DNA from: Deltaproteobacteria bacterium
GTDB taxonomy: Bacteria; Desulfobacterota; WTBG01; CAIYCZ01; CAIRTM01
NCBI GenBank assembly: GCA_016875025.1
Contig: VGSH01000006.1
Span: 1 to 52,220, forward strand
Reading direction: 5' to 3'
DNA: 52,220 nt
This document shows positions 1 to 52,220 of the stretch, piece after piece. Position 1 is the first letter of the stretch. The number at the start of each line of letters is the position of its first letter. A program made the translations under genes and the position numbers. The notes under the pieces are model-generated. The model was not told the DNA's origin and did no database searches. It saw only the letters and a list, made by a program, of their open reading frames with translations.

Positions 1-37
1 GCATGAGATCGGCTTCTGTGATTTGAAGCTTGCGCAT
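1..37 (-). CDS. 5' end of an unidentified gene, cut by the window edge
   Basis: Reading leftward from an ATG at 35-37, the sequence encodes only the first twelve residues (MRKLQITEADLM) before the window ends. The start is well supported because a strong Shine-Dalgarno, GAAAGGAGG, lies five bases upstream of the ATG. It follows the secreted HEAT/SH3 protein gene on the same strand after about 70 bases, so the two could be co-transcribed. The fragment is too short to assign to a family. Confidence 0.5.
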   Translation of the reverse strand, partial: MRKLQITEADLM

Positions 38-106
38 GACAACCTCCTTTCTGCTCTATAAAGGCAGTATAGCAGAAAAGATCGATATGCGCAAATACTT
101 ATGTCG

Positions 107-970
107 CTATGTATAGCAGTCCTGGTCGGCCTTGACAAAAAATACGATTTCGTCACCGGGCCGGAACGTATCGTCCTGTTTGCCGCTGCGAAGCTCAATC
201 GCCAGTTTCTGGGCCGGGTTGATGACTTCAGTCAGGCTTCTGACAGTGGATTCAAAGGGCCGGGGCGGCACATCGTCAGTGCCGATGTATTCGCGGCCAT
301 CGCGCAGGCCGCAGACCCATCCGCGCATTCCCGACGGAGTTTCAATGGCAAACCAGCAGGTCGTTTGATCGTTGGCGTAGAGCTCATCGACGATGGCGAA
401 CACGTCAGCCGGCTGCAACGATGCATTAACAGCGCTTTTCAGATCCGGGGACTCGTGCACCTGCAGCGGTACAAGCGGGCGGTAGCGCGCGGAAACATAG
501 GTGCGCCCGGCAAGCATTTTCGGGCAGGCCCTGAAGCGCTCAAGCAGTTCACGCGCCCGGTCACGGTTCGGCCTGTAGCGGTCGAACTGGTACACCAGAA
601 AAAAGGCCTCCATAATCTCTCGACCGGGCAGCAAAGCTGTGCGCTGCATGATGGCGGCAAGCGCGTTGAGTGCGGCCTCGCGCACCCTGGGGCTGCGGTC
701 TTTTTCAAACACGCGGTACAGAGCGCTGAACACCTCAGGGCCGCGGACACGGCCGAGCCCGGCCGCGGCGCGCGCGCGCAGGTGCGCATCATAGCAGGTG
801 AGCATGATTTCAACAACATCGGCAAATACCAGATCGCCGCACTGCTCATCTTCAAGCATCCAGTCAAGCCGCTTGGGGGCGCACACATCGTCCGCGGACG
901 CGGCCGCCGAACAGAGCAGTAGCACCACAAGCATAGCTGTCAGCGCTGCACTGCCCTTACAGGGTTTCAT
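107..970 (-). CDS. Secreted HEAT-repeat and SH3-like domain protein of unknown function
   Basis: The 287-residue product starts at the ATG at 968-970, preceded by AGGAAAGGA. An upstream in-frame extension exists but lacks a signal. Residues 1-26 form a typical Sec signal peptide (basic start, then AMLVVLLLCSAAASA), so the protein is exported. Residues about 45-130 contain HEAT-like helical pairs (ARAAAGLGRVRG and VREAALNALAAI), and residues about 165-225 resemble a bacterial SH3 domain ending in a Gly-Trp-Val-Cys motif. The C-terminus (RPGDEIVFFVKADQDCYT) looks like the first strands of a DUF4384 domain and then stops, so the protein may be truncated. The fold suggests an envelope scaffold or binding protein; no enzymatic role can be claimed. 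The domain calls are by eye. Confidence 0.7.
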   Translation of the reverse strand: MKPCKGSAALTAMLVVLLLCSAAASADDVCAPKRLDWMLEDEQCGDLVFADVVEIMLTCYDAHLRARAAAGLGRVRGPEVFSALYRVFEKDRSPRVREAALNALAAIMQRTALLPGREIMEAFFLVYQFDRYRPNRDRARELLERFRACPKMLAGRTYVSARYRPLVPLQVHESPDLKSAVNASLQPADVFAIVDELYANDQTTCWFAIETPSGMRGWVCGLRDGREYIGTDDVPPRPFESTVRSLTEVINPAQKLAIELRSGKQDDTFRPGDEIVFFVKADQDCYT

Positions 971-1160
971 ACCGGTTGATGTCCTTTCCTGACGAGTAGT
1001 ATCGACCTGTTTATAGCATGTTCCCTGTACGGCGACAACAGCAGCGTCCCCTCGTGCCGTATCCGGCAAATCCTTAAACCCGCCTTTTTGATGCTGAAAA
1101 TTGCCTTCTAAGCCACGAAATCAGACAATTTAAAAAATTTTATGAGCAGATTCCGGCAAG

Positions 1161-1439
1161 TTATCTCAAAAAATCCTGGTCCGACCCCGGCCCAAACTCC
1201 ATTGCCTGCGGGCCGCCTTCAGTGGGAATTGGAAGGGTATGTACAATTTGTACCCACCCTTTGCCCAGCTCGGGATCGCGCCTCTTCATCCGCTGAATGT
1301 ACTGCTTGGGGTCGCGTGATTCAATCAATGCGAGAACAACATCTTCCACGACAAACCACCATTGACCCTCGTGGAGGGTTTTACGAATGCGTTTGCCTTC
1401 GAACAGCGCGATTTTGTCGATTTTCTTCTGTGCCATCAT
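1161..1439 (-). pseudogene. Bro-N domain protein, C-terminally truncated
   Basis: The 92-residue frame opens with a clear Bro-N (BRO family N-terminal) domain: IALFEGKRIRKTLHEGQWWF, then VVEDVVLAL, RRRDPELGKG-like residues and LPIPTEGGPQ. Bro-N proteins are DNA-binding-type proteins of phages and mobile elements, and bacterial versions often sit in type I restriction-modification operons. In intact relatives the GGPQ segment is followed by a conserved NTEGIFRII region and a further long C-terminal part. Here the frame instead runs into AMEFGPGSDQDFLR and stops. That tail is encoded by a 42-bp sequence (1150-1191) that recurs at 4638-4679, so the gene was probably broken at this repeat. The start is preceded by GGGAGGGGCACA, a leader shared with three other genes here. 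An HsdS tail lies directly upstream. Confidence 0.75.
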
Positions 1440-1533
1440 GGCCTTGTGCCCCTCCCTGTTTTCGGTTTATAAACACTTCCGTTTAAACAAGCCAAACAAC
1501 TGTCCGCCTGTCGGCAATTGCTCTATGTTCTTT

Positions 1534-1599
1534 TTACACCGCCATGACCTGGCCGTTCATCAGCATGGGCTGGAGCCAGTCGCAGAGGTTTGAAAGCAT
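1534..1599 (-). pseudogene. HsdS (type I R-M specificity subunit) C-terminal remnant
   Basis: This 22-codon frame reads MLSNLCDWLQPMLMNGQVMAV and a stop. The motif DWL-PMLMNGQV is a characteristic C-terminal end of many HsdS specificity subunits of type I restriction-modification enzymes. Nothing resembling the target-recognition domains is visible upstream, so only the tail survives. It is followed on the same strand by the Bro-N gene, which matches the known habit of such accessory genes lying just after hsdS. The call rests on a short motif. Confidence 0.55.
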
Positions 1600-1658
1600 A
1601 TTTTGTCTGTCACCTGGCGGTGTAATCCACGTATAAATAATTTATGTTCTGTATTGCC

Positions 1659-1687
1659 TTGATCGACCTTATAGGCTAAAGTGTAAT
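1659..1687 (+). promoter_or_regulatory. Candidate sigma-70 promoter for a small RNA
   Basis: TTGATC at 1659-1664 and TGTAAT at 1682-1687 are separated by 17 bases, the optimal spacing. Transcription would begin at about 1692-1696, inside the first of two hairpins that end in a T-run. No open reading frame on this strand fits the promoter. Confidence 0.4.
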
Positions 1688-1692
1688 TGTTC

Positions 1693-1760
1693 TCTGCCAG
1701 TGGCACGAGAACCTACAAAGGCCACCGCCGAGCCAGCCTGGCAAATCGGCGGGTTTTTTT
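1693..1760 (+). ncRNA. Candidate small structured RNA with its own terminator
   Basis: Two consecutive hairpins follow a promoter-like sequence. The first is formed by GTTCTC (1689-1694) with GAGAAC (1707-1712), enclosing the palindrome TGCCAGTGGCA (1695-1705). The second pairs CCGCCGA (1725-1731) with TCGGCGG (1746-1752) and, inside it, GCCAG with CTGGC; it is followed by seven T residues (1754-1760), a classical intrinsic terminator. The transcript would be about 65-70 nt. It lies downstream of, and in opposite orientation to, the DUF3800 pseudogene. I do not recognise it as a known RNA family. The second hairpin alone could simply be a terminator for rightward readthrough. Confidence 0.4.
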
Positions 1761-1794
1761 ATGCCTTGTTTCTTTAAGAAAAATAATTTGTTTG

Positions 1795-2085
1795 TCACCT
1801 TTTGCGCTGTTCAACGGCAATGCAGCGAAATCGCAGATTATCTCCCTGCGCGGCAAACCAGTCAATGAGTTCAATATAAAAATTCTGTTTTGATGGTGTC
1901 ACTTCTCGCCATTTAAACTCTGGCCCTATTCTATATTTGTCGCGCAGTTAATGAATACTTCCCTTGAACCGTGTCCTGTCATCGGTTTTAAGCCAAAGAC
2001 TGCCGATGAGCATATATTTCGCCAGTGGTTTTTGGGTGGTCAGGAGATCGGGGCGACTCTCATCGCAGTAGATATCGAAATTCAT
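1795..2085 (-). pseudogene. DUF3800 family protein, broken by an in-frame stop and truncated
   Basis: Reading leftward from the ATG at 2083-2085, preceded by GAGGAAAAG, the frame begins MNFDIYCDESRPDLL, the typical N-terminus of DUF3800 proteins. These are RNase H-like-fold proteins often found in mobile and defence contexts. The similarity continues through YMLIGSLWLKTD, reaches a TAA in place of an expected Glu codon after 45 residues, then resumes in the same frame with LRDKYRIGPEFKWREVTPSK and LRFRCIAVEQRK before ending at a TGA (1795-1797). Normal members are well over 200 residues, so the 3' half is missing as well. The gene begins only nine bases after the stop of an HsdS tail (2095-2157), placing it in a former type I restriction-modification operon. 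Confidence 0.75.
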
Positions 2086-2094
2086 CTTTTCCTC

Positions 2095-2157
2095 TTACGC
2101 CACCGAGACCTGGCCGTTCATCAGCATGGGCAGAAGCCGATCAGCGGAGATGTTGAA
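2095..2157 (-). pseudogene. Second HsdS C-terminal remnant
   Basis: On the reverse strand this segment encodes FNISADRLLPMLMNGQVSVA followed by TAA; an in-frame TAG immediately precedes it. RLLPMLMNGQV matches the usual C-terminus of HsdS specificity subunits. It resembles, but is not identical to, the tail at 1534-1599, so it comes from a different hsdS gene or allele. The following gene on the strand is the DUF3800 pseudogene, nine bases away. Confidence 0.6.
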
Positions 2158-2270
2158 CTATTATTAGCCCCTTGCCTTATTATCTCTGTCAAAACAGTTC
2201 ACGCAACCAACGGCTCAGATGATAGTCGCAATCCAGCCGGAAAACTTTCATGATTCTCCGGCGGGACTCT

Positions 2271-2311
2271 GGTCCTTGAACCTTGGACTTTGGACTCGCG
2301 ACTTTGGACTT
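2271..2311. repeat. Degenerate GGTCC/GGACTTT repeat array
   Basis: This stretch is made of imperfect repeats of a roughly 10-base unit (GGTCCTTGAA, CCTTGGACTT, TGGACTCGCG, ACTTTGGACT). The same unit in the complementary orientation builds the array at 10430-10509. It has no coding sense and lies in an intergenic stretch between gene remnants. Confidence 0.6.
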
Positions 2312-2404
2312 AGCTCATGCCCTCCCTCGCGCAAAAAACTTATTTACTTTTTTAAGGGCGTTCCGCTGATGGCCATTTGCGGTTTATTAACTTTTATTGC
2401 GTTT

Positions 2405-2443
2405 AAAAAAACTGTAGGCCGGACTAAACGAAGCGAGTCCGGC
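2405..2443 (-). terminator. Hairpin with downstream T-run after the KilA-N gene
   Basis: GCCGGACT (2418-2425) and AGTCCGGC (2436-2443) form a perfect 8-bp stem with a 10-base loop, starting just past the KilA-N stop codon at 2446. On the gene strand seven T residues follow, after a six-base gap that is longer than in an ideal intrinsic terminator. Confidence 0.45.
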
Positions 2444-2445
2444 AA

Positions 2446-3267
2446 TTATTTTCTTCCCGATTCTAATTTTTTTATATGAACATTCTCCGTCAACAGCCGC
2501 ATCTGCTGAATTGCGATTTTGTTGAGTTTGGTCAAACGCTCTGTTTGCGGCATGCCTTCGTTGATGAAAAGAGCGTTCAGGTTCTCAAGATTTGAAAGGC
2601 ACACAAGCTGCGACACATCGGCATAGTCGCGGATATTGCCCTTTTTGTCATCATTACTGTCGCGCCACTGTTTAGCGGTCCTACCGAAAAGCGCCATATT
2701 GAGCACATCGGCCTCAGTTGCATAAACACGATTAACCTGCTGCCTTGTGAGCTCTTTCGGAATCAGGTTCGCCCTGATGGCGTCAGTATGAATACGATAA
2801 TTGATCTTGGCCAGATTGCGCTTAATGTCCCAGCCGAGCTGCTTGTGTTCAACTTCTTTTAAGCGCTGGAATTCCTTGATGAGATAGAGCTTAAATTCAA
2901 CGGAAATCCAAGATGCAAACTCAAAAGCTATATCCTTATGGGCATAAGTGCCGCCATACCTGCCGGGCTTCGAGATAAGACCAATGGCATTGGTTTTTTC
3001 AATCCATTGGCGTGGCGTTACTGTAAAACTGTTAAGACCGGCCTGTTTTTTAAACCCGTCGAATTCGACGGGTTTAAAACCGGGGTTATTCAACAACTCC
3101 CATATTCCTAAGAATTCGATTGTATTCCTGTTCCTCAGCCAATTTCTGATCAAATCATCAGTTCGGTCTGAATTTTTGTACCGTGCGATATCGGTAATAC
3201 AGATATAATCTTCCTGATCTTTACAAATTACAGCAATTTGCCGACCTTTTACTTTCATTGTAGCCAT
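2446..3267 (-). CDS. KilA-N domain protein
   Basis: This 273-residue protein has an N-terminal KilA-N domain (residues about 5-115): an initial beta hairpin (GRQIAVICKDQEDYICITDI), then RNWLRNRNTIEFLGIWE and, further on, GRYGGTYAHKDIAFEFASWI, a hallmark of the family. KilA-N is a putative DNA-binding domain of phage and mobile-element proteins. The C-terminal half (about 120-273) is helical and matches the conserved region of bacterial KilA-N proteins. The ATG at 3265-3267 has a good site (CAGGAGGGGCACA), the same leader motif as the Bro-N, DUF1016 and ORF6N genes here. The gene appears intact and isolated. In other genomes such genes often lie within type I restriction-modification operons, and hsdS debris is nearby. 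Its function is unknown. Confidence 0.85.
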   Translation of the reverse strand: MATMKVKGRQIAVICKDQEDYICITDIARYKNSDRTDDLIRNWLRNRNTIEFLGIWELLNNPGFKPVEFDGFKKQAGLNSFTVTPRQWIEKTNAIGLISKPGRYGGTYAHKDIAFEFASWISVEFKLYLIKEFQRLKEVEHKQLGWDIKRNLAKINYRIHTDAIRANLIPKELTRQQVNRVYATEADVLNMALFGRTAKQWRDSNDDKKGNIRDYADVSQLVCLSNLENLNALFINEGMPQTERLTKLNKIAIQQMRLLTENVHIKKLESGRK

Positions 3268-3467
3268 TGTGCCCCTCCTGATTTTTTGTTTGTAATTCCC
3301 GCGAATCCGCTGGAATCGAGTTTGTGCTCAGCCGGTTTGGCCGATTACGGAATTTTCAAGCCTCCTTATTAAAGACGCTCACAGTATTGTCGCTTTCCGG
3401 CCGAAAAACTTCCCATGATCTTCAACCGCGTGCATATGACATAGTTTGCCTGCCCCGTATTTTTCCC

Positions 3468-3537
3468 TGCGCCCCTGCGTCTCTGCGCGAGGCATGCATT
3501 TCACAATTCTTTTCTCCCGCAGAGGCGCTGAGGCGCA
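3468..3537. repeat. Imperfect 20-bp inverted repeat
   Basis: Arms 3468-3487 and 3518-3537 (TGCGCCCCTGCGTCTCTGCG and CGCAGAGGCGCTGAGGCGCA) match at 17 of 20 positions when paired, around a 30-base loop. The arms resemble a widely dispersed bacterial intergenic repeat. It occupies the middle of a roughly 400-base gene-free stretch (3268-3664) in which I see no other feature except the short motif at 3607-3628. Confidence 0.55.
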
Positions 3538-3606
3538 GAGAATGTTCATTGTTCGCCTGACACTCGTTTTTTTGGTTGATTTCAGAAAATACCGTACACG
3601 TTATGC

Positions 3607-3628
3607 AACTAATTCAACAACGTCCCCC
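3607..3628. repeat. Short dispersed repeat, copy 1
   Basis: CAACTAATTCAACAACGTCC here and CAACCAATTCAACAACGTCC at 6595-6616 differ at one position. Both lie in intergenic DNA 3' of the nearest leftward genes. Confidence 0.4.
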
Positions 3629-3664
3629 CCCCTTGGCCCGGGGTGATTCCGGTGCAGCTGGTTC

Positions 3665-4048
3665 TTAAAGTGTGTCGCGGGAAAGGTCGGAAATGATTTT
3701 CCGAATTGTCAGAGCAAGCGGGCCAATTTTATCATTGCAGGTATTGAAGACCGCCTCGGCGTTCACTTCCGAGTAATGATGCGTTAGAATGTCGCGCATG
3801 CCCTTGGCCTTCTTCCAGTCAATATCAGGGTAATTCTCAAGGAGTGTGCCGTCTGTTTTCCTGTCGAGGTTCTTCAACGCCTCACCGACCACAATCAGAA
3901 GCATACAGATCGAATCCATTTTCTCGACGCCGGCGGGACTGTTCGTAAAGTCAGCGACAGTTGCAACCGGCTCAAACCGGTTGAGTATTGTCGTTGCCGC
4001 TTCCTCAATCTGCCGGAGTATTTCCAGGACCAGTTCCCTGTCAAACAT
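3665..4048 (-). CDS. hepT: HepT-like HEPN ribonuclease toxin
   Basis: The 127-residue product is a HEPN-domain protein of the DUF86/HepT family. The signature R-x4-H-x-Y is present as RDILTHHY (R85, H90, Y92), which is the RNase active site in characterised HepT toxins. The rest is a compact helical bundle including MDSICMLLIVVGEALKNLD, as expected. Its start overlaps the end of the nucleotidyltransferase gene by eight bases, the usual arrangement of hepT/mntA modules. HepT toxins cleave RNA, and the MntA partner neutralises them by adding AMP groups to the tyrosine of this motif. Both key residues are intact, so the toxin is probably functional. Confidence 0.88.
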   Translation of the reverse strand: MFDRELVLEILRQIEEAATTILNRFEPVATVADFTNSPAGVEKMDSICMLLIVVGEALKNLDRKTDGTLLENYPDIDWKKAKGMRDILTHHYSEVNAEAVFNTCNDKIGPLALTIRKIISDLSRDTL

Positions 4049-4331
4049 AGACCGCTTCCCTGTCTATGCGGGTTTTCAAAAAACGGTTCATATGCTCACG
4101 GTATGCAACAATATCAACCTGCTTATGCAGCTGATCTTCAAGCTCCTGCTTGATCCCCGCCAGGGAAAACAGATCCGGTTTTTCAAGAGCAACAACGATG
4201 TCAACATCGCTGTCATCACGGGCGTTGCCGCGCACGACAGAACCGAACAGCCCCAGCCTGCGTATGCCGTACTGAGCGGCATGCCGGGCCTTGTAGCTCT
4301 TCAGGATTTCAAGAATTGCCTGTTTGTCCAT
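4041..4331 (-). CDS. mntA: MntA-like nucleotidyltransferase antitoxin
   Basis: This 96-residue minimal nucleotidyltransferase carries the canonical GS-x10-D-x-D motif: GSVVRGNARDDSDVDIVV, with S31, D42 and D44. In characterised HepT/MntA systems this enzyme AMPylates the HEPN toxin and so silences it. The gene overlaps the downstream hepT by eight bases, so the pair is translationally coupled. The length is normal for the family and the motif is intact. Confidence 0.88.
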   Translation of the reverse strand: MDKQAILEILKSYKARHAAQYGIRRLGLFGSVVRGNARDDSDVDIVVALEKPDLFSLAGIKQELEDQLHKQVDIVAYREHMNRFLKTRIDREAVYV

Positions 4332-4708
4332 TGTTGTGCACCCCGTGGCTGCGCTGAACGGCGTAGAATCATCCTGTTTGGGAAACTACACTATTTTGCA
4401 ATGAGAATCCAATAAAAATAAGCTCGAGCTGCGGACCGCGCTGTTTACGCAACATATGTCCGGACAAGGGCTGTGTCCTGAGCTCAGTCGAAAGGTCCCG
4501 CAGCGCAGGATGAACTCCGCTTGGCCGGCCACTCCTTACACCCGCCTTTTCACTACCAAAAAGCGCCCCCGAAGCCCCTGATTGTCATTTCGAATCCCGG
4601 CACCGTCGGGGTGAGAAATCTGAAATTTTATTGAAGTATTCCGGAAGTGTGCATCAAAAAATCCCGGACCGACCCCGGCAGCATTCGGATTTTCCCGCAG
4701 CGCATCCA
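4332..4708. other. Gene-free stretch with fragments of dispersed repeats
   Basis: No convincing gene is visible. The stretch holds a CTGAGCTCAGTCGAAAGG segment similar to a common dispersed repeat (a related one lies near 49260-49345), a GTCATTTCGAATCCCGG segment, and the 42-bp repeat at 4638-4679 shared with the end of the Bro-N gene. Confidence 0.4.
4638..4679. repeat. 42-bp repeat shared with the broken end of the Bro-N gene
   Basis: This segment begins ATTCCGG and ends ATCCCGGACCGACCCCGGC. It matches 1150-1191 over the same length with a few substitutions, including an identical TCAAAAAATCC core. At 1150-1191 the repeat supplies the foreign C-terminal codons of the truncated Bro-N frame. 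Confidence 0.55.
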
Positions 4709-5362
4709 TTAGTCGCTGAATGCCAACTCCCTGACACACCTATCCCGGCTATCACATAATGCTATAATCTGTTGCACTGCCGATGCATAGTCAGGTGATT
4801 CAACACTACCCAGTACCTGCTTTGCTTCATCGAACCTGCCGAGATGGCGAAGCACCTCCCCTTTCATCATGCGGTGGTCGTCATTTTTTTCAGTTAAAAG
4901 AGAGGCCAAAATTTCTAAATTCGTACTCCACAACCCCGGCTCGCTCGAAATTTTCTTTTTCCTGGATGCTTTCCTGAAGGCATCATTCCTTCGCCAAAAT
5001 GCGAAAACCCTAAGTTCCACCTCTTGTCCTTTATCTTTTGCCAGTCCTTTTTTAATAGCCTGGTAGTATTGCTTCTCTGTGGGCTCCTTGACCATTTGCG
5101 CATCAGCCCACTCAGTATTGGTTGGTTCATTTCCATCTGGACCCCAGTCTACAGTACCAACCTCTTTAGCATCATCCAGCCAATAACACTCCCCACAGTG
5201 GCGGCATTTCACTACAGCCGGCGGGTGCGGCAGCATCGGAGCCTCCTGCTTACCATCCGTCCAAACACGTGCACCACATGTATTGCCTGACAGCAACGTC
5301 TCATGCCGCGCACGACCTTTACACTTAGGACAGGCAATAATCTGATCAGGGCCGGGCAGCAT
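4709..5362 (-). CDS. Zinc-ribbon hypothetical protein with C-terminal helical region
   Basis: The product is about 217 residues from the ATG at 5360-5362; a TTG four codons upstream is an alternative start. The N-terminus has two CxxC pairs, ACPKCKG and KCRHCGECYW, flanking a NTCGARVWTDGK segment, which together should form a zinc ribbon (residues about 8-62). The C-terminal half is helical and polar, with a TPR-like stretch (GEVLRHLGRFDEAKQVLGSV). I know proteins of this general layout only as uncharacterised. It is a single gene between the HepT/MntA module and the DUF2442 gene on the same strand, with spacing too large to imply an operon. Confidence 0.65.
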   Translation of the reverse strand: MLPGPDQIIACPKCKGRARHETLLSGNTCGARVWTDGKQEAPMLPHPPAVVKCRHCGECYWLDDAKEVGTVDWGPDGNEPTNTEWADAQMVKEPTEKQYYQAIKKGLAKDKGQEVELRVFAFWRRNDAFRKASRKKKISSEPGLWSTNLEILASLLTEKNDDHRMMKGEVLRHLGRFDEAKQVLGSVESPDYASAVQQIIALCDSRDRCVRELAFSD

Positions 5363-5546
5363 ATCAAAAATCAACTCTCATCTACAGATACCGTGCCGTG
5401 AGGTATTTAACTCAGGATACGAAAATCAGTATGGTGTCACCGGATTTAATTCCTCCCCCTCCGGTTTGTATTTATTTTTCTATGGACGACCCCTGGTATT
5501 CTCCGGATGCTGCGGAAAAGCTGTCCTATCCGGACATCGGCAATTA

Positions 5547-5771
5547 TTAGAACCGGCTGGGAATGCCAAGCACGATGCCTTCAACGGACAGGTCTTCATC
5601 GACCGCAGGCCAGTGAATGCCCGTCCCCCGCCCGATCAGTTGATACGTATTGCGCTGGGATGCGGTCGCATGCTTGAGCCGCGGATAAAATTCAAGCGGC
5701 ACCTTGACTTCCCTGCCGTCATCGAGCACAACGCAGAGAAATTTTTTCTCAAAATAGACTTTCACCGCCAT
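5547..5771 (-). CDS. DUF2442 domain protein, TA-like partner of DUF4160
   Basis: The 74-residue product from the ATG at 5769-5771 fits DUF2442: VYFEKKFLCVVLDDGREVKV, then PLEFYPRLKHAT, NTYQLIGRGTGIHWPAVDEDLSVEGIVLGIPSRF. The conserved G-x-G-I-HWP-x-x-D-EDLS motif is complete. DUF2442 and DUF4160 genes are commonly paired and have been suggested to form toxin-antitoxin-like modules. Here DUF2442 begins four bases after the stop of the DUF4160 gene. The upstream partner is frameshifted, so the pair may be inactive while this member remains intact. Confidence 0.8.
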   Translation of the reverse strand: MAVKVYFEKKFLCVVLDDGREVKVPLEFYPRLKHATASQRNTYQLIGRGTGIHWPAVDEDLSVEGIVLGIPSRF

Positions 5772-5775
5772 GAAT

Positions 5776-6026
5776 TCATGTATTTTTTTTGCGGCTGAAG
5801 AACCCATTCCATTTCTCCATAATTATTTTTTCATTCTGCTCGACAAGGGAAAATGCCCTGCTCAGTTCAGCCGATGTCATCCCATGGTTCTGTGCGAGGC
5901 TGACAGGATTAAGCCAGAATTTTGCGACAGCATCATTGCGCTGTACATGTATATGCGGCGGTTCGTTCCGCTCATTGGCATAAAAGAAAAACCGGTATCA
6001 TGCTTTCGAAAAATGGTCGGCGACAA
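5776..6026 (-). pseudogene. DUF4160 domain protein, inactivated by a single-base deletion
   Basis: The likely start is a TTG at 6024-6026 with GGGAGG upstream, giving MSPTIFRKH. Restoring one G after the CAT codon (near 5999-6002) joins this to YRFFFYANERNEPPHIHV, then FWLNPVSLAQNHGMTSAEL and KIIMEKWNGFFSRKKNT. Together they make a complete DUF4160 protein of about 83 residues with the family's NE-PPHIHV core. The lesion is exactly one missing base in an otherwise well-preserved sequence, so it is either a recent mutation or a sequencing or assembly error. The stop is four bases before the DUF2442 start. Confidence 0.75.
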
Positions 6027-6137
6027 ACCGTGCTCCCTCCCCGATACGCCCCATGCAGGCGTTTCAATCATTAAAAAAAAGTATAGGCCGCTGCTTCATG
6101 CGAGTCAATACAAATGTAATCGGAAAACTTTCAACTG

Positions 6138-6530
6138 TTATGAGCAATATTGAACAACCGTTCGTATCACTTTCCAATGCCGTTTGGTGTACGTTGCCAC
6201 AGGATATATCCGGGTAATGGCGGGATCAAAAACACGGGTGCCGTCAGAGGCGACCCAGTGGCCGTAGTCGCGGTAATCCGGCCTGATCACGATAGCAGCA
6301 GGGCAGGTGGGCAGTCTGTGGTCGGCAAGAGGCCGTTTGACCGGCCGGGTGATCGGCCAGGCGGACCCCGTGAGTGCCTCCATGACCTCTATGAAGGCGG
6401 CACACCCCATGCCGGCCTCATGCAAAAGCCGATTCGCCACACGGGCAGCCTCGGTATATGAAACACCCGCGAGCATGGCAGCGGTCGCCACGCCGCAATC
6501 AATCACTGCCCTTTGTCGGATGTGTTTCAT
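6138..6530 (-). CDS. C39-like cysteine peptidase domain protein
   Basis: The 130-residue protein has the layout of a C39-family (papain-like) peptidase domain. The DCGVATAAMLAG motif supplies the catalytic Cys12, GHWVASDG the His91, and VFDP the Asp102. Families of this type process double-glycine leader peptides, but many stand-alone members have unknown substrates. There is no ABC transporter domain and no adjacent bacteriocin-like gene, so a processing role cannot be assumed. There is no signal peptide, so it is probably cytoplasmic. No strong Shine-Dalgarno is seen. It lies alone among accessory genes. Confidence 0.65.
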   Translation of the reverse strand: MKHIRQRAVIDCGVATAAMLAGVSYTEAARVANRLLHEAGMGCAAFIEVMEALTGSAWPITRPVKRPLADHRLPTCPAAIVIRPDYRDYGHWVASDGTRVFDPAITRIYPVATYTKRHWKVIRTVVQYCS

Positions 6531-6594
6531 AAGTCATACTGGCAGCTTGATGTGTCTATTTATGAACGTTTGATGGTTCCCTGATTAGTTATTC

Positions 6595-6616
6595 AACCAA
6601 TTCAACAACGTCCCCT
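6595..6616. repeat. Short dispersed repeat, copy 2
   Basis: CAACCAATTCAACAACGTCC matches 3607-3628 with one difference. The two copies also share weaker similarity in the flanking bases, including the start of a C-run. Confidence 0.4.
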
Positions 6617-6659
6617 CTTCCAGCCATGGGCTGACCAGCAAGCCAAGAAAAGTTCCAAA

Positions 6660-6944
6660 TCAATCGTATTTTTCGTGCAATAGCGCACCGTTGCACAAAG
6701 CCATGTTGATAGTATGAGTTGTGTCGCTCATCAAGGATGAAAGGGCTATGGTTTCAACGGAATCATCTATGAAGTTTTCAACTTCATAAATCTCTTTTTG
6801 CGGATCATCAGAGCTTTCAACCCGCGCAATGGCCTTGCTCGACTTAAGCCCACCATTTAAACAAACAATAAATTCATAAGAAAGGCCTTCTTCTGAGAAG
6901 ACCTTTCTAAAATTGCTCCAGTTGGATATTTTGACTAATTCCAT
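6660..6944 (-). CDS. Hypothetical small protein, last gene of a putative HNH/DUF2075 operon
   Basis: The 94-residue product (MELVKISNWSNFRKVF start) is not a family I recognise. It is acidic and has no membrane segment or signal peptide. It starts 25 bases after the stop of the DUF2075 helicase gene on the same strand and shares that gene's AT-rich composition, so co-transcription is likely. In defence operons, small genes in this position often encode accessory or regulatory subunits, but nothing in the sequence proves that here. Confidence 0.55.
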   Translation of the reverse strand: MELVKISNWSNFRKVFSEEGLSYEFIVCLNGGLKSSKAIARVESSDDPQKEIYEVENFIDDSVETIALSSLMSDTTHTINMALCNGALLHEKYD

Positions 6945-6969
6945 AGCTGCGGCGTCAACAAGGGTGAAA

Positions 6970-8958
6970 TCACAAGACCGACAGACCTAAAGATTTTAAA
7001 TACTCAAAAGTCGTATCATAATATTCATGCTTCCGTGTATGATCTTCAGAATTACCCTCAGGGACTACAACCACCATCCCTTGCCGCGCACGGGTTAAAA
7101 GCACGCGGTAGGCATTCTTAAGATAAAGCTGACGTTCAGCTTTTTTGATCTTTTGCCATTTTGATCCGACAAATGAAAAATGGTGCCAGTCGCCTTCTGT
7201 ATAGCGGAAATCACCATCCCATGTTACACACGCCCAATCAAGCTCAAGGCCTTGAATATCGAACTCTGTGGCAACATCCTCAAGATAATACGATGAGCGA
7301 ACATCGTCTTTTCCATCAAGAAACCAATGAATCGGCTCAGTCGTTGCACGCACATCAATAGCCAATGGTTTAAGTCTTAGTGCTTGCGAAGAAACAACTA
7401 TGCCATAGCGTTCTGTCCCTCGTGCCTGGTTTTTCAACCATGCTTTTGCCTTCTTAAGGTCGCGAGTCAACACAATTGGATATTTCGAATTAATCTGCGC
7501 GAGCGTTTCTTTTGCGTCATCGGGCTTGCAATCGAGGACTTGTTTAACAAACAATGAAACATTCTCAGCACGAAAAGAACGCATTGAAACAGCAAGGTGA
7601 AGGGCCTCATTCAAAAAAACATTCTTTCGTGTTTCGAGGCTCCTCAACGCATCACCAGCAGCACACTCGGCGTCAAAGAGTCGGGGCGATATGTGTACGT
7701 GCCACTCAGGAAAAGAACGGTTCAAAGAGTCTATCCATTCGCTGATTCCGGCTTCACCGGTATTTATTTCCTGCCCTCCGCCAACCAAACAAACGACTAC
7801 AGCCCAATCTTTGTGACGGTCTAGGCATGAAATTAAAAACTCCGGTTCTGATATATTGAAATCATGGTTGCCTCTCCTGCGTCGCATAAACTGTACTGTC
7901 TGATCAATATCCCATGCGCGTTGGGCTTCATCAAATAATGCAACGTGTTCAATCGGTGGTCGAAGGTCGACAATACATGCATCCCGGAAATGGTGAATAT
8001 TTTGTATGAACATCTTAACTTCACTCATAACAAATTTTTTTGTAACTTTATTACCTTGAGACTTTTCGCGTTGAACTTTATCACGGGTTAAAGCTTCTCT
8101 GAGTATGTCAACAAGGGGGCCATTACCTGAAAGGTATACGCTATAAAGGTCGCTTTTATTATCAATATGTGTTGTAGCAATGTCCAACCCCACAAGCGTT
8201 TTCCCCGCGCCAGGAACACCAGTAACAAAACAGATGGTTTTAAAAAATTTTTCTCGTGAAGTACGGATGATTCCTGAAATTGACTCAGATGTTTGGCTGA
8301 GGTTTATTGCGCTTGCATCGCTTCGAGAAATCTCATGAACTGCATGGCCCTTATAGAGAGCCATTGCAGCCTCGATAATTGTAGGCGTAGGACTATAACG
8401 ACCTCTTTCCCATTCGCTTGAATCAAGAAACTCACCCTCTGCAAAAGCAAGAACTTCATGGAATACGCTGCCAAGGGTATCTACGTTCGATTTAATCGGT
8501 AAAAAGAATTTGTCGTTCTGCGGGGTTAATGAAACGACCGGGCTGACATGCTTAACTTCGGTAGAAATTAAAACAGGCGCTATAAATTTATCATGGCTTG
8601 GCTCGTGGAAATTTTTCAAGTCCAACGCATAATCACAGACTTGATCGATGGCGTGTGTTGTAAAAGCCTTTTCACCTACTTTAAATTCAAGGACAAATAT
8701 AACGGGGCCAATGAGCACGACCGCATCGATCCGTTGGCCCATCCTAGGAATTGAATATTCAAAATAAATCGAGCCCTGGTATGACACCAAGACATCTTGA
8801 AGAATTGCTATTTGATCAACCCATGCACTGCGCTGTGCTTGCAGCAATGTAAAATTATTGTTCAGCGCAAGCTCACCCAAAATTTCTTTTTGGGGAGCCC
8901 GCAAAAAGCGTTCAATTGTTGCTGAGTAATATGCACGTTTTAAAATTTGTTCTTGCAT
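6970..8958 (-). CDS. PD-(D/E)XK nuclease-like and DUF2075 helicase fusion protein
   Basis: The product is about 662 residues from the ATG at 8956-8958; in-frame TTG (8967) and GTG (8961) codons are alternatives. The N-terminal third looks like a PD-(D/E)XK nuclease: GQRIDAVV (D78), IFVLEFKVG (E91, K93) and a QVCDYA motif (Q106). The C-terminal part is a DUF2075 superfamily 1-type helicase domain with Walker A GVPGAGKT (about 247-254), Walker B LFDEAQ (about 342-346) and a late motif [20 protein letters not shown]2075 helicases are related to the helicase region of Schlafen proteins and recur in defence loci. The gene starts a few bases after the HNH endonuclease stop, forming an apparent operon. 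All visible catalytic residues are intact. The nuclease assignment is by motif reading only. Confidence 0.8.
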
Positions 8959-8971
8959 CACAATCAAACAC

Positions 8972-9880
8972 CTAAGCCTGAAAACAATTTTTTAAATGCC
9001 AATTGAGTCTATCCGGATCTGGCTGCATCGACTGCTGCGACGGAATGACCGATAAAGGCTGATTATCGAGCCGATAATAGGCCTTACCATTGAACCATGT
9101 TTCGCGTATTCGTGGGCTGACCTTTACTTTGAGTTCCGGGGTCACCCCGACAAGGCCCACATCGAAGAGACGATGGAAATCCGCTCGCAGCAAAAGACCA
9201 TTGCGCACATCATGATCGCCAGCATCAGAGTACGGCACAATATGCGCTGCCTCTAAAGCAACCAAGGTACTTTCACCTGTAATAGCGCAGCGGCGCTGAT
9301 ATGCATCTGTAACGAGAACACGGAAGGACGATTGGCCAAGGCGTGGTCGAACAGCTATAGCTTCGCCGTATTTTTCTCTTTGCTCTGCGGCCTGAAGCAT
9401 TGGTTGCTCGACTTGACTTAATTGAACATTTTTCCACAAAACACGGCCTAGCACATCGCCGGTTTCGTACATCTTCCCCCGGACTATGTTAGATGACCAG
9501 CCGGGGATATCCTCGATCCATTGCTGTTGCTCAAGAAAAAATGGATTTGCAAGCACCGTGCAGCCGATGTCACCGTCCTTAAATTCGCGAGAGACGAGAG
9601 GAGCAATAATTCGGCGAAGGTCTTCCAGGGATGAGCAACCGTTCTTTTCTCCGAAGACCTCCCACGCAAGACTGAGAGGAAGCCTGCTGTACGTTACAAA
9701 ATAGCCACCGCCTGCTATATGGTTATATGGGCGTTTTAGCTTGAACAAAAAAGGCATGCCTGTTGGTGCGTTGGTAAATGGCGGGGTTGCACTGGGTTGC
9801 CAGAAATTGACCTCATCCGGTCTTTTTTCAGACAGGAAGTTGAACCACTGATTATCCGTGACACCGACCCAAAGCTTCAT
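8972..9880 (-). CDS. HNH endonuclease with N-terminal EVE/PUA-like region
   Basis: The 302-residue product starts at the ATG at 9878-9880. The N-terminal half carries the conserved [20 protein letters not shown] and [14 protein letters not shown] signature seen in a recurrent family of predicted restriction HNH endonucleases, and may be a base-reading EVE/PUA-like module. The C-terminal half has an HNH domain: CAITGE (C198), [14 protein letters not shown] (H213) and [15 protein letters not shown] (N227, H236). It most likely cuts DNA, perhaps modified or foreign. The gene is followed almost directly by the nuclease-helicase fusion gene, which suggests a joint role. It is preceded by a small hypothetical gene 78 bases upstream on the same strand. 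Confidence 0.82.
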
Positions 9881-9958
9881 AAAGTGCGCCTTTATCGACT
9901 TTATCCTGCCAGCCTGCCCAACCTCCACGCCAGCGCATCCATGCGCGGATAAAACGTT

Positions 9959-10216
9959 CTATTCCCCTACAATGCCGTCAAAGGTCACCTTCCCGGTTTT
10001 TTTTGAAACACATATAAATCTGCATCCGCCAACGGCCATTATACCGTCAAGCTTCGGCACAAACATGCACCAGTAATCTTTTTTGTCTTGAGAAGGCAGA
10101 TAGACGCAGATTTCTTCGGGGATGCCGTCAAGAATTCCAAAGAAGTTTTGCAGCTCGATGCCAAGGTGTCTGAGGACGATTTCCTGTGCCTGCTCTTTTG
10201 AGATGTGTTCGCTCAT
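9959..10216 (-). CDS. Small hypothetical protein upstream of the HNH gene
   Basis: The 85-residue product begins MSEHISKEQAQEIVLRHLG and ends CVSKKTGKVTFDGIVGE. The closing beta-hairpin-like SKKTGKV-FDG recalls small PepSY-like or immunity-type proteins, but I cannot place it in a family. There is no signal peptide or membrane helix. It is on the same strand as the HNH/DUF2075 genes, 78 bases upstream, and could be the first gene of that operon. The Shine-Dalgarno is weak. Confidence 0.5.
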   Translation of the reverse strand: MSEHISKEQAQEIVLRHLGIELQNFFGILDGIPEEICVYLPSQDKKDYWCMFVPKLDGIMAVGGCRFICVSKKTGKVTFDGIVGE

Positions 10217-10429
10217 AAGTCAGGCGCCCGGTTGACGTTGAGGCTGGAGAATGCGCGGATGTAGGCTGTAATGTCAGGCATCAGTACGTATACCGGTCAG
10301 TATCCCCTCCGCATTTTTTATGGTTAATAATTTTTTAGCACATTTGTTCGAAAGCTTACGCAATCCTATCTAAGTTTAAATAGTTAGTCAACGAAGTAAT
10401 GCAGAAGTAATGCAGGGGGCGTAGCTTTC

Positions 10430-10509
10430 GGTCCAAGGTCCGATGAACCGGTCCAAAGTCCAAAAAAAGCGGTCTATGGTCCAAAGTCCCTGGTCCAATG
10501 TCCAAAGGT
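10430..10509. repeat. Array of GGTCCAAAGTCC-type imperfect repeats
   Basis: About seven degenerate copies of GGTCCAAAGTCC or its half-units stand in a row (GGTCCAAGGTCC, GGTCCAAAGTCC, GGTCCAATGTCC). The same unit occurs in reverse complement at 2271-2311. No coding frame is maintained. Confidence 0.65.
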
Positions 10510-10563
10510 TTTCTGCACCCCTTTGGCGCCCAAAGAAGCGGTGCCCCCAAGAAAGAACTATAC

Positions 10564-11008
10564 GGGCGGCCACGGGGGGACCGCCCCTACGGACATGCGT
10601 GTCGACCGAAATCCGCGTGCGCACGCTTCGCTCTGCATCGCTGCAACGGGTTTTTTAGAACATAGAATCAAAACATAAAAAATGGATCTCGCATCAAGTG
10701 CGGCATGACAGGATAAGATCAAAGCCCTAAGATTTCTCAGTCGCTTCGCTTCTTCGAAATGACAATCTTGTAGATTTTGAATTTGAGGTTTTGGGTTTTA
10801 AATCCCCATCGGAGCGCAGCCGAGCCGGGTGCAGTATCAAGGATACGGTCGTTATGCTGTCTGAGCGCCCGAATGTGCGAGTTCATAACGACCCCTTGAG
10901 AATGTGCCCGGCTCGGGACTCCCGACTTTAGTCGGGACGCGATCCGCAGGGGCGGCTTTCTTGGGGGCACCCTTTCTTTGCCGCGAAAGAAAGGGTGCGA
11001 AAAAATCT
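10564..11008. repeat. Roughly 440-bp direct repeat, copy 1
   Basis: This block begins GGGCGGCCACGGGGGGACCG and ends GGGTGCGAAAAAATCT. It recurs almost unchanged at 12072-12506. Within it are a GGGCGG/CCGCCC hairpin, a TTTCTCAGTCGCTTCG dispersed motif, the conserved-loop hairpin (10847-10893), and a perfect 13-bp inverted repeat (GCACCCTTTCTTT and AAAGAAAGGGTGC). The two copies flank the TA operon at 11138-11742. No conserved reading frame is evident, so the block is probably noncoding. Confidence 0.85.
10847..10893. repeat. Conserved-loop hairpin, copy 1
   Basis: A perfect 10-bp stem (GGTCGTTATG at 10847-10856 with CATAACGACC at 10884-10893) encloses a 27-nt loop, CTGTCTGAGCGCCCGAATGT then GCGAGTT. 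The loop recurs in three other places in this window on differing stems. Confidence 0.75.
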
Positions 11009-11103
11009 GCTCAACGAACGGGATTTAAAACTATCAAGGGAAGAAACCAATCTAAAGAGCGACTATAGCATGTTGACGACAACAGTTTACTTCAAGATAC
11101 ACC

Positions 11104-11133
11104 TTGACAAGGGTGTAGCCAATTGGCTACAAT
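11104..11133 (+). promoter_or_regulatory. Sigma-70 promoter of the TA operon
   Basis: TTGACA (11104-11109) and TACAAT (11128-11133) are 18 bases apart. The toxin ATG is at 11138, only four bases past the -10 box, so a transcript from this promoter would begin at or just after the start codon and the toxin mRNA would be leaderless or nearly so. Confidence 0.7.
11115..11130. promoter_or_regulatory. Perfect 16-bp palindromic operator over the TA promoter
   Basis: GTAGCCAATTGGCTAC is a perfect palindrome covering the spacer and the first half of the -10 box. The operon's second gene encodes a helix-turn-helix antitoxin, so autoregulation at this site is the obvious reading. Confidence 0.65.
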
Positions 11134-11137
11134 CTAA

Positions 11138-11428
11138 ATGTACGAAATACGCGCAACCGATACGTTTACTCAATGGCTCGACAGGCTTCGTAATATTCAT
11201 GCACGAGCTCGTATTATGTCCAGGATCGAACGGCTTGCCCTTGGCAACCCCGGAGATGTGAAGCCTGTCGGTGAGGGAGTCTCTGAGCTGCGGATTGACT
11301 ACGGCCCGGGGTATCGGGTGTATTACACCATGCAAGCAAGTAAAATAGTCATTTTGCTTGCCGGTGGCGACAAACGAACCCAGGACAGGGATATTAAAAA
11401 AGCTATTGCCCTGGCACGCAACCTTTAA
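11138..11428 (+). CDS. RelE/ParE-superfamily toxin (addiction module killer protein)
   Basis: The 96-residue product belongs to the HigB-like group of the RelE/ParE superfamily: a start of the type YEIRATDTFTQWLDRLRN, then ARARIMSRIERLALGNPGD, SELRIDYGPGYRVYYT and LLAGGDKRTQDRDIKKAI. Proteins of this group inhibit translation, usually by mRNA cleavage. The gene lies 14 bases upstream of an HTH antidote gene, the toxin-first order typical of higBA-type modules. A strong promoter and operator overlap its start. The key basic and aromatic residues of the family are present, so it should be active. The whole module is bracketed by the 440-bp direct repeats. Confidence 0.88.
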   Translation: MYEIRATDTFTQWLDRLRNIHARARIMSRIERLALGNPGDVKPVGEGVSELRIDYGPGYRVYYTMQASKIVILLAGGDKRTQDRDIKKAIALARNL

Positions 11429-11442
11429 GACTTTAAACTGTC

Positions 11443-11742
11443 ATGCAAAAAACAAAAACAACCCGCTACGATGTTGCTGAATATCTCCGCACACCCGAGG
11501 AGATGGCCGCCTATCTTGAAGCCTGTATCGAAGAAGCTGACGGTGATGCCGCCTTTATTGCAAAGGCTCTGGGCGATATCGCCCGTGCCAGAGGCATGTC
11601 ACAGGTTGCCCGCGATGCCGGCCTTTCCCGTGAAAGCCTGTACAAGGCCCTTTCGGGTGATCGAAGCCCTGCCTTTGATACAATTCTCAAGGTTGTCCAC
11701 GCCCTGGGCCTGAAACTGCACGCCGAAGCTTCCAGCCGCTGA
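11443..11742 (+). CDS. HTH antitoxin (addiction module antidote protein)
   Basis: The 99-residue product matches the putative addiction module antidote family paired with HigB-like killers. It has an N-terminal region (YDVAEYLRTPEEMAAYLEAC) typical of that family and a Cro/CI-type helix-turn-helix (about 50-95) with GMSQVARDAGLSRESLYKAL and FDTILKVVHALGLKL. The antitoxin should bind the toxin and repress the operon at the palindrome 11115-11130. It begins 14 bases after the toxin stop and is clearly co-transcribed. No clear terminator follows; the downstream DNA is repetitive. Confidence 0.88.
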   Translation: MQKTKTTRYDVAEYLRTPEEMAAYLEACIEEADGDAAFIAKALGDIARARGMSQVARDAGLSRESLYKALSGDRSPAFDTILKVVHALGLKLHAEASSR

Positions 11743-11839
11743 ATTTTTGATTTCTGTTTGCCGCATCCAGCGCGACATAGAGTTGCGCCCTCACCTCCCC
11801 TGATGATCCTTTGGCACACGATGCAAACTGGAAGAACTT

Positions 11840-12036
11840 TTCGTTCATTTCTTTGCTCACTCCAAAGAGCTGTAGCTGTCCCGACTAAAGTCGGGACTCA
11901 ACAACCAAAACGCGCAGCGTTAAAGCCTGAAAGGCTTTAAGAAAGGGTGCCCGTCCTCCGCAGTAGCCTGCTACGGAGGGTGGACCCAGCAACTCGGCCT
12001 GCGGCTGCCCTCGCGAAACGCACGCACGCGGGGTCG
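11840..12036. repeat. Inverted partial copy of the 12.7-kb repeat module
   Basis: CGTTCATTTCTTTGCTCACTCC near 11840 is the reverse complement of the block ending near 12823 with one mismatch, and GCGAAACGCACGCACGCGGG near 12013-12032 is the inverted counterpart of CCCGCGTGCGTGCGTTTC near 12727-12744. Between them lies a CCGAC/GTCGG hairpin and a GTCCTCCGCAG/CTACGGAGG hairpin (about 11953-11984). The two ends thus match module 3 in inverted order, with extra hairpin units inserted. Confidence 0.55.
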
Positions 12037-12041
12037 GCACT

Positions 12042-12069
12042 GTAGGGGCGACCGGCCGGTCGCCCCTAC
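12042..12069. repeat. Perfect 28-bp palindrome
   Basis: GTAGGGGCGACCGG followed by CCGGTCGCCCCTAC is a perfect 28-bp palindrome. It stands immediately before the second 440-bp repeat copy, and similar GTAGGGGC units occur at 47398 in region 3. Confidence 0.75.
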
Positions 12070-12071
12070 CT

Positions 12072-12506
12072 GGGCGGCCACGGGGGGACCGCCCCTACGG
12101 ACATGCGTGTCGACCGAAATCCGCGTGCAAACGCTTCGCTCGGCATCGTTGCAACGGGTTTTTTAGAACATAGAATCAAAACATAAAAAATGGATCCCGC
12201 ATCAAGTGCGGCATGACAGGATAAGATCAAAGCCCTAAGATTTCTCAGTCGCTTCGCTTCTTCGAAATGACAATCTTGTAGATTTTGAATTTGAGGTTTT
12301 GGGTTTTAAACCCCCATCGGAGCGCAGCCGGGGCGGGTGCAGTATCAAGGATACGGTCGTTATGCTGTCTGAGCGCCCGAATGTGCGAGTTCATAACGAC
12401 CCCTTGAGAATGTGCCCGCGAGGGAATCCGAAGGACGCGATCCGCCGGGGCGGCTTTCTTGGGGGCACACTTTCTTTGCCGCGAAAGAAAGGGTGCGAAA
12501 AAATCT
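12072..12506. repeat. Roughly 440-bp direct repeat, copy 2
   Basis: This block is nearly identical to 10564-11008 throughout, with few substitutions and a shortened segment around 12415-12440 that accounts for the ten-base length difference. It includes the same conserved-loop hairpin (12355-12401) and the AAAGAAAGGGTGC inverted repeat arm. Together with copy 1 it brackets the TA operon. Confidence 0.85.
12355..12401. repeat. Conserved-loop hairpin, copy 2
   Basis: This has the same 10-bp stem and 27-nt loop as copy 1, as part of the 440-bp duplication. It is therefore not independent evidence for covariation. Confidence 0.75.
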
Positions 12507-12667
12507 TTGAGATTTTGGATGCCGGATCAGGGTCCGGCATGACAAGGCATTGCGGACGTGCGGAAGCCCGTCCCTCCAAAAAATCGTGGCCATGCAGCGC
12601 GGCCACTACGTTTGCTTTTCAGGTTTTGGTTTTTAACCCCATTGCAGCGCAGCCGAGCGAAGCGTGC

Positions 12668-12735
12668 GCACGCGGATTTCGGTCGACACGCTGTTTGAGC
12701 GCCCGAATGTGCGAGTTCGTGTCGTTCCCGCGTGC
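12668..12735. repeat. Conserved-loop hairpin, copy 3, with a different stem
   Basis: The same 27-nt loop (12691-12717, CTGTTTGAGCGCCC...GAGTT) is closed by CGACACG (12684-12690) and CGTGTCG (12718-12724), then by an outer stem GCACGCGG (12668-12675) and CCGCGTGC (12728-12735). None of these stem bases match those of copy 1, yet all pair. Confidence 0.75.
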
Positions 12736-12876
12736 GTGCGTTTCACAAGGGTAGCCGAAGGCCGAGTTGCTGGGCGCCCTTTCTTTGGTTCGTTTCTTTG
12801 GAGCGAGCAAAGAAATGAACGAACAAAAACCGGGCTTTTTGCCAGGCTTCTATGTCTTCAAATGCGCTCATCGGGC

Positions 12877-13968
12877 TCACGGCCTTAAGCCTCCAGGATT
12901 TGAACTATGTCCTTCAAGTATCTTTACGATTTGCTCAGGGCTGGGCAATTGTCCCCTGAGCGCTTTGGGCAGTGTTTTTACGATCCGGTAGGTGGCTACG
13001 CCGATGGGCTTGCCGGCTGGCATGAGAGCGTATTCGACAATAGTCCGGTTTTTCTCCTTACACAGGATAATGCCGATAGCGGGGTTCTCCCCCTTCTCGC
13101 GCACCTGTTTGTCGAGAACGCTCAAGTAGAACTGCATCTTGCCGACATACTCAGGCTCGAACTCGCCGATCTTGAGCTCGATGGCGACGAGGCACTTGAG
13201 TCGGCGGTGGAAAAGCAGCAGATCGATGAAATACTCCCTGCCCTCGACCTCCAGGCGGAACTGGCTGCCGACAAAAGCGAACATGCCTCCCATAGCGCGG
13301 AGGAAATTCTCGACGCGGCCGATCAGGGCACGCTCCAGCTCGCGCTCAGAATGCTTGTCGCCCAGCTCCAGAAAATCGAAGGTGTATTCGTCCCTGACAG
13401 CAAGCCTGGCCCGGGCGCGCAATGCCGGGCTCAGCGCCGCATCGAAATTTGTCTGACCCAGCAGGCTTTTTTCGTAACTCTGATTTTCGATCTGGTGGAT
13501 GAGAACGTTTTTCGACCAGCCGAATTTCCGGGTCATGCGAATGTAGAATTCGCGCTCCAGGAAATCTTTGCAGCGGGACATGATGATCAGATTATGGCTC
13601 CATGCAATTTCTCCAACCAGCGGTTGGAGTTTTGGCGCCGCATGATATTCGGAATACAACTGCCGCATATACCAAAGGTTCTGAACGGAATATCCGCCGG
13701 AGCCGGGAAACTCCCTCTGAAGGTCGGCCGCAAGAACCTTTACGACTGATCGACCCCAGCCTTCGGTACTTTGTCGTTCAACGATAATTCGCCCGATGTC
13801 CCAGTACAAACCGACCAGCTGCCTGTTGACTGTCCGCAGGGCGGCAGTGCGGGCTGCGCGGATACGCTCTTTTATTTCTGCAAACGCTGAAGCATAGGAT
13901 GCGGGCAGATTATTTTTTGTTGGGTCAGAAGCGGCCGTCTTTTGTTGATGAGGCTTTCTTTTTGTCAT
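12877..13968 (-). CDS. DUF1016 (YhcG-like) PD-(D/E)XK nuclease family protein
   Basis: The 363-residue product from the ATG at 13966-13968 (MTKRKPHQQ) has the two DUF1016 regions. The N-terminal helical domain (about 25-150) contains RTVNRQLVGLYWDIGRIIVE, GYSVQNLWYMRQLY and IAWSHNLIIM. The C-terminal PD-(D/E)XK nuclease domain (about 190-340) has D249, E264 and K266 in the context FIDLLLFHRRLK and VAIELKIGEFEPEYVGKM. Family members are predicted DNA nucleases associated with mobile elements and some restriction-modification loci. The frame continues upstream but without a ribosome site; the chosen ATG follows CTGGAGGGGCAATA, the leader shared with the Bro-N, KilA-N and ORF6N genes. The protein appears full length and intact. 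Confidence 0.9.
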   Translation of the reverse strand: MTKRKPHQQKTAASDPTKNNLPASYASAFAEIKERIRAARTAALRTVNRQLVGLYWDIGRIIVERQSTEGWGRSVVKVLAADLQREFPGSGGYSVQNLWYMRQLYSEYHAAPKLQPLVGEIAWSHNLIIMSRCKDFLEREFYIRMTRKFGWSKNVLIHQIENQSYEKSLLGQTNFDAALSPALRARARLAVRDEYTFDFLELGDKHSERELERALIGRVENFLRAMGGMFAFVGSQFRLEVEGREYFIDLLLFHRRLKCLVAIELKIGEFEPEYVGKMQFYLSVLDKQVREKGENPAIGIILCKEKNRTIVEYALMPAGKPIGVATYRIVKTLPKALRGQLPSPEQIVKILEGHSSNPGGLRP

Positions 13969-14717
13969 TATTGCCCCTCCAGGTATTGAAAAAATTTTTG
14001 ACGTGCATGTAAAAAAAGTTTCCGTGCGCAATGGAATTCCATATACCAGTGCAGTTAGAATTCCGCACCCGACATGATTCGGATGAGCACACGGTTTATA
14101 AATAGTGCGACAGGATACAGGTACAGGACTTAATGGCTGGCCCCTCCGCTTTTTATGGGTTTTGTTTATAGCACAATTAAACAAAAGCTTCTGCGATAGT
14201 AGCGGAAGAGAGAAACTTAGTCAACAAAGGAATGTGTCCCCCCTTCTTTGCCGCCAAAGAAAGTGTCCCCCCAAGAAAGAACTATACGGGCGGCCACGGG
14301 GGGACCGCCCCTACGACATGCATAACGACCCGGCCCCGCACTCATGCATGAGGGCGCTTCACGAAGCTCCCCTACGCAGCAAAACGATGGGGATTTAAAC
14401 CCCAAAAGTCAAAATTAAAGATTCTATGTTGAAGGTTTTTAAAACCCGTAGCAGCGAAGCCGAACAAAAGGCATGGACACGGGTGCCGGCGGCGCGCTGT
14501 TTGAGCGCCCGAATGTGCGAGTTCGTGCCGCCGCCGTGAACATGTCTTTTGTGAGGGCAGCCGCAGGCCGAGTTGCTGGGTGCCCTTTTTTGGGGGTACC
14601 ACTTTTTTGGGCACGCAAAAAAGGGGTACAAAAAAAGCTTTGAGATTTTGGATGTCGGATCGGTTATGAGCGGACACACCGTGCGTGTCCAGAGGAAGAA
14701 CCATCAGTCCGGAACGC
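13969..14717. other. Gene-free stretch with repeat modules
   Basis: Between the DUF1016 start and the antitoxin stop lies about 750 bases without a gene. From 14235 it is assembled from the same modules as 10.5-12.8 kb: a TTCTTTGCCGCCAAAGAAAG inverted repeat, the 50-base GGGCGGCCAC block (about 14266-14318), the conserved-loop hairpin copy 4 (14472-14544), and an imperfect inverted repeat GTACCACTTTTTT and AAAAAAGGGGTAC near 14596-14629. Confidence 0.6.
14472..14544. repeat. Conserved-loop hairpin, copy 4, with a third stem sequence
   Basis: The identical 27-nt loop (14497-14523) is closed by CGGCGGCGCG (14487-14496) and CGTGCCGCCG (14524-14533), ten pairs including one G-U wobble. Outer pairs CACGG/CCGTG (14478-14482, 14534-14538) and CATG/CATG (14472-14475, 14541-14544) extend it. 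The stem sequence is unrelated to those of copies 1 and 3. Confidence 0.75.
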
Positions 14718-14915
14718 TCAGATCTTGAGCTCTTTCCTGACGGAGCTGAGAGGGGTTGCAGAGGCGTCACCTTCCAGTGCCTTGGCCTCGCGAAGGTCTT
14801 TCAGGTTCTGGTAATCATCGAGCTCCTCGCGCACCTGCAGGAACTCTTCGTACGGCAGCACGGCGAAGGTTTTTTTGCCATCGTGCTCAAGAATGTTCGG
14901 GTGTAATGTGACCAT
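14718..14915 (-). CDS. Antitoxin of a RelE-type TA module
   Basis: The 65-residue product (MVTLHPNILEHDGKKTFAVL start) has the short N-terminal DNA-binding-like segment and a YEEFLQVREELDDYQNLKDLREAK helix typical of Phd/YefM-like antitoxins. The C-terminal tail would wrap the toxin. It starts 17 bases after the toxin stop with a good site (GAAGGAGAGAAGCT before ATG). The order, toxin first and antitoxin second, is the same as in the 11.1-kb module, although the proteins are unrelated. Confidence 0.75.
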   Translation of the reverse strand: MVTLHPNILEHDGKKTFAVLPYEEFLQVREELDDYQNLKDLREAKALEGDASATPLSSVRKELKI

Positions 14916-14932
14916 AGCTTCTCTCCTTCGGT

Positions 14933-15184
14933 CTACCGGTATGCCTCGCGGCGATGGACAATACGGTACACTGTGATCCGGTTCTCATCCTCGATCTCGA
15001 ACAGGACACGGTACTGGCCGACACGCAGCCTGTATTCAGGGCTGTGATTGGTCAGCTGTTTTACATCGCCTGCCAGGCCTTCTGCAAGCCGTTCAAGCGC
15101 ATCGGCGACCCGCGTTGCATCCTGTGTCTGCAGATGCCGCAGATCCTTAACCGCTTTGGGCTTGAGGCCGACCTCGTATTTCAT
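14933..15184 (-). CDS. RelE/ParE-family toxin
   Basis: The 83-residue product from the ATG at 15182-15184 (MKYEVGLKPKAVKDL) is a RelE-family toxin: LKPKAVKDLRHLQ, DALERLAEGLAGDVKQLTN, YRLRVGQYRVLFEIED and ITVYRIVHRREAYR. The conserved R-x-GxYRVLF and HRREAY motifs of ribosome-dependent mRNA interferases are intact. A TAGGAT sequence ends seven bases before the ATG and could serve as a -10 box, a ribosome site, or both. The antitoxin gene follows after 17 bases. Confidence 0.85.
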   Translation of the reverse strand: MKYEVGLKPKAVKDLRHLQTQDATRVADALERLAEGLAGDVKQLTNHSPEYRLRVGQYRVLFEIEDENRITVYRIVHRREAYR

Positions 15185-15190
15185 GAACAA

Positions 15191-15219
15191 ATCCTACCAC
15201 ATACAGTAATGCATTTCAA
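15191..15219 (-). promoter_or_regulatory. Candidate promoter of the second TA operon
   Basis: On the gene strand TTGAAA (15214-15219) and TAGGAT (15191-15196) are 17 bases apart, and the toxin ATG is six bases after the -10 box. If used, it makes a nearly leaderless toxin mRNA, as in the 11.1-kb module. Confidence 0.35.
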
Positions 15220-15257
15220 TTGCCCGTAGATGCGAAAAAGGGGTGGCGTAATCGACC

Positions 15258-15613
15258 TCAGATGTACGCACTATAGGTATTAATACAAAACCAATCAGGA
15301 TTACTTCTGATTCGCATAATGGCCCCGTGCTCAGTGAAGGCAAAAGGCCGGTATTTCAAATGCCGTCCTCTTTGTAAGGTCGCACATTGCGACCTTACAC
15401 GCTGCCATGCCTCAGCTTCTTCCCGGGTGAGCTGAAACATGAAATCCACGGGAAAACGCGAACGATTACGTTTGACCTGTTCGTTCAGGCGTTTTGTTTC
15501 AACGCCGAAAAGTTCAGCCAGATCAGTGTCGAGGATTACTTTTGCCCCCGTATGAAGTACATCTTCTTTTCAATGACCTCAGTCGGTACCAGTGATTTTA
15601 TATCAGCCGGTAT
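15258..15613 (-). pseudogene. ORF6N domain protein, frameshifted and truncated
   Basis: The reverse strand encodes an ORF6N domain in two frames. The first part is IPADIKSLVPTEVIEKKMYF then IRGQK and a stop; adding one A to the run at about 15538 continues as VILDTDLAELFGVETKRLNE, then RNRSRFPVDFMFQLTREEAE and LKYRPFAFTEHGAIM. ORF6N is a putative DNA-binding domain of phage and mobile-element proteins. After TEHGAIM the similarity ends and unrelated residues lead to a stop, so the usual C-terminal region is lost. An AAAGGAGGGGCATA leader precedes the frame, but no ordinary start codon follows it. The gene is dead by at least two lesions, unless the frameshift is a sequencing error. Confidence 0.75.
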
Positions 15614-15814
15614 GCCCCTCCTTTTCAATACTATGCTGGTAAAAACCGCATGGCAACAGGACTGGTATTCAAGGATACAGTCTGAACGGTATCTCGGCCG
15701 CCATTGATCCCCTCCAGATTCCAAAAAGCAATGTAATAAACGCTCAGAAAAGATCTGATGCGTAGTTGAAGCGATAGCAGCGAAGTCAGTCAGGCAAGTC
15801 ACGAAAAGACGGGT

Positions 15815-16936
15815 TTACAAGCAGGGGAAAATGAGCTTGTACTTCGGCTGCTTCACGAAAAAGAGCGGGTCGGTTATCTTAGCATTCGCGACGGTTATCC
15901 GGGCGTTGCCCGGGAATCCGCACTTTTGGACATAGTCTTTTTGAAAGCCGGTGCAGATGGGGCTCACGTCACAGCGCCGGCATTCTTCATTCTGCCGGTA
16001 ATAATACTTGATCCTGAAATTCGACAGCAGTTTGCCGAGCAGGGTATCAAAGCGCCTGAAGCTGAACGCCGGCGCAGTGCCCGGGCAGAAGACACCGGCC
16101 GACAGCGCCGCCAGTGCTTTGACGGCCCCCTTTTGAAACAGCACATTCAGGAACGGGTCCCATTCCTGGGCTTCATGAAATTTCTGCCACTGCGTCCTGA
16201 CTGCATCCGGATGCCTGCGCAGCAAGCAAAACGGCAGAAAGCGCACATTGATCATGCTGAAGCGGTCTTTCCACACGTCAAGCGCGCTTGAAATCGCATC
16301 GCCGATGGCGTGATAGTCCGAGAAGCGCACCGGGCCGTTTGTTTCAACATGCACGGCTGTTTCCGAGGGGTTGAAAACAATCAGATTGACGGTGGCGGGC
16401 TGCCATGCGTGCACTGAGGCCAGGAACCGGTCGATCTCGCCGTAATTCGTGTTCGTTATGACCGTATTGATCCTGACCGGCATGCCCAGGGCGGAAAAAT
16501 TTTCAATCGACTGGATAATGTTCCGGTAACTGCCGGGAACGCCCGTGAGGCGGTCATGCACAGCAGCATCATGCGAATGGATCGAAAACAGCGCTTCGCT
16601 GAGCCCGCTCTGCTGCAGCGTTGCGCAATAGGCTGCATCGGATGTCACGATGCCGTTTGTTATGATGTTAATCGTCCTGTAGCCCGTCTGCCTGCAGAAG
16701 CTGATCAGCTCCGGCAAATCTTTGCGTATGGTCGGCTCGCCGCCGGAAATATCGATGGCGCGCTTGCCGAACGCATGGGCAAAGCGGATTTTTCTCTTAT
16801 TCTGGGCGGTGCTGGAATTTTTGACGGTTCCGCGCCGCAGGTCTTCGAGGTAATAGCAAAAAGCGCAGCGGGCATTGCAGGCATAGCCGGCGTGCAGCAC
16901 GAACCGGTCGGTCACTTCATAGCGAGGCTTTGGCAT
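15815..16936 (-). CDS. Radical SAM protein with SPASM-like C-terminal cysteines
   Basis: The 373-residue product from the ATG at 16934-16936 has the radical SAM cluster motif CNARCAFCYY (C20, C24, C27), the GGEPTIRKDLPELI segment of SAM binding and a TIM-barrel-like body. The C-terminus adds cysteines (FCPG, ECRRCDVSPICTGF, QKCGF) suited to an auxiliary iron-sulfur cluster, as in SPASM or twitch proteins. Such enzymes perform radical modifications of peptides, sugars or other substrates. As the last gene of the glycan operon, overlapping the preceding GT2 gene by 20 bases, it may modify a sugar or glycan-linked molecule, but its substrate cannot be read from the sequence. No precursor-peptide-like gene is adjacent. 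Confidence 0.85.
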   Translation of the reverse strand: MPKPRYEVTDRFVLHAGYACNARCAFCYYLEDLRRGTVKNSSTAQNKRKIRFAHAFGKRAIDISGGEPTIRKDLPELISFCRQTGYRTINIITNGIVTSDAAYCATLQQSGLSEALFSIHSHDAAVHDRLTGVPGSYRNIIQSIENFSALGMPVRINTVITNTNYGEIDRFLASVHAWQPATVNLIVFNPSETAVHVETNGPVRFSDYHAIGDAISSALDVWKDRFSMINVRFLPFCLLRRHPDAVRTQWQKFHEAQEWDPFLNVLFQKGAVKALAALSAGVFCPGTAPAFSFRRFDTLLGKLLSNFRIKYYYRQNEECRRCDVSPICTGFQKDYVQKCGFPGNARITVANAKITDPLFFVKQPKYKLIFPCL

Positions 16937-17780
16937 TTTTTTTCTTTTCCATCCGATAGCCGCGGGCCTGATAGACAACCGCGAGCACGATCAGCACAAG
17001 CGTCAGCGGCGCCCATGCGCCCGCGCGCATGAGCGAATTTTTGAACGACCACAGCCGCAGCAGGAAAAAACCGCCCACCCTGCCGAGCCGCCGTTGTATA
17101 TGATAGTTTCCGCGGCCGCGCGTGATCTGCCAGGCCAGGAAGCGCCGCAGGCTCTCGACCTCGGCGTGATAGACTTTCTGCTGCCTGACGTACTTTATCT
17201 TGAAGCCTCGCGCAAGGGCCGCCTTGGCAAACACCGTATCCTCGCCGCCGGCCACCGGAAACGTGGGATCAAAACAGCCGATCCGCAAAAAAGCATCTTT
17301 GCGTATGGCCAGGTTGCAGCTGCTGATACTGCGGGTATAGCCCTGCGCGTCAACACGCCACACATGTTCAAAGCCGATTGAGCCGCCGCCCGGAAACCCG
17401 AGCTGCGCCACAAGCCTCCCCAGCCGTGTTGCGGCCTCGACGATTGTATCGCCTGCCGCTATATGCTCATGCGCCATGGCCTCACGCGCGACGCGCAGCG
17501 TGTCAGGCCCGAGGCGGCAGTCTGCATCGGTGAAAAACAAAACAGCATGCGCGGCCTGCTGTGCGCCCGTGTTGCGCGCGTCGGCCGGCCCGCTGTTGCG
17601 CTCCTTATACACGACCCGCACCGCGGGGTCATGCGGCAACGACGCATAGTGCCGGTCAGTGGAGCAGTCATCGACGAATATAAGCTCGCAGCCCGGCTGC
17701 GTCTGCTGCCTGAAGGATTCGTATACGGCGCGCAGGTGATCGGCGCGCGCATTGAAGCAGGGAACGATGACCGATATCAT
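16917..17780 (-). CDS. GT2 family glycosyltransferase with C-terminal membrane anchor
   Basis: The 287-residue product starts with the GT2 strand MISVIVPCFNA and has FVDDCSTD, NSGPADARNTG and the metal-binding FFTDADC (D85-D87), followed by the acceptor-side GGEDTVFAKAAL motif. A hydrophobic segment near residues 250-270 (PLTLVLIVLAVVY) probably anchors it to the inner membrane. It transfers a sugar from a nucleotide donor onto the growing surface glycan. The start overlaps the preceding membrane-protein gene by four bases, and its end overlaps the radical SAM gene, so it is translated within one long operon. Confidence 0.88.
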   Translation of the reverse strand: MISVIVPCFNARADHLRAVYESFRQQTQPGCELIFVDDCSTDRHYASLPHDPAVRVVYKERNSGPADARNTGAQQAAHAVLFFTDADCRLGPDTLRVAREAMAHEHIAAGDTIVEAATRLGRLVAQLGFPGGGSIGFEHVWRVDAQGYTRSISSCNLAIRKDAFLRIGCFDPTFPVAGGEDTVFAKAALARGFKIKYVRQQKVYHAEVESLRRFLAWQITRGRGNYHIQRRLGRVGGFFLLRLWSFKNSLMRAGAWAPLTLVLIVLAVVYQARGYRMEKKKNAKASL

Positions 17781-18640
17781 GGCCTGTTTCTCACTGCAAC
17801 CGTCGTCAGGCAGTACATAAGGAGCTCGGCGCCTATGGCCGCCAGCCGGAACAGGATTATCAGCTTGGTCAGCAGAAAGACGTCATGGCCAGCCTGCCTG
17901 AAAATCTCCACGAACACCACCTCCCGGATTCCGATGCCGCCCGGCGAGCCCGGGACCACGAAGCCGGCCAGATAGGCGACCGCAAAACCCGCCGTATACT
18001 GCGCAAACCCGATGCCGTTGATTGCAGGTACCATATACGTATTCAGAATGCACAGTATCACGCCGAACAGCAGCGCCGAGCAGCTGTAGAGCGCTATGAC
18101 GGCCAGGTGGCGCGCCTGCAGCGCGAGTGCTCTTTTTTTTACAGCCGCCCACACGCCCGCGGCGGCGCAGACCGCCACGGCAGGCAGCACCAAGCGGCCG
18201 CCCGGCAGCGCCTGCGCGAATTCCCGTCCGCAGGTCATGAAAAACACGCATCCGAACAGCAGATACGTCACGACCAGCAGCAGGGTTTCAAACACGATCA
18301 GCCGCGCGTTTTCAGGGCTTTTCACGCCGTGGCGCCCGAGCTGCATCCAGCGCGAAAAAAAATGCGCGATGTTGCCGGGCAGATACTTGTATATCTGGGC
18401 CGCGCTGTTGATGCGCAGCAGATTCCGGTAGGGAACCCTCGTGTCGAGCAGCGCTGCGATGATCACCGCCTGAATTCCGTGCGTAAGGCAGAAAAGCGCT
18501 GCCGCGGCCGGAAGCGCGGGGCTGAACGCGAAGTCTATCCTGTCCGCGTTCCGGGCAAGTGTGGCCAGCAGGTAGAAAACAGAGGCAAGCGTGGCAAGCG
18601 TGCCGAGGCCATTCAGTATTTTTTTTATCGCCGGGCGCAT
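17777..18640 (-). CDS. LPG-synthase-like (UPF0104 type) integral membrane protein
   Basis: The 287-residue product has about seven or eight hydrophobic segments and the family pattern of the lysylphosphatidylglycerol synthase transmembrane region. An amino-terminal helix is followed by YKYLPGNIAHFFSRW and, near the C-terminus, the signature VVPGSPGGIGIREVV. Such proteins occur widely in polysaccharide loci and are often suspected of lipid or glycolipid translocation or of stabilising membrane glycosyltransferases; the biochemical role is not established. Only the membrane module is present; the aminoacyl-transfer domain of true MprF is absent. The gene overlaps the downstream GT2 gene by four bases. 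Confidence 0.85.
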   Translation of the reverse strand: MRPAIKKILNGLGTLATLASVFYLLATLARNADRIDFAFSPALPAAAALFCLTHGIQAVIIAALLDTRVPYRNLLRINSAAQIYKYLPGNIAHFFSRWMQLGRHGVKSPENARLIVFETLLLVVTYLLFGCVFFMTCGREFAQALPGGRLVLPAVAVCAAAGVWAAVKKRALALQARHLAVIALYSCSALLFGVILCILNTYMVPAINGIGFAQYTAGFAVAYLAGFVVPGSPGGIGIREVVFVEIFRQAGHDVFLLTKLIILFRLAAIGAELLMYCLTTVAVRNRP

Positions 18641-18667
18641 CGGGCAGCCTTCAGGTATACGCAGGCA

Positions 18668-19615
18668 CTATGGCGTGCGGGGCTTGTGGTGTACCTTTAT
18701 CTGTTCAAGAAGCTTCCTGTTGACCGAGAGCAAATCAGCGATGAATGCGATCAGGCATGTCTGAAAACCCATGCCCAGCAGAATGCTGGCCAGAATCAGG
18801 GACTGCACGTGCCCGCCGCCGGTGCCGGTGACAAAATAAAAGTACAGGAACCTGAGCCCGAGCGCCAGGCCCAGCAGCAGCAGCAGGCTGCCGACTGCCA
18901 TGAAAAATTTAAAGGGCTGGTAGACGACGAATATTCGCAGGATAGTCACGGCCGAGCGCATGATGTAGGCCGGAATGCTTTTGACAAGGCGCGACGGCCT
19001 GAGTTCGCGGTTCACCCTGACCGGAACCGAGGTGATGGCCATGCCCTTCTGTCCGGCCTGAATGATGGTCTCCAGCGTATAGGTATAGTCGCTGAAAACA
19101 TTCAGCTGCCCGGCGCACGAGCGGCTCATCGCCCGGAACCCGCTCGGCGCATCGGGAATATCGGTATGGCTGACCGCGCGCACGACCCAGCTGCCGGCTT
19201 TCTGCAGCATTTTTTTTGCAAATGAAAAGTCCTGTATCATGACGATCGGCCGTTCCCCGACCACAAAGTCGGCGCTGCCGGAGAGAATCGGCGCCACCAG
19301 CGCGGCAATGTCGTCGGCGCAGTACTGATTATCGGCGTCCGTGTTCACGATCACGTCAGCGCCGAGTTCAAGCGCGGCGGTAATGCCGGCCATGAATGCT
19401 TTTGCCAACCCCTGGCGCTTGGGAAGACGCACGATATGGTCAACACCCAGGCCGCGGGCGCACGCGGCGGTTCCGTCGCTGCTGCCGTCATCGACAGCAA
19501 GCCACTCCACCGTGTCAAACCCGGGGACACGGCGGGGCAGGCAGGCCAGCGTAACCGGCAGCGTTTGAACCTCATTGTGGCAGGGAATCTGGATGATAAG
19601 CTTCACGGGCGGCAC
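18668..19615 (-). CDS. GT2 polyprenyl-phosphate sugar transferase-like protein
   Basis: The 315-residue product resembles dolichol- or undecaprenyl-phosphate glycosyltransferases. It has LIIQIPCHNEVQTLP, AVDDGSSDGT, RLPKRQGLAKAF and NTDADNQY (D93-D95), then two C-terminal transmembrane segments (about 235-262 and 273-297). Enzymes of this type charge a lipid carrier with a single sugar, which GT-C membrane transferases then use as donor. The gene immediately upstream in the operon, which overlaps it by 13 bases, is such a GT-C protein, so the two may act in sequence. A stretch of 27 bases separates it from the next gene. Confidence 0.87.
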   Translation of the reverse strand: MPPVKLIIQIPCHNEVQTLPVTLACLPRRVPGFDTVEWLAVDDGSSDGTAACARGLGVDHIVRLPKRQGLAKAFMAGITAALELGADVIVNTDADNQYCADDIAALVAPILSGSADFVVGERPIVMIQDFSFAKKMLQKAGSWVVRAVSHTDIPDAPSGFRAMSRSCAGQLNVFSDYTYTLETIIQAGQKGMAITSVPVRVNRELRPSRLVKSIPAYIMRSAVTILRIFVVYQPFKFFMAVGSLLLLLGLALGLRFLYFYFVTGTGGGHVQSLILASILLGMGFQTCLIAFIADLLSVNRKLLEQIKVHHKPRTP

Positions 19616-21105
19616 CTCGTTGCAGGAGTGTCATTGTGCGTACAACGTTGCGTGAACAGGCATGCCACTACGCACAGGCTGAGCAGCAGATGGGGTATTG
19701 CCGGCGCGCTGTAGCGGCTGAGATTATGCGAAAAAAACGCATTAAACGAAAGCATTAAAAACGGCAGCGCGATACATGCCGTTATGCGCGGCCTGCCCGC
19801 ACACGGGCCGTAGGCGGCCAGGCCAAGGAACGCGGCTGCGCACAGCGCGTTCAGGGCGGTGAATATCCCCCCGCCGTAGAAGCACCAGATACCCCGCCAG
19901 GCGAACAGCAGCGACATGAGCGTATGCCGCACCGGGTGGCGCACTATCCACTGGCGGGCCTCGCGCTGCAGATGATCGTCGGATGCAAGTTCCGGATTGG
20001 CGTGCCCCTGTGATGCAAACCGCCTGATCACCCTGACCCGCTCGGCCCGGCTTTGGCTGTGGAACGAAATCGCATCTTCGGGTCTGCCGGCCCGCTCGGC
20101 CGCCTCATCCCTGGGCGCAAAGCCGGAATCGGATGAGCGGTTCAGGCGCGCCCCCCGGCCGCCATATTCAAAGTCCTCAGGACTTCTGTCGAGAAACGTG
20201 GAGCGTACCAGCTTTTGGTAAGCACCGGGGCCCCACAGATAGAGTGCCGAAACAACCTCATCCATGGTCATGGTGTTGCGCAGCATGCGGCCATAGAGAA
20301 CAGTCCCGCCCCGCTGGGCAAGCGTAGCACTGCCGAAGTGCATATAATTGCGCAGCATCCAGGGCCCGGCAGCCACCGCGATGCCCGCCGCGAAAACCGC
20401 GCAGAAGGCGAACGCGCGCACAGCGCTCAGACGCGCAGCGGATGCGCAGCAGAAAAAAACAATCAGCATTGCCAGGGGCGCGAGGTAGAGGAAAACAGCC
20501 TTCGTGAGGCATAAAACGCCGTAGAGCGCGCCCGCCGCGAAGAACAGGCGCACCCTGTCAGCACGCACGCTCCTGACAAGCAGCAGCGATGCCCAGAGCA
20601 TGACCGCAGCGGTCGGGATCTCCGTGCAGAGCGTATCGATATGTTCAGGATTGCTCAGAAATGTCAGCCATACCAGTACGCACGACACAAGCGCTGCCAC
20701 CGCGCTGCGCGTAAGCTCTGCCGCCAGCACGGCGGTGCCGAGCAGCGTCAGCAGAGCCCAGACAAGGTTGACGCGCTTCACCTGCCGGCACAGGCTGCCG
20801 GAGGCGACCTGCTCAAAATCAGTTGCAGCGGTAAAGGCCGGATGAAGACGCATAAAAAGCGCGGCCGCGGCCGGCACGACCGGCTCGCGGTAATTGTCCG
20901 GGGACGGTGGCCCTGTGTCGGGTTCCTCAATCGAAAACACCCCCCATGTGTTCAGATTGAAACCTGCGCGCAGGTTCTGACGGGCATCCTTTGTAATGGG
21001 GGCCTGCGTCAGCATGCCGTCCAGCGACCAGCACAACGCCACGAGTATAAGGAGCAGCAGAACCCGGAATAGAAACTGTTTTTTCTCTGCAGGCATAGAG
21101 GACAT
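19603..21105 (-). CDS. GT-C (GT39/ArnT-like) integral membrane glycosyltransferase
   Basis: The 500-residue product has an N-terminal membrane helix, an extracytoplasmic loop with ITKDARQNLRAGFNLN and YREPVVPAAAALFM, about ten further hydrophobic segments, and a soluble loop near 300-370. This is the layout of GT-C enzymes that use polyprenyl-phosphate sugars as donors on the periplasmic side. The KDA/REP residues match the acidic first-loop motif of the family. It overlaps the downstream GT2 lipid-carrier charging gene, supporting a joint role in adding a side sugar to the glycan. The exact sugar is unknown. Confidence 0.82.
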   Translation of the reverse strand: MSSMPAEKKQFLFRVLLLLILVALCWSLDGMLTQAPITKDARQNLRAGFNLNTWGVFSIEEPDTGPPSPDNYREPVVPAAAALFMRLHPAFTAATDFEQVASGSLCRQVKRVNLVWALLTLLGTAVLAAELTRSAVAALVSCVLVWLTFLSNPEHIDTLCTEIPTAAVMLWASLLLVRSVRADRVRLFFAAGALYGVLCLTKAVFLYLAPLAMLIVFFCCASAARLSAVRAFAFCAVFAAGIAVAAGPWMLRNYMHFGSATLAQRGGTVLYGRMLRNTMTMDEVVSALYLWGPGAYQKLVRSTFLDRSPEDFEYGGRGARLNRSSDSGFAPRDEAAERAGRPEDAISFHSQSRAERVRVIRRFASQGHANPELASDDHLQREARQWIVRHPVRHTLMSLLFAWRGIWCFYGGGIFTALNALCAAAFLGLAAYGPCAGRPRITACIALPFLMLSFNAFFSHNLSRYSAPAIPHLLLSLCVVACLFTQRCTHNDTPATRCRP

Positions 21106-21117
21106 TTTCCCTGATGG

Positions 21118-22281
21118 TTAGCTACAACTGTTTATTGACCGCGACACGGTCAGGCCGCGATACAGCTCCAGATACTTTTCGGCCACGCTATTGATCGAAT
21201 AGTTTTCTACAATTGTCCGGCGGGCGCCCGCGCCGAGCCTGCGCGCAAGGGATTCATCGGAAATAATTTTTTTAACTGCCGCGCACAGCTGTTCGACGCT
21301 GCCCGCATCGACCAGCATCCCGTTGACGCCATCCTGAATCACATCAGGCGCCGCCCCGGTGCGGGTGGCAATGACGGGAAGCCCGGCAGCCATGGCCTCC
21401 AGCATGACATTGGACATACCTTCTGCCCGTGACGGCTGGACAAACACCGCGTCCGGGTCGAAAAACGCCTCGACGCTGCCGACTTCGCCATGCAATGTTA
21501 CGTCGCCGGCAAGATCGCACGCAGCGGCCTTTTTCAAAAGATTTTCGCGCTCGGGCCCCTGCCCTGCAATATCAACGCGCAGGCGCATGCCTTCCCGCTT
21601 CAGCCTCCCCACGGCATCCAGCAGTATATCAAGGCCCTTATGACCGGCCAGCCTGCCGGCGCATACGATCCGGTTGCGTGCCTGTGCCTGCGCGTCTGAA
21701 GGCCTGAAGCGCACCGTGTCAACGCCGTTCGGAATCAGGGCAATCTGTGCGTCCGCACAACCTTCGGCGAGCGCCTCACGCGCTGATTGCCGGGACGTGG
21801 CAACCAGCACGTCAGCCTTTTTCACAAGGCGCAGAATATACTCCCCGCAGAGCAGCCTTTTCACCTGAAAAAAATCGCTTAAGGTTCCTGTATTGGCAAT
21901 TTTAATCACGACTTTTTTATTAAACATACGCCCGGCTATCACAGCTGCTGCCGAATGAAACCCCTCCAGGATATGGCAATGCAGAATATCATAGTGCCTG
22001 CGCTGTGCAGCCATATAAAAAAAGCACGACCAGAAATACCGGAGCCCGAACAGGGTGCGCGCGTTAACGGTTTTTATATGCCGGTACACCGGCACGCTTC
22101 CGATGGTTTCAAAATCGGGCAGATGCTTAAACGACCTGGTGAGGACCGAAACCTCGGCACCCGTGCGACACAGCTGTTCGCTGAGCAGCAGCGCCTGGTT
22201 TTCCGCTCCGGCCCGGAACGGATGAAAATATGACAGCACCATCAAAACCCGGGGAGTATCTTCTAATGTCACCTGCTTCAT
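21118..22281 (-). CDS. GT4 family glycosyltransferase (tandem paralogue A)
   Basis: The 387-residue GT-B-fold enzyme has the N-terminal HPFRAGAENQALLLSEQL donor/acceptor start, ALIPNGVDTVRF, CAGRLAGHKGLDILLDA and the E-x7-E motif in AEGMSNVMLEAMAAGLP. It transfers a sugar from a nucleotide donor with retention. It closely resembles the neighbouring gene at 22278-23453 throughout, including RRHYDILHCHILEGFHSAAA and ATRTGAAPDVIQDGV, so the two arose by tandem duplication. It overlaps that gene by four bases. Confidence 0.9.
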   Translation of the reverse strand: MKQVTLEDTPRVLMVLSYFHPFRAGAENQALLLSEQLCRTGAEVSVLTRSFKHLPDFETIGSVPVYRHIKTVNARTLFGLRYFWSCFFYMAAQRRHYDILHCHILEGFHSAAAVIAGRMFNKKVVIKIANTGTLSDFFQVKRLLCGEYILRLVKKADVLVATSRQSAREALAEGCADAQIALIPNGVDTVRFRPSDAQAQARNRIVCAGRLAGHKGLDILLDAVGRLKREGMRLRVDIAGQGPERENLLKKAAACDLAGDVTLHGEVGSVEAFFDPDAVFVQPSRAEGMSNVMLEAMAAGLPVIATRTGAAPDVIQDGVNGMLVDAGSVEQLCAAVKKIISDESLARRLGAGARRTIVENYSINSVAEKYLELYRGLTVSRSINSCS

Positions 22282-23453
22282 ACCATGCGTTCCCTGCCGC
22301 GGCTGACTGCCGGCGGATCAAGCAGGCCCTGATAGAGTTCAAGATAGTTGCCGGCAACGCTCTCAATACTGCAGGCGGCCTCGACAGCGGCGCGGGCCTG
22401 CCGGCCGATGCGCTCAGCCAAGGGTTCATCGCAGAGCAGCCTTTGAACCGCGGCATGAATCTGCCGGGCACTGCCGGGATCGACCAGCAACCCGCTCACA
22501 CCGTCTCGAATGATATCCCCGGCCGCCCCGGTGCGCGTTGCGACCACGGGCAGCCCGGCCGCCATGGCCTCAAGAATGACATTTGACATGCCCTCCGCAA
22601 GCGAGGGCTGCACGAAAATACATGTACTGTCAAAATGCCGCTCGAGATCCGTTACCCGGCCATGCAGCACGACGCCGCCGGCAAGGCCCGGCCCGGCAGC
22701 CGCGTTCCCGAGACTTTCCTCCAGCGGGCCGCTGCCGTATATGTCGAGCATAAGCCCGGCATGCTCCCGTTGCAATAGGGAAAAAGCATCGAGCAGGACC
22801 TCCAGGCCCTTGTTCGCGCTCAGGTTGCCCGCATATACTATTCTGCTGCGCGCACCCGCATGCCCGCCGGCCGGCCGGAAGCGCCCTGTGTCCACGCCGT
22901 TTGGCATGAGCGCAATCCGTGCATCTGGGAAGCCCTGCGCACGCGCTTCGGCAACCGATGAACGGCACAGCGCGATGACGCGGTCTGCTGTTTTTAAGAC
23001 CGCGAGCATCCATGAGCCGCACAGGCTGTTTTTCAGCATCAGGAAATCACTCAGCGCTCCGGAGCTTGCGACCTTGATAATCACCTTCTTGCCGAACAGC
23101 AGTTTCATGCACAGTGCCGCCAGGCTGTGGAACCCGTGCAGAATATGGCAGTGAATGATGTCGTATCGCCTGCGATGCGCGACAAGATATGCAAGACATG
23201 ATACAAAATAGGTTGCCCCGAACAGCTTGCCCCGGTCGATAACCCGGACAGACCTGCTGACCGGAACACCGCTCACATTCTCCGTTTCAGGCAGGCCCGG
23301 CACCCGGCGCGTCAGCACGGCGACGTCGAGCCCCCTGCGCATGAGCGCCCGGCACAGCAGCAGGGCCTGATTTTCGGTGCCGCCGACTGCCGGATGGAAA
23401 TTCGCAACAATCATCAGCACGCGGGGCGGTCGCTGTTGCCTGCTGTGACTCAT
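22278..23453 (-). CDS. GT4 family glycosyltransferase (tandem paralogue B)
   Basis: The 391-residue product is taken from the ATG at 23451-23453 (MSHSRQQRPPRVLMI); an in-frame TTG twelve codons upstream is weaker. It has the GT4 hallmarks NFHPAVGGTENQALLL, IALMPNGVDTGRFRP, YAGNLSANKGLEVLLDA and AEGMSNVILEAMAAGLP (E-x7-E). It is the paralogue of the 21118 gene and probably adds a similar sugar in the same linkage class. The two overlap by four bases. The enzyme is predicted to act on the cytoplasmic face of the membrane. Confidence 0.9.
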   Translation of the reverse strand: MSHSRQQRPPRVLMIVANFHPAVGGTENQALLLCRALMRRGLDVAVLTRRVPGLPETENVSGVPVSRSVRVIDRGKLFGATYFVSCLAYLVAHRRRYDIIHCHILHGFHSLAALCMKLLFGKKVIIKVASSGALSDFLMLKNSLCGSWMLAVLKTADRVIALCRSSVAEARAQGFPDARIALMPNGVDTGRFRPAGGHAGARSRIVYAGNLSANKGLEVLLDAFSLLQREHAGLMLDIYGSGPLEESLGNAAAGPGLAGGVVLHGRVTDLERHFDSTCIFVQPSLAEGMSNVILEAMAAGLPVVATRTGAAGDIIRDGVSGLLVDPGSARQIHAAVQRLLCDEPLAERIGRQARAAVEAACSIESVAGNYLELYQGLLDPPAVSRGRERMV

Positions 23454-23527
23454 AGGGACAATCTCATGTAAATTCTGATGTATGCGCAATCAGCCGGGGC
23501 TGCCTGCCGGTGAAGCAGTCCCGGGCC

Positions 23528-24706
23528 TCATTCAAACCTGAGATGCACCAGGCTTTCCACTGCAGAGCGCGGCTCCATGCCCGTACAAACACTGTCCGCA
23601 TACGTTTCAAACGCGCTGAATTTCGTCGCGCCGTTCCAGACTGACAGCAGCGCCTCTGCCAGGGCAGATGCGTCATTATTTTCGACCAGCAGGCCCGTGA
23701 TACCGTGCTGCACGAGCTCGTCAATGCTTGAATTATAGGTGCCGATAACCGGCACACCCAGCAGCAAACTCTCAATGACCGTATTCGGCAGATTATCAAC
23801 CCGCGACGGCAGAACCGCCGCAACAGATTTTTGTACGACGGCATACAGAATATCTTTTTCCAGGGTACCGGCAAACATGATCTTCGGCGCATGCGCGCCG
23901 AAATACCGGAGGCACTCCTGCCGCGTTGCGCTGTCGGCAAACGACCCGCACCATACCATGGCAAAGTCGGGCGCCTGCTCCCAGACCGTCTCCAGCGCCC
24001 GGGCCAGAACTGTCGAGCCCTTTCTGGGAGCGAACGAACCAAAGTGAATCATAAACCTGCCGGGCAGCGCAAACGGCAATGCGTCCGCAGGCGCTGCATC
24101 CAGGAATACGGGCGGGCGCAGCACACCCGTATGTATGCGCCACTGTTCGGTGCATTCCCGGGCGAGAAATCTGCTCGGCGCATACACACGGTCAGCGCGG
24201 CGCGCCGCAATTTTCTCCAAAAAACTCATGGCGGCAAAACCGGCGCCTTGTTTGCCGTCAGCCGCGAACCAGAGATCGCGCTTTGAACTCATGCGCATCA
24301 CATGCAGCCGGCCCTTTTTTCTGCGTATCAGCAGCCCGCAGCCGCCGCAGTTCGTACTCTGAACCAGATCAAAATCGACCTGCTGTTCGCGGGCATGCAG
24401 GGCCCGGCGCAGATGCCAGGCATTGTTCAGATAGGCTGCCGGGCCGGACCACAACTGTTTAAACAGACGCACAAGCACCCAGTTCAGCGCCTTGCGTACA
24501 AAGCTGTCGGCAGCAATGACTCTGACCCGGTGCACCGGTATACCGTTGACAACCGCGGTTCCAGACTGGTTGTTTGAGGTCACGAACACTTCAACCGCGT
24601 GTCCCGCCTCGCACAGGGCACGCGTTATCCGGCCAAGGTAGCTGCCCAGGCCGCCCGCAGTGCATGTTTCACGTATAAACTCATTTGTTATAAAGGCGAT
24701 ACGCAT
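23528..24706 (-). CDS. GT4 family glycosyltransferase
   Basis: The 392-residue product from the ATG at 24704-24706 (MRIAFITNEF) is a GT-B enzyme with the glycine-rich GGLGSYLGRITRAL N-terminal loop, HFGSFAPRKGSTVLARAL, and a C-terminal SRVDNLPNTVIESLLLGVPVIG. The first residue of the usual E-x7-E pair is Asp here (D-x7-E), which is tolerated in some GT4 enzymes. It starts five bases after the stop of the P-loop kinase gene upstream and ends 74 bases before the next GT4. It belongs to the same operon. Confidence 0.88.
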   Translation of the reverse strand: MRIAFITNEFIRETCTAGGLGSYLGRITRALCEAGHAVEVFVTSNNQSGTAVVNGIPVHRVRVIAADSFVRKALNWVLVRLFKQLWSGPAAYLNNAWHLRRALHAREQQVDFDLVQSTNCGGCGLLIRRKKGRLHVMRMSSKRDLWFAADGKQGAGFAAMSFLEKIAARRADRVYAPSRFLARECTEQWRIHTGVLRPPVFLDAAPADALPFALPGRFMIHFGSFAPRKGSTVLARALETVWEQAPDFAMVWCGSFADSATRQECLRYFGAHAPKIMFAGTLEKDILYAVVQKSVAAVLPSRVDNLPNTVIESLLLGVPVIGTYNSSIDELVQHGITGLLVENNDASALAEALLSVWNGATKFSAFETYADSVCTGMEPRSAVESLVHLRFE

Positions 24707-24711
24707 GGCGC

Positions 24712-25518
24712 TCACGCTGCACAAATGCCGGTTTCATGAAAAATCCTGCGCGCACGGGCGTGCAGATCCCGATAGCAGTCCTCGAGCGACCCGTCATTAC
24801 TGACATGCAGGACCGGGATACCCCTGCCGGCAAGCGCTGCCGCAGCCGCTGCCAGGCATGCCTCAAAATTGCGCTCCAGCTCTGCGCGCCGCGCCGGGTC
24901 CGTATTTTTCAAGCGCGCGGGCAGGCCCCGCTCAATGAGCCGTGACCTGCGTGTCTGCGCTGAAGCATCGATGCATATGACCGCATCCGGCGCGGGCACG
25001 GCGGCGATATAGGAGCGCACCTGATCCGGATCAGCGGCCCCGCTGCAGTAGCCGAAGATGGACAGCGCCCTGTTGCAGAAACCCTCATCGAGCAGCATTG
25101 TTTCGTCCCGCTTCAGCATATCCGCGGCCAGCTCATAGCTGCTGAACAGCTGCACCAGCCACTTGACGAGCAGGGCGCTGTCCTGAAACTGCTCCGGGCG
25201 CCGCAGTATGGCAGCGAGCGTGCGGGCCATGCCGCCGTGAGCATCAAGGAACTCTGCAAGCGCATCACAGCAAAAACACGGCTGTGAGTATACCTCATGC
25301 AGCCAGCGCCTGCCGCGTGCATACGAACAGTATTTGACCGGCCGCCGCAGACTATACCAGCGCGATCGGCGCCGCAGCGCGACATACAATGCCTCCTCTG
25401 CCTCAAAGGCCTTACAGCCCAGGCTGCGCGCATACCGGCACAGCTCTCGGCACAGCGTGGTTTTGCCGGCTCCCGGCAGCCCGAGAAACTCTATATGTGT
25501 TTTCACAGCATTTCCCAT
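24712..25518 (-). CDS. P-loop kinase-like protein of a glycan operon
   Basis: The 268-residue product begins with a clear Walker A motif, EFLGLPGAGKTTLCREL (G13-T21), and continues with a kinase-like body: LLDEGFCNRALSIFG (a DE-x motif like the substrate/LID region) and VICIDASAQTRRSRLIERG-type residues typical of nucleoside- or nucleotide-kinase-like P-loop proteins. Such small kinases occur in surface-glycan loci, where they are annotated as thymidylate-kinase-like, but thymidine metabolism is unlikely in this setting. A role in phosphorylating a sugar, a glycan end or a lipid precursor is possible. It overlaps the upstream nucleotidyltransferase-kinase gene by 16 bases. Confidence 0.75.
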   Translation of the reverse strand: MGNAVKTHIEFLGLPGAGKTTLCRELCRYARSLGCKAFEAEEALYVALRRRSRWYSLRRPVKYCSYARGRRWLHEVYSQPCFCCDALAEFLDAHGGMARTLAAILRRPEQFQDSALLVKWLVQLFSSYELAADMLKRDETMLLDEGFCNRALSIFGYCSGAADPDQVRSYIAAVPAPDAVICIDASAQTRRSRLIERGLPARLKNTDPARRAELERNFEACLAAAAAALAGRGIPVLHVSNDGSLEDCYRDLHARARRIFHETGICAA

Positions 25519-26948
25519 ACAGCTGTTTTGACCGCAAGCGTCACGGACGCATATGAGGCTTCGGCATCAACGGTAACGGTATGTGCATCGGCCCTGATGC
25601 TGTTGACCGCATCAGCCTTTTCACGCAGCCGCTGCGGAAAGGCATTTGGTTTGCGCGCATTCAAGACATCGACCCCGGCCTGTAAAACGATCAGCCGGTC
25701 CGGCATGAGTATCCTGGTATAGAAAAAACGCTCAAGGCGAAACAGCAGCAGACCCTGCGGATGTTTCTGCAGGCGCGCTCCGTCCATGGGCTCTTCCATG
25801 GCATTGAAATGCCGCAGGGGAAAGCGCTCACCGATAACGACACCCCCTTTTTTTATGAACGCCTGAGCGCGCCGGCTCAGCGCAAAGCGGTACCAGGCCA
25901 CATACACCCACAGCAGCGCGTTCAGCATCCGCGAACAGCCCTCGAAAAAACGCGCCGCCGGACCGAGCCTCCGGCGCAGGCACTGCGTGGTGAACATGTC
26001 GGCCCTTTGCCGGGCATTCGTAAAAAAACCGTACAGACCTGCTGATTTGGGTATCCCGAAATACAGGACGTTCGTCTCCAGTTTCCATCCGAGCCATGCC
26101 GCGAGATCCAAGGCCAGCGTGGTTTTACCCGAACCGTCAGCGCCGACAAGCGCAAAGAACAGCCCCCTTGCGTGCAGCGTTTTCTTTTTCGGTGCATACC
26201 TCCACAGGGCTTTCAGGCACGCTCCCGCCCTGCGGCAGGAAAAAATGCTCCCGGATGCTGTCCTGCAGTTTTTCAGACTTCGTGTCATTTGTATTTTGAA
26301 CCCGAGCAGGTACGGGGGCGTGATACGGCCGGCACGGTACCGCTCTAAAAACCCGAGCAGCGCAGAGGCATCAAGCGGCAGCCCGGAGGCCTGCAGTTGA
26401 GGGCTGATATCATCCGGATCAACCCGCGCAAGCAGCCAGTCAAGCTCTGCTTTGACAGCGGCGGACAGCACGCCGCAGGCCGGCCGCAGCAATGTTTTTG
26501 ACAGGTCCCGGTAGCGGGCCTTCAAAGCTATGCGAACGATCAGCATGATCAGCTCGCGTGCATGGGCCGGGATCGCCACATTAAAAAGGGATACACGCTG
26601 CGACAAAAGCCACTGTTCCGCAGGAACATGGTACCTTTTGGGCGTGCCGCCGGTCATAATCCTGAAGTGCAGATGGATATGGCCGAGCCGGCCCGTCTGG
26701 CCGTCAAAGACCAGCCAGTCTTCAATGCCGGCATAGCGCGCTGACGGCTGCGCCAGGACCTGTTTGCAGCCGGTCATGTGCAATACCTGCCGGCACGCTC
26801 CGGCCTGAGCGCCATCAACCAGCACATCCAGATCGGTTTTTCCGGCAAGCGCTTCATCAAGATGCTGATTGCTCTTCCAGTGGCAGTACCTGATCGCATG
26901 GCGGTCCAGGGCGGCAAACAGTTCGGTTATAGCGCGCAGGTGGTTCAT
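25503..26948 (-). CDS. Nucleotidyltransferase-like and P-loop kinase-like fusion protein
   Basis: The 481-residue product is a two-domain protein. The N-terminal part (residues about 1-150) resembles a nucleotidyltransferase-fold family, with YCHWKSNQHLDEALAGKTDLDVLVD-type sequence carrying a D-x-D pair (D39, D41) and HIHLHFR. The C-terminal part (about 265-481) is a P-loop kinase with FALVGADGSGKTTLALDLA (269-277), VIGERFPLRHFNAM and PDRLIVLQAGVDV. Proteins of this composition recur in polysaccharide clusters without established function. The gene overlaps its neighbours on both sides (four bases upstream, 16 downstream), and the next gene encodes a second P-loop kinase, so the two may work on the same step. 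Confidence 0.75.
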   Translation of the reverse strand: MNHLRAITELFAALDRHAIRYCHWKSNQHLDEALAGKTDLDVLVDGAQAGACRQVLHMTGCKQVLAQPSARYAGIEDWLVFDGQTGRLGHIHLHFRIMTGGTPKRYHVPAEQWLLSQRVSLFNVAIPAHARELIMLIVRIALKARYRDLSKTLLRPACGVLSAAVKAELDWLLARVDPDDISPQLQASGLPLDASALLGFLERYRAGRITPPYLLGFKIQMTRSLKNCRTASGSIFSCRRAGACLKALWRYAPKKKTLHARGLFFALVGADGSGKTTLALDLAAWLGWKLETNVLYFGIPKSAGLYGFFTNARQRADMFTTQCLRRRLGPAARFFEGCSRMLNALLWVYVAWYRFALSRRAQAFIKKGGVVIGERFPLRHFNAMEEPMDGARLQKHPQGLLLFRLERFFYTRILMPDRLIVLQAGVDVLNARKPNAFPQRLREKADAVNSIRADAHTVTVDAEASYASVTLAVKTAVWEML

Positions 26949-28129
26949 GGCAGAGTTGACCGCACAAACGAGAGATATCGCTCAGCGCGTTTCTGCCATG
27001 TATACTGCGCTGCGTCACTGCGCGCCCGGGCAGCCATCGCTCTGGCCGCGCCGGGATTGTCAAGCACCCATTGCAGACCGCGGGCCAGCTCGTGCGCGCT
27101 GTCCGGGGGAACCAGGTACGCGTTCTGTTCATGAACGAGCACTTCGCGCAGCACCGGAAAATCAGAGGCGACAATCGGCCGTCCGGCTGCCAGGTAGTCA
27201 AACGTCTTCATGGAGGATGTATACGCCATGGAGTGTCCTCTGCTGGCGCTGGTATTAGGCATCAATAAAATATCAGACGCAGTCAGGTAGCGCGGCACTT
27301 CAGTGCCGGGCACATGCCCGGTGAAGTGCATATTGTGTATGCTGCGTTCCTGCGCCATGGCGTGGTAGCGCGCGACCTCTTCGGGACTGCCGCCGACGAC
27401 AAGAAAGAAAACAGCCGGAAAGCGCTCTGCACAATAGATAATGTTTTCAATACCGCGGCCCGGATACAGGCTGCCGCTGAAACAGGCAAGCGTTCCGGCA
27501 GGCGGCAATCCCAGCAGCCCGCGGAGCTCTTCACCGGCCGGCAGCCCCTCATAGCGGCGCGGATGAACGCCGTTGGGCAAAACCGCAATCCTGCCTTCCG
27601 GAACTCCCGCTTCGATAAATGATTTCCGGCCCGCCTGCGTTGTGGTCACAACGGCTCCCCGGCAGCGGGGCCCGTTCAGTATCTCAATCAACCTCGGGAA
27701 AAGGGTGCTGCCGGCGGGCTTCAAAAAATTATGGCATTCAAACACGAACGGTTTGCCGAACCGGGCTGCCATAACCGCCAGCTCAATATGCCGGGCGTTA
27801 ACCAGCTGAGCGCCGCGCAGCAGCGCGCAACCCAGCGCCAGAAAAGAATAAACGGGTTTGCGCACGGAAGCCTTGAACCTCGCACAGGGGTCGGGAAGGT
27901 AGCGCAGTGAAAAATTTTCAGGCAGCCCGTAAAAATCCCACAGCGTCCCGTGGGCCTGCAGTTGGTCGAGGCTCACGGCCTGGCCCTTTGGAATGATCAG
28001 CTCAACCCCGGCGCCCTGCGCGGCCAGGCAGCTGCACATGTTCATCACACAGACCGCATCGGCAAAGCGCGACGGCAGTGCGCCGTTAAAGGTCAGGTAG
28101 GCTATGTTATGAATCTGGTGGTTTCGCAT
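26945..28129 (-). CDS. GT4-like glycosyltransferase
   Basis: The 394-residue product from the ATG at 28127-28129 (MRNHQIHNIAYLTFNG) has a GT-B layout: ALPSRFADAVCVMNMCSCLA at the start, RIAVLPNGVHPRRYE, CFSGSLYPGRGIENIIY in the middle, and TSSMKTFDYLAAGRPIVASD near the C-terminus. The last segment replaces the classical E-x7-E with the K-x-FDYLAAGRP form seen in a group of GT4-like enzymes. The frame extends upstream across the end of the preceding GT2 gene without a better ribosome site. It overlaps the following gene by four bases and so belongs to the operon. Confidence 0.82.
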   Translation of the reverse strand: MRNHQIHNIAYLTFNGALPSRFADAVCVMNMCSCLAAQGAGVELIIPKGQAVSLDQLQAHGTLWDFYGLPENFSLRYLPDPCARFKASVRKPVYSFLALGCALLRGAQLVNARHIELAVMAARFGKPFVFECHNFLKPAGSTLFPRLIEILNGPRCRGAVVTTTQAGRKSFIEAGVPEGRIAVLPNGVHPRRYEGLPAGEELRGLLGLPPAGTLACFSGSLYPGRGIENIIYCAERFPAVFFLVVGGSPEEVARYHAMAQERSIHNMHFTGHVPGTEVPRYLTASDILLMPNTSASRGHSMAYTSSMKTFDYLAAGRPIVASDFPVLREVLVHEQNAYLVPPDSAHELARGLQWVLDNPGAARAMAARARSDAAQYTWQKRAERYLSFVRSTLP

Positions 28130-29060
28130 TGCGTTCGGAAGATCCCGTATATTCATCCCATCTGAAGCGCCACCCGAGCAGCGCCAGCATATTGGCAATC
28201 GCCGCAACCGTATCGTTCAGCACGCCGGCAAACCTGCTGAACCCGCGCACAAGGCTTACGGGCAGGACGAGCACACCCATGATGATTTTTTTCAACAGCC
28301 CTAAAAACAGCGCTGTTTTCTGCGGTATTGTCAGCAAAGCATAGCCCGGTTTGAGGTTGCTCTTCCTGAATCTGTTCTTCAGCAGATAGGAGAGGCGCAT
28401 CCGCTCACGGGCCAGTTCCTCATAGGCGGGCGCATCCGCAGTCCACATCATAACAGCCCCCTGCCGGGCCGCGCGGTAAAAAAAATCAGTGTCGGAGCCG
28501 CCTGCCAGGCCGAACCTCTCATCAAAGCGCAGACCCCACTGTACGGCGAGCTTCTGAACATTAAACACGACATTGCCGGTGGCAGCAGTGCTGAGCGGCG
28601 TTCCGGCCGGCCGTTGCGCGTTTTGAAAAAATTTTCCTTCAATAATCCAGCGCGGTGTTTCCGCGGGATATACGGTCTCAACGTAGCCGGCCATGACATC
28701 GGCACCTGAGCTGACATACCGGTCCCACAGCGTGACCAGCCATCCGGGGTAAACATACTCATCATCATCAATACATGCCAGATCAGTAATGCCCAGCCGC
28801 ACGGCCCGCTCAATAATATTGTTGCGGGCGAAAGGTATGCCGCGCCGCACTTCAACCGCGTAATACACGCCGCAACCGGCACCCTCCCTGAAGCGCTCCA
28901 CCACCGGACGCGCCGAACCTTCCGGGTCATTGTCGGCGATAATGATACAAAAGCCGGCCGCGTCCGGGCGGTCCAGCGCCGCAAGGCTCTGCAGGCAGCG
29001 CGCAAGCTGCTCGGGCCGCCTGAAGGTACACACGCCGACCGCAATAGTTCTCACCTGCAT
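28107..29060 (-). CDS. GT2 family glycosyltransferase
   Basis: The 317-residue product has the GT2 start IAVGVCTFRRPEQLARCLQS, IIIADNDPEGSA, RRGIPFARNNIIERA and the metal-binding ACIDDDEYVYPGW, followed by GLAGGSDTDFFYRAARQGA, which supplies the acidic acceptor motif. Weakly hydrophobic segments near residues 250-300 may associate with the membrane. It is an inverting transferase acting on the cytoplasmic face. Its 3' end overlaps the GT4-like gene; about 40 bases separate it from the upstream GT4 gene. Confidence 0.88.
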   Translation of the reverse strand: MQVRTIAVGVCTFRRPEQLARCLQSLAALDRPDAAGFCIIIADNDPEGSARPVVERFREGAGCGVYYAVEVRRGIPFARNNIIERAVRLGITDLACIDDDEYVYPGWLVTLWDRYVSSGADVMAGYVETVYPAETPRWIIEGKFFQNAQRPAGTPLSTAATGNVVFNVQKLAVQWGLRFDERFGLAGGSDTDFFYRAARQGAVMMWTADAPAYEELARERMRLSYLLKNRFRKSNLKPGYALLTIPQKTALFLGLLKKIIMGVLVLPVSLVRGFSRFAGVLNDTVAAIANMLALLGWRFRWDEYTGSSERNAKPPDS

Positions 29061-29099
29061 ATGCTCACACCACGTAAACGCTCATACCTGCGTCCGGCA

Positions 29100-30188
29100 T
29101 CAGCGGTCAATCAGCGCGTTGAGGATTGCAATGTGCTTTTCCAGCGAAAAATTATCTCTGACATGCTGCCGGGCCTGCCGGCCAAGCCGCATCGCATAAT
29201 CCCGGTCATCCAGCAGCCTGAGCATGGCATCCGCCATGCCATCCACATCGTGCTCACTGACCAGCAGGCCGGTTGTACCGTGTATAACTACCTCAGGAAT
29301 GCCGGCATGCTGCGTCGCAACGACCGGCAGCCCTGCCGCCGCGGCCTCAAGCACGGCAACCGGCGTACCCTCCATATCACCGTCATCGGCTGTTATTGAA
29401 TGCTGCACAAAGCCGCGCGCGCGCGCATACACATTCTGCAGTGCGGGTGGAGCGACCACGCCCGGAAAGTTTACGGCGTTTTCACATCCAAGGTGGCGGG
29501 CCAGGTTCCTGCAGGAGTTCAGCAGCGGACCGTCCCCTGCAAAATACAAACATGCATCGGGATGGGATTTCAGCACGCGTGCAAACGCCAGCACCGTATA
29601 ATAGGGCGCTTTTTTGTCGACGAACCGGCCTGCGGCTGCCAGCGTTTTATCGCTCAGGAGCGGGTTCACGTCAAAAAAAGCGTCCTGCGGTCCATACGGG
29701 GCATAGGTTATTTTTTCCCTGGCAGCTCCACACTCGACCAGTGCGCTGACCATGGGTTTTGACACGGCCACTATCGACTCGGCATAGTCGAACATCCGGG
29801 CATACTGCTCACGGTAGCGTTCCACGACCCTGCGAACCGATATGTCATAGCCGTGGAAATGCACGATCAGGGGCAGGTTCGCCCTCCGGCAGACATTCAG
29901 GACGGCTGCCCCGGTCGGCCCGTACTCCGCGAACACTTTTTCCACCCGGTTGCGCCTGAATGAGCGCAGCAGCATATCCTCCTGCAGGCTTGTCCCCCGT
30001 GAACGGCGCAGCCTTTTCATGGCCGCCTCAAGCCGGCCCGGCTGGAGGGGCGCCTGCCCTTCACAGCAATCCGGCAGCGCCCCGCCGTAATAATACACGA
30101 CACGGGCGCGCAGCAGCCGCCTGTGCGCTTCTATGAACGTCTCACTGTATGCTGATTTATTGGGCGATATCAGGGCGATTGTCTTCAT
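29100..30188 (-). CDS. GT4 family glycosyltransferase
   Basis: The 362-residue product has a GT-B fold: IALISPNKSAYSETFIEAH at the N-terminus, HFHGYDISVR and KITYAPYGPQDAFF, AAGRFVDKKAPYYTVLAFA, and the complete GT4 signature DGDMEGTPVAVLEAAAAGLP (E-x7-E) followed by ATQHAGIPEVVIHGTTGLLV. This resembles WbaZ/WcaL-like colanic acid-type transferases in layout. It follows the methyltransferase gene by three bases on the same strand and is co-transcribed. Confidence 0.9.
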   Translation of the reverse strand: MKTIALISPNKSAYSETFIEAHRRLLRARVVYYYGGALPDCCEGQAPLQPGRLEAAMKRLRRSRGTSLQEDMLLRSFRRNRVEKVFAEYGPTGAAVLNVCRRANLPLIVHFHGYDISVRRVVERYREQYARMFDYAESIVAVSKPMVSALVECGAAREKITYAPYGPQDAFFDVNPLLSDKTLAAAGRFVDKKAPYYTVLAFARVLKSHPDACLYFAGDGPLLNSCRNLARHLGCENAVNFPGVVAPPALQNVYARARGFVQHSITADDGDMEGTPVAVLEAAAAGLPVVATQHAGIPEVVIHGTTGLLVSEHDVDGMADAMLRLLDDRDYAMRLGRQARQHVRDNFSLEKHIAILNALIDR

Positions 30189-30191
30189 CCA

Positions 30192-30887
30192 TTATTTCCT
30201 GGCAGTGCCGTAGAGGCCCGGCATCATGGTGTTTTCCCGGAACGTATCCGGCCTGACATCGCGCGCGAGCAGCGCCCGGATGACGGGCTTCAAAAGCCAC
30301 GCAAGAATCTTCTTTCTGCGTTTCGTACCGGGTCGTCTGCGAACCCACAATCCCAGCATCTGGGCCAGCGCCGCATTCCAGCCCCCGGTCGGCTGTATGG
30401 TACTGTCGCTGAAGCCTGCCTGCTTAAAAATATTTTCAAGCGCACAGGGAGTATAGCGATAGTAATCGGCGGGAACCTCATGCAGCGGCCAGACATACGG
30501 AACCGTAAAAAAAAGCAGCCCGTCTTTTTTCAAAACCCTGTTGATCTCGCGCAGCGAGCGCCCTGCATCAAACAGGTGTTCCAGAACTTCCGTCGCCAGA
30601 ACCACATCGAAGAAACCGTCCTGGAACGGCAGCATATCGCCGTTCCAGACAACATCAGGCCTCACCCCGCCGTAATCAGGCGCGGTCGCGATATCCAGGC
30701 CGACATACTCGGTAACACCGGAGTGCTCGAGGATAGAGCTTTTATAGGGCATCCGGCCGCAGCCGTAATCAAGCAGCCGGCCGGAGAACAGGGCACAATT
30801 CTCCCTGATGGCCGCCAGAATGGCCCTCCGGTGAACATACGTGTCGATATTTTTTGCCGTCAGCGCGATGCGGGTGTAGTTATCCAT
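30192..30887 (-). CDS. Class I SAM-dependent methyltransferase
   Basis: The 231-residue product has a Rossmann-type methyltransferase core: motif I as LLDYGCGRMPYKS, YVGLDIA for motif II, GDMLPFQDGFFDVVLATEVLEHL for motifs III-IV, and a REINRVLKKDGLLFFTVPY segment. This is the Methyltransf_11 group common in surface-glycan clusters, where members methylate sugar hydroxyls, nucleotide-sugars or the chain end. It overlaps the upstream transferase gene by eight bases and precedes the GT4 gene by three. With the kinase-like genes and a Wzt with a C-terminal extension in the same locus, a terminal methyl or methyl-phosphate cap is a possibility. Confidence 0.88.
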   Translation of the reverse strand: MDNYTRIALTAKNIDTYVHRRAILAAIRENCALFSGRLLDYGCGRMPYKSSILEHSGVTEYVGLDIATAPDYGGVRPDVVWNGDMLPFQDGFFDVVLATEVLEHLFDAGRSLREINRVLKKDGLLFFTVPYVWPLHEVPADYYRYTPCALENIFKQAGFSDSTIQPTGGWNAALAQMLGLWVRRRPGTKRRKKILAWLLKPVIRALLARDVRPDTFRENTMMPGLYGTARK

Positions 30888-31815
30888 GCAAAAAGGACCG
30901 TATGCGGGTCAACAGGCCTGATTTCCCGGGGGTGTGCACTGCCGCAGGCTCCGTGCCTGCATATGGCAGCGCGCCGTGACGTTTTAAATTCGCGCAATAC
31001 GCCTGCAGGAACGGGGCAAGCAGTGGGTCATCACCCCGTTCTATCCCCCTGATGGTACTGTGGGTAAAGTGTATAAACACCACCGGATATATGCCATTGA
31101 TCAAAACCGTGCCGTCGCGCTGCTCGCGCCTGCACTCAAGGCGGTTCCAGTTGGCCACGTTACAGCCGCGATGCTTGATGATTTTCACCCGGTCGAAATA
31201 CACCGGCAGCAGATTGAGATGCGTCTGATCGACGTACTGGCCGCGCGCGGCATTTTTTTCGCACACATACAGACAGGCCGAGGCCCACCAGGCAAGCGCG
31301 GGCAGGGCGTTTTTCGTCACGCCGACAAAGCCGCCGTTGTACAGACCCGACGTATACAATGTAAAAAAATTCGTGCTGTCGGCCTGCGGGTCTGAGGAGC
31401 GCCAGTGCGGCGTCAGGATAATGTCACAAGCGTCAAGTTCATCAAGCAGGAAACCGTAATCGCTGAAAAAGTGTATATCATTGTCAACATAGATCACCGC
31501 ATCACCGTGGCCGTGCTCCAGCAGGTACTGCAGAAAAACCGGCTTCATGGCCCAGCGGAAAGTGTCCATGCAGGCAGCGTGATATTTTTCAAAGATGGCC
31601 CTGCCCGTGCCGTTCGCGCAGAGTTCATCTGCGCAATACATACGCATGCCCGGCGGGCACGCGCTGACCTGCACGCGACCGGGTGCGGCATCCGCAATAA
31701 AAACATGCAGCTGCATGCCTGCGTCCCAGCGCTGCAGGCATTCATGCAGCGCGCGCACATGCGGCAGATAGTCAAGCGTTGCGATAGTACAGAAAATTTT
31801 CGGATGCATACCCAT
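30880..31815 (-). CDS. GT8-like nucleotide-sugar transferase
   Basis: The 311-residue product from the ATG at 31813-31815 (MGMHPKIFCTIATLDYLPHV) resembles GT-A enzymes of the GT8-related type. It has a DAVIYVDNDIHFFSDYGFLL motif with a D-x-D pair, FTLYTSGLYNGGFVGV, YVDQTHLNLLPVYFDRV and IHFTHSTIRG near the end, the last providing the His and acidic residues of the donor site. It is a cytoplasmic transferase that should add a hexose-type residue. An alternative ATG two codons downstream is possible. It overlaps the methyltransferase gene by eight bases. Confidence 0.72.
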   Translation of the reverse strand: MGMHPKIFCTIATLDYLPHVRALHECLQRWDAGMQLHVFIADAAPGRVQVSACPPGMRMYCADELCANGTGRAIFEKYHAACMDTFRWAMKPVFLQYLLEHGHGDAVIYVDNDIHFFSDYGFLLDELDACDIILTPHWRSSDPQADSTNFFTLYTSGLYNGGFVGVTKNALPALAWWASACLYVCEKNAARGQYVDQTHLNLLPVYFDRVKIIKHRGCNVANWNRLECRREQRDGTVLINGIYPVVFIHFTHSTIRGIERGDDPLLAPFLQAYCANLKRHGALPYAGTEPAAVHTPGKSGLLTRIRSFLHG

Positions 31816-31879
31816 CACAAACAAATTCCGGCGTATACTTCGCGCCGGCAACAAAACAAACGTCCCCGCGTATCCGGCC

Positions 31880-32770
31880 TCAACACCGGCCGGCTATCGA
31901 CCTGATTTTTTTTATACAACGGGACCAGACCGCTGCGAGCGGATGCGCCGGCACCAGTACCCGCTGCTGCTGGGCAACCCATTTGCGCCAGCTTGTGTCA
32001 TTGAAAAACTCCACGCCATGCCGGGCCCGTATCTGCCGTATTGACTCCTCATGCAGCGACACCCTGTATCGAACCGCAACCGCATCCCTGTCGCAGGCGT
32101 TTCCGCGGGCGGGAGCATGGTCATGATGCAGAATAATGTCCTGCAGGGGCATACACACGATCGGTTGCGTGCGTATGCCCCGCAGCGCCAGCTCATAGTC
32201 CTCAAATCCGACAAACATGGCGCTGTCGTAGAGGCCCAGCCGTTCGAACAGCGTCCTTTTCACGATCGAGGCCCCGCCGAGAATGCAGTTCAGGCGCGTT
32301 CCGGGGCCGCAGTCGGATTCTTTGATATACCGGTAGACCATCCGGTTATCGACGATATCGATCGAAAAACAGGGCAGAAAACGGTTCTCCCATACATTGA
32401 ACATTCTGGGCGCAAAGGCCTCGGCATCGGGATGCGCGCTGATGGCGGCCAGAGCACTATCCACCCAGTTGGCGGTTTTGATAACAATATCGTTATCGAC
32501 AAAAAAAAGAAATTCCTCGTCTGTTTTTTCAATCAGGAAATTGCGCCCGCGGCTTACACCGAGGTTCACATCACTCCTGAATATGGTTACCTGTTCGAAA
32601 GGCTTGCAGAATTGCTCCACGGCGCGCGAATTGCGCTCTGATGAGCCGTTGTTCAGAATGTATATCCGCACCCCGGAAGGAAGAAAACTCTTAACGCACT
32701 CGACTGTCTGGCGTGCTTTTTCAAAAAAAAGAATAAGCACAGCGAAACGCTTTTGCATGTTCACACTCAT
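31880..32770 (-). CDS. GT2 family glycosyltransferase
   Basis: The 296-residue product has the GT2 core: FAVLILFFEKARQTVECVKS, IYILNNGSSERNS, NLGVSRGRNFLIEK and the metal-binding FVDNDIVI, then GGASIVKRTLFERLGLYD and FVGFEDYELALR. It resembles rhamnosyltransferase-like GT2 enzymes. It overlaps the first operon gene by four bases. It probably adds one of the early sugars of the repeat, but the order cannot be inferred from gene order alone. Confidence 0.88.
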   Translation of the reverse strand: MSVNMQKRFAVLILFFEKARQTVECVKSFLPSGVRIYILNNGSSERNSRAVEQFCKPFEQVTIFRSDVNLGVSRGRNFLIEKTDEEFLFFVDNDIVIKTANWVDSALAAISAHPDAEAFAPRMFNVWENRFLPCFSIDIVDNRMVYRYIKESDCGPGTRLNCILGGASIVKRTLFERLGLYDSAMFVGFEDYELALRGIRTQPIVCMPLQDIILHHDHAPARGNACDRDAVAVRYRVSLHEESIRQIRARHGVEFFNDTSWRKWVAQQQRVLVPAHPLAAVWSRCIKKIRSIAGRC

Positions 32771-33771
32771 ACTCCCGCCGTATTTTTAAGACAGGCGCGC
32801 AAAAAGCGCGCTTTGCTCACGATAGTCGGCAAAAGGCCCCATCCGGCAAAGATGGCAAACAGGGACAGTGACGCGCTTTTCAACTCGACGCTTTTGGCCG
32901 GCAGGGGTTTCATATAGGTCCGCAGCATGTCCTGAAACCTGCGCCCGTGCCCGGCCCGGCCTGCCCGGTAAATCTTCTCGAGCAGGCGGGCGGCCGTCCG
33001 CACGTCGTTTCCGTTTCCGGGTTCGAAACGCCCGGCTATCATGTCAAAATATATGGTTTCCTCCTGCGGGCAGAGACGCAGGCCGATGTTGAGCAGATTG
33101 TTTCTTCGTACCCTGTCGGCAAAGGTATCCTGTTCCCGGATATGAGAGCTGCCGGCCTGCAGACCGTGAACCCTGTAGCGCAACAGAACCTCCGGTATGT
33201 TCGCAAACGCCAGGGTATTCACCGTCCGGCACCAGAGTTCATAATCCTGGGCATACCTGTACGCTTCAGTATAGGGACCCGCACAGTTTTCAAAGCTTTG
33301 CTTGCGCATGCAGACGGTCGAATGGGCGATGCAGTTCTTGAAAAAAAGCGTATCGTGAATATCGCCGTGGGCAGCCTGTGTTTTAACAACCCTGTTTCTA
33401 TCCCCGAACATCTCGTACCAGCTGCCGCAGACATCGATATTCGGTTCCCGCTCCATGAATGCAACCTGCTTTGCGAGCCGGTCCGGCAGCGCGATATCAT
33501 CGGCGTCCATGCGGATTATGTACACGCCTGTGGCTTCCGCAAAGCCCCTGTTCAAGGACGCCGACAGGCCCAGGTTACGCCCGTTGTCGATGCGCCGTAT
33601 GCGCGTGTCCGTGCAGGCCTCCAGTATCTGACGGCTGCCGTCGCTAGACCCGTCATTGATGATCAGAAACTCAAAATCAGAAAATGTCTGGCTGACGATA
33701 CTGTCGATTGCGTCCGCAAGATAGCGTTCGCTGTTGTGAGCCGACATGAGGACGGTAACGCAGGGGGCCAT
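32767..33771 (-). CDS. GT2 family glycosyltransferase, first gene of the leftward operon
   Basis: The 334-residue product is a canonical GT2 transferase: CVTVLMSAHNSERYLADAID, LIINDGSSDGSRQIL, NLGLSASLNRGF and the donor-metal motif RMDADDIALPDRLAKQV, followed by AQDYELWCR in the acceptor region. It is the promoter-proximal gene of the 17-gene leftward glycan operon. A leader of over 200 bases, holding a terminator-like hairpin, precedes it. It overlaps the next gene by four bases. Confidence 0.9.
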   Translation of the reverse strand: MAPCVTVLMSAHNSERYLADAIDSIVSQTFSDFEFLIINDGSSDGSRQILEACTDTRIRRIDNGRNLGLSASLNRGFAEATGVYIIRMDADDIALPDRLAKQVAFMEREPNIDVCGSWYEMFGDRNRVVKTQAAHGDIHDTLFFKNCIAHSTVCMRKQSFENCAGPYTEAYRYAQDYELWCRTVNTLAFANIPEVLLRYRVHGLQAGSSHIREQDTFADRVRRNNLLNIGLRLCPQEETIYFDMIAGRFEPGNGNDVRTAARLLEKIYRAGRAGHGRRFQDMLRTYMKPLPAKSVELKSASLSLFAIFAGWGLLPTIVSKARFLRACLKNTAGV

Positions 33772-33855
33772 GGCGTGTGCATGTGCGTATGATATGCGGG
33801 CCTGCCGCAGCAGGTCCCGTTATCCGGAGCATGCTCAACCGTTCTGGCGAGCACG

Positions 33856-33879
33856 AAAAAACCCTGTCAACTCAGGGTT
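33856..33879 (-). terminator. Terminator-like hairpin in the leader of the glycan operon
   Basis: AACCCTG (33860-33866) and CAGGGTT (33873-33879) form a 7-bp stem with a 6-base loop. On the operon strand six T residues follow (complement of 33856-33861). It lies about 90 bases before the first operon gene between two divergent genes, where no upstream gene needs terminating, so it may act as an attenuator. A GTTTTT follows on the + strand too, so it may work in both directions. Confidence 0.5.
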
Positions 33880-34006
33880 GTTTTTGATAAAGTTTTTTCG
33901 ACTGCCCGACAGTCATCTTCTGCCCGGGCATGCCGCCGCGGAACAGGGCAGCGGACACCGGCACACGTAAATTACACGGGGCCACCTGTTAGACCGGAAG
34001 CGTATC

Positions 34007-35608
34007 ATGCTGCTCAAAAAATCATCGCGGACGAAAGCAGGCCGGCGTATCTTCAGCCTCTCTACCATGATTGTGTGCTGTGTCCTTGCATATGCATGTA
34101 TCGGCGCATTTGCCCGCATCATGACATCATTAAACCACAACGAGCACATGTACATCTGCGCGGGCGTGCTTACCGCCCAGGGACAGTCCCTGTACAGGGA
34201 CTTCGCCTATCTGCAGGCGCCGTATCTTCCCATGGCATACGGTATCGTTTTTAACATGCTTAAGATCGATTCGTTTTACCTCTTAACGGGAAAATGGATA
34301 AGCTTTCTGCTTCTGTGCATGTCCGCGACTGCCATTTTCTGTATAGCGCGCCGCGTCGTCCGCGATATAAACTTCGCCCTGGGCGTTGCCGCACTTTTCA
34401 TGCTTAATACGACCGTCATTGATCCGGCCACAGAAGTTTCCAATTATATACTGCCATTAGGCGCTACGCTGCTTGCATTCTATATATTTATCGTCTCCTT
34501 CGGCAGTAGCATTAAGCCGGGCGGCCTTGTTCTTGCCGGACTCATGCTCGCAGCTGCTGCAGGAGCAAAACTTACCTATGCCCCGATCATTATTCCTTTT
34601 ATAATTATAACCATTTGCTGCCCTGTGCAAAAAAAATCATCGCCTGTATGCATGCGACACAGACTTGCCGGCGCCATGTTTCCTCTGGTTGCCGGTATGG
34701 CGATCGGATTAATTCCCTTCTTTGCATTTCTTTATAGCGATCCGGCCCGGTTTTTATTTAACAATCTGGGCTATCATCATATCAACGCCCAGTGGCGGCT
34801 GATTACCGGATACGAAGGGCCGATGGCCCTGCACGCGAGGCTTGCCTACGCAGCCGAGATATTATCACGTACAGAAAACCTTATTCTTGTCCTGCCCATC
34901 ATGCTGGGCTGCGGCTGTGCCGTCAATCGTCTCCGGAAAAACAAGAACACGCATGAGGGGATATCCCCGGGGGCCTGCCTGGCATTGTTATTGCTGCTGA
35001 CAGGCCTGGCCTCTGCCATAGCTCCGGCACCGTCGTTTCCCCAGTACTATGCCCTGCCCGTCAGTTGTCTGTTCCTGCTCCTACTATATACAACCCCGGC
35101 TCTATCCGCAATACATCCGGTGCTGCGCAGGGGATTTTTTCTCGTTCTCCTCCTGGCAACGCTGGCATACAACGGGCCGCCGCTGCATGCATCTATTGCA
35201 AAGCTGCCCCACAGGAACAGGTGGGCGGGGCTCTTCGTGCACGATACTGCGGGGTTCATATCGCATATACTGCGGGTAAAAACCCCGGCAGCGCAGGGCC
35301 GGATCGCCACACTATCGCCGCTGTTCGCTGTTGAAGCCAACCTGCCGGTGTACCCGGAGCTGTCGACAGGCCCCTTCCTTTACCGGGTCGGGGACTTGCT
35401 CGCACCTGCAGACCGGAGCCGCTTTATCGGCACATCCCCTATGCGCCTGAACGATCTCCTTGACCGGGAAGCGCCATGGGCGATCCTTGTCGGTTTCGAA
35501 GGGGAACTGGATGCGCCCCTTATTGCATACGCCCGGAAGCACGGTTACCGCGCTGTAACCGTACCTGCCTTTAAAGGCACGCTGTATATCCGCCCCGGCC
35601 CGGGCTGA
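34007..35608 (+). CDS. GT-C membrane glycosyltransferase, rightward orphan
   Basis: The 533-residue product is a polytopic GT-C protein: an N-terminal helix, an extracytoplasmic loop with NHNEHMYICAGVLTAQGQS and LYRDFAYLQAPYLPMAYG (the family's acidic and YRDF motifs), about ten hydrophobic segments, and a periplasmic C-terminal domain of about 130 residues. It should use a polyprenyl-phosphate sugar and act on the periplasmic side. It is the only rightward gene in the glycan locus and lies between the biosynthetic operon and wzt. The start follows CCGGAAGCGTATC. A GC-rich inverted repeat stands in the short gap before the convergent wzt stop. Confidence 0.8.
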   Translation: MLLKKSSRTKAGRRIFSLSTMIVCCVLAYACIGAFARIMTSLNHNEHMYICAGVLTAQGQSLYRDFAYLQAPYLPMAYGIVFNMLKIDSFYLLTGKWISFLLLCMSATAIFCIARRVVRDINFALGVAALFMLNTTVIDPATEVSNYILPLGATLLAFYIFIVSFGSSIKPGGLVLAGLMLAAAAGAKLTYAPIIIPFIIITICCPVQKKSSPVCMRHRLAGAMFPLVAGMAIGLIPFFAFLYSDPARFLFNNLGYHHINAQWRLITGYEGPMALHARLAYAAEILSRTENLILVLPIMLGCGCAVNRLRKNKNTHEGISPGACLALLLLLTGLASAIAPAPSFPQYYALPVSCLFLLLLYTTPALSAIHPVLRRGFFLVLLLATLAYNGPPLHASIAKLPHRNRWAGLFVHDTAGFISHILRVKTPAAQGRIATLSPLFAVEANLPVYPELSTGPFLYRVGDLLAPADRSRFIGTSPMRLNDLLDREAPWAILVGFEGELDAPLIAYARKHGYRAVTVPAFKGTLYIRPGPG

Positions 35609-35693
35609 CTGCCGGCGCGGGCCTAAGGTGACAATGCCGCTGCGCTCCGCGTTCCTTGCGCAAGGCGCGCGGCGGCGCCCCGTCCGCGCAACC

Positions 35694-36992
35694 TCAGGGG
35701 ACTAGTCGCTCGAGATCCCAGGAATCCTGCGACAATACAATGCCACGCTCAAAATGCGCAGGTGACTTGACCGAAAAAGACACATTGGTAAAGCCGTGGT
35801 CATAGGACTCGCCCGTTGCCCCGTTCATTATGTGGTAATTTATGAAGTAGACTCCGGGGCCGAGGTGATGCTCCTTATAGGTCACGACAGCCCGGTAGCG
35901 ACCCGGCCTGATGTTCCTGAAGCTGTGCCTGTTGCGGTCGTTACTTTTCGACCAGATGCAATCGATGTTTTTCGCCTCGTTCAAAACAGCGAGTGTAAAG
36001 AATATCTCTTCACTTTCTTCATTTATAATGAAATCAATAAAAATCCTCAATTCCTCAAACGCTCCCACCGTGTAGACCCGCTCGCCCTGACGGTTGAGCA
36101 AGCCCAGGTCGACGAACATCACGCGGTCTCCGTCCGCATGGCGCTGCCTGAAAAGCTCCCCGCTTTCCACGTCCCTGTTGACCGCCGCCACGCGCATATC
36201 CTTACACAGGTTTTCATAGCGTATGAGCCCCTCGCTGGAATCCCCGTCGAAGAGCGTTCGGCCGTGATCCATGATTATCACCCGGTCGCACAAAACGCGG
36301 ATCTGATCCAGGTTGTGGCTTATAAAAATAAGGGCGTTCGCCTTTGCGCGAAAATCCCTCATTTTACGCATTGATTTATTGCGGAAGGCAAGATCGCCCA
36401 CACTCAGCACTTCATCGACCAGCAGGATGTCCGGTTCGCAGTGAACGGCGATGGCGAAGCCCAGCCTGACCCGCATGCCGCTTGAGTAGGTGCTGATAGG
36501 AGCTTCTAAAAAATTACCGATATCGGCAAACGCAATGATTTCTTCTAGCTTTTCGTCGATCTCCCGGCGATGCATCCCGAGGATCGTGCCGTTGAGGTAA
36601 ATATTCTCCCGGCCGGTCATGTGCGGATGGAATCCAGCGCCGACCGCAATAAGGGCTCCGATGCGGCCGGCAAACGCAATACGACCCTTATCGGGGGGAA
36701 ATATGCCGGTGATAAGCCGGAGCAGGGTAGATTTACCGGAACCATTGGCGCCGATTATGCCAAGCGCTTCGCCCCTGCGAAGCTCAAAGCCGATGTCCTC
36801 AAGCGCCCAGAATTCGTTTTTCCTGAGACGGTCGGTGCCATACGGAACTCCCAGGACGCTGCGGACAGAATCAGCCATGCCGTAATACATGCTGTGCCTG
36901 AGCGTGCAGCAGAACTTCTTGTACAGGTTCTCGACCCGCAGCACTATATCGTTTTCAAGGCGGGGGGCAGGCTGGATCGGCTTCATGCTCAT
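35694..36992 (-). CDS. wzt: Wzt-type ABC transporter ATPase with C-terminal extension
   Basis: The 432-residue product has an ABC ATPase domain with Walker A GANGSGKST (81-89), the signature YSSGMRVRLGFAIA, Walker B DILLVDEVLSVGD and the switch His in FISHNLD. An extension from about residue 275 to 432 (GERVYTVGAFEELRIFIDFI, CIWSKSNDRN, GPGVYFINYH) matches Wzt C-terminal carbohydrate-binding domains. In O9a-type systems such domains bind the modified non-reducing end of the O-polysaccharide, which commits the chain to export. This fits an ABC-dependent export route for the glycan made by the neighbouring operon. The start of wzt lies 76 bases after the wzm stop. Confidence 0.92.
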   Translation of the reverse strand: MSMKPIQPAPRLENDIVLRVENLYKKFCCTLRHSMYYGMADSVRSVLGVPYGTDRLRKNEFWALEDIGFELRRGEALGIIGANGSGKSTLLRLITGIFPPDKGRIAFAGRIGALIAVGAGFHPHMTGRENIYLNGTILGMHRREIDEKLEEIIAFADIGNFLEAPISTYSSGMRVRLGFAIAVHCEPDILLVDEVLSVGDLAFRNKSMRKMRDFRAKANALIFISHNLDQIRVLCDRVIIMDHGRTLFDGDSSEGLIRYENLCKDMRVAAVNRDVESGELFRQRHADGDRVMFVDLGLLNRQGERVYTVGAFEELRIFIDFIINEESEEIFFTLAVLNEAKNIDCIWSKSNDRNRHSFRNIRPGRYRAVVTYKEHHLGPGVYFINYHIMNGATGESYDHGFTNVSFSVKSPAHFERGIVLSQDSWDLERLVP

Positions 36993-37068
36993 GAAATCCC
37001 ATACGAACGCGGAGCGTTTTCACGGACGTGCGCCCGCGCAGAGAACGCAGGCACTCCCGGACGCATCC

Positions 37069-37920
37069 TCAGATCATTTTTTCAATCACCTTTTCTTCGG
37101 CCACGTAAAACCACTTCATGGACAGCAATAGCAGGAGAAAGGCGGCAAGGGTCAGGCCCAGGAACATGTCAGCACCGGCGGCACTGCCGAACACGATCAG
37201 GTCGCGGGCACAGCCGTGCAGATACGTCATGGGATTGAGCGCCAGAATCGCCTTCACGATGCCGGTCCTGTCCTCGGCCGTGTAGACAACGGGCGTTAAA
37301 AACATCATAAAGCTCAGCAGGTACCCGAGCGCTTTCTCGATATCCATTGCGACTACCGTGATGATCGATGCGGTCAGCCCTATGGCCGCGGCCGCGGCCA
37401 GCATGGGCAGCACCAGCAGCGGCGCCGCCCAGAACAGCACCTGCAGATCAACCCTGAAGCAGATGAGCAGAAGCGCAACAAAAACAAAACTTATCAGAAA
37501 GTTCGCATATGCCTGCGCAAGCTCCTTGACCAGCAGCGTATGGTGCGGGTACTGCACCTGATCGATGAATCCCTGCCCTGCCTTTAAGGTCCGCGACGCG
37601 GCAGTAACACAGTTGGCAAAAAATCCCCACAGAGTTGTGCTGATCAGCACGAAAGCCGGATAGGGGAAGTCCATGGTGCCCGGATTGAGCACCCCGGCCG
37701 CGTTCATGAACACCCATGAGGCAAAGCCGAGCAGCGGCGCCAGCACGATCCAGCCCAGCCCCAGGAATGATTTTTTATACTGCATCAGAAAATCGCGCTT
37801 GAACAGCTGCCAGATGAGCTCGCGGCAGCGCACGACATCAGCGGCCATGACCCGCAGGACCGCGAACATGCCGGCCCTGCTGCGCTGGCGGGGCTCATAG
37901 ACGGTTATCTCTGAATGCAT
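37069..37920 (-). CDS. wzm: Wzm-type ABC transporter permease
   Basis: The 283-residue product from the ATG at 37918-37920 (MHSEITVYEPRQRS) is an ABC-2-type permease with an N-terminal cytoplasmic helix, LIWQLFKRDFLMQYKKSFLG, and six hydrophobic segments, the pattern of the Wzm/TagG polysaccharide exporters. It forms the channel through which the polyprenyl-linked glycan crosses the inner membrane, driven by the Wzt ATPase encoded next on the same strand. The ATG three codons downstream of the first in-frame start is better placed. Confidence 0.9.
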   Translation of the reverse strand: MHSEITVYEPRQRSRAGMFAVLRVMAADVVRCRELIWQLFKRDFLMQYKKSFLGLGWIVLAPLLGFASWVFMNAAGVLNPGTMDFPYPAFVLISTTLWGFFANCVTAASRTLKAGQGFIDQVQYPHHTLLVKELAQAYANFLISFVFVALLLICFRVDLQVLFWAAPLLVLPMLAAAAAIGLTASIITVVAMDIEKALGYLLSFMMFLTPVVYTAEDRTGIVKAILALNPMTYLHGCARDLIVFGSAAGADMFLGLTLAAFLLLLLSMKWFYVAEEKVIEKMI

Positions 37921-37979
37921 GCGGCGCACCTTTCCTGCGCAGCGCCCATGACCGGGTCGACTGCGCGCTGCTGAAACGT

Positions 37980-39602
37980 TCAGTTGCGGGCCCCGGCCGA
38001 ACCGTCCCGGCGCTGCCAGGATAGGCCTTTTTCCATCACGGTCAGGGGGACCGTGCGGTAGCCGTGCAGCTCCGGCCGGTGAATGCTGCAGGCATCCTTA
38101 TGCCAGAAAAACACCCAGGGCGCCTGTTCGGCGATCATGCGCTCACACTGCGCATAGAGCTCGTCGCGCCTGATACTGTCCTGCGCGGTTACGGCCTGCT
38201 CAATCAGGCGGTCGAATTCCGCATCGCTGTAGCGGCTGCGGTTGCCGCCTGAGCCGAAATTGGCTGAATGGAAAAGAGGATAGAGGAAATTCTCCGCGTC
38301 AGGGTAATCGGCCCACCAGGACAGCCAGAACGCATCGGCCTCGCCGTCGGCCACCGCGGCCAGAAACGTGCTCCACTCAAGCTGCACGATCGAAGCCCGG
38401 ATGCCGACGGCCTGCAGGTAGGCCTGCACGGCCTGGCACATGTCCAGATTTTCACTGTCAGCGGTCTGATATATCCGCATGGCAAAACCATCCGGGTAGC
38501 CGGCCTCGGCCAGCAGGGCCCGGGCGCGCTGCGGGTCATACTCGTAGCCTTCCGGAGCCGCTCCGCGGCGCAGCAGGGGCGGCACCGGGCCGCTCGCGAT
38601 CTGACCGCGCCCGTCAAGGATCGCCGCAAGCATCGTCTGCCGGTCGATTGCGCAGTTCAGGGCCTGCCTGACGCGCGCGTCCGAAAAGGGCGCGCGCCCG
38701 CAGTTAAGGCCAAGGTAGTAGGTGTTGAGGCCCGGCGCCTGCTGCACGCCCTCACGCCAGACCGGATCCCGGGTATAGCGCGCGTATTCCGAGGCCATGA
38801 TGTCGGGCAGAATATCCAGCGAACCCTTCTCAAAGGCAACCATTGCCGTAAAATCCTCCGGAATAATGCGGTAGCAGATACCGCTGCTCAGCGGGGCCGG
38901 GCCGTGCCAGTTGGGATTTTTCCTGAGTTGCACATACTGATTATGCTTCCAGTCGGCCAGCATGAACGGGCCGCTGCCGCCGGCCTGCCGGCCGAATTCT
39001 TCGCCCAGTCGCTCAACTTCCTCGCGCGGCACCACATACGCGGCTGTCAGCCCCAGCATGCTCAGAAACGGCGCAAAGGGCTCCGTCAGTTCGATTTCAA
39101 GCATCCGGTCGCTTACGGCCCTGAGGCCCGTGACCCGCTCAGCGCGGCCCTGCATGAATGCATCGGCTCCCTGTATGCGCGCAAGCACCCAGGTGCGCGG
39201 CGAGCGCGTCTGCGGGGCAAGCACGCGCTCGAAGGAGAAGACCACATCGTGCGCGCTCACCGCGCGGCCGTTAAAAAAAAAGGCGTCATCGCGCAGCTCA
39301 AAGCGGTAGATGCGGCCGTCAGCCGACAGCGTCCACGAGCGGGCCAGGTCAGGGCGGGGCTGCAGCTCGTCATCAAAGGTGATCAGCCCGTTGAACAGCT
39401 TGGCGGCTATGCGGGCGCTGTCCAGATCAACGATACGGGCCGGGTCAATCGTGGCGGGGTTCTTCTTCAGCCGCACATTGATACAGCCCGGATCGCGTTC
39501 AACGGCAGCCGGCGTGCAGCCGCTTGTCCAGAATGCTGCCGCTGCGCAGATCAGTGCCGCAGCGGTTTTTCTCAGGATCCATCGAGCGCATTCAGCTGCC
39601 AT
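37980..39602 (-). CDS. OppA-like extracytoplasmic peptide-binding lipoprotein
   Basis: The 540-residue product is a family 5 solute-binding protein. It has an N-terminal signal ending in a lipobox (FWTSGC), NPATIDPARIVD, the YRFELRDDAFFFNGR segment, SGPFMLADW, VRQALNCAIDRQTMLAA, and a C-terminal AQCERMIAEQAPWVFFWH. It should bind oligopeptides or related solutes in the periplasm and deliver them to an ABC importer; no permease or ATPase genes are adjacent. It lies 50 bases after a small ParB-N-like gene on the same strand and probably shares its transcript. The link to that neighbour is unexplained. Confidence 0.87.
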   Translation of the reverse strand: MAAECARWILRKTAAALICAAAAFWTSGCTPAAVERDPGCINVRLKKNPATIDPARIVDLDSARIAAKLFNGLITFDDELQPRPDLARSWTLSADGRIYRFELRDDAFFFNGRAVSAHDVVFSFERVLAPQTRSPRTWVLARIQGADAFMQGRAERVTGLRAVSDRMLEIELTEPFAPFLSMLGLTAAYVVPREEVERLGEEFGRQAGGSGPFMLADWKHNQYVQLRKNPNWHGPAPLSSGICYRIIPEDFTAMVAFEKGSLDILPDIMASEYARYTRDPVWREGVQQAPGLNTYYLGLNCGRAPFSDARVRQALNCAIDRQTMLAAILDGRGQIASGPVPPLLRRGAAPEGYEYDPQRARALLAEAGYPDGFAMRIYQTADSENLDMCQAVQAYLQAVGIRASIVQLEWSTFLAAVADGEADAFWLSWWADYPDAENFLYPLFHSANFGSGGNRSRYSDAEFDRLIEQAVTAQDSIRRDELYAQCERMIAEQAPWVFFWHKDACSIHRPELHGYRTVPLTVMEKGLSWQRRDGSAGARN

Positions 39603-39652
39603 GTGCCGGCCACTATCCCTGATAAGGAAAAAAGTTGTCTGCGCACCTGACG

Positions 39653-40048
39653 CTATGGTGTCAGCCTGGAAACGGCGGCCCTGTACAGCCGCACGAGCGC
39701 GCGCCAGATGCGCCGCAGCAGGCCGGGATTGCGCAGTTTCTCTATCCGCGCACGGGCCTGCGCGAGCTCCAGCGTCGTAAAATCAAGCCGGTGCAGGTTT
39801 TCCTCGAGCTCGAGCTCGAGCATGCCCAGCTCATCGCGCGCATCGACAATGCGGACCTCAATCATATCCCAGCCCAGGCGCCGGGCCGACTCAAGGCGCC
39901 GGTGCCCCGCGATGAGCTCATACCGGCTGTTCACCGTTACCGGGTTCATGAGGCCGCGCGTGTCAAGGCTGTCCATGAGGGGCTGCAGATCACCCAGCTG
40001 CATGCGCACTCTTTTTTTTACCGTAATCTGGTCCAGCGGTAGCTGCAT
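39653..40048 (-). CDS. ParB N-terminal domain-like protein
   Basis: The 131-residue product begins QLPLDQITVKKRVRMQLGDL, then GLMNPVTVNSRYELIAGHRRLESARRLGW, the signature of the ParB/sulfiredoxin nuclease-like fold. The characteristic AGHRRLESARRLG loop of ParB N-terminal domains is complete. It lacks the helix-turn-helix and dimerisation regions of chromosomal ParB, so it is not a segregation protein. The start follows AGGGGTGAACC. It is followed by the OppA-like gene. Such short ParB-N proteins are usually of unknown function. Confidence 0.78.
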   Translation of the reverse strand: MQLPLDQITVKKRVRMQLGDLQPLMDSLDTRGLMNPVTVNSRYELIAGHRRLESARRLGWDMIEVRIVDARDELGMLELELEENLHRLDFTTLELAQARARIEKLRNPGLLRRIWRALVRLYRAAVSRLTP

Positions 40049-40183
40049 GGTTCACCCCTGCCTGCGATTGTTCCTGCCTGAAAGACGTCGAACGCACTGG
40101 CATACACCGCCCGCGCTCACCTGTTTTTACCAACTCACGCGCGGCAAGTCAAGGAATCGAATTACCCGCCCGTCCGGCTGACA

Positions 40184-40378
40184 GATTGTTGAAAAAGTTT
40201 TTTTCACAGGGTGTTCAAAAATGTCCATCCTCCGCAGCAGGTCTAGTGCGGCGGATGGACACAGATGCACGGCGCGCAAAATCATATGCCGTACCCCTGC
40301 CGTACGCCGTCCTGCCCCGCTCTGCGGGGAGTGATCCCGCTGCAGCGGGACAGAGGGACGTTTTTCAACAGCCGGCTA
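40184..40378. repeat. Gene-end hairpin element A
   Basis: The element is bounded by TTGTTGAAAAAG (about 40186) and CGTTTTTCAACAGC (about 40359-40372), an inverted pair, and contains GTCCATCCTCCGCAGCAGG with a TGCGGCGGATGGAC arm (40219-40261), a perfect TCCCGCTGCAGCGGGA palindrome and a CCCCGC/GCGGGG hairpin. It fills the gap between the ParB-like gene and the stop codon of the U32-like gene, and partly resembles elements at 47296 and 50106. It probably serves as, or grew around, a transcription terminator. Confidence 0.55.
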
Positions 40379-41170
40379 ATGAGGAATTTCAGGCGAGACG
40401 ACAACCCGGTCAAGGTGTGAGGTGCGGATGGTTTCAGGAATGGCGGTATTACGGAAAAAAATCGTGTTGCCGCGCCGGATCAGCAGTGTCGTCATGGCGG
40501 CATTGTCAAGATAAAAGGTATAGGTGCGGCATTCCCGCTGGCAGGGGAACACGCCGATGAAGCCTTTTTTTTCCGGCTTGTCGGCATTGGCCGTCAGGCA
40601 GAACCGGGTGGTGGTCACGTAGGCAAACGGAATGTAGAGCGAAAGGCGCAGCTTTTTACTGACCCCGCTCAGGTCAAGACCCTGCAGGGGATTATCAAGC
40701 TCCGCGCGGCCGATAGCGTTATCCTCCAGGAAGCGCTGATAGCGGGGCACATCGAGATTTGTCGTCCGGTAATGCGCAAGCGCAGCCTCCGGCAGCCTGT
40801 CCAGAAAGTTCATAATGCGGGGCCCGCGCTTTATTTTCGTAAGCAGCCGGCCCATGACCGGCACAAGACCGGGATAGCCGCTTCGCAGCATACGAAATAC
40901 GCCCCAGTCATTAAACACGACCTCGGTGCCCGCCGGAAGAAGTGCAAGCAGCGCCCCGGCCTGCGCAAGTCCCGCCTCGGTCACATACGGCGTTACAAGG
41001 GTAAACGCGCGGCCCGCATCCCGTACCTGCGCCATCATCCGGGTGAGTTCCTGCGGGGACGGCAGCAGGCGCTCACAGAACTCGTCCCCGAAATAGACCC
41101 GGCGGTACTCATCCGTCAGATAGTGCAGCTTATCGGCCTGATTGATAAAAAGTGCGTATTCCCGGTCCAC
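40376..41170 (-). CDS. U32/UbiV-like protein of uncertain function
   Basis: The product is about 264 residues if translated from the GTG at 41168-41170, which has GCGAGG upstream; the open frame extends to 41293 but then crosses a good promoter. EVVFNDWGVFRMLRSGYPGL and PVMGRLLTKIKRGPRI recall the U32 peptidase-like UbiU/UbiV group, and C-terminal cysteines (FCLTANADKPEKKGF and PCQRECRTY) could bind a cluster, as in those proteins. UbiU/UbiV hydroxylate the ubiquinone ring without oxygen, but the resemblance is too weak to assign that role. No operon partner is visible. It diverges from prc. Confidence 0.55.
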   Translation of the reverse strand: MDREYALFINQADKLHYLTDEYRRVYFGDEFCERLLPSPQELTRMMAQVRDAGRAFTLVTPYVTEAGLAQAGALLALLPAGTEVVFNDWGVFRMLRSGYPGLVPVMGRLLTKIKRGPRIMNFLDRLPEAALAHYRTTNLDVPRYQRFLEDNAIGRAELDNPLQGLDLSGVSKKLRLSLYIPFAYVTTTRFCLTANADKPEKKGFIGVFPCQRECRTYTFYLDNAAMTTLLIRRGNTIFFRNTAIPETIRTSHLDRVVVSPEIPH

Positions 41171-41251
41171 GCTGTGTGCCTCGCTTAAAAAAATGGTCCC
41201 TGCCGGCAGTCCGCCCAACGACGCCTGTGCGTCCGGGCCGAAACAATGTGC

Positions 41252-41287
41252 GCGCCTATAATAGGCGCTCAGCCGTGCGCCGGTCAA
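41252..41287 (-). promoter_or_regulatory. Promoter with a palindrome over its -10 box
   Basis: On the reverse strand TTGACC (41282-41287) and TATTAT (41258-41263) are 18 bases apart. The -10 box lies inside GCGCCTAT-A-ATAGGCGC (41252-41268), a perfect palindrome with 8-bp arms that could be an operator. It should drive the U32-like gene leftward and supports the shorter start at 41170. Confidence 0.55.
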
Positions 41288-41376
41288 GCTCAAAATAATT
41301 AAATAAGTTGAATGCCCGGCGTATCTGTGTTACGGATAAAACGAGAGAGATAACATGTCTAACGGCAGACAAAGCT

Positions 41377-43566
41377 ATGCTTGAATACCGGCGCCCTATC
41401 CGCATTGGATGGGCCATTCTTCTCAGTGTCGTTCTGCTGGGCGGCCTGTACGCAGCCGCCCAGAGCAAAGCACCCGCCCCGGCACTGCCGGATGCATCGT
41501 CTGCCCGGCCCCTCAGCCCCCTGCCCGAGCAGGCTGCTGCTCAGAAAGAAGTCATGCAGCGCCTGCAGCGCGAACACTACCGCACGATCGCCTGCGATGA
41601 CGGCCTGGCGTCAAAGCTGCTGGATCGCTACCTTGAGGATCTTGATCCTGCCCGCAGTTTCCTGCTGCAATCCGATATCGACGATTTCGCACCGTACCGC
41701 ACAACGCTTGATCAGTCCCTGAAAACGGCTGACCTTGAACCGGCCTTCAGCATTTTTAACCGTTTTCAGCAGCGCCGCAGAGAGGGGCTTGAAGCGGTTA
41801 TCCGGCGCCTTGAGGCCGGCATCGATGACATGGACTTCACGCTCGACGAGGAGATTGAAGCCGAACGCACAGGCGCTGCCTGGATACAAAGCCCGGCTGA
41901 GATGGAGCAGCTGTGGGAAAAGCGCCTGAAGCTGAGTGTGCTCAACCTCCTGCTTGCCGGCACCGATCAGGAGGCCGCGCGCGAACAGCTGCTGAAGCGT
42001 TTTACCAACCAGCTGCGGCTTGTTCAGCAGGTCAACAGCGAGGATGCCTTCCAGCTGTACATGAACTCCCTGACACGCTGCTATGATCCCCACACGCAGT
42101 ACTTTTCCCCGCGTACCTCTGAAAATTTCAATATCAGCATGAGCCTCTCGCTTGAGGGCATCGGCGCGGTGCTGAGCGGCGAGGATGAGTATACCCGGGT
42201 CATACGGCTGGTGCCCGGCGGTCCGGCCGACAAGTCAAAGCTTCTGGCCCCGGCCGACCGCATTGTCGGAGTCGGCCAGGGCGAGGACGCCGAGCTGCAG
42301 GATGTTATCGGCTGGCGCCTGGATGACGTAGTCGATTTAATCCGCGGCCCCAAAGGCACGATTGTGCGTCTTGAGGTCCTGCCCGCCGGCGTTGAAGACC
42401 CCCACAAAACCAGAAAAATATCCATTGAGCGCAGCACGGTCACCCTTGAGGATCAGGCCGCGCGCAAACATATCCTTCCGATTGTGCGCGACGGGCGCAC
42501 CTATCGCATCGGCATCATTGAGCTGCCCACGTTCTATCTTGATTTTCAGGCCCTGCAGGCCGGCGACCCGACCTACAAAAGCACGTCCAAAGATATCGAC
42601 CGGCTGCTCAAAGAGTTGTCCGGCGAACGCATCGACGGCCTTATTCTCGACCTGCGCAACAATGGCGGCGGATCCCTGCAGGAAGCAATCGATCTGAGCG
42701 GAAAATTTTTACGCTACGGCCCCATCGTGCAGGTTCGCAGCGCCCGCAGCGATATCGAGGTGCTGCGCGACAGCGATCATCGCAGCAGCTACGACGGACC
42801 GCTGCTGGTGGTCGTAAACCGGCTCAGCGCCTCGGCCTCGGAAATCGTAGCCGGCGCCCTGCAGGACTACGGCCGCGCAATCATCTTCGGCTCGCAGACA
42901 TTCGGCAAAGGCACGGTCCAGTCGCTTGTCCCGCTCGAACATGGCCAGCTCAAGGCCACCCTGGCCGCGTTTTACCGTGTCAACGGTGAAAGCACCCAGT
43001 ATCGCGGCATTATCCCCGACATCAGCTATCCGTGCCTGTTCGACCCGGCTGAAATCGGGGAAAGCGCGCTGCCCGACGCCCTGCCCTGGGACAGCCTTGA
43101 TGCGGTCATGTTCCCGCGCTTCAGCGACCTTGGCCCTGCACTCGCCCGGCTCAACACCCTGCACGAACAGCGTATGCAGGCAGATCCCGATTATCGCTAT
43201 CTGCAGAGCCTCTCGCAGCACCTGCGCGCGCTCAGCGCCCGGACAAGCGTCTCGCTGTCCCGGCCCCGGCGCGAGCGGGAACAGGCTGAAGTCGAGCAGT
43301 TCAGGCTTGCTGCTGAAAACCGGCTGCGCGCGGCGAAAGACATGCCCCTTTTTGAAAATTATGACGAACTCGAAAAAGCGCAATCCCCCGACAACGAAAC
43401 CGCTGCGCCTGACGCCCTTGTAACCGAAGCAGCGCATGTTCTGATTGACGCCCTGAACCTGCCGGAAAAGCAGCGCGTTGGCAATCAGCACAGCCTGACA
43501 GGTGCCGCATACCTGCATGCCGGCCGGTTTATGCAACCGCTGCACGCGCGGGCCGATACGCCATGA
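41377..43566 (+). CDS. prc: Tail-specific (C-terminal processing) protease Prc
   Basis: The 729-residue product from the ATG at 41377-41379 begins with a signal anchor (RIGWAILLSVVLLGGLYAAA). A long N-terminal helical region leads to SLTRCYDPHTQYFSPRTSENF, a PDZ domain (about 220-320, GIGAVLSGEDEYTRVIRLVP), and an S41 catalytic domain with NRLSASASEIVAGALQDYGR, where Ser486 and Lys511 (FGKGTVQ) match the serine-lysine dyad of E. coli Prc. It cleaves periplasmic proteins at their C-termini and, in E. coli, controls peptidoglycan endopeptidase levels, which fits the cell-wall genes nearby. The stop overlaps the start of the histidine kinase gene by four bases. Confidence 0.93.
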   Translation: MLEYRRPIRIGWAILLSVVLLGGLYAAAQSKAPAPALPDASSARPLSPLPEQAAAQKEVMQRLQREHYRTIACDDGLASKLLDRYLEDLDPARSFLLQSDIDDFAPYRTTLDQSLKTADLEPAFSIFNRFQQRRREGLEAVIRRLEAGIDDMDFTLDEEIEAERTGAAWIQSPAEMEQLWEKRLKLSVLNLLLAGTDQEAAREQLLKRFTNQLRLVQQVNSEDAFQLYMNSLTRCYDPHTQYFSPRTSENFNISMSLSLEGIGAVLSGEDEYTRVIRLVPGGPADKSKLLAPADRIVGVGQGEDAELQDVIGWRLDDVVDLIRGPKGTIVRLEVLPAGVEDPHKTRKISIERSTVTLEDQAARKHILPIVRDGRTYRIGIIELPTFYLDFQALQAGDPTYKSTSKDIDRLLKELSGERIDGLILDLRNNGGGSLQEAIDLSGKFLRYGPIVQVRSARSDIEVLRDSDHRSSYDGPLLVVVNRLSASASEIVAGALQDYGRAIIFGSQTFGKGTVQSLVPLEHGQLKATLAAFYRVNGESTQYRGIIPDISYPCLFDPAEIGESALPDALPWDSLDAVMFPRFSDLGPALARLNTLHEQRMQADPDYRYLQSLSQHLRALSARTSVSLSRPRREREQAEVEQFRLAAENRLRAAKDMPLFENYDELEKAQSPDNETAAPDALVTEAAHVLIDALNLPEKQRVGNQHSLTGAAYLHAGRFMQPLHARADTP

Positions 43567-45806
43567 ACGGCCGCCAAAACCCGCCGGACTCCCCCGGAGC
43601 GGGCATCACGTTGAGCGGCAAACCGCAGGTCACGTCCGCCAGCCCCATGCCGGCGCCCGTCCTGATGCCCAACTGCGTTCTGGAGCGCTGCGAGCTGCTT
43701 CAGAACCTCAACAGCATTATCCTGCTGCTCGATGCCGACCATACCATTCTGTTCATCAACCGTTTCGGTCTTTCCTTTTTTGGCTTTGAGGCCGGCGAGC
43801 TCATCGGCCACAATGTTATCGGCACGATAGTGCCTGCGGCCGACAGCGCCGGCAGGGACCTTGCGGCCATGATAGCCGATATCGGCGTACATCCCGAGCT
43901 CTACGTCGGCAATGAAAACGAAAACATGTGCCGCGACGGCCGCCGGGTCTGGGTTTCGTGGTCGAACCGCGCTGTGCGTGATGACGCCGGCGCGCTGCGC
44001 CACATCCTGTGCGTCGGCAACGACGCCACAGCGCGCAAAACAAGTGAACTGAACTACAAAACGCTGCTCGACAATGTTCCGCAGCGCATCTACTTCAAAG
44101 ATATCAATTCAGTGTATCTGTCCTGCAACAACCATTATGCCGATGATCTGGGCATCAGCCCTGATGACATTACCGGCCGCACCGATTATGATCTTTTCCC
44201 CGAATACCTGGCGCAGAAATACCGCGCTGATGACAAGCGTATTATCCAGTCCAACAGCATTGAAAACATCGAGGAGCACTATCCGCTGCACGGCACAATC
44301 ATCACGATCAATACCATCAAAACCCCCGTGCGCAACGATCACGGTGCAGTCATCGGCATTCTGGGCGTTTTCTGGGACATTACCGAAAAAAAGCAGATTG
44401 AGCGCGAAAAACGCACGATTGAGCAGGCGCTTGAAAAGAATGCCGCCTTTCTGTCGATTAAAAACGAGATCAGTTCCCTGCTGCTGAGCAGCCGCGAGCT
44501 GAATGAAATTCTGCACATGATTTTAATCGGCGTTACCGCCAACAGGGCCCTGGGATTTAACCGCGCCTTTTTATTTCTGCTCAACGAAGAGACGCAGCAG
44601 CTCGAAGGCCGCGTGGCAACCGGCCCGCTGACCCACGATGAGGCCCACAGCACCTGGGCCCGGCTCTCCCGGCAGGACCACTCCATGTCGGAGCTGTTTT
44701 ACCTGCGCAAGGCGGAGATGGCCCTGGGTGACGAGCCGATACAGCTGCTGGTGCGGCAGATGAAGATTCCCCTGAGCGACCCCGACAGCCTTTTCTCACA
44801 GCTGGTGAACCGCCAAAAATCATTCAACATCAGCGGCGGTATCCTCCCGCTTCGGAATGATTACCCGGATTTCATCGAACATCTCGGTACTGATGCGTTC
44901 GCGCTCGTGCCCCTGACCGCGCGCGGCTCAACCCTGGGCATGCTGGTAGCCGATAACCTGATAACCGGCAAACCGATCAGCGACAGGGACGTACAGGTTC
45001 TGCACGATTTTGCCAATCTCGCCTCGCTGGCAATCGCCAACTCGCGCCTGTATGAACAGCAGCGGGCAAGTTTTGAAGAGCTGCACCGGACCAATCGTGA
45101 GCTGGCTGAAAGCCAGGAAAAACTGGTGCGCTACGAACGCCTGTCCGCCATCGGCGCGGTCGCCGCCCAGGTTGCCCACGATATCCGCAATCCGCTGACC
45201 GCTATCGGCGGTTTTGCCAGACGCCTGCTCAGGCAAAGCGACACCACTCCGCCCAACCAGGACTACTTCAAAATTATAGTGCAGGAAGTCGACCGCATGG
45301 AGCATATCCTGAGTGATCTGCTGAGCTTTTCAAAACCACCTGATATTGTCAGAACACCCGGCGATATCAATGAGGTACTGCGCAGCACGGTAACCGTATA
45401 CATGCAGGAAATTGAAAAACGCGCCATAGCCTACTGCGAAAACCTTGCCGCTGACATGCCTGAGATTGAGCTCGACAGCGCCCACATGCAGCGCGTGTTC
45501 GACAACATTGTCAAAAACGCGCTTGATGCAATGCAGGATGGCGAAGCCGGATCACGGCTGACCATAACGAGCGGCCAGGATGGCACCATGGCCTACGTTA
45601 CCATCGCCGACACGGGCGCCGGTATCGGCGACAATGTTGCTGATAAAATTTTCGATCCTTTTTACACAAGCAAGGCCAGCGGCTCAGGCCTGGGCCTGAC
45701 CCTTGCGGCCCAGGTTGTAACAGCGCATGGCGGAACCATCACCTGGCAGCCCGCTGAACCGCGCGGAACGTGCTTTATCATCGCGCTGCCGCTGCAGAAC
45801 TCCTGA
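43563..45806 (+). CDS. PAS-PAS-GAF sensor histidine kinase
   Basis: The 747-residue product has two PAS domains (about 45-165 and 165-280, each ending in a DATARK or DITEKK motif), a GAF-like domain (about 300-500), and a C-terminal kinase core with the H-box VAQVAHDIRNPLTAIGGFAR (His539), N-box DNIVKNALDAMQDG, and G-boxes ADTGAGIGDNV and GSGLGLTLAAQVV. No transmembrane segment is evident, so it is a cytoplasmic sensor. It overlaps prc by four bases, so the two are translationally coupled, an unusual pairing for a protease and a kinase. No response regulator is encoded nearby. A hairpin with eight T residues follows. Confidence 0.93.
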   Translation: MNGRQNPPDSPGAGITLSGKPQVTSASPMPAPVLMPNCVLERCELLQNLNSIILLLDADHTILFINRFGLSFFGFEAGELIGHNVIGTIVPAADSAGRDLAAMIADIGVHPELYVGNENENMCRDGRRVWVSWSNRAVRDDAGALRHILCVGNDATARKTSELNYKTLLDNVPQRIYFKDINSVYLSCNNHYADDLGISPDDITGRTDYDLFPEYLAQKYRADDKRIIQSNSIENIEEHYPLHGTIITINTIKTPVRNDHGAVIGILGVFWDITEKKQIEREKRTIEQALEKNAAFLSIKNEISSLLLSSRELNEILHMILIGVTANRALGFNRAFLFLLNEETQQLEGRVATGPLTHDEAHSTWARLSRQDHSMSELFYLRKAEMALGDEPIQLLVRQMKIPLSDPDSLFSQLVNRQKSFNISGGILPLRNDYPDFIEHLGTDAFALVPLTARGSTLGMLVADNLITGKPISDRDVQVLHDFANLASLAIANSRLYEQQRASFEELHRTNRELAESQEKLVRYERLSAIGAVAAQVAHDIRNPLTAIGGFARRLLRQSDTTPPNQDYFKIIVQEVDRMEHILSDLLSFSKPPDIVRTPGDINEVLRSTVTVYMQEIEKRAIAYCENLAADMPEIELDSAHMQRVFDNIVKNALDAMQDGEAGSRLTITSGQDGTMAYVTIADTGAGIGDNVADKIFDPFYTSKASGSGLGLTLAAQVVTAHGGTITWQPAEPRGTCFIIALPLQNS

Positions 45807-45811
45807 GCGCG

Positions 45812-45843
45812 CCGGCAGCAGCGACCGCCGTGCTGTTTTTTTT
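45812..45843 (+). terminator. Intrinsic terminator after the prc-kinase operon
   Basis: CAGCA (45816-45820) and TGCTG (45831-45835), probably extended by inner G-C pairs, form a hairpin immediately followed by eight T residues (45836-45843). It lies six bases past the kinase stop codon. Confidence 0.65.
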
Positions 45844-45926
45844 GCGCTTGTAGGGCACTGCCTGCCTGAGATATACTGCCGGCGGTACAGCGCGATACCT
45901 CACCCGCACACGGAAACCCCATCGGC

Positions 45927-46679
45927 ATGGATGCACACGCCTTTACCAGCTCCTACATCAAACCCTCAGAACCGTTCCTGACTGAATCCTTCCGCTTGCC
46001 GCTGCCAACGGCCGGGTTCGAACATCAGGCTGATTTCATCGTACAGTCTCGCTGCGGTTCAACGGTTTCAACCAACCTGATAGCGAAATACAGGCACCCT
46101 GCAAGCGGCGTGCGCCTGGTTGAGGTCTATAAAAACTCCCAGAACGAAACCGGAATATTTGTGCGCCTGCTGGGCACCATGGCGCTTGTAAAAAAGGGCT
46201 GGCCATGCCTGTTTCTGGATGCCGCGGTCGCCAATGTCAATCCACGCAGCGCTGCTGTAGAGCCGCTCAACACCCGGGCTGCGGTCCACATGCCCGCTGC
46301 TGAAGACAGCGCGCGCGCGCGGCTCTTCGGCCTGCTGAGCGAGCGCTGCAGCGCGGCCGGATATGACGGCAGCGGCACCATCGACATAGCGGCTCTGCCG
46401 CCGTTCTGGGGCAGCCTGTGGTTTGTGAGAAAAACAGGGTTTGCGCCCGATATGATTGCGCTGCTGCGCACGGCCGTCTGGGACTACTATGTGCAGGACT
46501 GCCTGCACACGGACGCGGACGCCGGCATCGATTACACGCGCGTGCAGCAGCAGATGATTTTAAAAAACTCGGCGGCTGAATATCAGTCGTTTTGCAACAT
46601 GGGCCTTGCCGTGCCGGTTGAAGCCCAGGCCGCTTTTTTCAGCGTGCTGGTAACAGGCATCGATGGCCCGCAGGGCTGA
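45927..46679 (+). CDS. Hypothetical protein
   Basis: The 250-residue product (MDAHAFTSSYIKPSEPFLTE) has no family I recognise. Segments such as GFEHQADFIVQSRCGSTVST, VRLVEVYKNSQNETGIFVRL and IDIAALPPFWGSLWFVRKTG suggest a globular cytoplasmic protein; there is no signal peptide or membrane helix. It is a single gene read rightward, 36 bases ahead of the PNPOx-like gene, and may be co-transcribed with it. The kinase terminator precedes it. Confidence 0.6.
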   Translation: MDAHAFTSSYIKPSEPFLTESFRLPLPTAGFEHQADFIVQSRCGSTVSTNLIAKYRHPASGVRLVEVYKNSQNETGIFVRLLGTMALVKKGWPCLFLDAAVANVNPRSAAVEPLNTRAAVHMPAAEDSARARLFGLLSERCSAAGYDGSGTIDIAALPPFWGSLWFVRKTGFAPDMIALLRTAVWDYYVQDCLHTDADAGIDYTRVQQQMILKNSAAEYQSFCNMGLAVPVEAQAAFFSVLVTGIDGPQG

Positions 46680-46715
46680 GACAATCTGCACCGCACGCTC
46701 AGGGAGACACGCACG

Positions 46716-47264
46716 ATGGATACCGGTCTTACATTTGAAGAACAGCAGCAGCAGGGCAGATGGAACCTGAAGCGTCTGGGCATCCCCGAGCGCTCGCTTG
46801 ACCGCCGGGGTCTTGAGGATGAAATCGCGCGCTTCCTGCAGAAGAAGCAGTGCCTGAGCCTTGCAACCGTCAATGCCGACGGCAGCCCGCACCAGACCAT
46901 CCTCGACTATGTCAGCGACGGGCTGGAAATCATCATTGCCAGCGCAGGCGGCCACAAGTTTGAAAATCTGGCCCGAAACCCCCGCGTATCAGTCGCAATC
47001 GGCTACACCGACGGAACGGTTGAATCCGAATACGGCCTCACGATCGACGGCACCGCAAAGGTATACGGAGCGCCGCATCCCAAATTCCTGGGCGGCATGC
47101 TGAAAATGAAGAGTTTTCTGGAGGAGTGGTCGCGCGCTGTGCAGCCCATGGAAAACATCATCAAGCGCGCCATCACCGCGCGCGTGATCCGCATCCGGCC
47201 CGAGCGCATGCTCTACATGAACCTGCCCGACGGCGTTATTCTGTCGCGCTGGGACAAATCCTGA
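46716..47264 (+). CDS. Pyridoxamine 5'-phosphate oxidase-like FMN-binding protein
   Basis: The 182-residue product has an N-terminal helical segment and a split-barrel core: LSLATVNADGSPHQTILDYV, LEIIIASAGGHKFENLARNP, RVSVAIGYTDGTVE and a GTAKVYGAPHPKFLGG segment. This is the PNPOx-like flavin-binding fold, whose members reduce or oxidise varied substrates with FMN or F420; no particular substrate can be deduced. The start follows CACGCACG after an AGGGAG ribosome site. It ends in front of a hairpin-rich intergenic element and converges with the flavodoxin-like gene. Confidence 0.82.
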   Translation: MDTGLTFEEQQQQGRWNLKRLGIPERSLDRRGLEDEIARFLQKKQCLSLATVNADGSPHQTILDYVSDGLEIIIASAGGHKFENLARNPRVSVAIGYTDGTVESEYGLTIDGTAKVYGAPHPKFLGGMLKMKSFLEEWSRAVQPMENIIKRAITARVIRIRPERMLYMNLPDGVILSRWDKS

Positions 47265-47620
47265 GCGGCCCGAAAACACCCGCAACATTCTTTTTTGAAT
47301 GCTGTTCAAAACCGTCCATCCTCGGTAGCAGAGTTACTGCGGAGGATGGACCCGAATGCAAGGCTCGCGGACGCAAGTAAAGCAGGCATCTGTTTTGTAG
47401 GGGCAGGCCCCTGTGCCTGCCCAGGGGGTGAACAATCTTTCGCCCCTGCAAAAAACACCCGCAAAAAGCCTGAAAAAGGCTATTTTTTTAAGACGCGCTC
47501 GAAAAAATTCGCAGGCAAGGCGCGCGAATCCGAAAGAATGCGGCGTACGTTTGTGTACGCCGTCCCGACGTGTCGGGAAGGATGAAGCGCAACGCGGCAT
47601 CCGGACTTTTTTCGCGTGCG
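47265..47620. repeat. Gene-end hairpin element B between convergent genes
   Basis: This gap opens with GCTGTTCAAAACCGTCCATC and a GTCCATCCTC/GAGGATGGAC hairpin (47314-47351), like elements A and C, then GTAGGGGCAGG with CCTGCCC (about 47398-47420), an AGCCTGAAAAAGGCT hairpin followed by seven T residues (about 47466-47489), a GCGTACG/CGTACGC hairpin and a TCCCGACGTGTCGGGA palindrome. The T-run makes an intrinsic terminator for the rightward gene likely. Confidence 0.55.
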
Positions 47621-48196
47621 TCAAGCGGCAATTTTTTTCATCAGCCACGCCATGGCACCCCCCAGCACCCGCATGGTCTCCATGCCTTCCTGATCGGCGC
47701 TCACGTCACCGGGCGCGCGCCCCAGGGCCATGTTCCAGTAGCTTGATCCCGGCACGATCATCTGGTTGATTAAAAAGAAATGGTTCAGGGTGTCAAAGGT
47801 GTGAATCGAGCCGGCCCTGCGCACGGCAACCACGGCAGCGCCGACCTTGCGTTTGAGCAGATGGCCGTTCTGGCGGGCCACGAATCCGGCGCGGTCGATC
47901 AGGGCTTTCATCTCGGCCGTGACATCGGTAAAATACACCGGCGAGCCCAGGATAACCGCATCGGCCGCGAACATTTTTTCAAGGCAGCCGTTGAGCGCAT
48001 CTTCGTCGATAACACAGCGGCGGTCTTTTTTTTCGCCGCACTGCATGCAGGCTGTGCAGCCGCGCAGCGGTTTGCCGCCGATGTGGACCAGCTCGGTTGC
48101 AATGCCTTCTTTTTCAAGCTCTGAAAATACTTCCCGTATCAGCAGCGAGGTATTGCCGTCTTTGCGGGGGCTTCCGTTAAATGCGATTACGTTCAT
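47621..48196 (-). CDS. Flavodoxin-like NAD(P)H-dependent FMN reductase
   Basis: The 191-residue product from the ATG at 48194-48196, with GGAG upstream (MNVIAFNGSPRKDGNTSLLI), has the FMN phosphate-binding loop GSPRKDGNTS, then CTACMQCGEKKDRRCVIDED with an iron-sulfur-like CxxC motif and a VILGSPVYFTDVTAEMKALIDRAG segment. It is an iron-sulfur flavoprotein-like reductase of the NADPH-dependent FMN reductase family that probably reduces quinones, metals or aromatic compounds. It diverges from mltB, and a 128-base shared upstream region lies between them. Confidence 0.87.
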   Translation of the reverse strand: MNVIAFNGSPRKDGNTSLLIREVFSELEKEGIATELVHIGGKPLRGCTACMQCGEKKDRRCVIDEDALNGCLEKMFAADAVILGSPVYFTDVTAEMKALIDRAGFVARQNGHLLKRKVGAAVVAVRRAGSIHTFDTLNHFFLINQMIVPGSSYWNMALGRAPGDVSADQEGMETMRVLGGAMAWLMKKIAA

Positions 48197-48324
48197 GGCC
48201 TGCTCCTGTGCATGATTTTTTCCGGTAGCTGTGCTATTGTTCAGCGCGGGAAAAGTGTAAAGCATGCCTGCGCATGCGTCAAGGATCAAATACGGGACAA
48301 CCGTACCGACCGGGAGATGCTTCA

Positions 48325-49221
48325 ATGAGAGTACCGTCAGTTACGTGCCTGGCCATGCTGTGCACTGTCCTGTGGGCCGGATATGCCTCGGCCGCCACAA
48401 CCAGACCGCTGACCGATGCCGAGGTCAGCGCGCTGGTTGAGACCATGGCGGCCGACGGCTTTGAGCGCGCGGCGCTGCAAAAAATCTTTAAAGATCAGCG
48501 CGTGCGCTACGTGCCGAAGCTGGTGCGCATGCTTGTTGTGCCGCCGGACTTCAGCGCCAGCTACGACCGCTTCACCAAAACTGCCGAAATCATACGAGCG
48601 CGTGCGTTCAAAGCCGCACAGGCCGGAGCGCTTTTGGCGGCCGGGGAAAAAAGCGGTGTCGACACCGATGTTATTGTCGCGATTCTGCTGATTGAAACCT
48701 CGCTGGGCCGCAACACCGGCCGCAGCCCGGTGCTCTCGGTGTATGCAAGCCTGCTGCTTGAAAACAGCCTGCACCGCGAGGCCTTCGCCCAAACACTGGC
48801 GGGCAATCCCCGCAAAGACCACTTCCTGCAGCGCCTGGGTGACAAAGCCGCCTGGGCCCGGACCCAACTCGGAGCGCTCATTACCATGAAACGCAACGGC
48901 GGTTTTGATGTCTGCGGCCTGCGGGGCAGCTATGCCGGCGCCTTCGGCATACCCCAGTTTCTGCCCACAAGCTACCTGAAGTGGGCCAGCAGCGGGACAG
49001 CCGGAAGCAGCCCGGACCTGTTCTCCATGCCCCATGCGATCCTGTCGGTTGCAAATTTTTTAAAGGAACATGGCTGGAAACCGAGCCTGACCCATGATGA
49101 AAAGCGCGCGGTCATCTGGCACTATAACCGCAGCAGCGTCTATGTTGACACCGTGCTCGCCGTTGCCGCACAGCTCAAAGGCAGCACCGCACACAAGGGT
49201 GCTGACCAACCTTTAAAATGA
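48325..49221 (+). CDS. mltB: Membrane-bound lytic murein transglycosylase B-like (MltB)
   Basis: The 298-residue product from the ATG at 48325-48327, preceded by GGGAG, has a signal peptide ending in YASAATT-type residues and a lytic transglycosylase domain (SLT_2). The catalytic Glu124 lies in AILLIETSLGRNTGRSPVLS, followed by YAGAFGIPQFLPTSYLKWAS and a C-terminal IWHYNRSSVYVDTVLAVA. It cleaves the peptidoglycan glycan strand with formation of anhydromuramic acid in the periplasm. The cysteine of an MltB lipobox is absent, so this copy may be soluble or periplasmic. Other cell-wall enzymes (LdtD-like, MepK-like, Prc) lie on both sides. Confidence 0.9.
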   Translation: MRVPSVTCLAMLCTVLWAGYASAATTRPLTDAEVSALVETMAADGFERAALQKIFKDQRVRYVPKLVRMLVVPPDFSASYDRFTKTAEIIRARAFKAAQAGALLAAGEKSGVDTDVIVAILLIETSLGRNTGRSPVLSVYASLLLENSLHREAFAQTLAGNPRKDHFLQRLGDKAAWARTQLGALITMKRNGGFDVCGLRGSYAGAFGIPQFLPTSYLKWASSGTAGSSPDLFSMPHAILSVANFLKEHGWKPSLTHDEKRAVIWHYNRSSVYVDTVLAVAAQLKGSTAHKGADQPLK

Positions 49222-49456
49222 AATGTCATGATCCCGGAGTTTTTTTAAAAAGACGCTGCAACCCCGTTCGTGGTGAGCTTGTCGAACCATGAACGGGCTT
49301 GTCGAGTGATATGTGATCCCTCCGGCCCTTCGACAGGCTCAGGGCGAACGGACGGTCTTTTATTGCAGGCTTATAGTATTTAGGAAAATGCTCTGGCTGC
49401 ACCCCGCCCGAAGTAAAGTAACTGCTAACAATGCCCGACCAGGGGCAGGAGCCGGC
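49222..49456. repeat. Dispersed inverted repeat and gene-free stretch
   Basis: CCGTTCGTGGTGAGCTTGTC near 49264 and CCCTTCGACAGGCTCAGGGC near 49324 are the two arms of a repeat family common in bacterial intergenic DNA. No gene is seen between mltB and the MepK-like stop. Confidence 0.5.
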
Positions 49457-49996
49457 CTACCAGGCCCTGACGCGCCCGGTATCCAGATGGACGAAATCGG
49501 AAGCCGCATAATAGCCCACGCCCCCGCTGCGCAGGGCGATCGCGGCGGATCTGAGGGTGGGGGTGGGCAGGTCAGCTATGCGCACGTCAACGGCCCGGCC
49601 GTCCATGTGCAGGCTGTGCGAGGCCACACCGCCTGAGGCACCCCGCAGCATGGCGTTGGTTTGCGCAGAGCGGTAGCCGGATATGATCTCGATAGTGCCG
49701 CGGCTGCCGGTGAGCGATTGAACCCGGCACAGTATATCCAGAAGCCCGGGGTCGATGGGGTGCACGTCTTCCGTGCGGAAATCCCGCAGAAAAAAAGCGA
49801 CCTGCCTCTGGACCTCGCCCGAGCACAGGCCGGGCGTGTGCATGATCTCCAGGCACTCGCCCGTGTGCGTGTGGAAAAACGTGAGTGGAATTTTTTTCGT
49901 TTCGCTTGCACGGCAGTTCAGAGACGGACTGACAAGCAGACCGGCTGCGGCCTGAACGGCGGCGATACAGAAACGTCGTCGGCTGATGTACGTCAT
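49457..49996 (-). CDS. mepK: MepK-like DUF882 peptidoglycan hydrolase with Tat signal
   Basis: The 179-residue product from the ATG at 49994-49996 has a twin-arginine signal (SRRRFCIAAVQAAAGLL) and a DUF882 domain: IEIISGYRSAQTNAML, a metal site in SHSLHMDGRAVDVRI and DFVHLDTG. E. coli MepK (YcbK) of this family cuts meso-DAP cross-links formed by L,D-transpeptidases. The gene directly follows an LdtD-like L,D-transpeptidase gene on the same strand, separated by the hairpin element at 50106-50198, as in the E. coli ycbB-ycbK pair. It would act in the periplasm on the cross-links that the neighbour makes. The frame runs upstream through the element, but a signal peptide is only found at this start. 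Confidence 0.87.
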   Translation of the reverse strand: MTYISRRRFCIAAVQAAAGLLVSPSLNCRASETKKIPLTFFHTHTGECLEIMHTPGLCSGEVQRQVAFFLRDFRTEDVHPIDPGLLDILCRVQSLTGSRGTIEIISGYRSAQTNAMLRGASGGVASHSLHMDGRAVDVRIADLPTPTLRSAAIALRSGGVGYYAASDFVHLDTGRVRAW

Positions 49997-50105
49997 ACGC
50001 GGTGATCGTTTGTCCTTGAGGTCAGATACTTCTTCGGAACACCCGGAGGATATCTTGAGCACTGATGCGGATCTTTGCTGCCGGGGTGTTAAAAAAGCCT
50101 TTTTG

Positions 50106-50202
50106 TACAGGCTGTTCAAAAATGTCCCCCCTCCGCAGCAGGTCTCCTGCGAAGGACGGGCTCGGATCGCAACGCGGCAGATGGGCGTTTTTAAACAGCT
50201 AA
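50106..50202. repeat. Gene-end hairpin element C
   Basis: GGCTGTTCAAAAATGTCCCC begins the element, and CAGATGGGCGTTTTTAAACA ends it, forming outer inverted arms. Inside is CCTCCGCAGCAGG with a CCTGCGAAGG partner (about 50133-50158). It begins directly past the stop codon of the LdtD-like gene, as element A does for its gene. Confidence 0.55.
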
Positions 50203-51938
50203 GGGCTGAACAGGGCCGCGAGCATTTTTCCGTCCCGCCCGTATATGTCATTATTAAAACAGACTATGCCGTTCTTGTCAAACCAGGCGGTCTGGTAGGT
50301 GATATGCACGGGCACCGGTTCGGCCAGCCGGATGACCACGCGCTTCTGCGCATCAATCGTGCGTTTGATCTTCTCCGGCGTCCATCCGTTATCCTCGGCC
50401 GCGAGCAGAAAGGCGGCCAGCCTGACGGGATCGCTCACCCGGATGCAGCCATGGCTGAAATCGCGCATGTGCCGCGCGAACAAACCATGCGCGGGCGTGT
50501 CATGCAAATAGACGCTGTAGGTATTGGGGAACACAAACTTTATCCTGCCCAGCGCGTTCCAGGGGCCCGGATCCTGCCGCAGGCGGAACCTGTTCATCAT
50601 GGCCGGAGTGACCGCGTGCCAGTCTATCGCGGTCGAGTCGATCTCGGGCGCGTCTTCGCTCCAGCCCTGGAAAAGCCGGATGCGGCGCTTCTGCAAAGAC
50701 TGCGGGTCGTTCCTGAGGTCGGGAAGCTCTTCATCGCGGGCGATTGCGTCCGGAATGTTCCAGTACGGGTTGATCTCGATCGAAGAGATGCGGTCGCTGA
50801 AAACCGGGGTCTGGTGCTTGAATTTTCCCACGATCACCGGAAAGCTGAAGGCCTCGGCGCCCGCATCGAACGCACTGAGGTTGAAACCGGCTATGTTGAC
50901 GAGAATATATGTTTCCCCCAGATAATGGTCCTGCCAGCGCCAGCGCGTCATGTTGATAATGATCTGCCTGACCCGCTCATCAACCGATACGTTCATGGCG
51001 GCAATGGTTTTTTCTCCGATAACGCCGTCAGGCGCAAGGCCGTGCCGTTTCTGGAACCGCGCGACCGAGGCCGCAAGCTGCTGACTGTACTGTAACGCGG
51101 GGTCCACGCCCTGTTCGAGGTCTCCGGTCACGGCCAGGCGATGGATGATCGCCGGGATGCGCGCATCCTCGTCGCCGGGACGTATGGCTGGGCCTGCGGG
51201 CACATCCGGCCAGCCGCCTTGTCTTTGAATCTCCCGGTACAGGGCGAGCGCTTTTTTCAAACCCGCGTAGTGCTCGTGGCCGGGGGGCAGGCCCTCAAGA
51301 TACACGCCGATATCCGGCGCTGCCAGGGCCTTTGCCAGGACTTCGCGGGGTTTGAATTCGATGGCCTGTGCCCGGGGAAACCGGCGCACATCGGCATGCG
51401 GCTGTTTGATCCGGCCATAGTGGACATCATGGATGTATTTGATCAGGTTATAGGTCAGCAGGGTATCGAGCAGGGCAAGGTTCTGCGGCGTGCGCGCTCC
51501 GAACAGCGCCTGGATCTCTTCGGCCTCGTAGTTTGCGGGATTGAGGCCTTCTGCTTCGGCTGTCTTCAGGAAAGAAAGCACCACCCGGGCCGACGGGCCG
51601 GGCCCTGCCGGACTCACCCAGTAGGGCTGCGGGCTCTCGGACGCATAGACTTCCGTCAGGCAGAAAATCTTGGACGTTACCGCGAGCTCCTGTTTCTCCA
51701 TGCCCATCAGTTCGAGGTGAAAACAGCCCAGGTACGCGGCCAGAGCCGCGCTCAGGGCTTCCATATCGCTTTGCGCCCGGTCGGGAGCGGGGACGGGAGA
51801 TGGCGCGGGCGCGCACGCAAGGCACAGCACGCAGACAAGCATGCCGGAATAACGCCCGGCGTATCTACGCACAAGCCCCGCGAAACACCATGACGGGAAG
51901 GGCTGTCTGTAACAGCGCTGGCGGGCAAATCTTGGCAT
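50199..51938 (-). CDS. ldtD: LdtD-like (YcbB-type) L,D-transpeptidase
   Basis: The 579-residue product from the ATG at 51936-51938 has a hydrophobic segment near residues 33-43 (MLVCVLCLACA) that could be a signal or membrane anchor, a scaffold region, a peptidoglycan-binding-like segment (VARFQKRHGLAPDGVIGEKT) and a YkuD L,D-transpeptidase domain with NPYWNIPDAIARDE, PNTYSVYLHDTP and HMRDFSHGCIRVSDP, where Cys498 is the nucleophile. It forms 3-3 cross-links in peptidoglycan in the periplasm. With the MepK-like gene it forms the pair known from E. coli (ycbB, ycbK). An alternative start at 51842 would shorten the N-terminus. An IS4-type transposase gene begins 131 bases upstream in the opposite orientation. 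Confidence 0.9.
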   Translation of the reverse strand: MPRFARQRCYRQPFPSWCFAGLVRRYAGRYSGMLVCVLCLACAPAPSPVPAPDRAQSDMEALSAALAAYLGCFHLELMGMEKQELAVTSKIFCLTEVYASESPQPYWVSPAGPGPSARVVLSFLKTAEAEGLNPANYEAEEIQALFGARTPQNLALLDTLLTYNLIKYIHDVHYGRIKQPHADVRRFPRAQAIEFKPREVLAKALAAPDIGVYLEGLPPGHEHYAGLKKALALYREIQRQGGWPDVPAGPAIRPGDEDARIPAIIHRLAVTGDLEQGVDPALQYSQQLAASVARFQKRHGLAPDGVIGEKTIAAMNVSVDERVRQIIINMTRWRWQDHYLGETYILVNIAGFNLSAFDAGAEAFSFPVIVGKFKHQTPVFSDRISSIEINPYWNIPDAIARDEELPDLRNDPQSLQKRRIRLFQGWSEDAPEIDSTAIDWHAVTPAMMNRFRLRQDPGPWNALGRIKFVFPNTYSVYLHDTPAHGLFARHMRDFSHGCIRVSDPVRLAAFLLAAEDNGWTPEKIKRTIDAQKRVVIRLAEPVPVHITYQTAWFDKNGIVCFNNDIYGRDGKMLAALFSP

Positions 51939-52069
51939 GCGCTCTTTTTAATAAATTCTTAAAAGAAGAATTAACCTTTTAAAATAGCTTCATAAAACAG
52001 AAAAAATGACCTGCATCGATTTGAATTTGACAGTAGCATGCAGCCAGCACTATTTCGGAGGACTGGTTG

Positions 52070-52220
52070 ATGAATACTGGCAGAACGATTTTTTCGCAGG
52101 TCATGGATTATTTACCCTTGCGGCGGTTCAAAACATGCGTCGATCGTTATCAGGGCGACAAATCAATAAAGACGTTAACATGTCTGGATCAGTTTTATTA
52201 TATGGCCTTCGCACAACTGA
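52070..52220 (+). mobile_element. 5' end of an IS4-family (DUF4372) transposase gene, cut by the window edge
   Basis: From the ATG at 52070-52072, preceded by GGAGGACTGGTTG, the frame reads MNTGRTIFSQVMDYLPLRRF, then YQGDKSIKTLTCLDQFYYMA and FAQL. This is the DUF4372 N-terminal domain of IS4-type transposases. Only about 50 residues are inside the window, and no inverted terminal repeat can be defined with confidence; the left end of the element should lie between about 51940 and 52050. It sits close to the upstream region of the divergent LdtD-like gene and may have disturbed its promoter. Confidence 0.82.

Follow-up and report, generated by a model that had tools for sequence, protein, structure and literature searches.

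An EVE-HNH endonuclease gene adjoining a PDC-S41 helicase-nuclease gene in a Deltaproteobacteria bacterium: a possible two-gene type IV restriction module

Gene content and layout of the locus

The window (the whole stretch of DNA that was analysed, 52,220 nucleotides of contig VGSH01000006.1) was checked for open reading frames, and all four ORFs that a sequence-only reading had grouped as a possible defence operon were found, at the same coordinates and on the minus strand. In the direction of transcription these are an 85-aa ORF of unassigned function (bp 9959 to 10216), a 318-aa HNH endonuclease with EVE-like (PUA-superfamily) and HNH_2 domains (bp 8972 to 9928), a 665-aa protein joining a PD-(D/E)XK nuclease to a Schlafen-group-3 (SLFN-g3) SF1-type helicase and assigned to PADLOC PDC-S41 (bp 6970 to 8967), and a 94-aa ORF (bp 6660 to 6944). 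The HNH protein probably starts at Met17 (base 9880), because the N-termini of its relatives begin at the equivalent position, and with this start the gap to the upstream 85-aa ORF is 78 bases, as first reported. The helicase gene has a TTG start, with a GTG 6 bases and an ATG 9 bases further in, so that the HNH stop codon is separated from it by 4 bases, or by 13 when counted from the ATG. A 25-base gap, also as first reported, separates the helicase gene from the 94-aa ORF.

The block had been described as AT-rich, which applies to the helicase gene (41-45% GC, AT-rich against its own surroundings) but not to the HNH gene, which at about 50% GC is similar to the rest of the first 16 kb of the window; the remaining 36 kb are mostly 55-64% GC. 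A genome of the same genus (G104; genomes are designated G and loci L throughout) carries neither the HNH gene nor the helicase gene, and the description of the region as accessory was therefore borne out. Upstream of the four ORFs, two direct repeats (bp 10564 to 11008 and bp 12072 to 12506), 97% identical over stretches of 300 and 74 bases, lie on either side of a toxin-antidote pair of the Gp49/HigB and HI1420 types (bp 11138 to 11742), as in a mobile or duplicated cassette.

Were the locus a four-gene defence operon, the 85-aa and 94-aa proteins would be essential to it, for example as an inhibitor or regulator, and their position on the same strand at gaps of 78 and 25 bases agrees with this. 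Against it, searches of Pfam, PADLOC, NCBIfam and PHROGs gave no match for either protein, and neither has a homologue in 19 other related genomes or a relative near any examined locus carrying either large gene. This part of the sequence-only reading did not hold up: we consider a four-gene operon very unlikely, and the two small genes, doubtful members, probably lie outside the system.

The HNH protein

The HNH protein matches Pfam HNH_2 above the cut-off (50 bits), and a PDB sequence search returned 6yex (VcaM4I) as the best match, over the HNH domain (E = 6.7e-11). VcaM4I, a modification-dependent endonuclease of the EVE-HNH kind, has had its catalytic residues H224, D250 and D254 mutated and tested (PMC7897488). 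Read from the 6yex alignment, these correspond to H229, H252 and D256 of the HNH protein, and its predicted catalytic residues (H229, N243, H252 and D256) are invariant in 10 homologues. Like VcaM4I and other EVE-HNH type IV enzymes, the protein combines a PUA-superfamily N-terminus with an HNH C-terminus in about 310 aa and has its catalytic positions at equivalent sites, but sequence similarity to VcaM4I is limited to the HNH domain, and VcaM4I has Asp where the family described here has the canonical second His. A helicase is not mentioned in the VcaM4I paper.

Over its N-terminal 170 residues the protein matches nothing in Pfam, EVE included, and this region was assigned from a predicted structure of moderate confidence (mean pLDDT 66.5; mostly 57-86 in the N-terminal region). 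In a Foldseek search VcaM4I was the best PDB fold match (E = 8.5e-6) and TagI also matched, while the N-terminal part of the model matched several ASCH proteins (E about 1e-4, TM-score to target about 0.5-0.67). Since the whole-chain TM-score to VcaM4I is only 0.26 and model confidence is moderate, it is the N-terminal part that carries the PUA assignment. These fold matches support a predicted PUA-superfamily reader domain, EVE or ASCH, and agree at superfamily level with the EVE/PUA-like N-terminus first proposed. Taken as a whole, the protein is a probable modification-dependent HNH nuclease. The phosphorothioate-dependent HNH family of ScoMcrA-type endonucleases (NCBIfam NF045808) was considered and rejected; the likeness is confined to the C-terminal 120 residues, whose 66 bits fall far short of the 180 set as the curated cut-off, and nothing in the N-terminal part matches.

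The helicase-nuclease

The helicase matches the PADLOC model PDC-S41 (PDLC05014) end to end, residues 10-664 aligning with positions 2-652 of 657 at 943 bits, and Pfam PF09848 (SLFN-g3_helicase) scores 276 bits. By sequence, then, the helicase alone is an already catalogued phage-defence candidate, and the statement that the locus corresponds to no named system is true of the pair, which has no PADLOC name, but not of this gene. PADLOC treats PDC-S41 as a single gene without a partner, whereas here an EVE-HNH gene precedes it; no publication naming PDC-S41 was found in the literature searched. The PD-(D/E)XK residues D81, E94 and K96 are invariant in all 44 sequences having that region, D81 and E94 being the D78 and E91 singled out earlier by counting from the ATG. 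In Walker A (residues 250-257) K256 and T257, and in Walker B D346 and E347, are likewise invariant among up to 46 sequences of the core family.

The label 'Schlafen-like' is apt for the helicase domain but not beyond it, as the AlbA-type RNase core of the Schlafen N-terminus is absent and the N-terminus carries D-ExK motif residues instead. A Schlafen protein with RNase was therefore rejected, the SLFN-g3 helicase domain being the only Schlafen part found. Also rejected were AbiO and Nhi, for which the PADLOC matches span only some 40-50 residues around Walker A (E = 3e-5 and 1e-4).

A fold search with the helicase model, which is of mediocre quality (mean pLDDT 71), gave RecD as its top match; UPF1 and human SLFN14 ranked lower. 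Such matches, from a poor model, would suit a DNA repair or RNA-processing enzyme, with the HNH gene as a mobile passenger and no joint anti-phage role. The distribution of the helicase-nuclease is, however, sporadic (7 of 395 genomes of the phylum), and relatives are present on plasmids and viral contigs. A query with the single helicase protein gave three loci in genome contigs and no match in viral contigs. Elsewhere PDC-S41 helicases adjoin an HNH_2 protein whose N-terminus differs (L176) and C5-methylase, Vsr, DUF4420 and AIPR genes, company that is restriction-related; of these, the methylase, Vsr and AIPR genes also speak against such a role. We accordingly regard a repair or RNA-processing role as unlikely.

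Some PDC-S41 helicases lie inside C5-methylase/Vsr/DUF4420/AIPR or Z1 loci (L169, bp 5845 to 13004, and L174, bp 4061 to 11719). We take these loci to be of the Mza or paraMORC type; for Mza, the link comes from a PADLOC MzaD match in L169. The Mza and MORC-paraMORC restriction loci carry C5-methylase, Vsr, Z1, DUF4420 and AIPR genes (Iyer et al. 2008, PMC2292703). The likeness extends to relatives of the helicase and not to the window, where none of the Mza genes is near the pair; with MutL, Z1, DUF4420 and AIPR absent among the annotated neighbours of the pair, Mza was rejected for this locus.

Recurrence of the HNH-helicase pair

Full-length EVE-HNH homologues were found in ten genomes of the phylum besides that of the window, together with one partial copy, among 395 genomes searched. 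Twenty-two distinct full-length EVE-HNH loci were compared in all, of which five adjoin a PD-(D/E)XK-SLFN-g3 helicase: the window, L035, L047, L049 and L119. The HNH searches were blind to helicases, and 2 of the 11 non-window genomes with EVE-HNH (G099 and G351) nevertheless had a helicase next door, encoded at L047 and L049 on the same strand as the HNH gene at distances of 51 and 85 bases. Of 98 other genomes from the phylum, only 3 contained an SLFN-g3 helicase of any kind. The binomial probability of such adjacency by chance is about 5e-4, given an assumed, unmeasured and generous rate of 10% for co-resident copies lying side by side. Two further pairs were found from the helicase side: at L035 (Acidobacteriota), PDC-S41 and EVE-HNH genes lie tail to tail 16 bases apart, and at L119 (G516, of the same phylum) two SLFN-g3 helicase genes are followed about 30 bases on by an EVE-HNH gene, located by six-frame search, again tail to tail. 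The helicase at L049 (bp 10233 to 12665) has an S24 (LexA-type) peptidase domain at its C-terminus, a possible link to DNA damage.

The five paired loci show three arrangements, two helicase subfamilies and gaps of about 4-85 bases, and their HNH proteins are dispersed across the HNH tree. The tail-to-tail genes at L035 and L119 are incompatible with a conserved operon, and a fixed operon was rejected given the varying gene order, strand and helicase subfamily, with most copies standing alone. Pure accident of adjacency was rejected as a full explanation, the pair recurring in L035, L047, L049 and L119. Repeated co-occurrence, which had been proposed at the outset as a test of the pair, was thus found in four unrelated genomes beyond the window, and we take the partnership to be a non-random yet loose one that was assembled several times.

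Most members of both families are nonetheless unpaired: 17 of the 22 distinct full-length EVE-HNH loci are without this helicase and EVE-HNH is missing from about 70 helicase loci, which counts against a two-gene module. Beside the closest HNH relatives of the window (L010, L011 and L052) a pyrophosphatase takes the place of the helicase, and no HNH gene accompanies the closest relatives of its helicase (L033 and L036). The nearest HNH relative of all, a partial sequence from the same family (L051, bp 1 to 3385; 80% identical over 172 residues), has next to it downstream a metallophosphoesterase gene and one for an SMC/Rad50-type ATPase, which are SbcD/SbcC-like and so likewise a pair that processes DNA ends. 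At L045 a type I restriction helicase subunit is encoded 16 bases downstream of EVE-HNH, at L063 the neighbour is a type ISP enzyme, and on a contig from a viral collection (L053, bp 4547 to 9852) EVE-HNH has a second HNH_2 gene on one side and, on the other, an IetS-type subtilase with its likely AAA partner.

The main rival explanation is that an EVE-HNH type IV enzyme and PDC-S41 may be two independent single-gene defence systems, brought together in one transcription unit by the clustering of defence genes and doing no joint work. Both families usually occur apart, the PADLOC entry for the helicase is that of a single-gene candidate, and EVE-HNH is also found beside the type I subunit, type ISP enzyme and IetS-type protease mentioned above. 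The window itself holds another single-gene candidate, PDC-S02, a YhcG/DUF1016 PD-(D/E)XK protein at bp 12877 to 14184. On the other hand, given how seldom this kind of helicase occurs in the phylum, finding the same architecture directly adjacent (about 4-85 bases) in five tree-scattered loci is more than would come easily from clustering at the level of defence islands. We regard two independent systems as a substantial possibility, although one falling short of an even chance.

Pyrophosphatase and NUDIX neighbours

A small MazG-like protein is encoded next to EVE-HNH at seven loci: L041 (bp 8901 to 9245), L042 (bp 283 to 639), L043 (bp 9919 to 10296), L044 (bp 9553 to 9930), L047 (bp 3699 to 4040), L049 (bp 12665 to 13006) and L052 (bp 8945 to 9283), those of L044 and L047 having been located by six-frame search. 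Such a neighbour is present in 6 of the 11 genomes of the phylum that carry EVE-HNH besides that of the window. PDB searches with the two proteins tested, from L041 and L049, gave matches to dCTP pyrophosphatases of the DCTPP1/RS21-C6 kind (E = 3.5e-18 and 2.2e-24, respectively), and human DCTPP1, a homologue of these neighbours, prefers 5-methyl-dCTP (PMC4491611). The gene order at L047 and L049 is pyrophosphatase, SLFN-g3 helicase, HNH, while L207 and L208 have an SLFN-g3 helicase and a pyrophosphatase without HNH in the sequence examined.

NUDIX hydrolases occur in similar positions: after the HNH gene at L047 (bp 7000 to 7626), directly downstream of a PDC-S41 helicase gene at L062 (bp 2660 to 3058), and fused to the N-terminus of a PDC-S41 helicase at L168 (bp 7639 to 10002), those of L047 and L168 being recognised by sequence similarity and a NUDIX box seen by eye. 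The window carries no pyrophosphatase gene, and a search of the remaining genome, which has limited weight, gave none either. MazG is not mentioned in the literature searched on modification-dependent enzymes.

A wider view, which we put forward tentatively and hold to be rather doubtful, is that EVE-HNH represents an uncatalogued modular type IV family consisting of a reader-cutter, an exchangeable end degrader and often a DCTPP1 or NUDIX pyrophosphatase that would clear 5-modified dCTP. The degrader would be either a PD-(D/E)XK-SLFN-g3 helicase or SbcCD-like, and the pyrophosphatase would stop salvaged phage nucleotides from marking the host genome for cutting. The window would then have the reader-cutter and the degrader, and lack the pyrophosphatase.

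Proposed mechanism and comparison with known systems

Modified-base readers beside helicase-nucleases are already described in operons of stand-alone EVE proteins with SWI2/SNF2 helicase-nucleases (Hma or BREX-related; PMC7641849, PMC12839542), but those helicases belong to another superfamily and the operons include a methyltransferase and a DUF499 ATPase. In the EVE survey there is no mention of DUF2075 or of Schlafen, nothing in the literature searched joins DUF2075, defence and HNH, and the HNH-helicase pair is absent from PADLOC as a system; as far as our searches reach, the pair has not been described. The helicase candidate and the EVE-HNH kind of enzyme are known, and what would be new is their pairing.

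What stands of the pair as a defence system is a probable modification-dependent HNH nuclease beside a PD-(D/E)XK-helicase in an accessory region; a fixed system does not stand, as most copies are unpaired. The HNH and helicase genes have the domain content, conserved catalytic residues, tight co-directional spacing and recurrent adjacency described above, and we judge the chance that they form a two-gene type IV (modification-dependent) anti-phage restriction module to be about even. For such a module we infer physical cooperation against phage in the following order. The N-terminal PUA-superfamily domain of the HNH protein would recognise incoming DNA by a modified base, probably a 5-substituted cytosine, close to which the HNH domain would make the first break. 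The PD-(D/E)XK-SLFN-g3 protein may then load at the break, unwind the DNA by an ATP-driven reaction and degrade it with its own nuclease, turning a repairable cut into irreversible loss of DNA. An exchangeable degrader would fit the SbcD/SbcC-like genes at L051, or the type I helicase subunit at L045, standing in the place of the helicase.

If the two-gene module is real, PDC-S41, which is catalogued but unexplained, would gain a partner and a likely role, and modification-dependent nucleases would be seen to enlist processive DNA degraders that are encoded separately. The related loci further suggest that a dedicated dCTP pyrophosphatase may provide self-protection after the recycling of phage nucleotides in cells that cut 5-modified cytosine.
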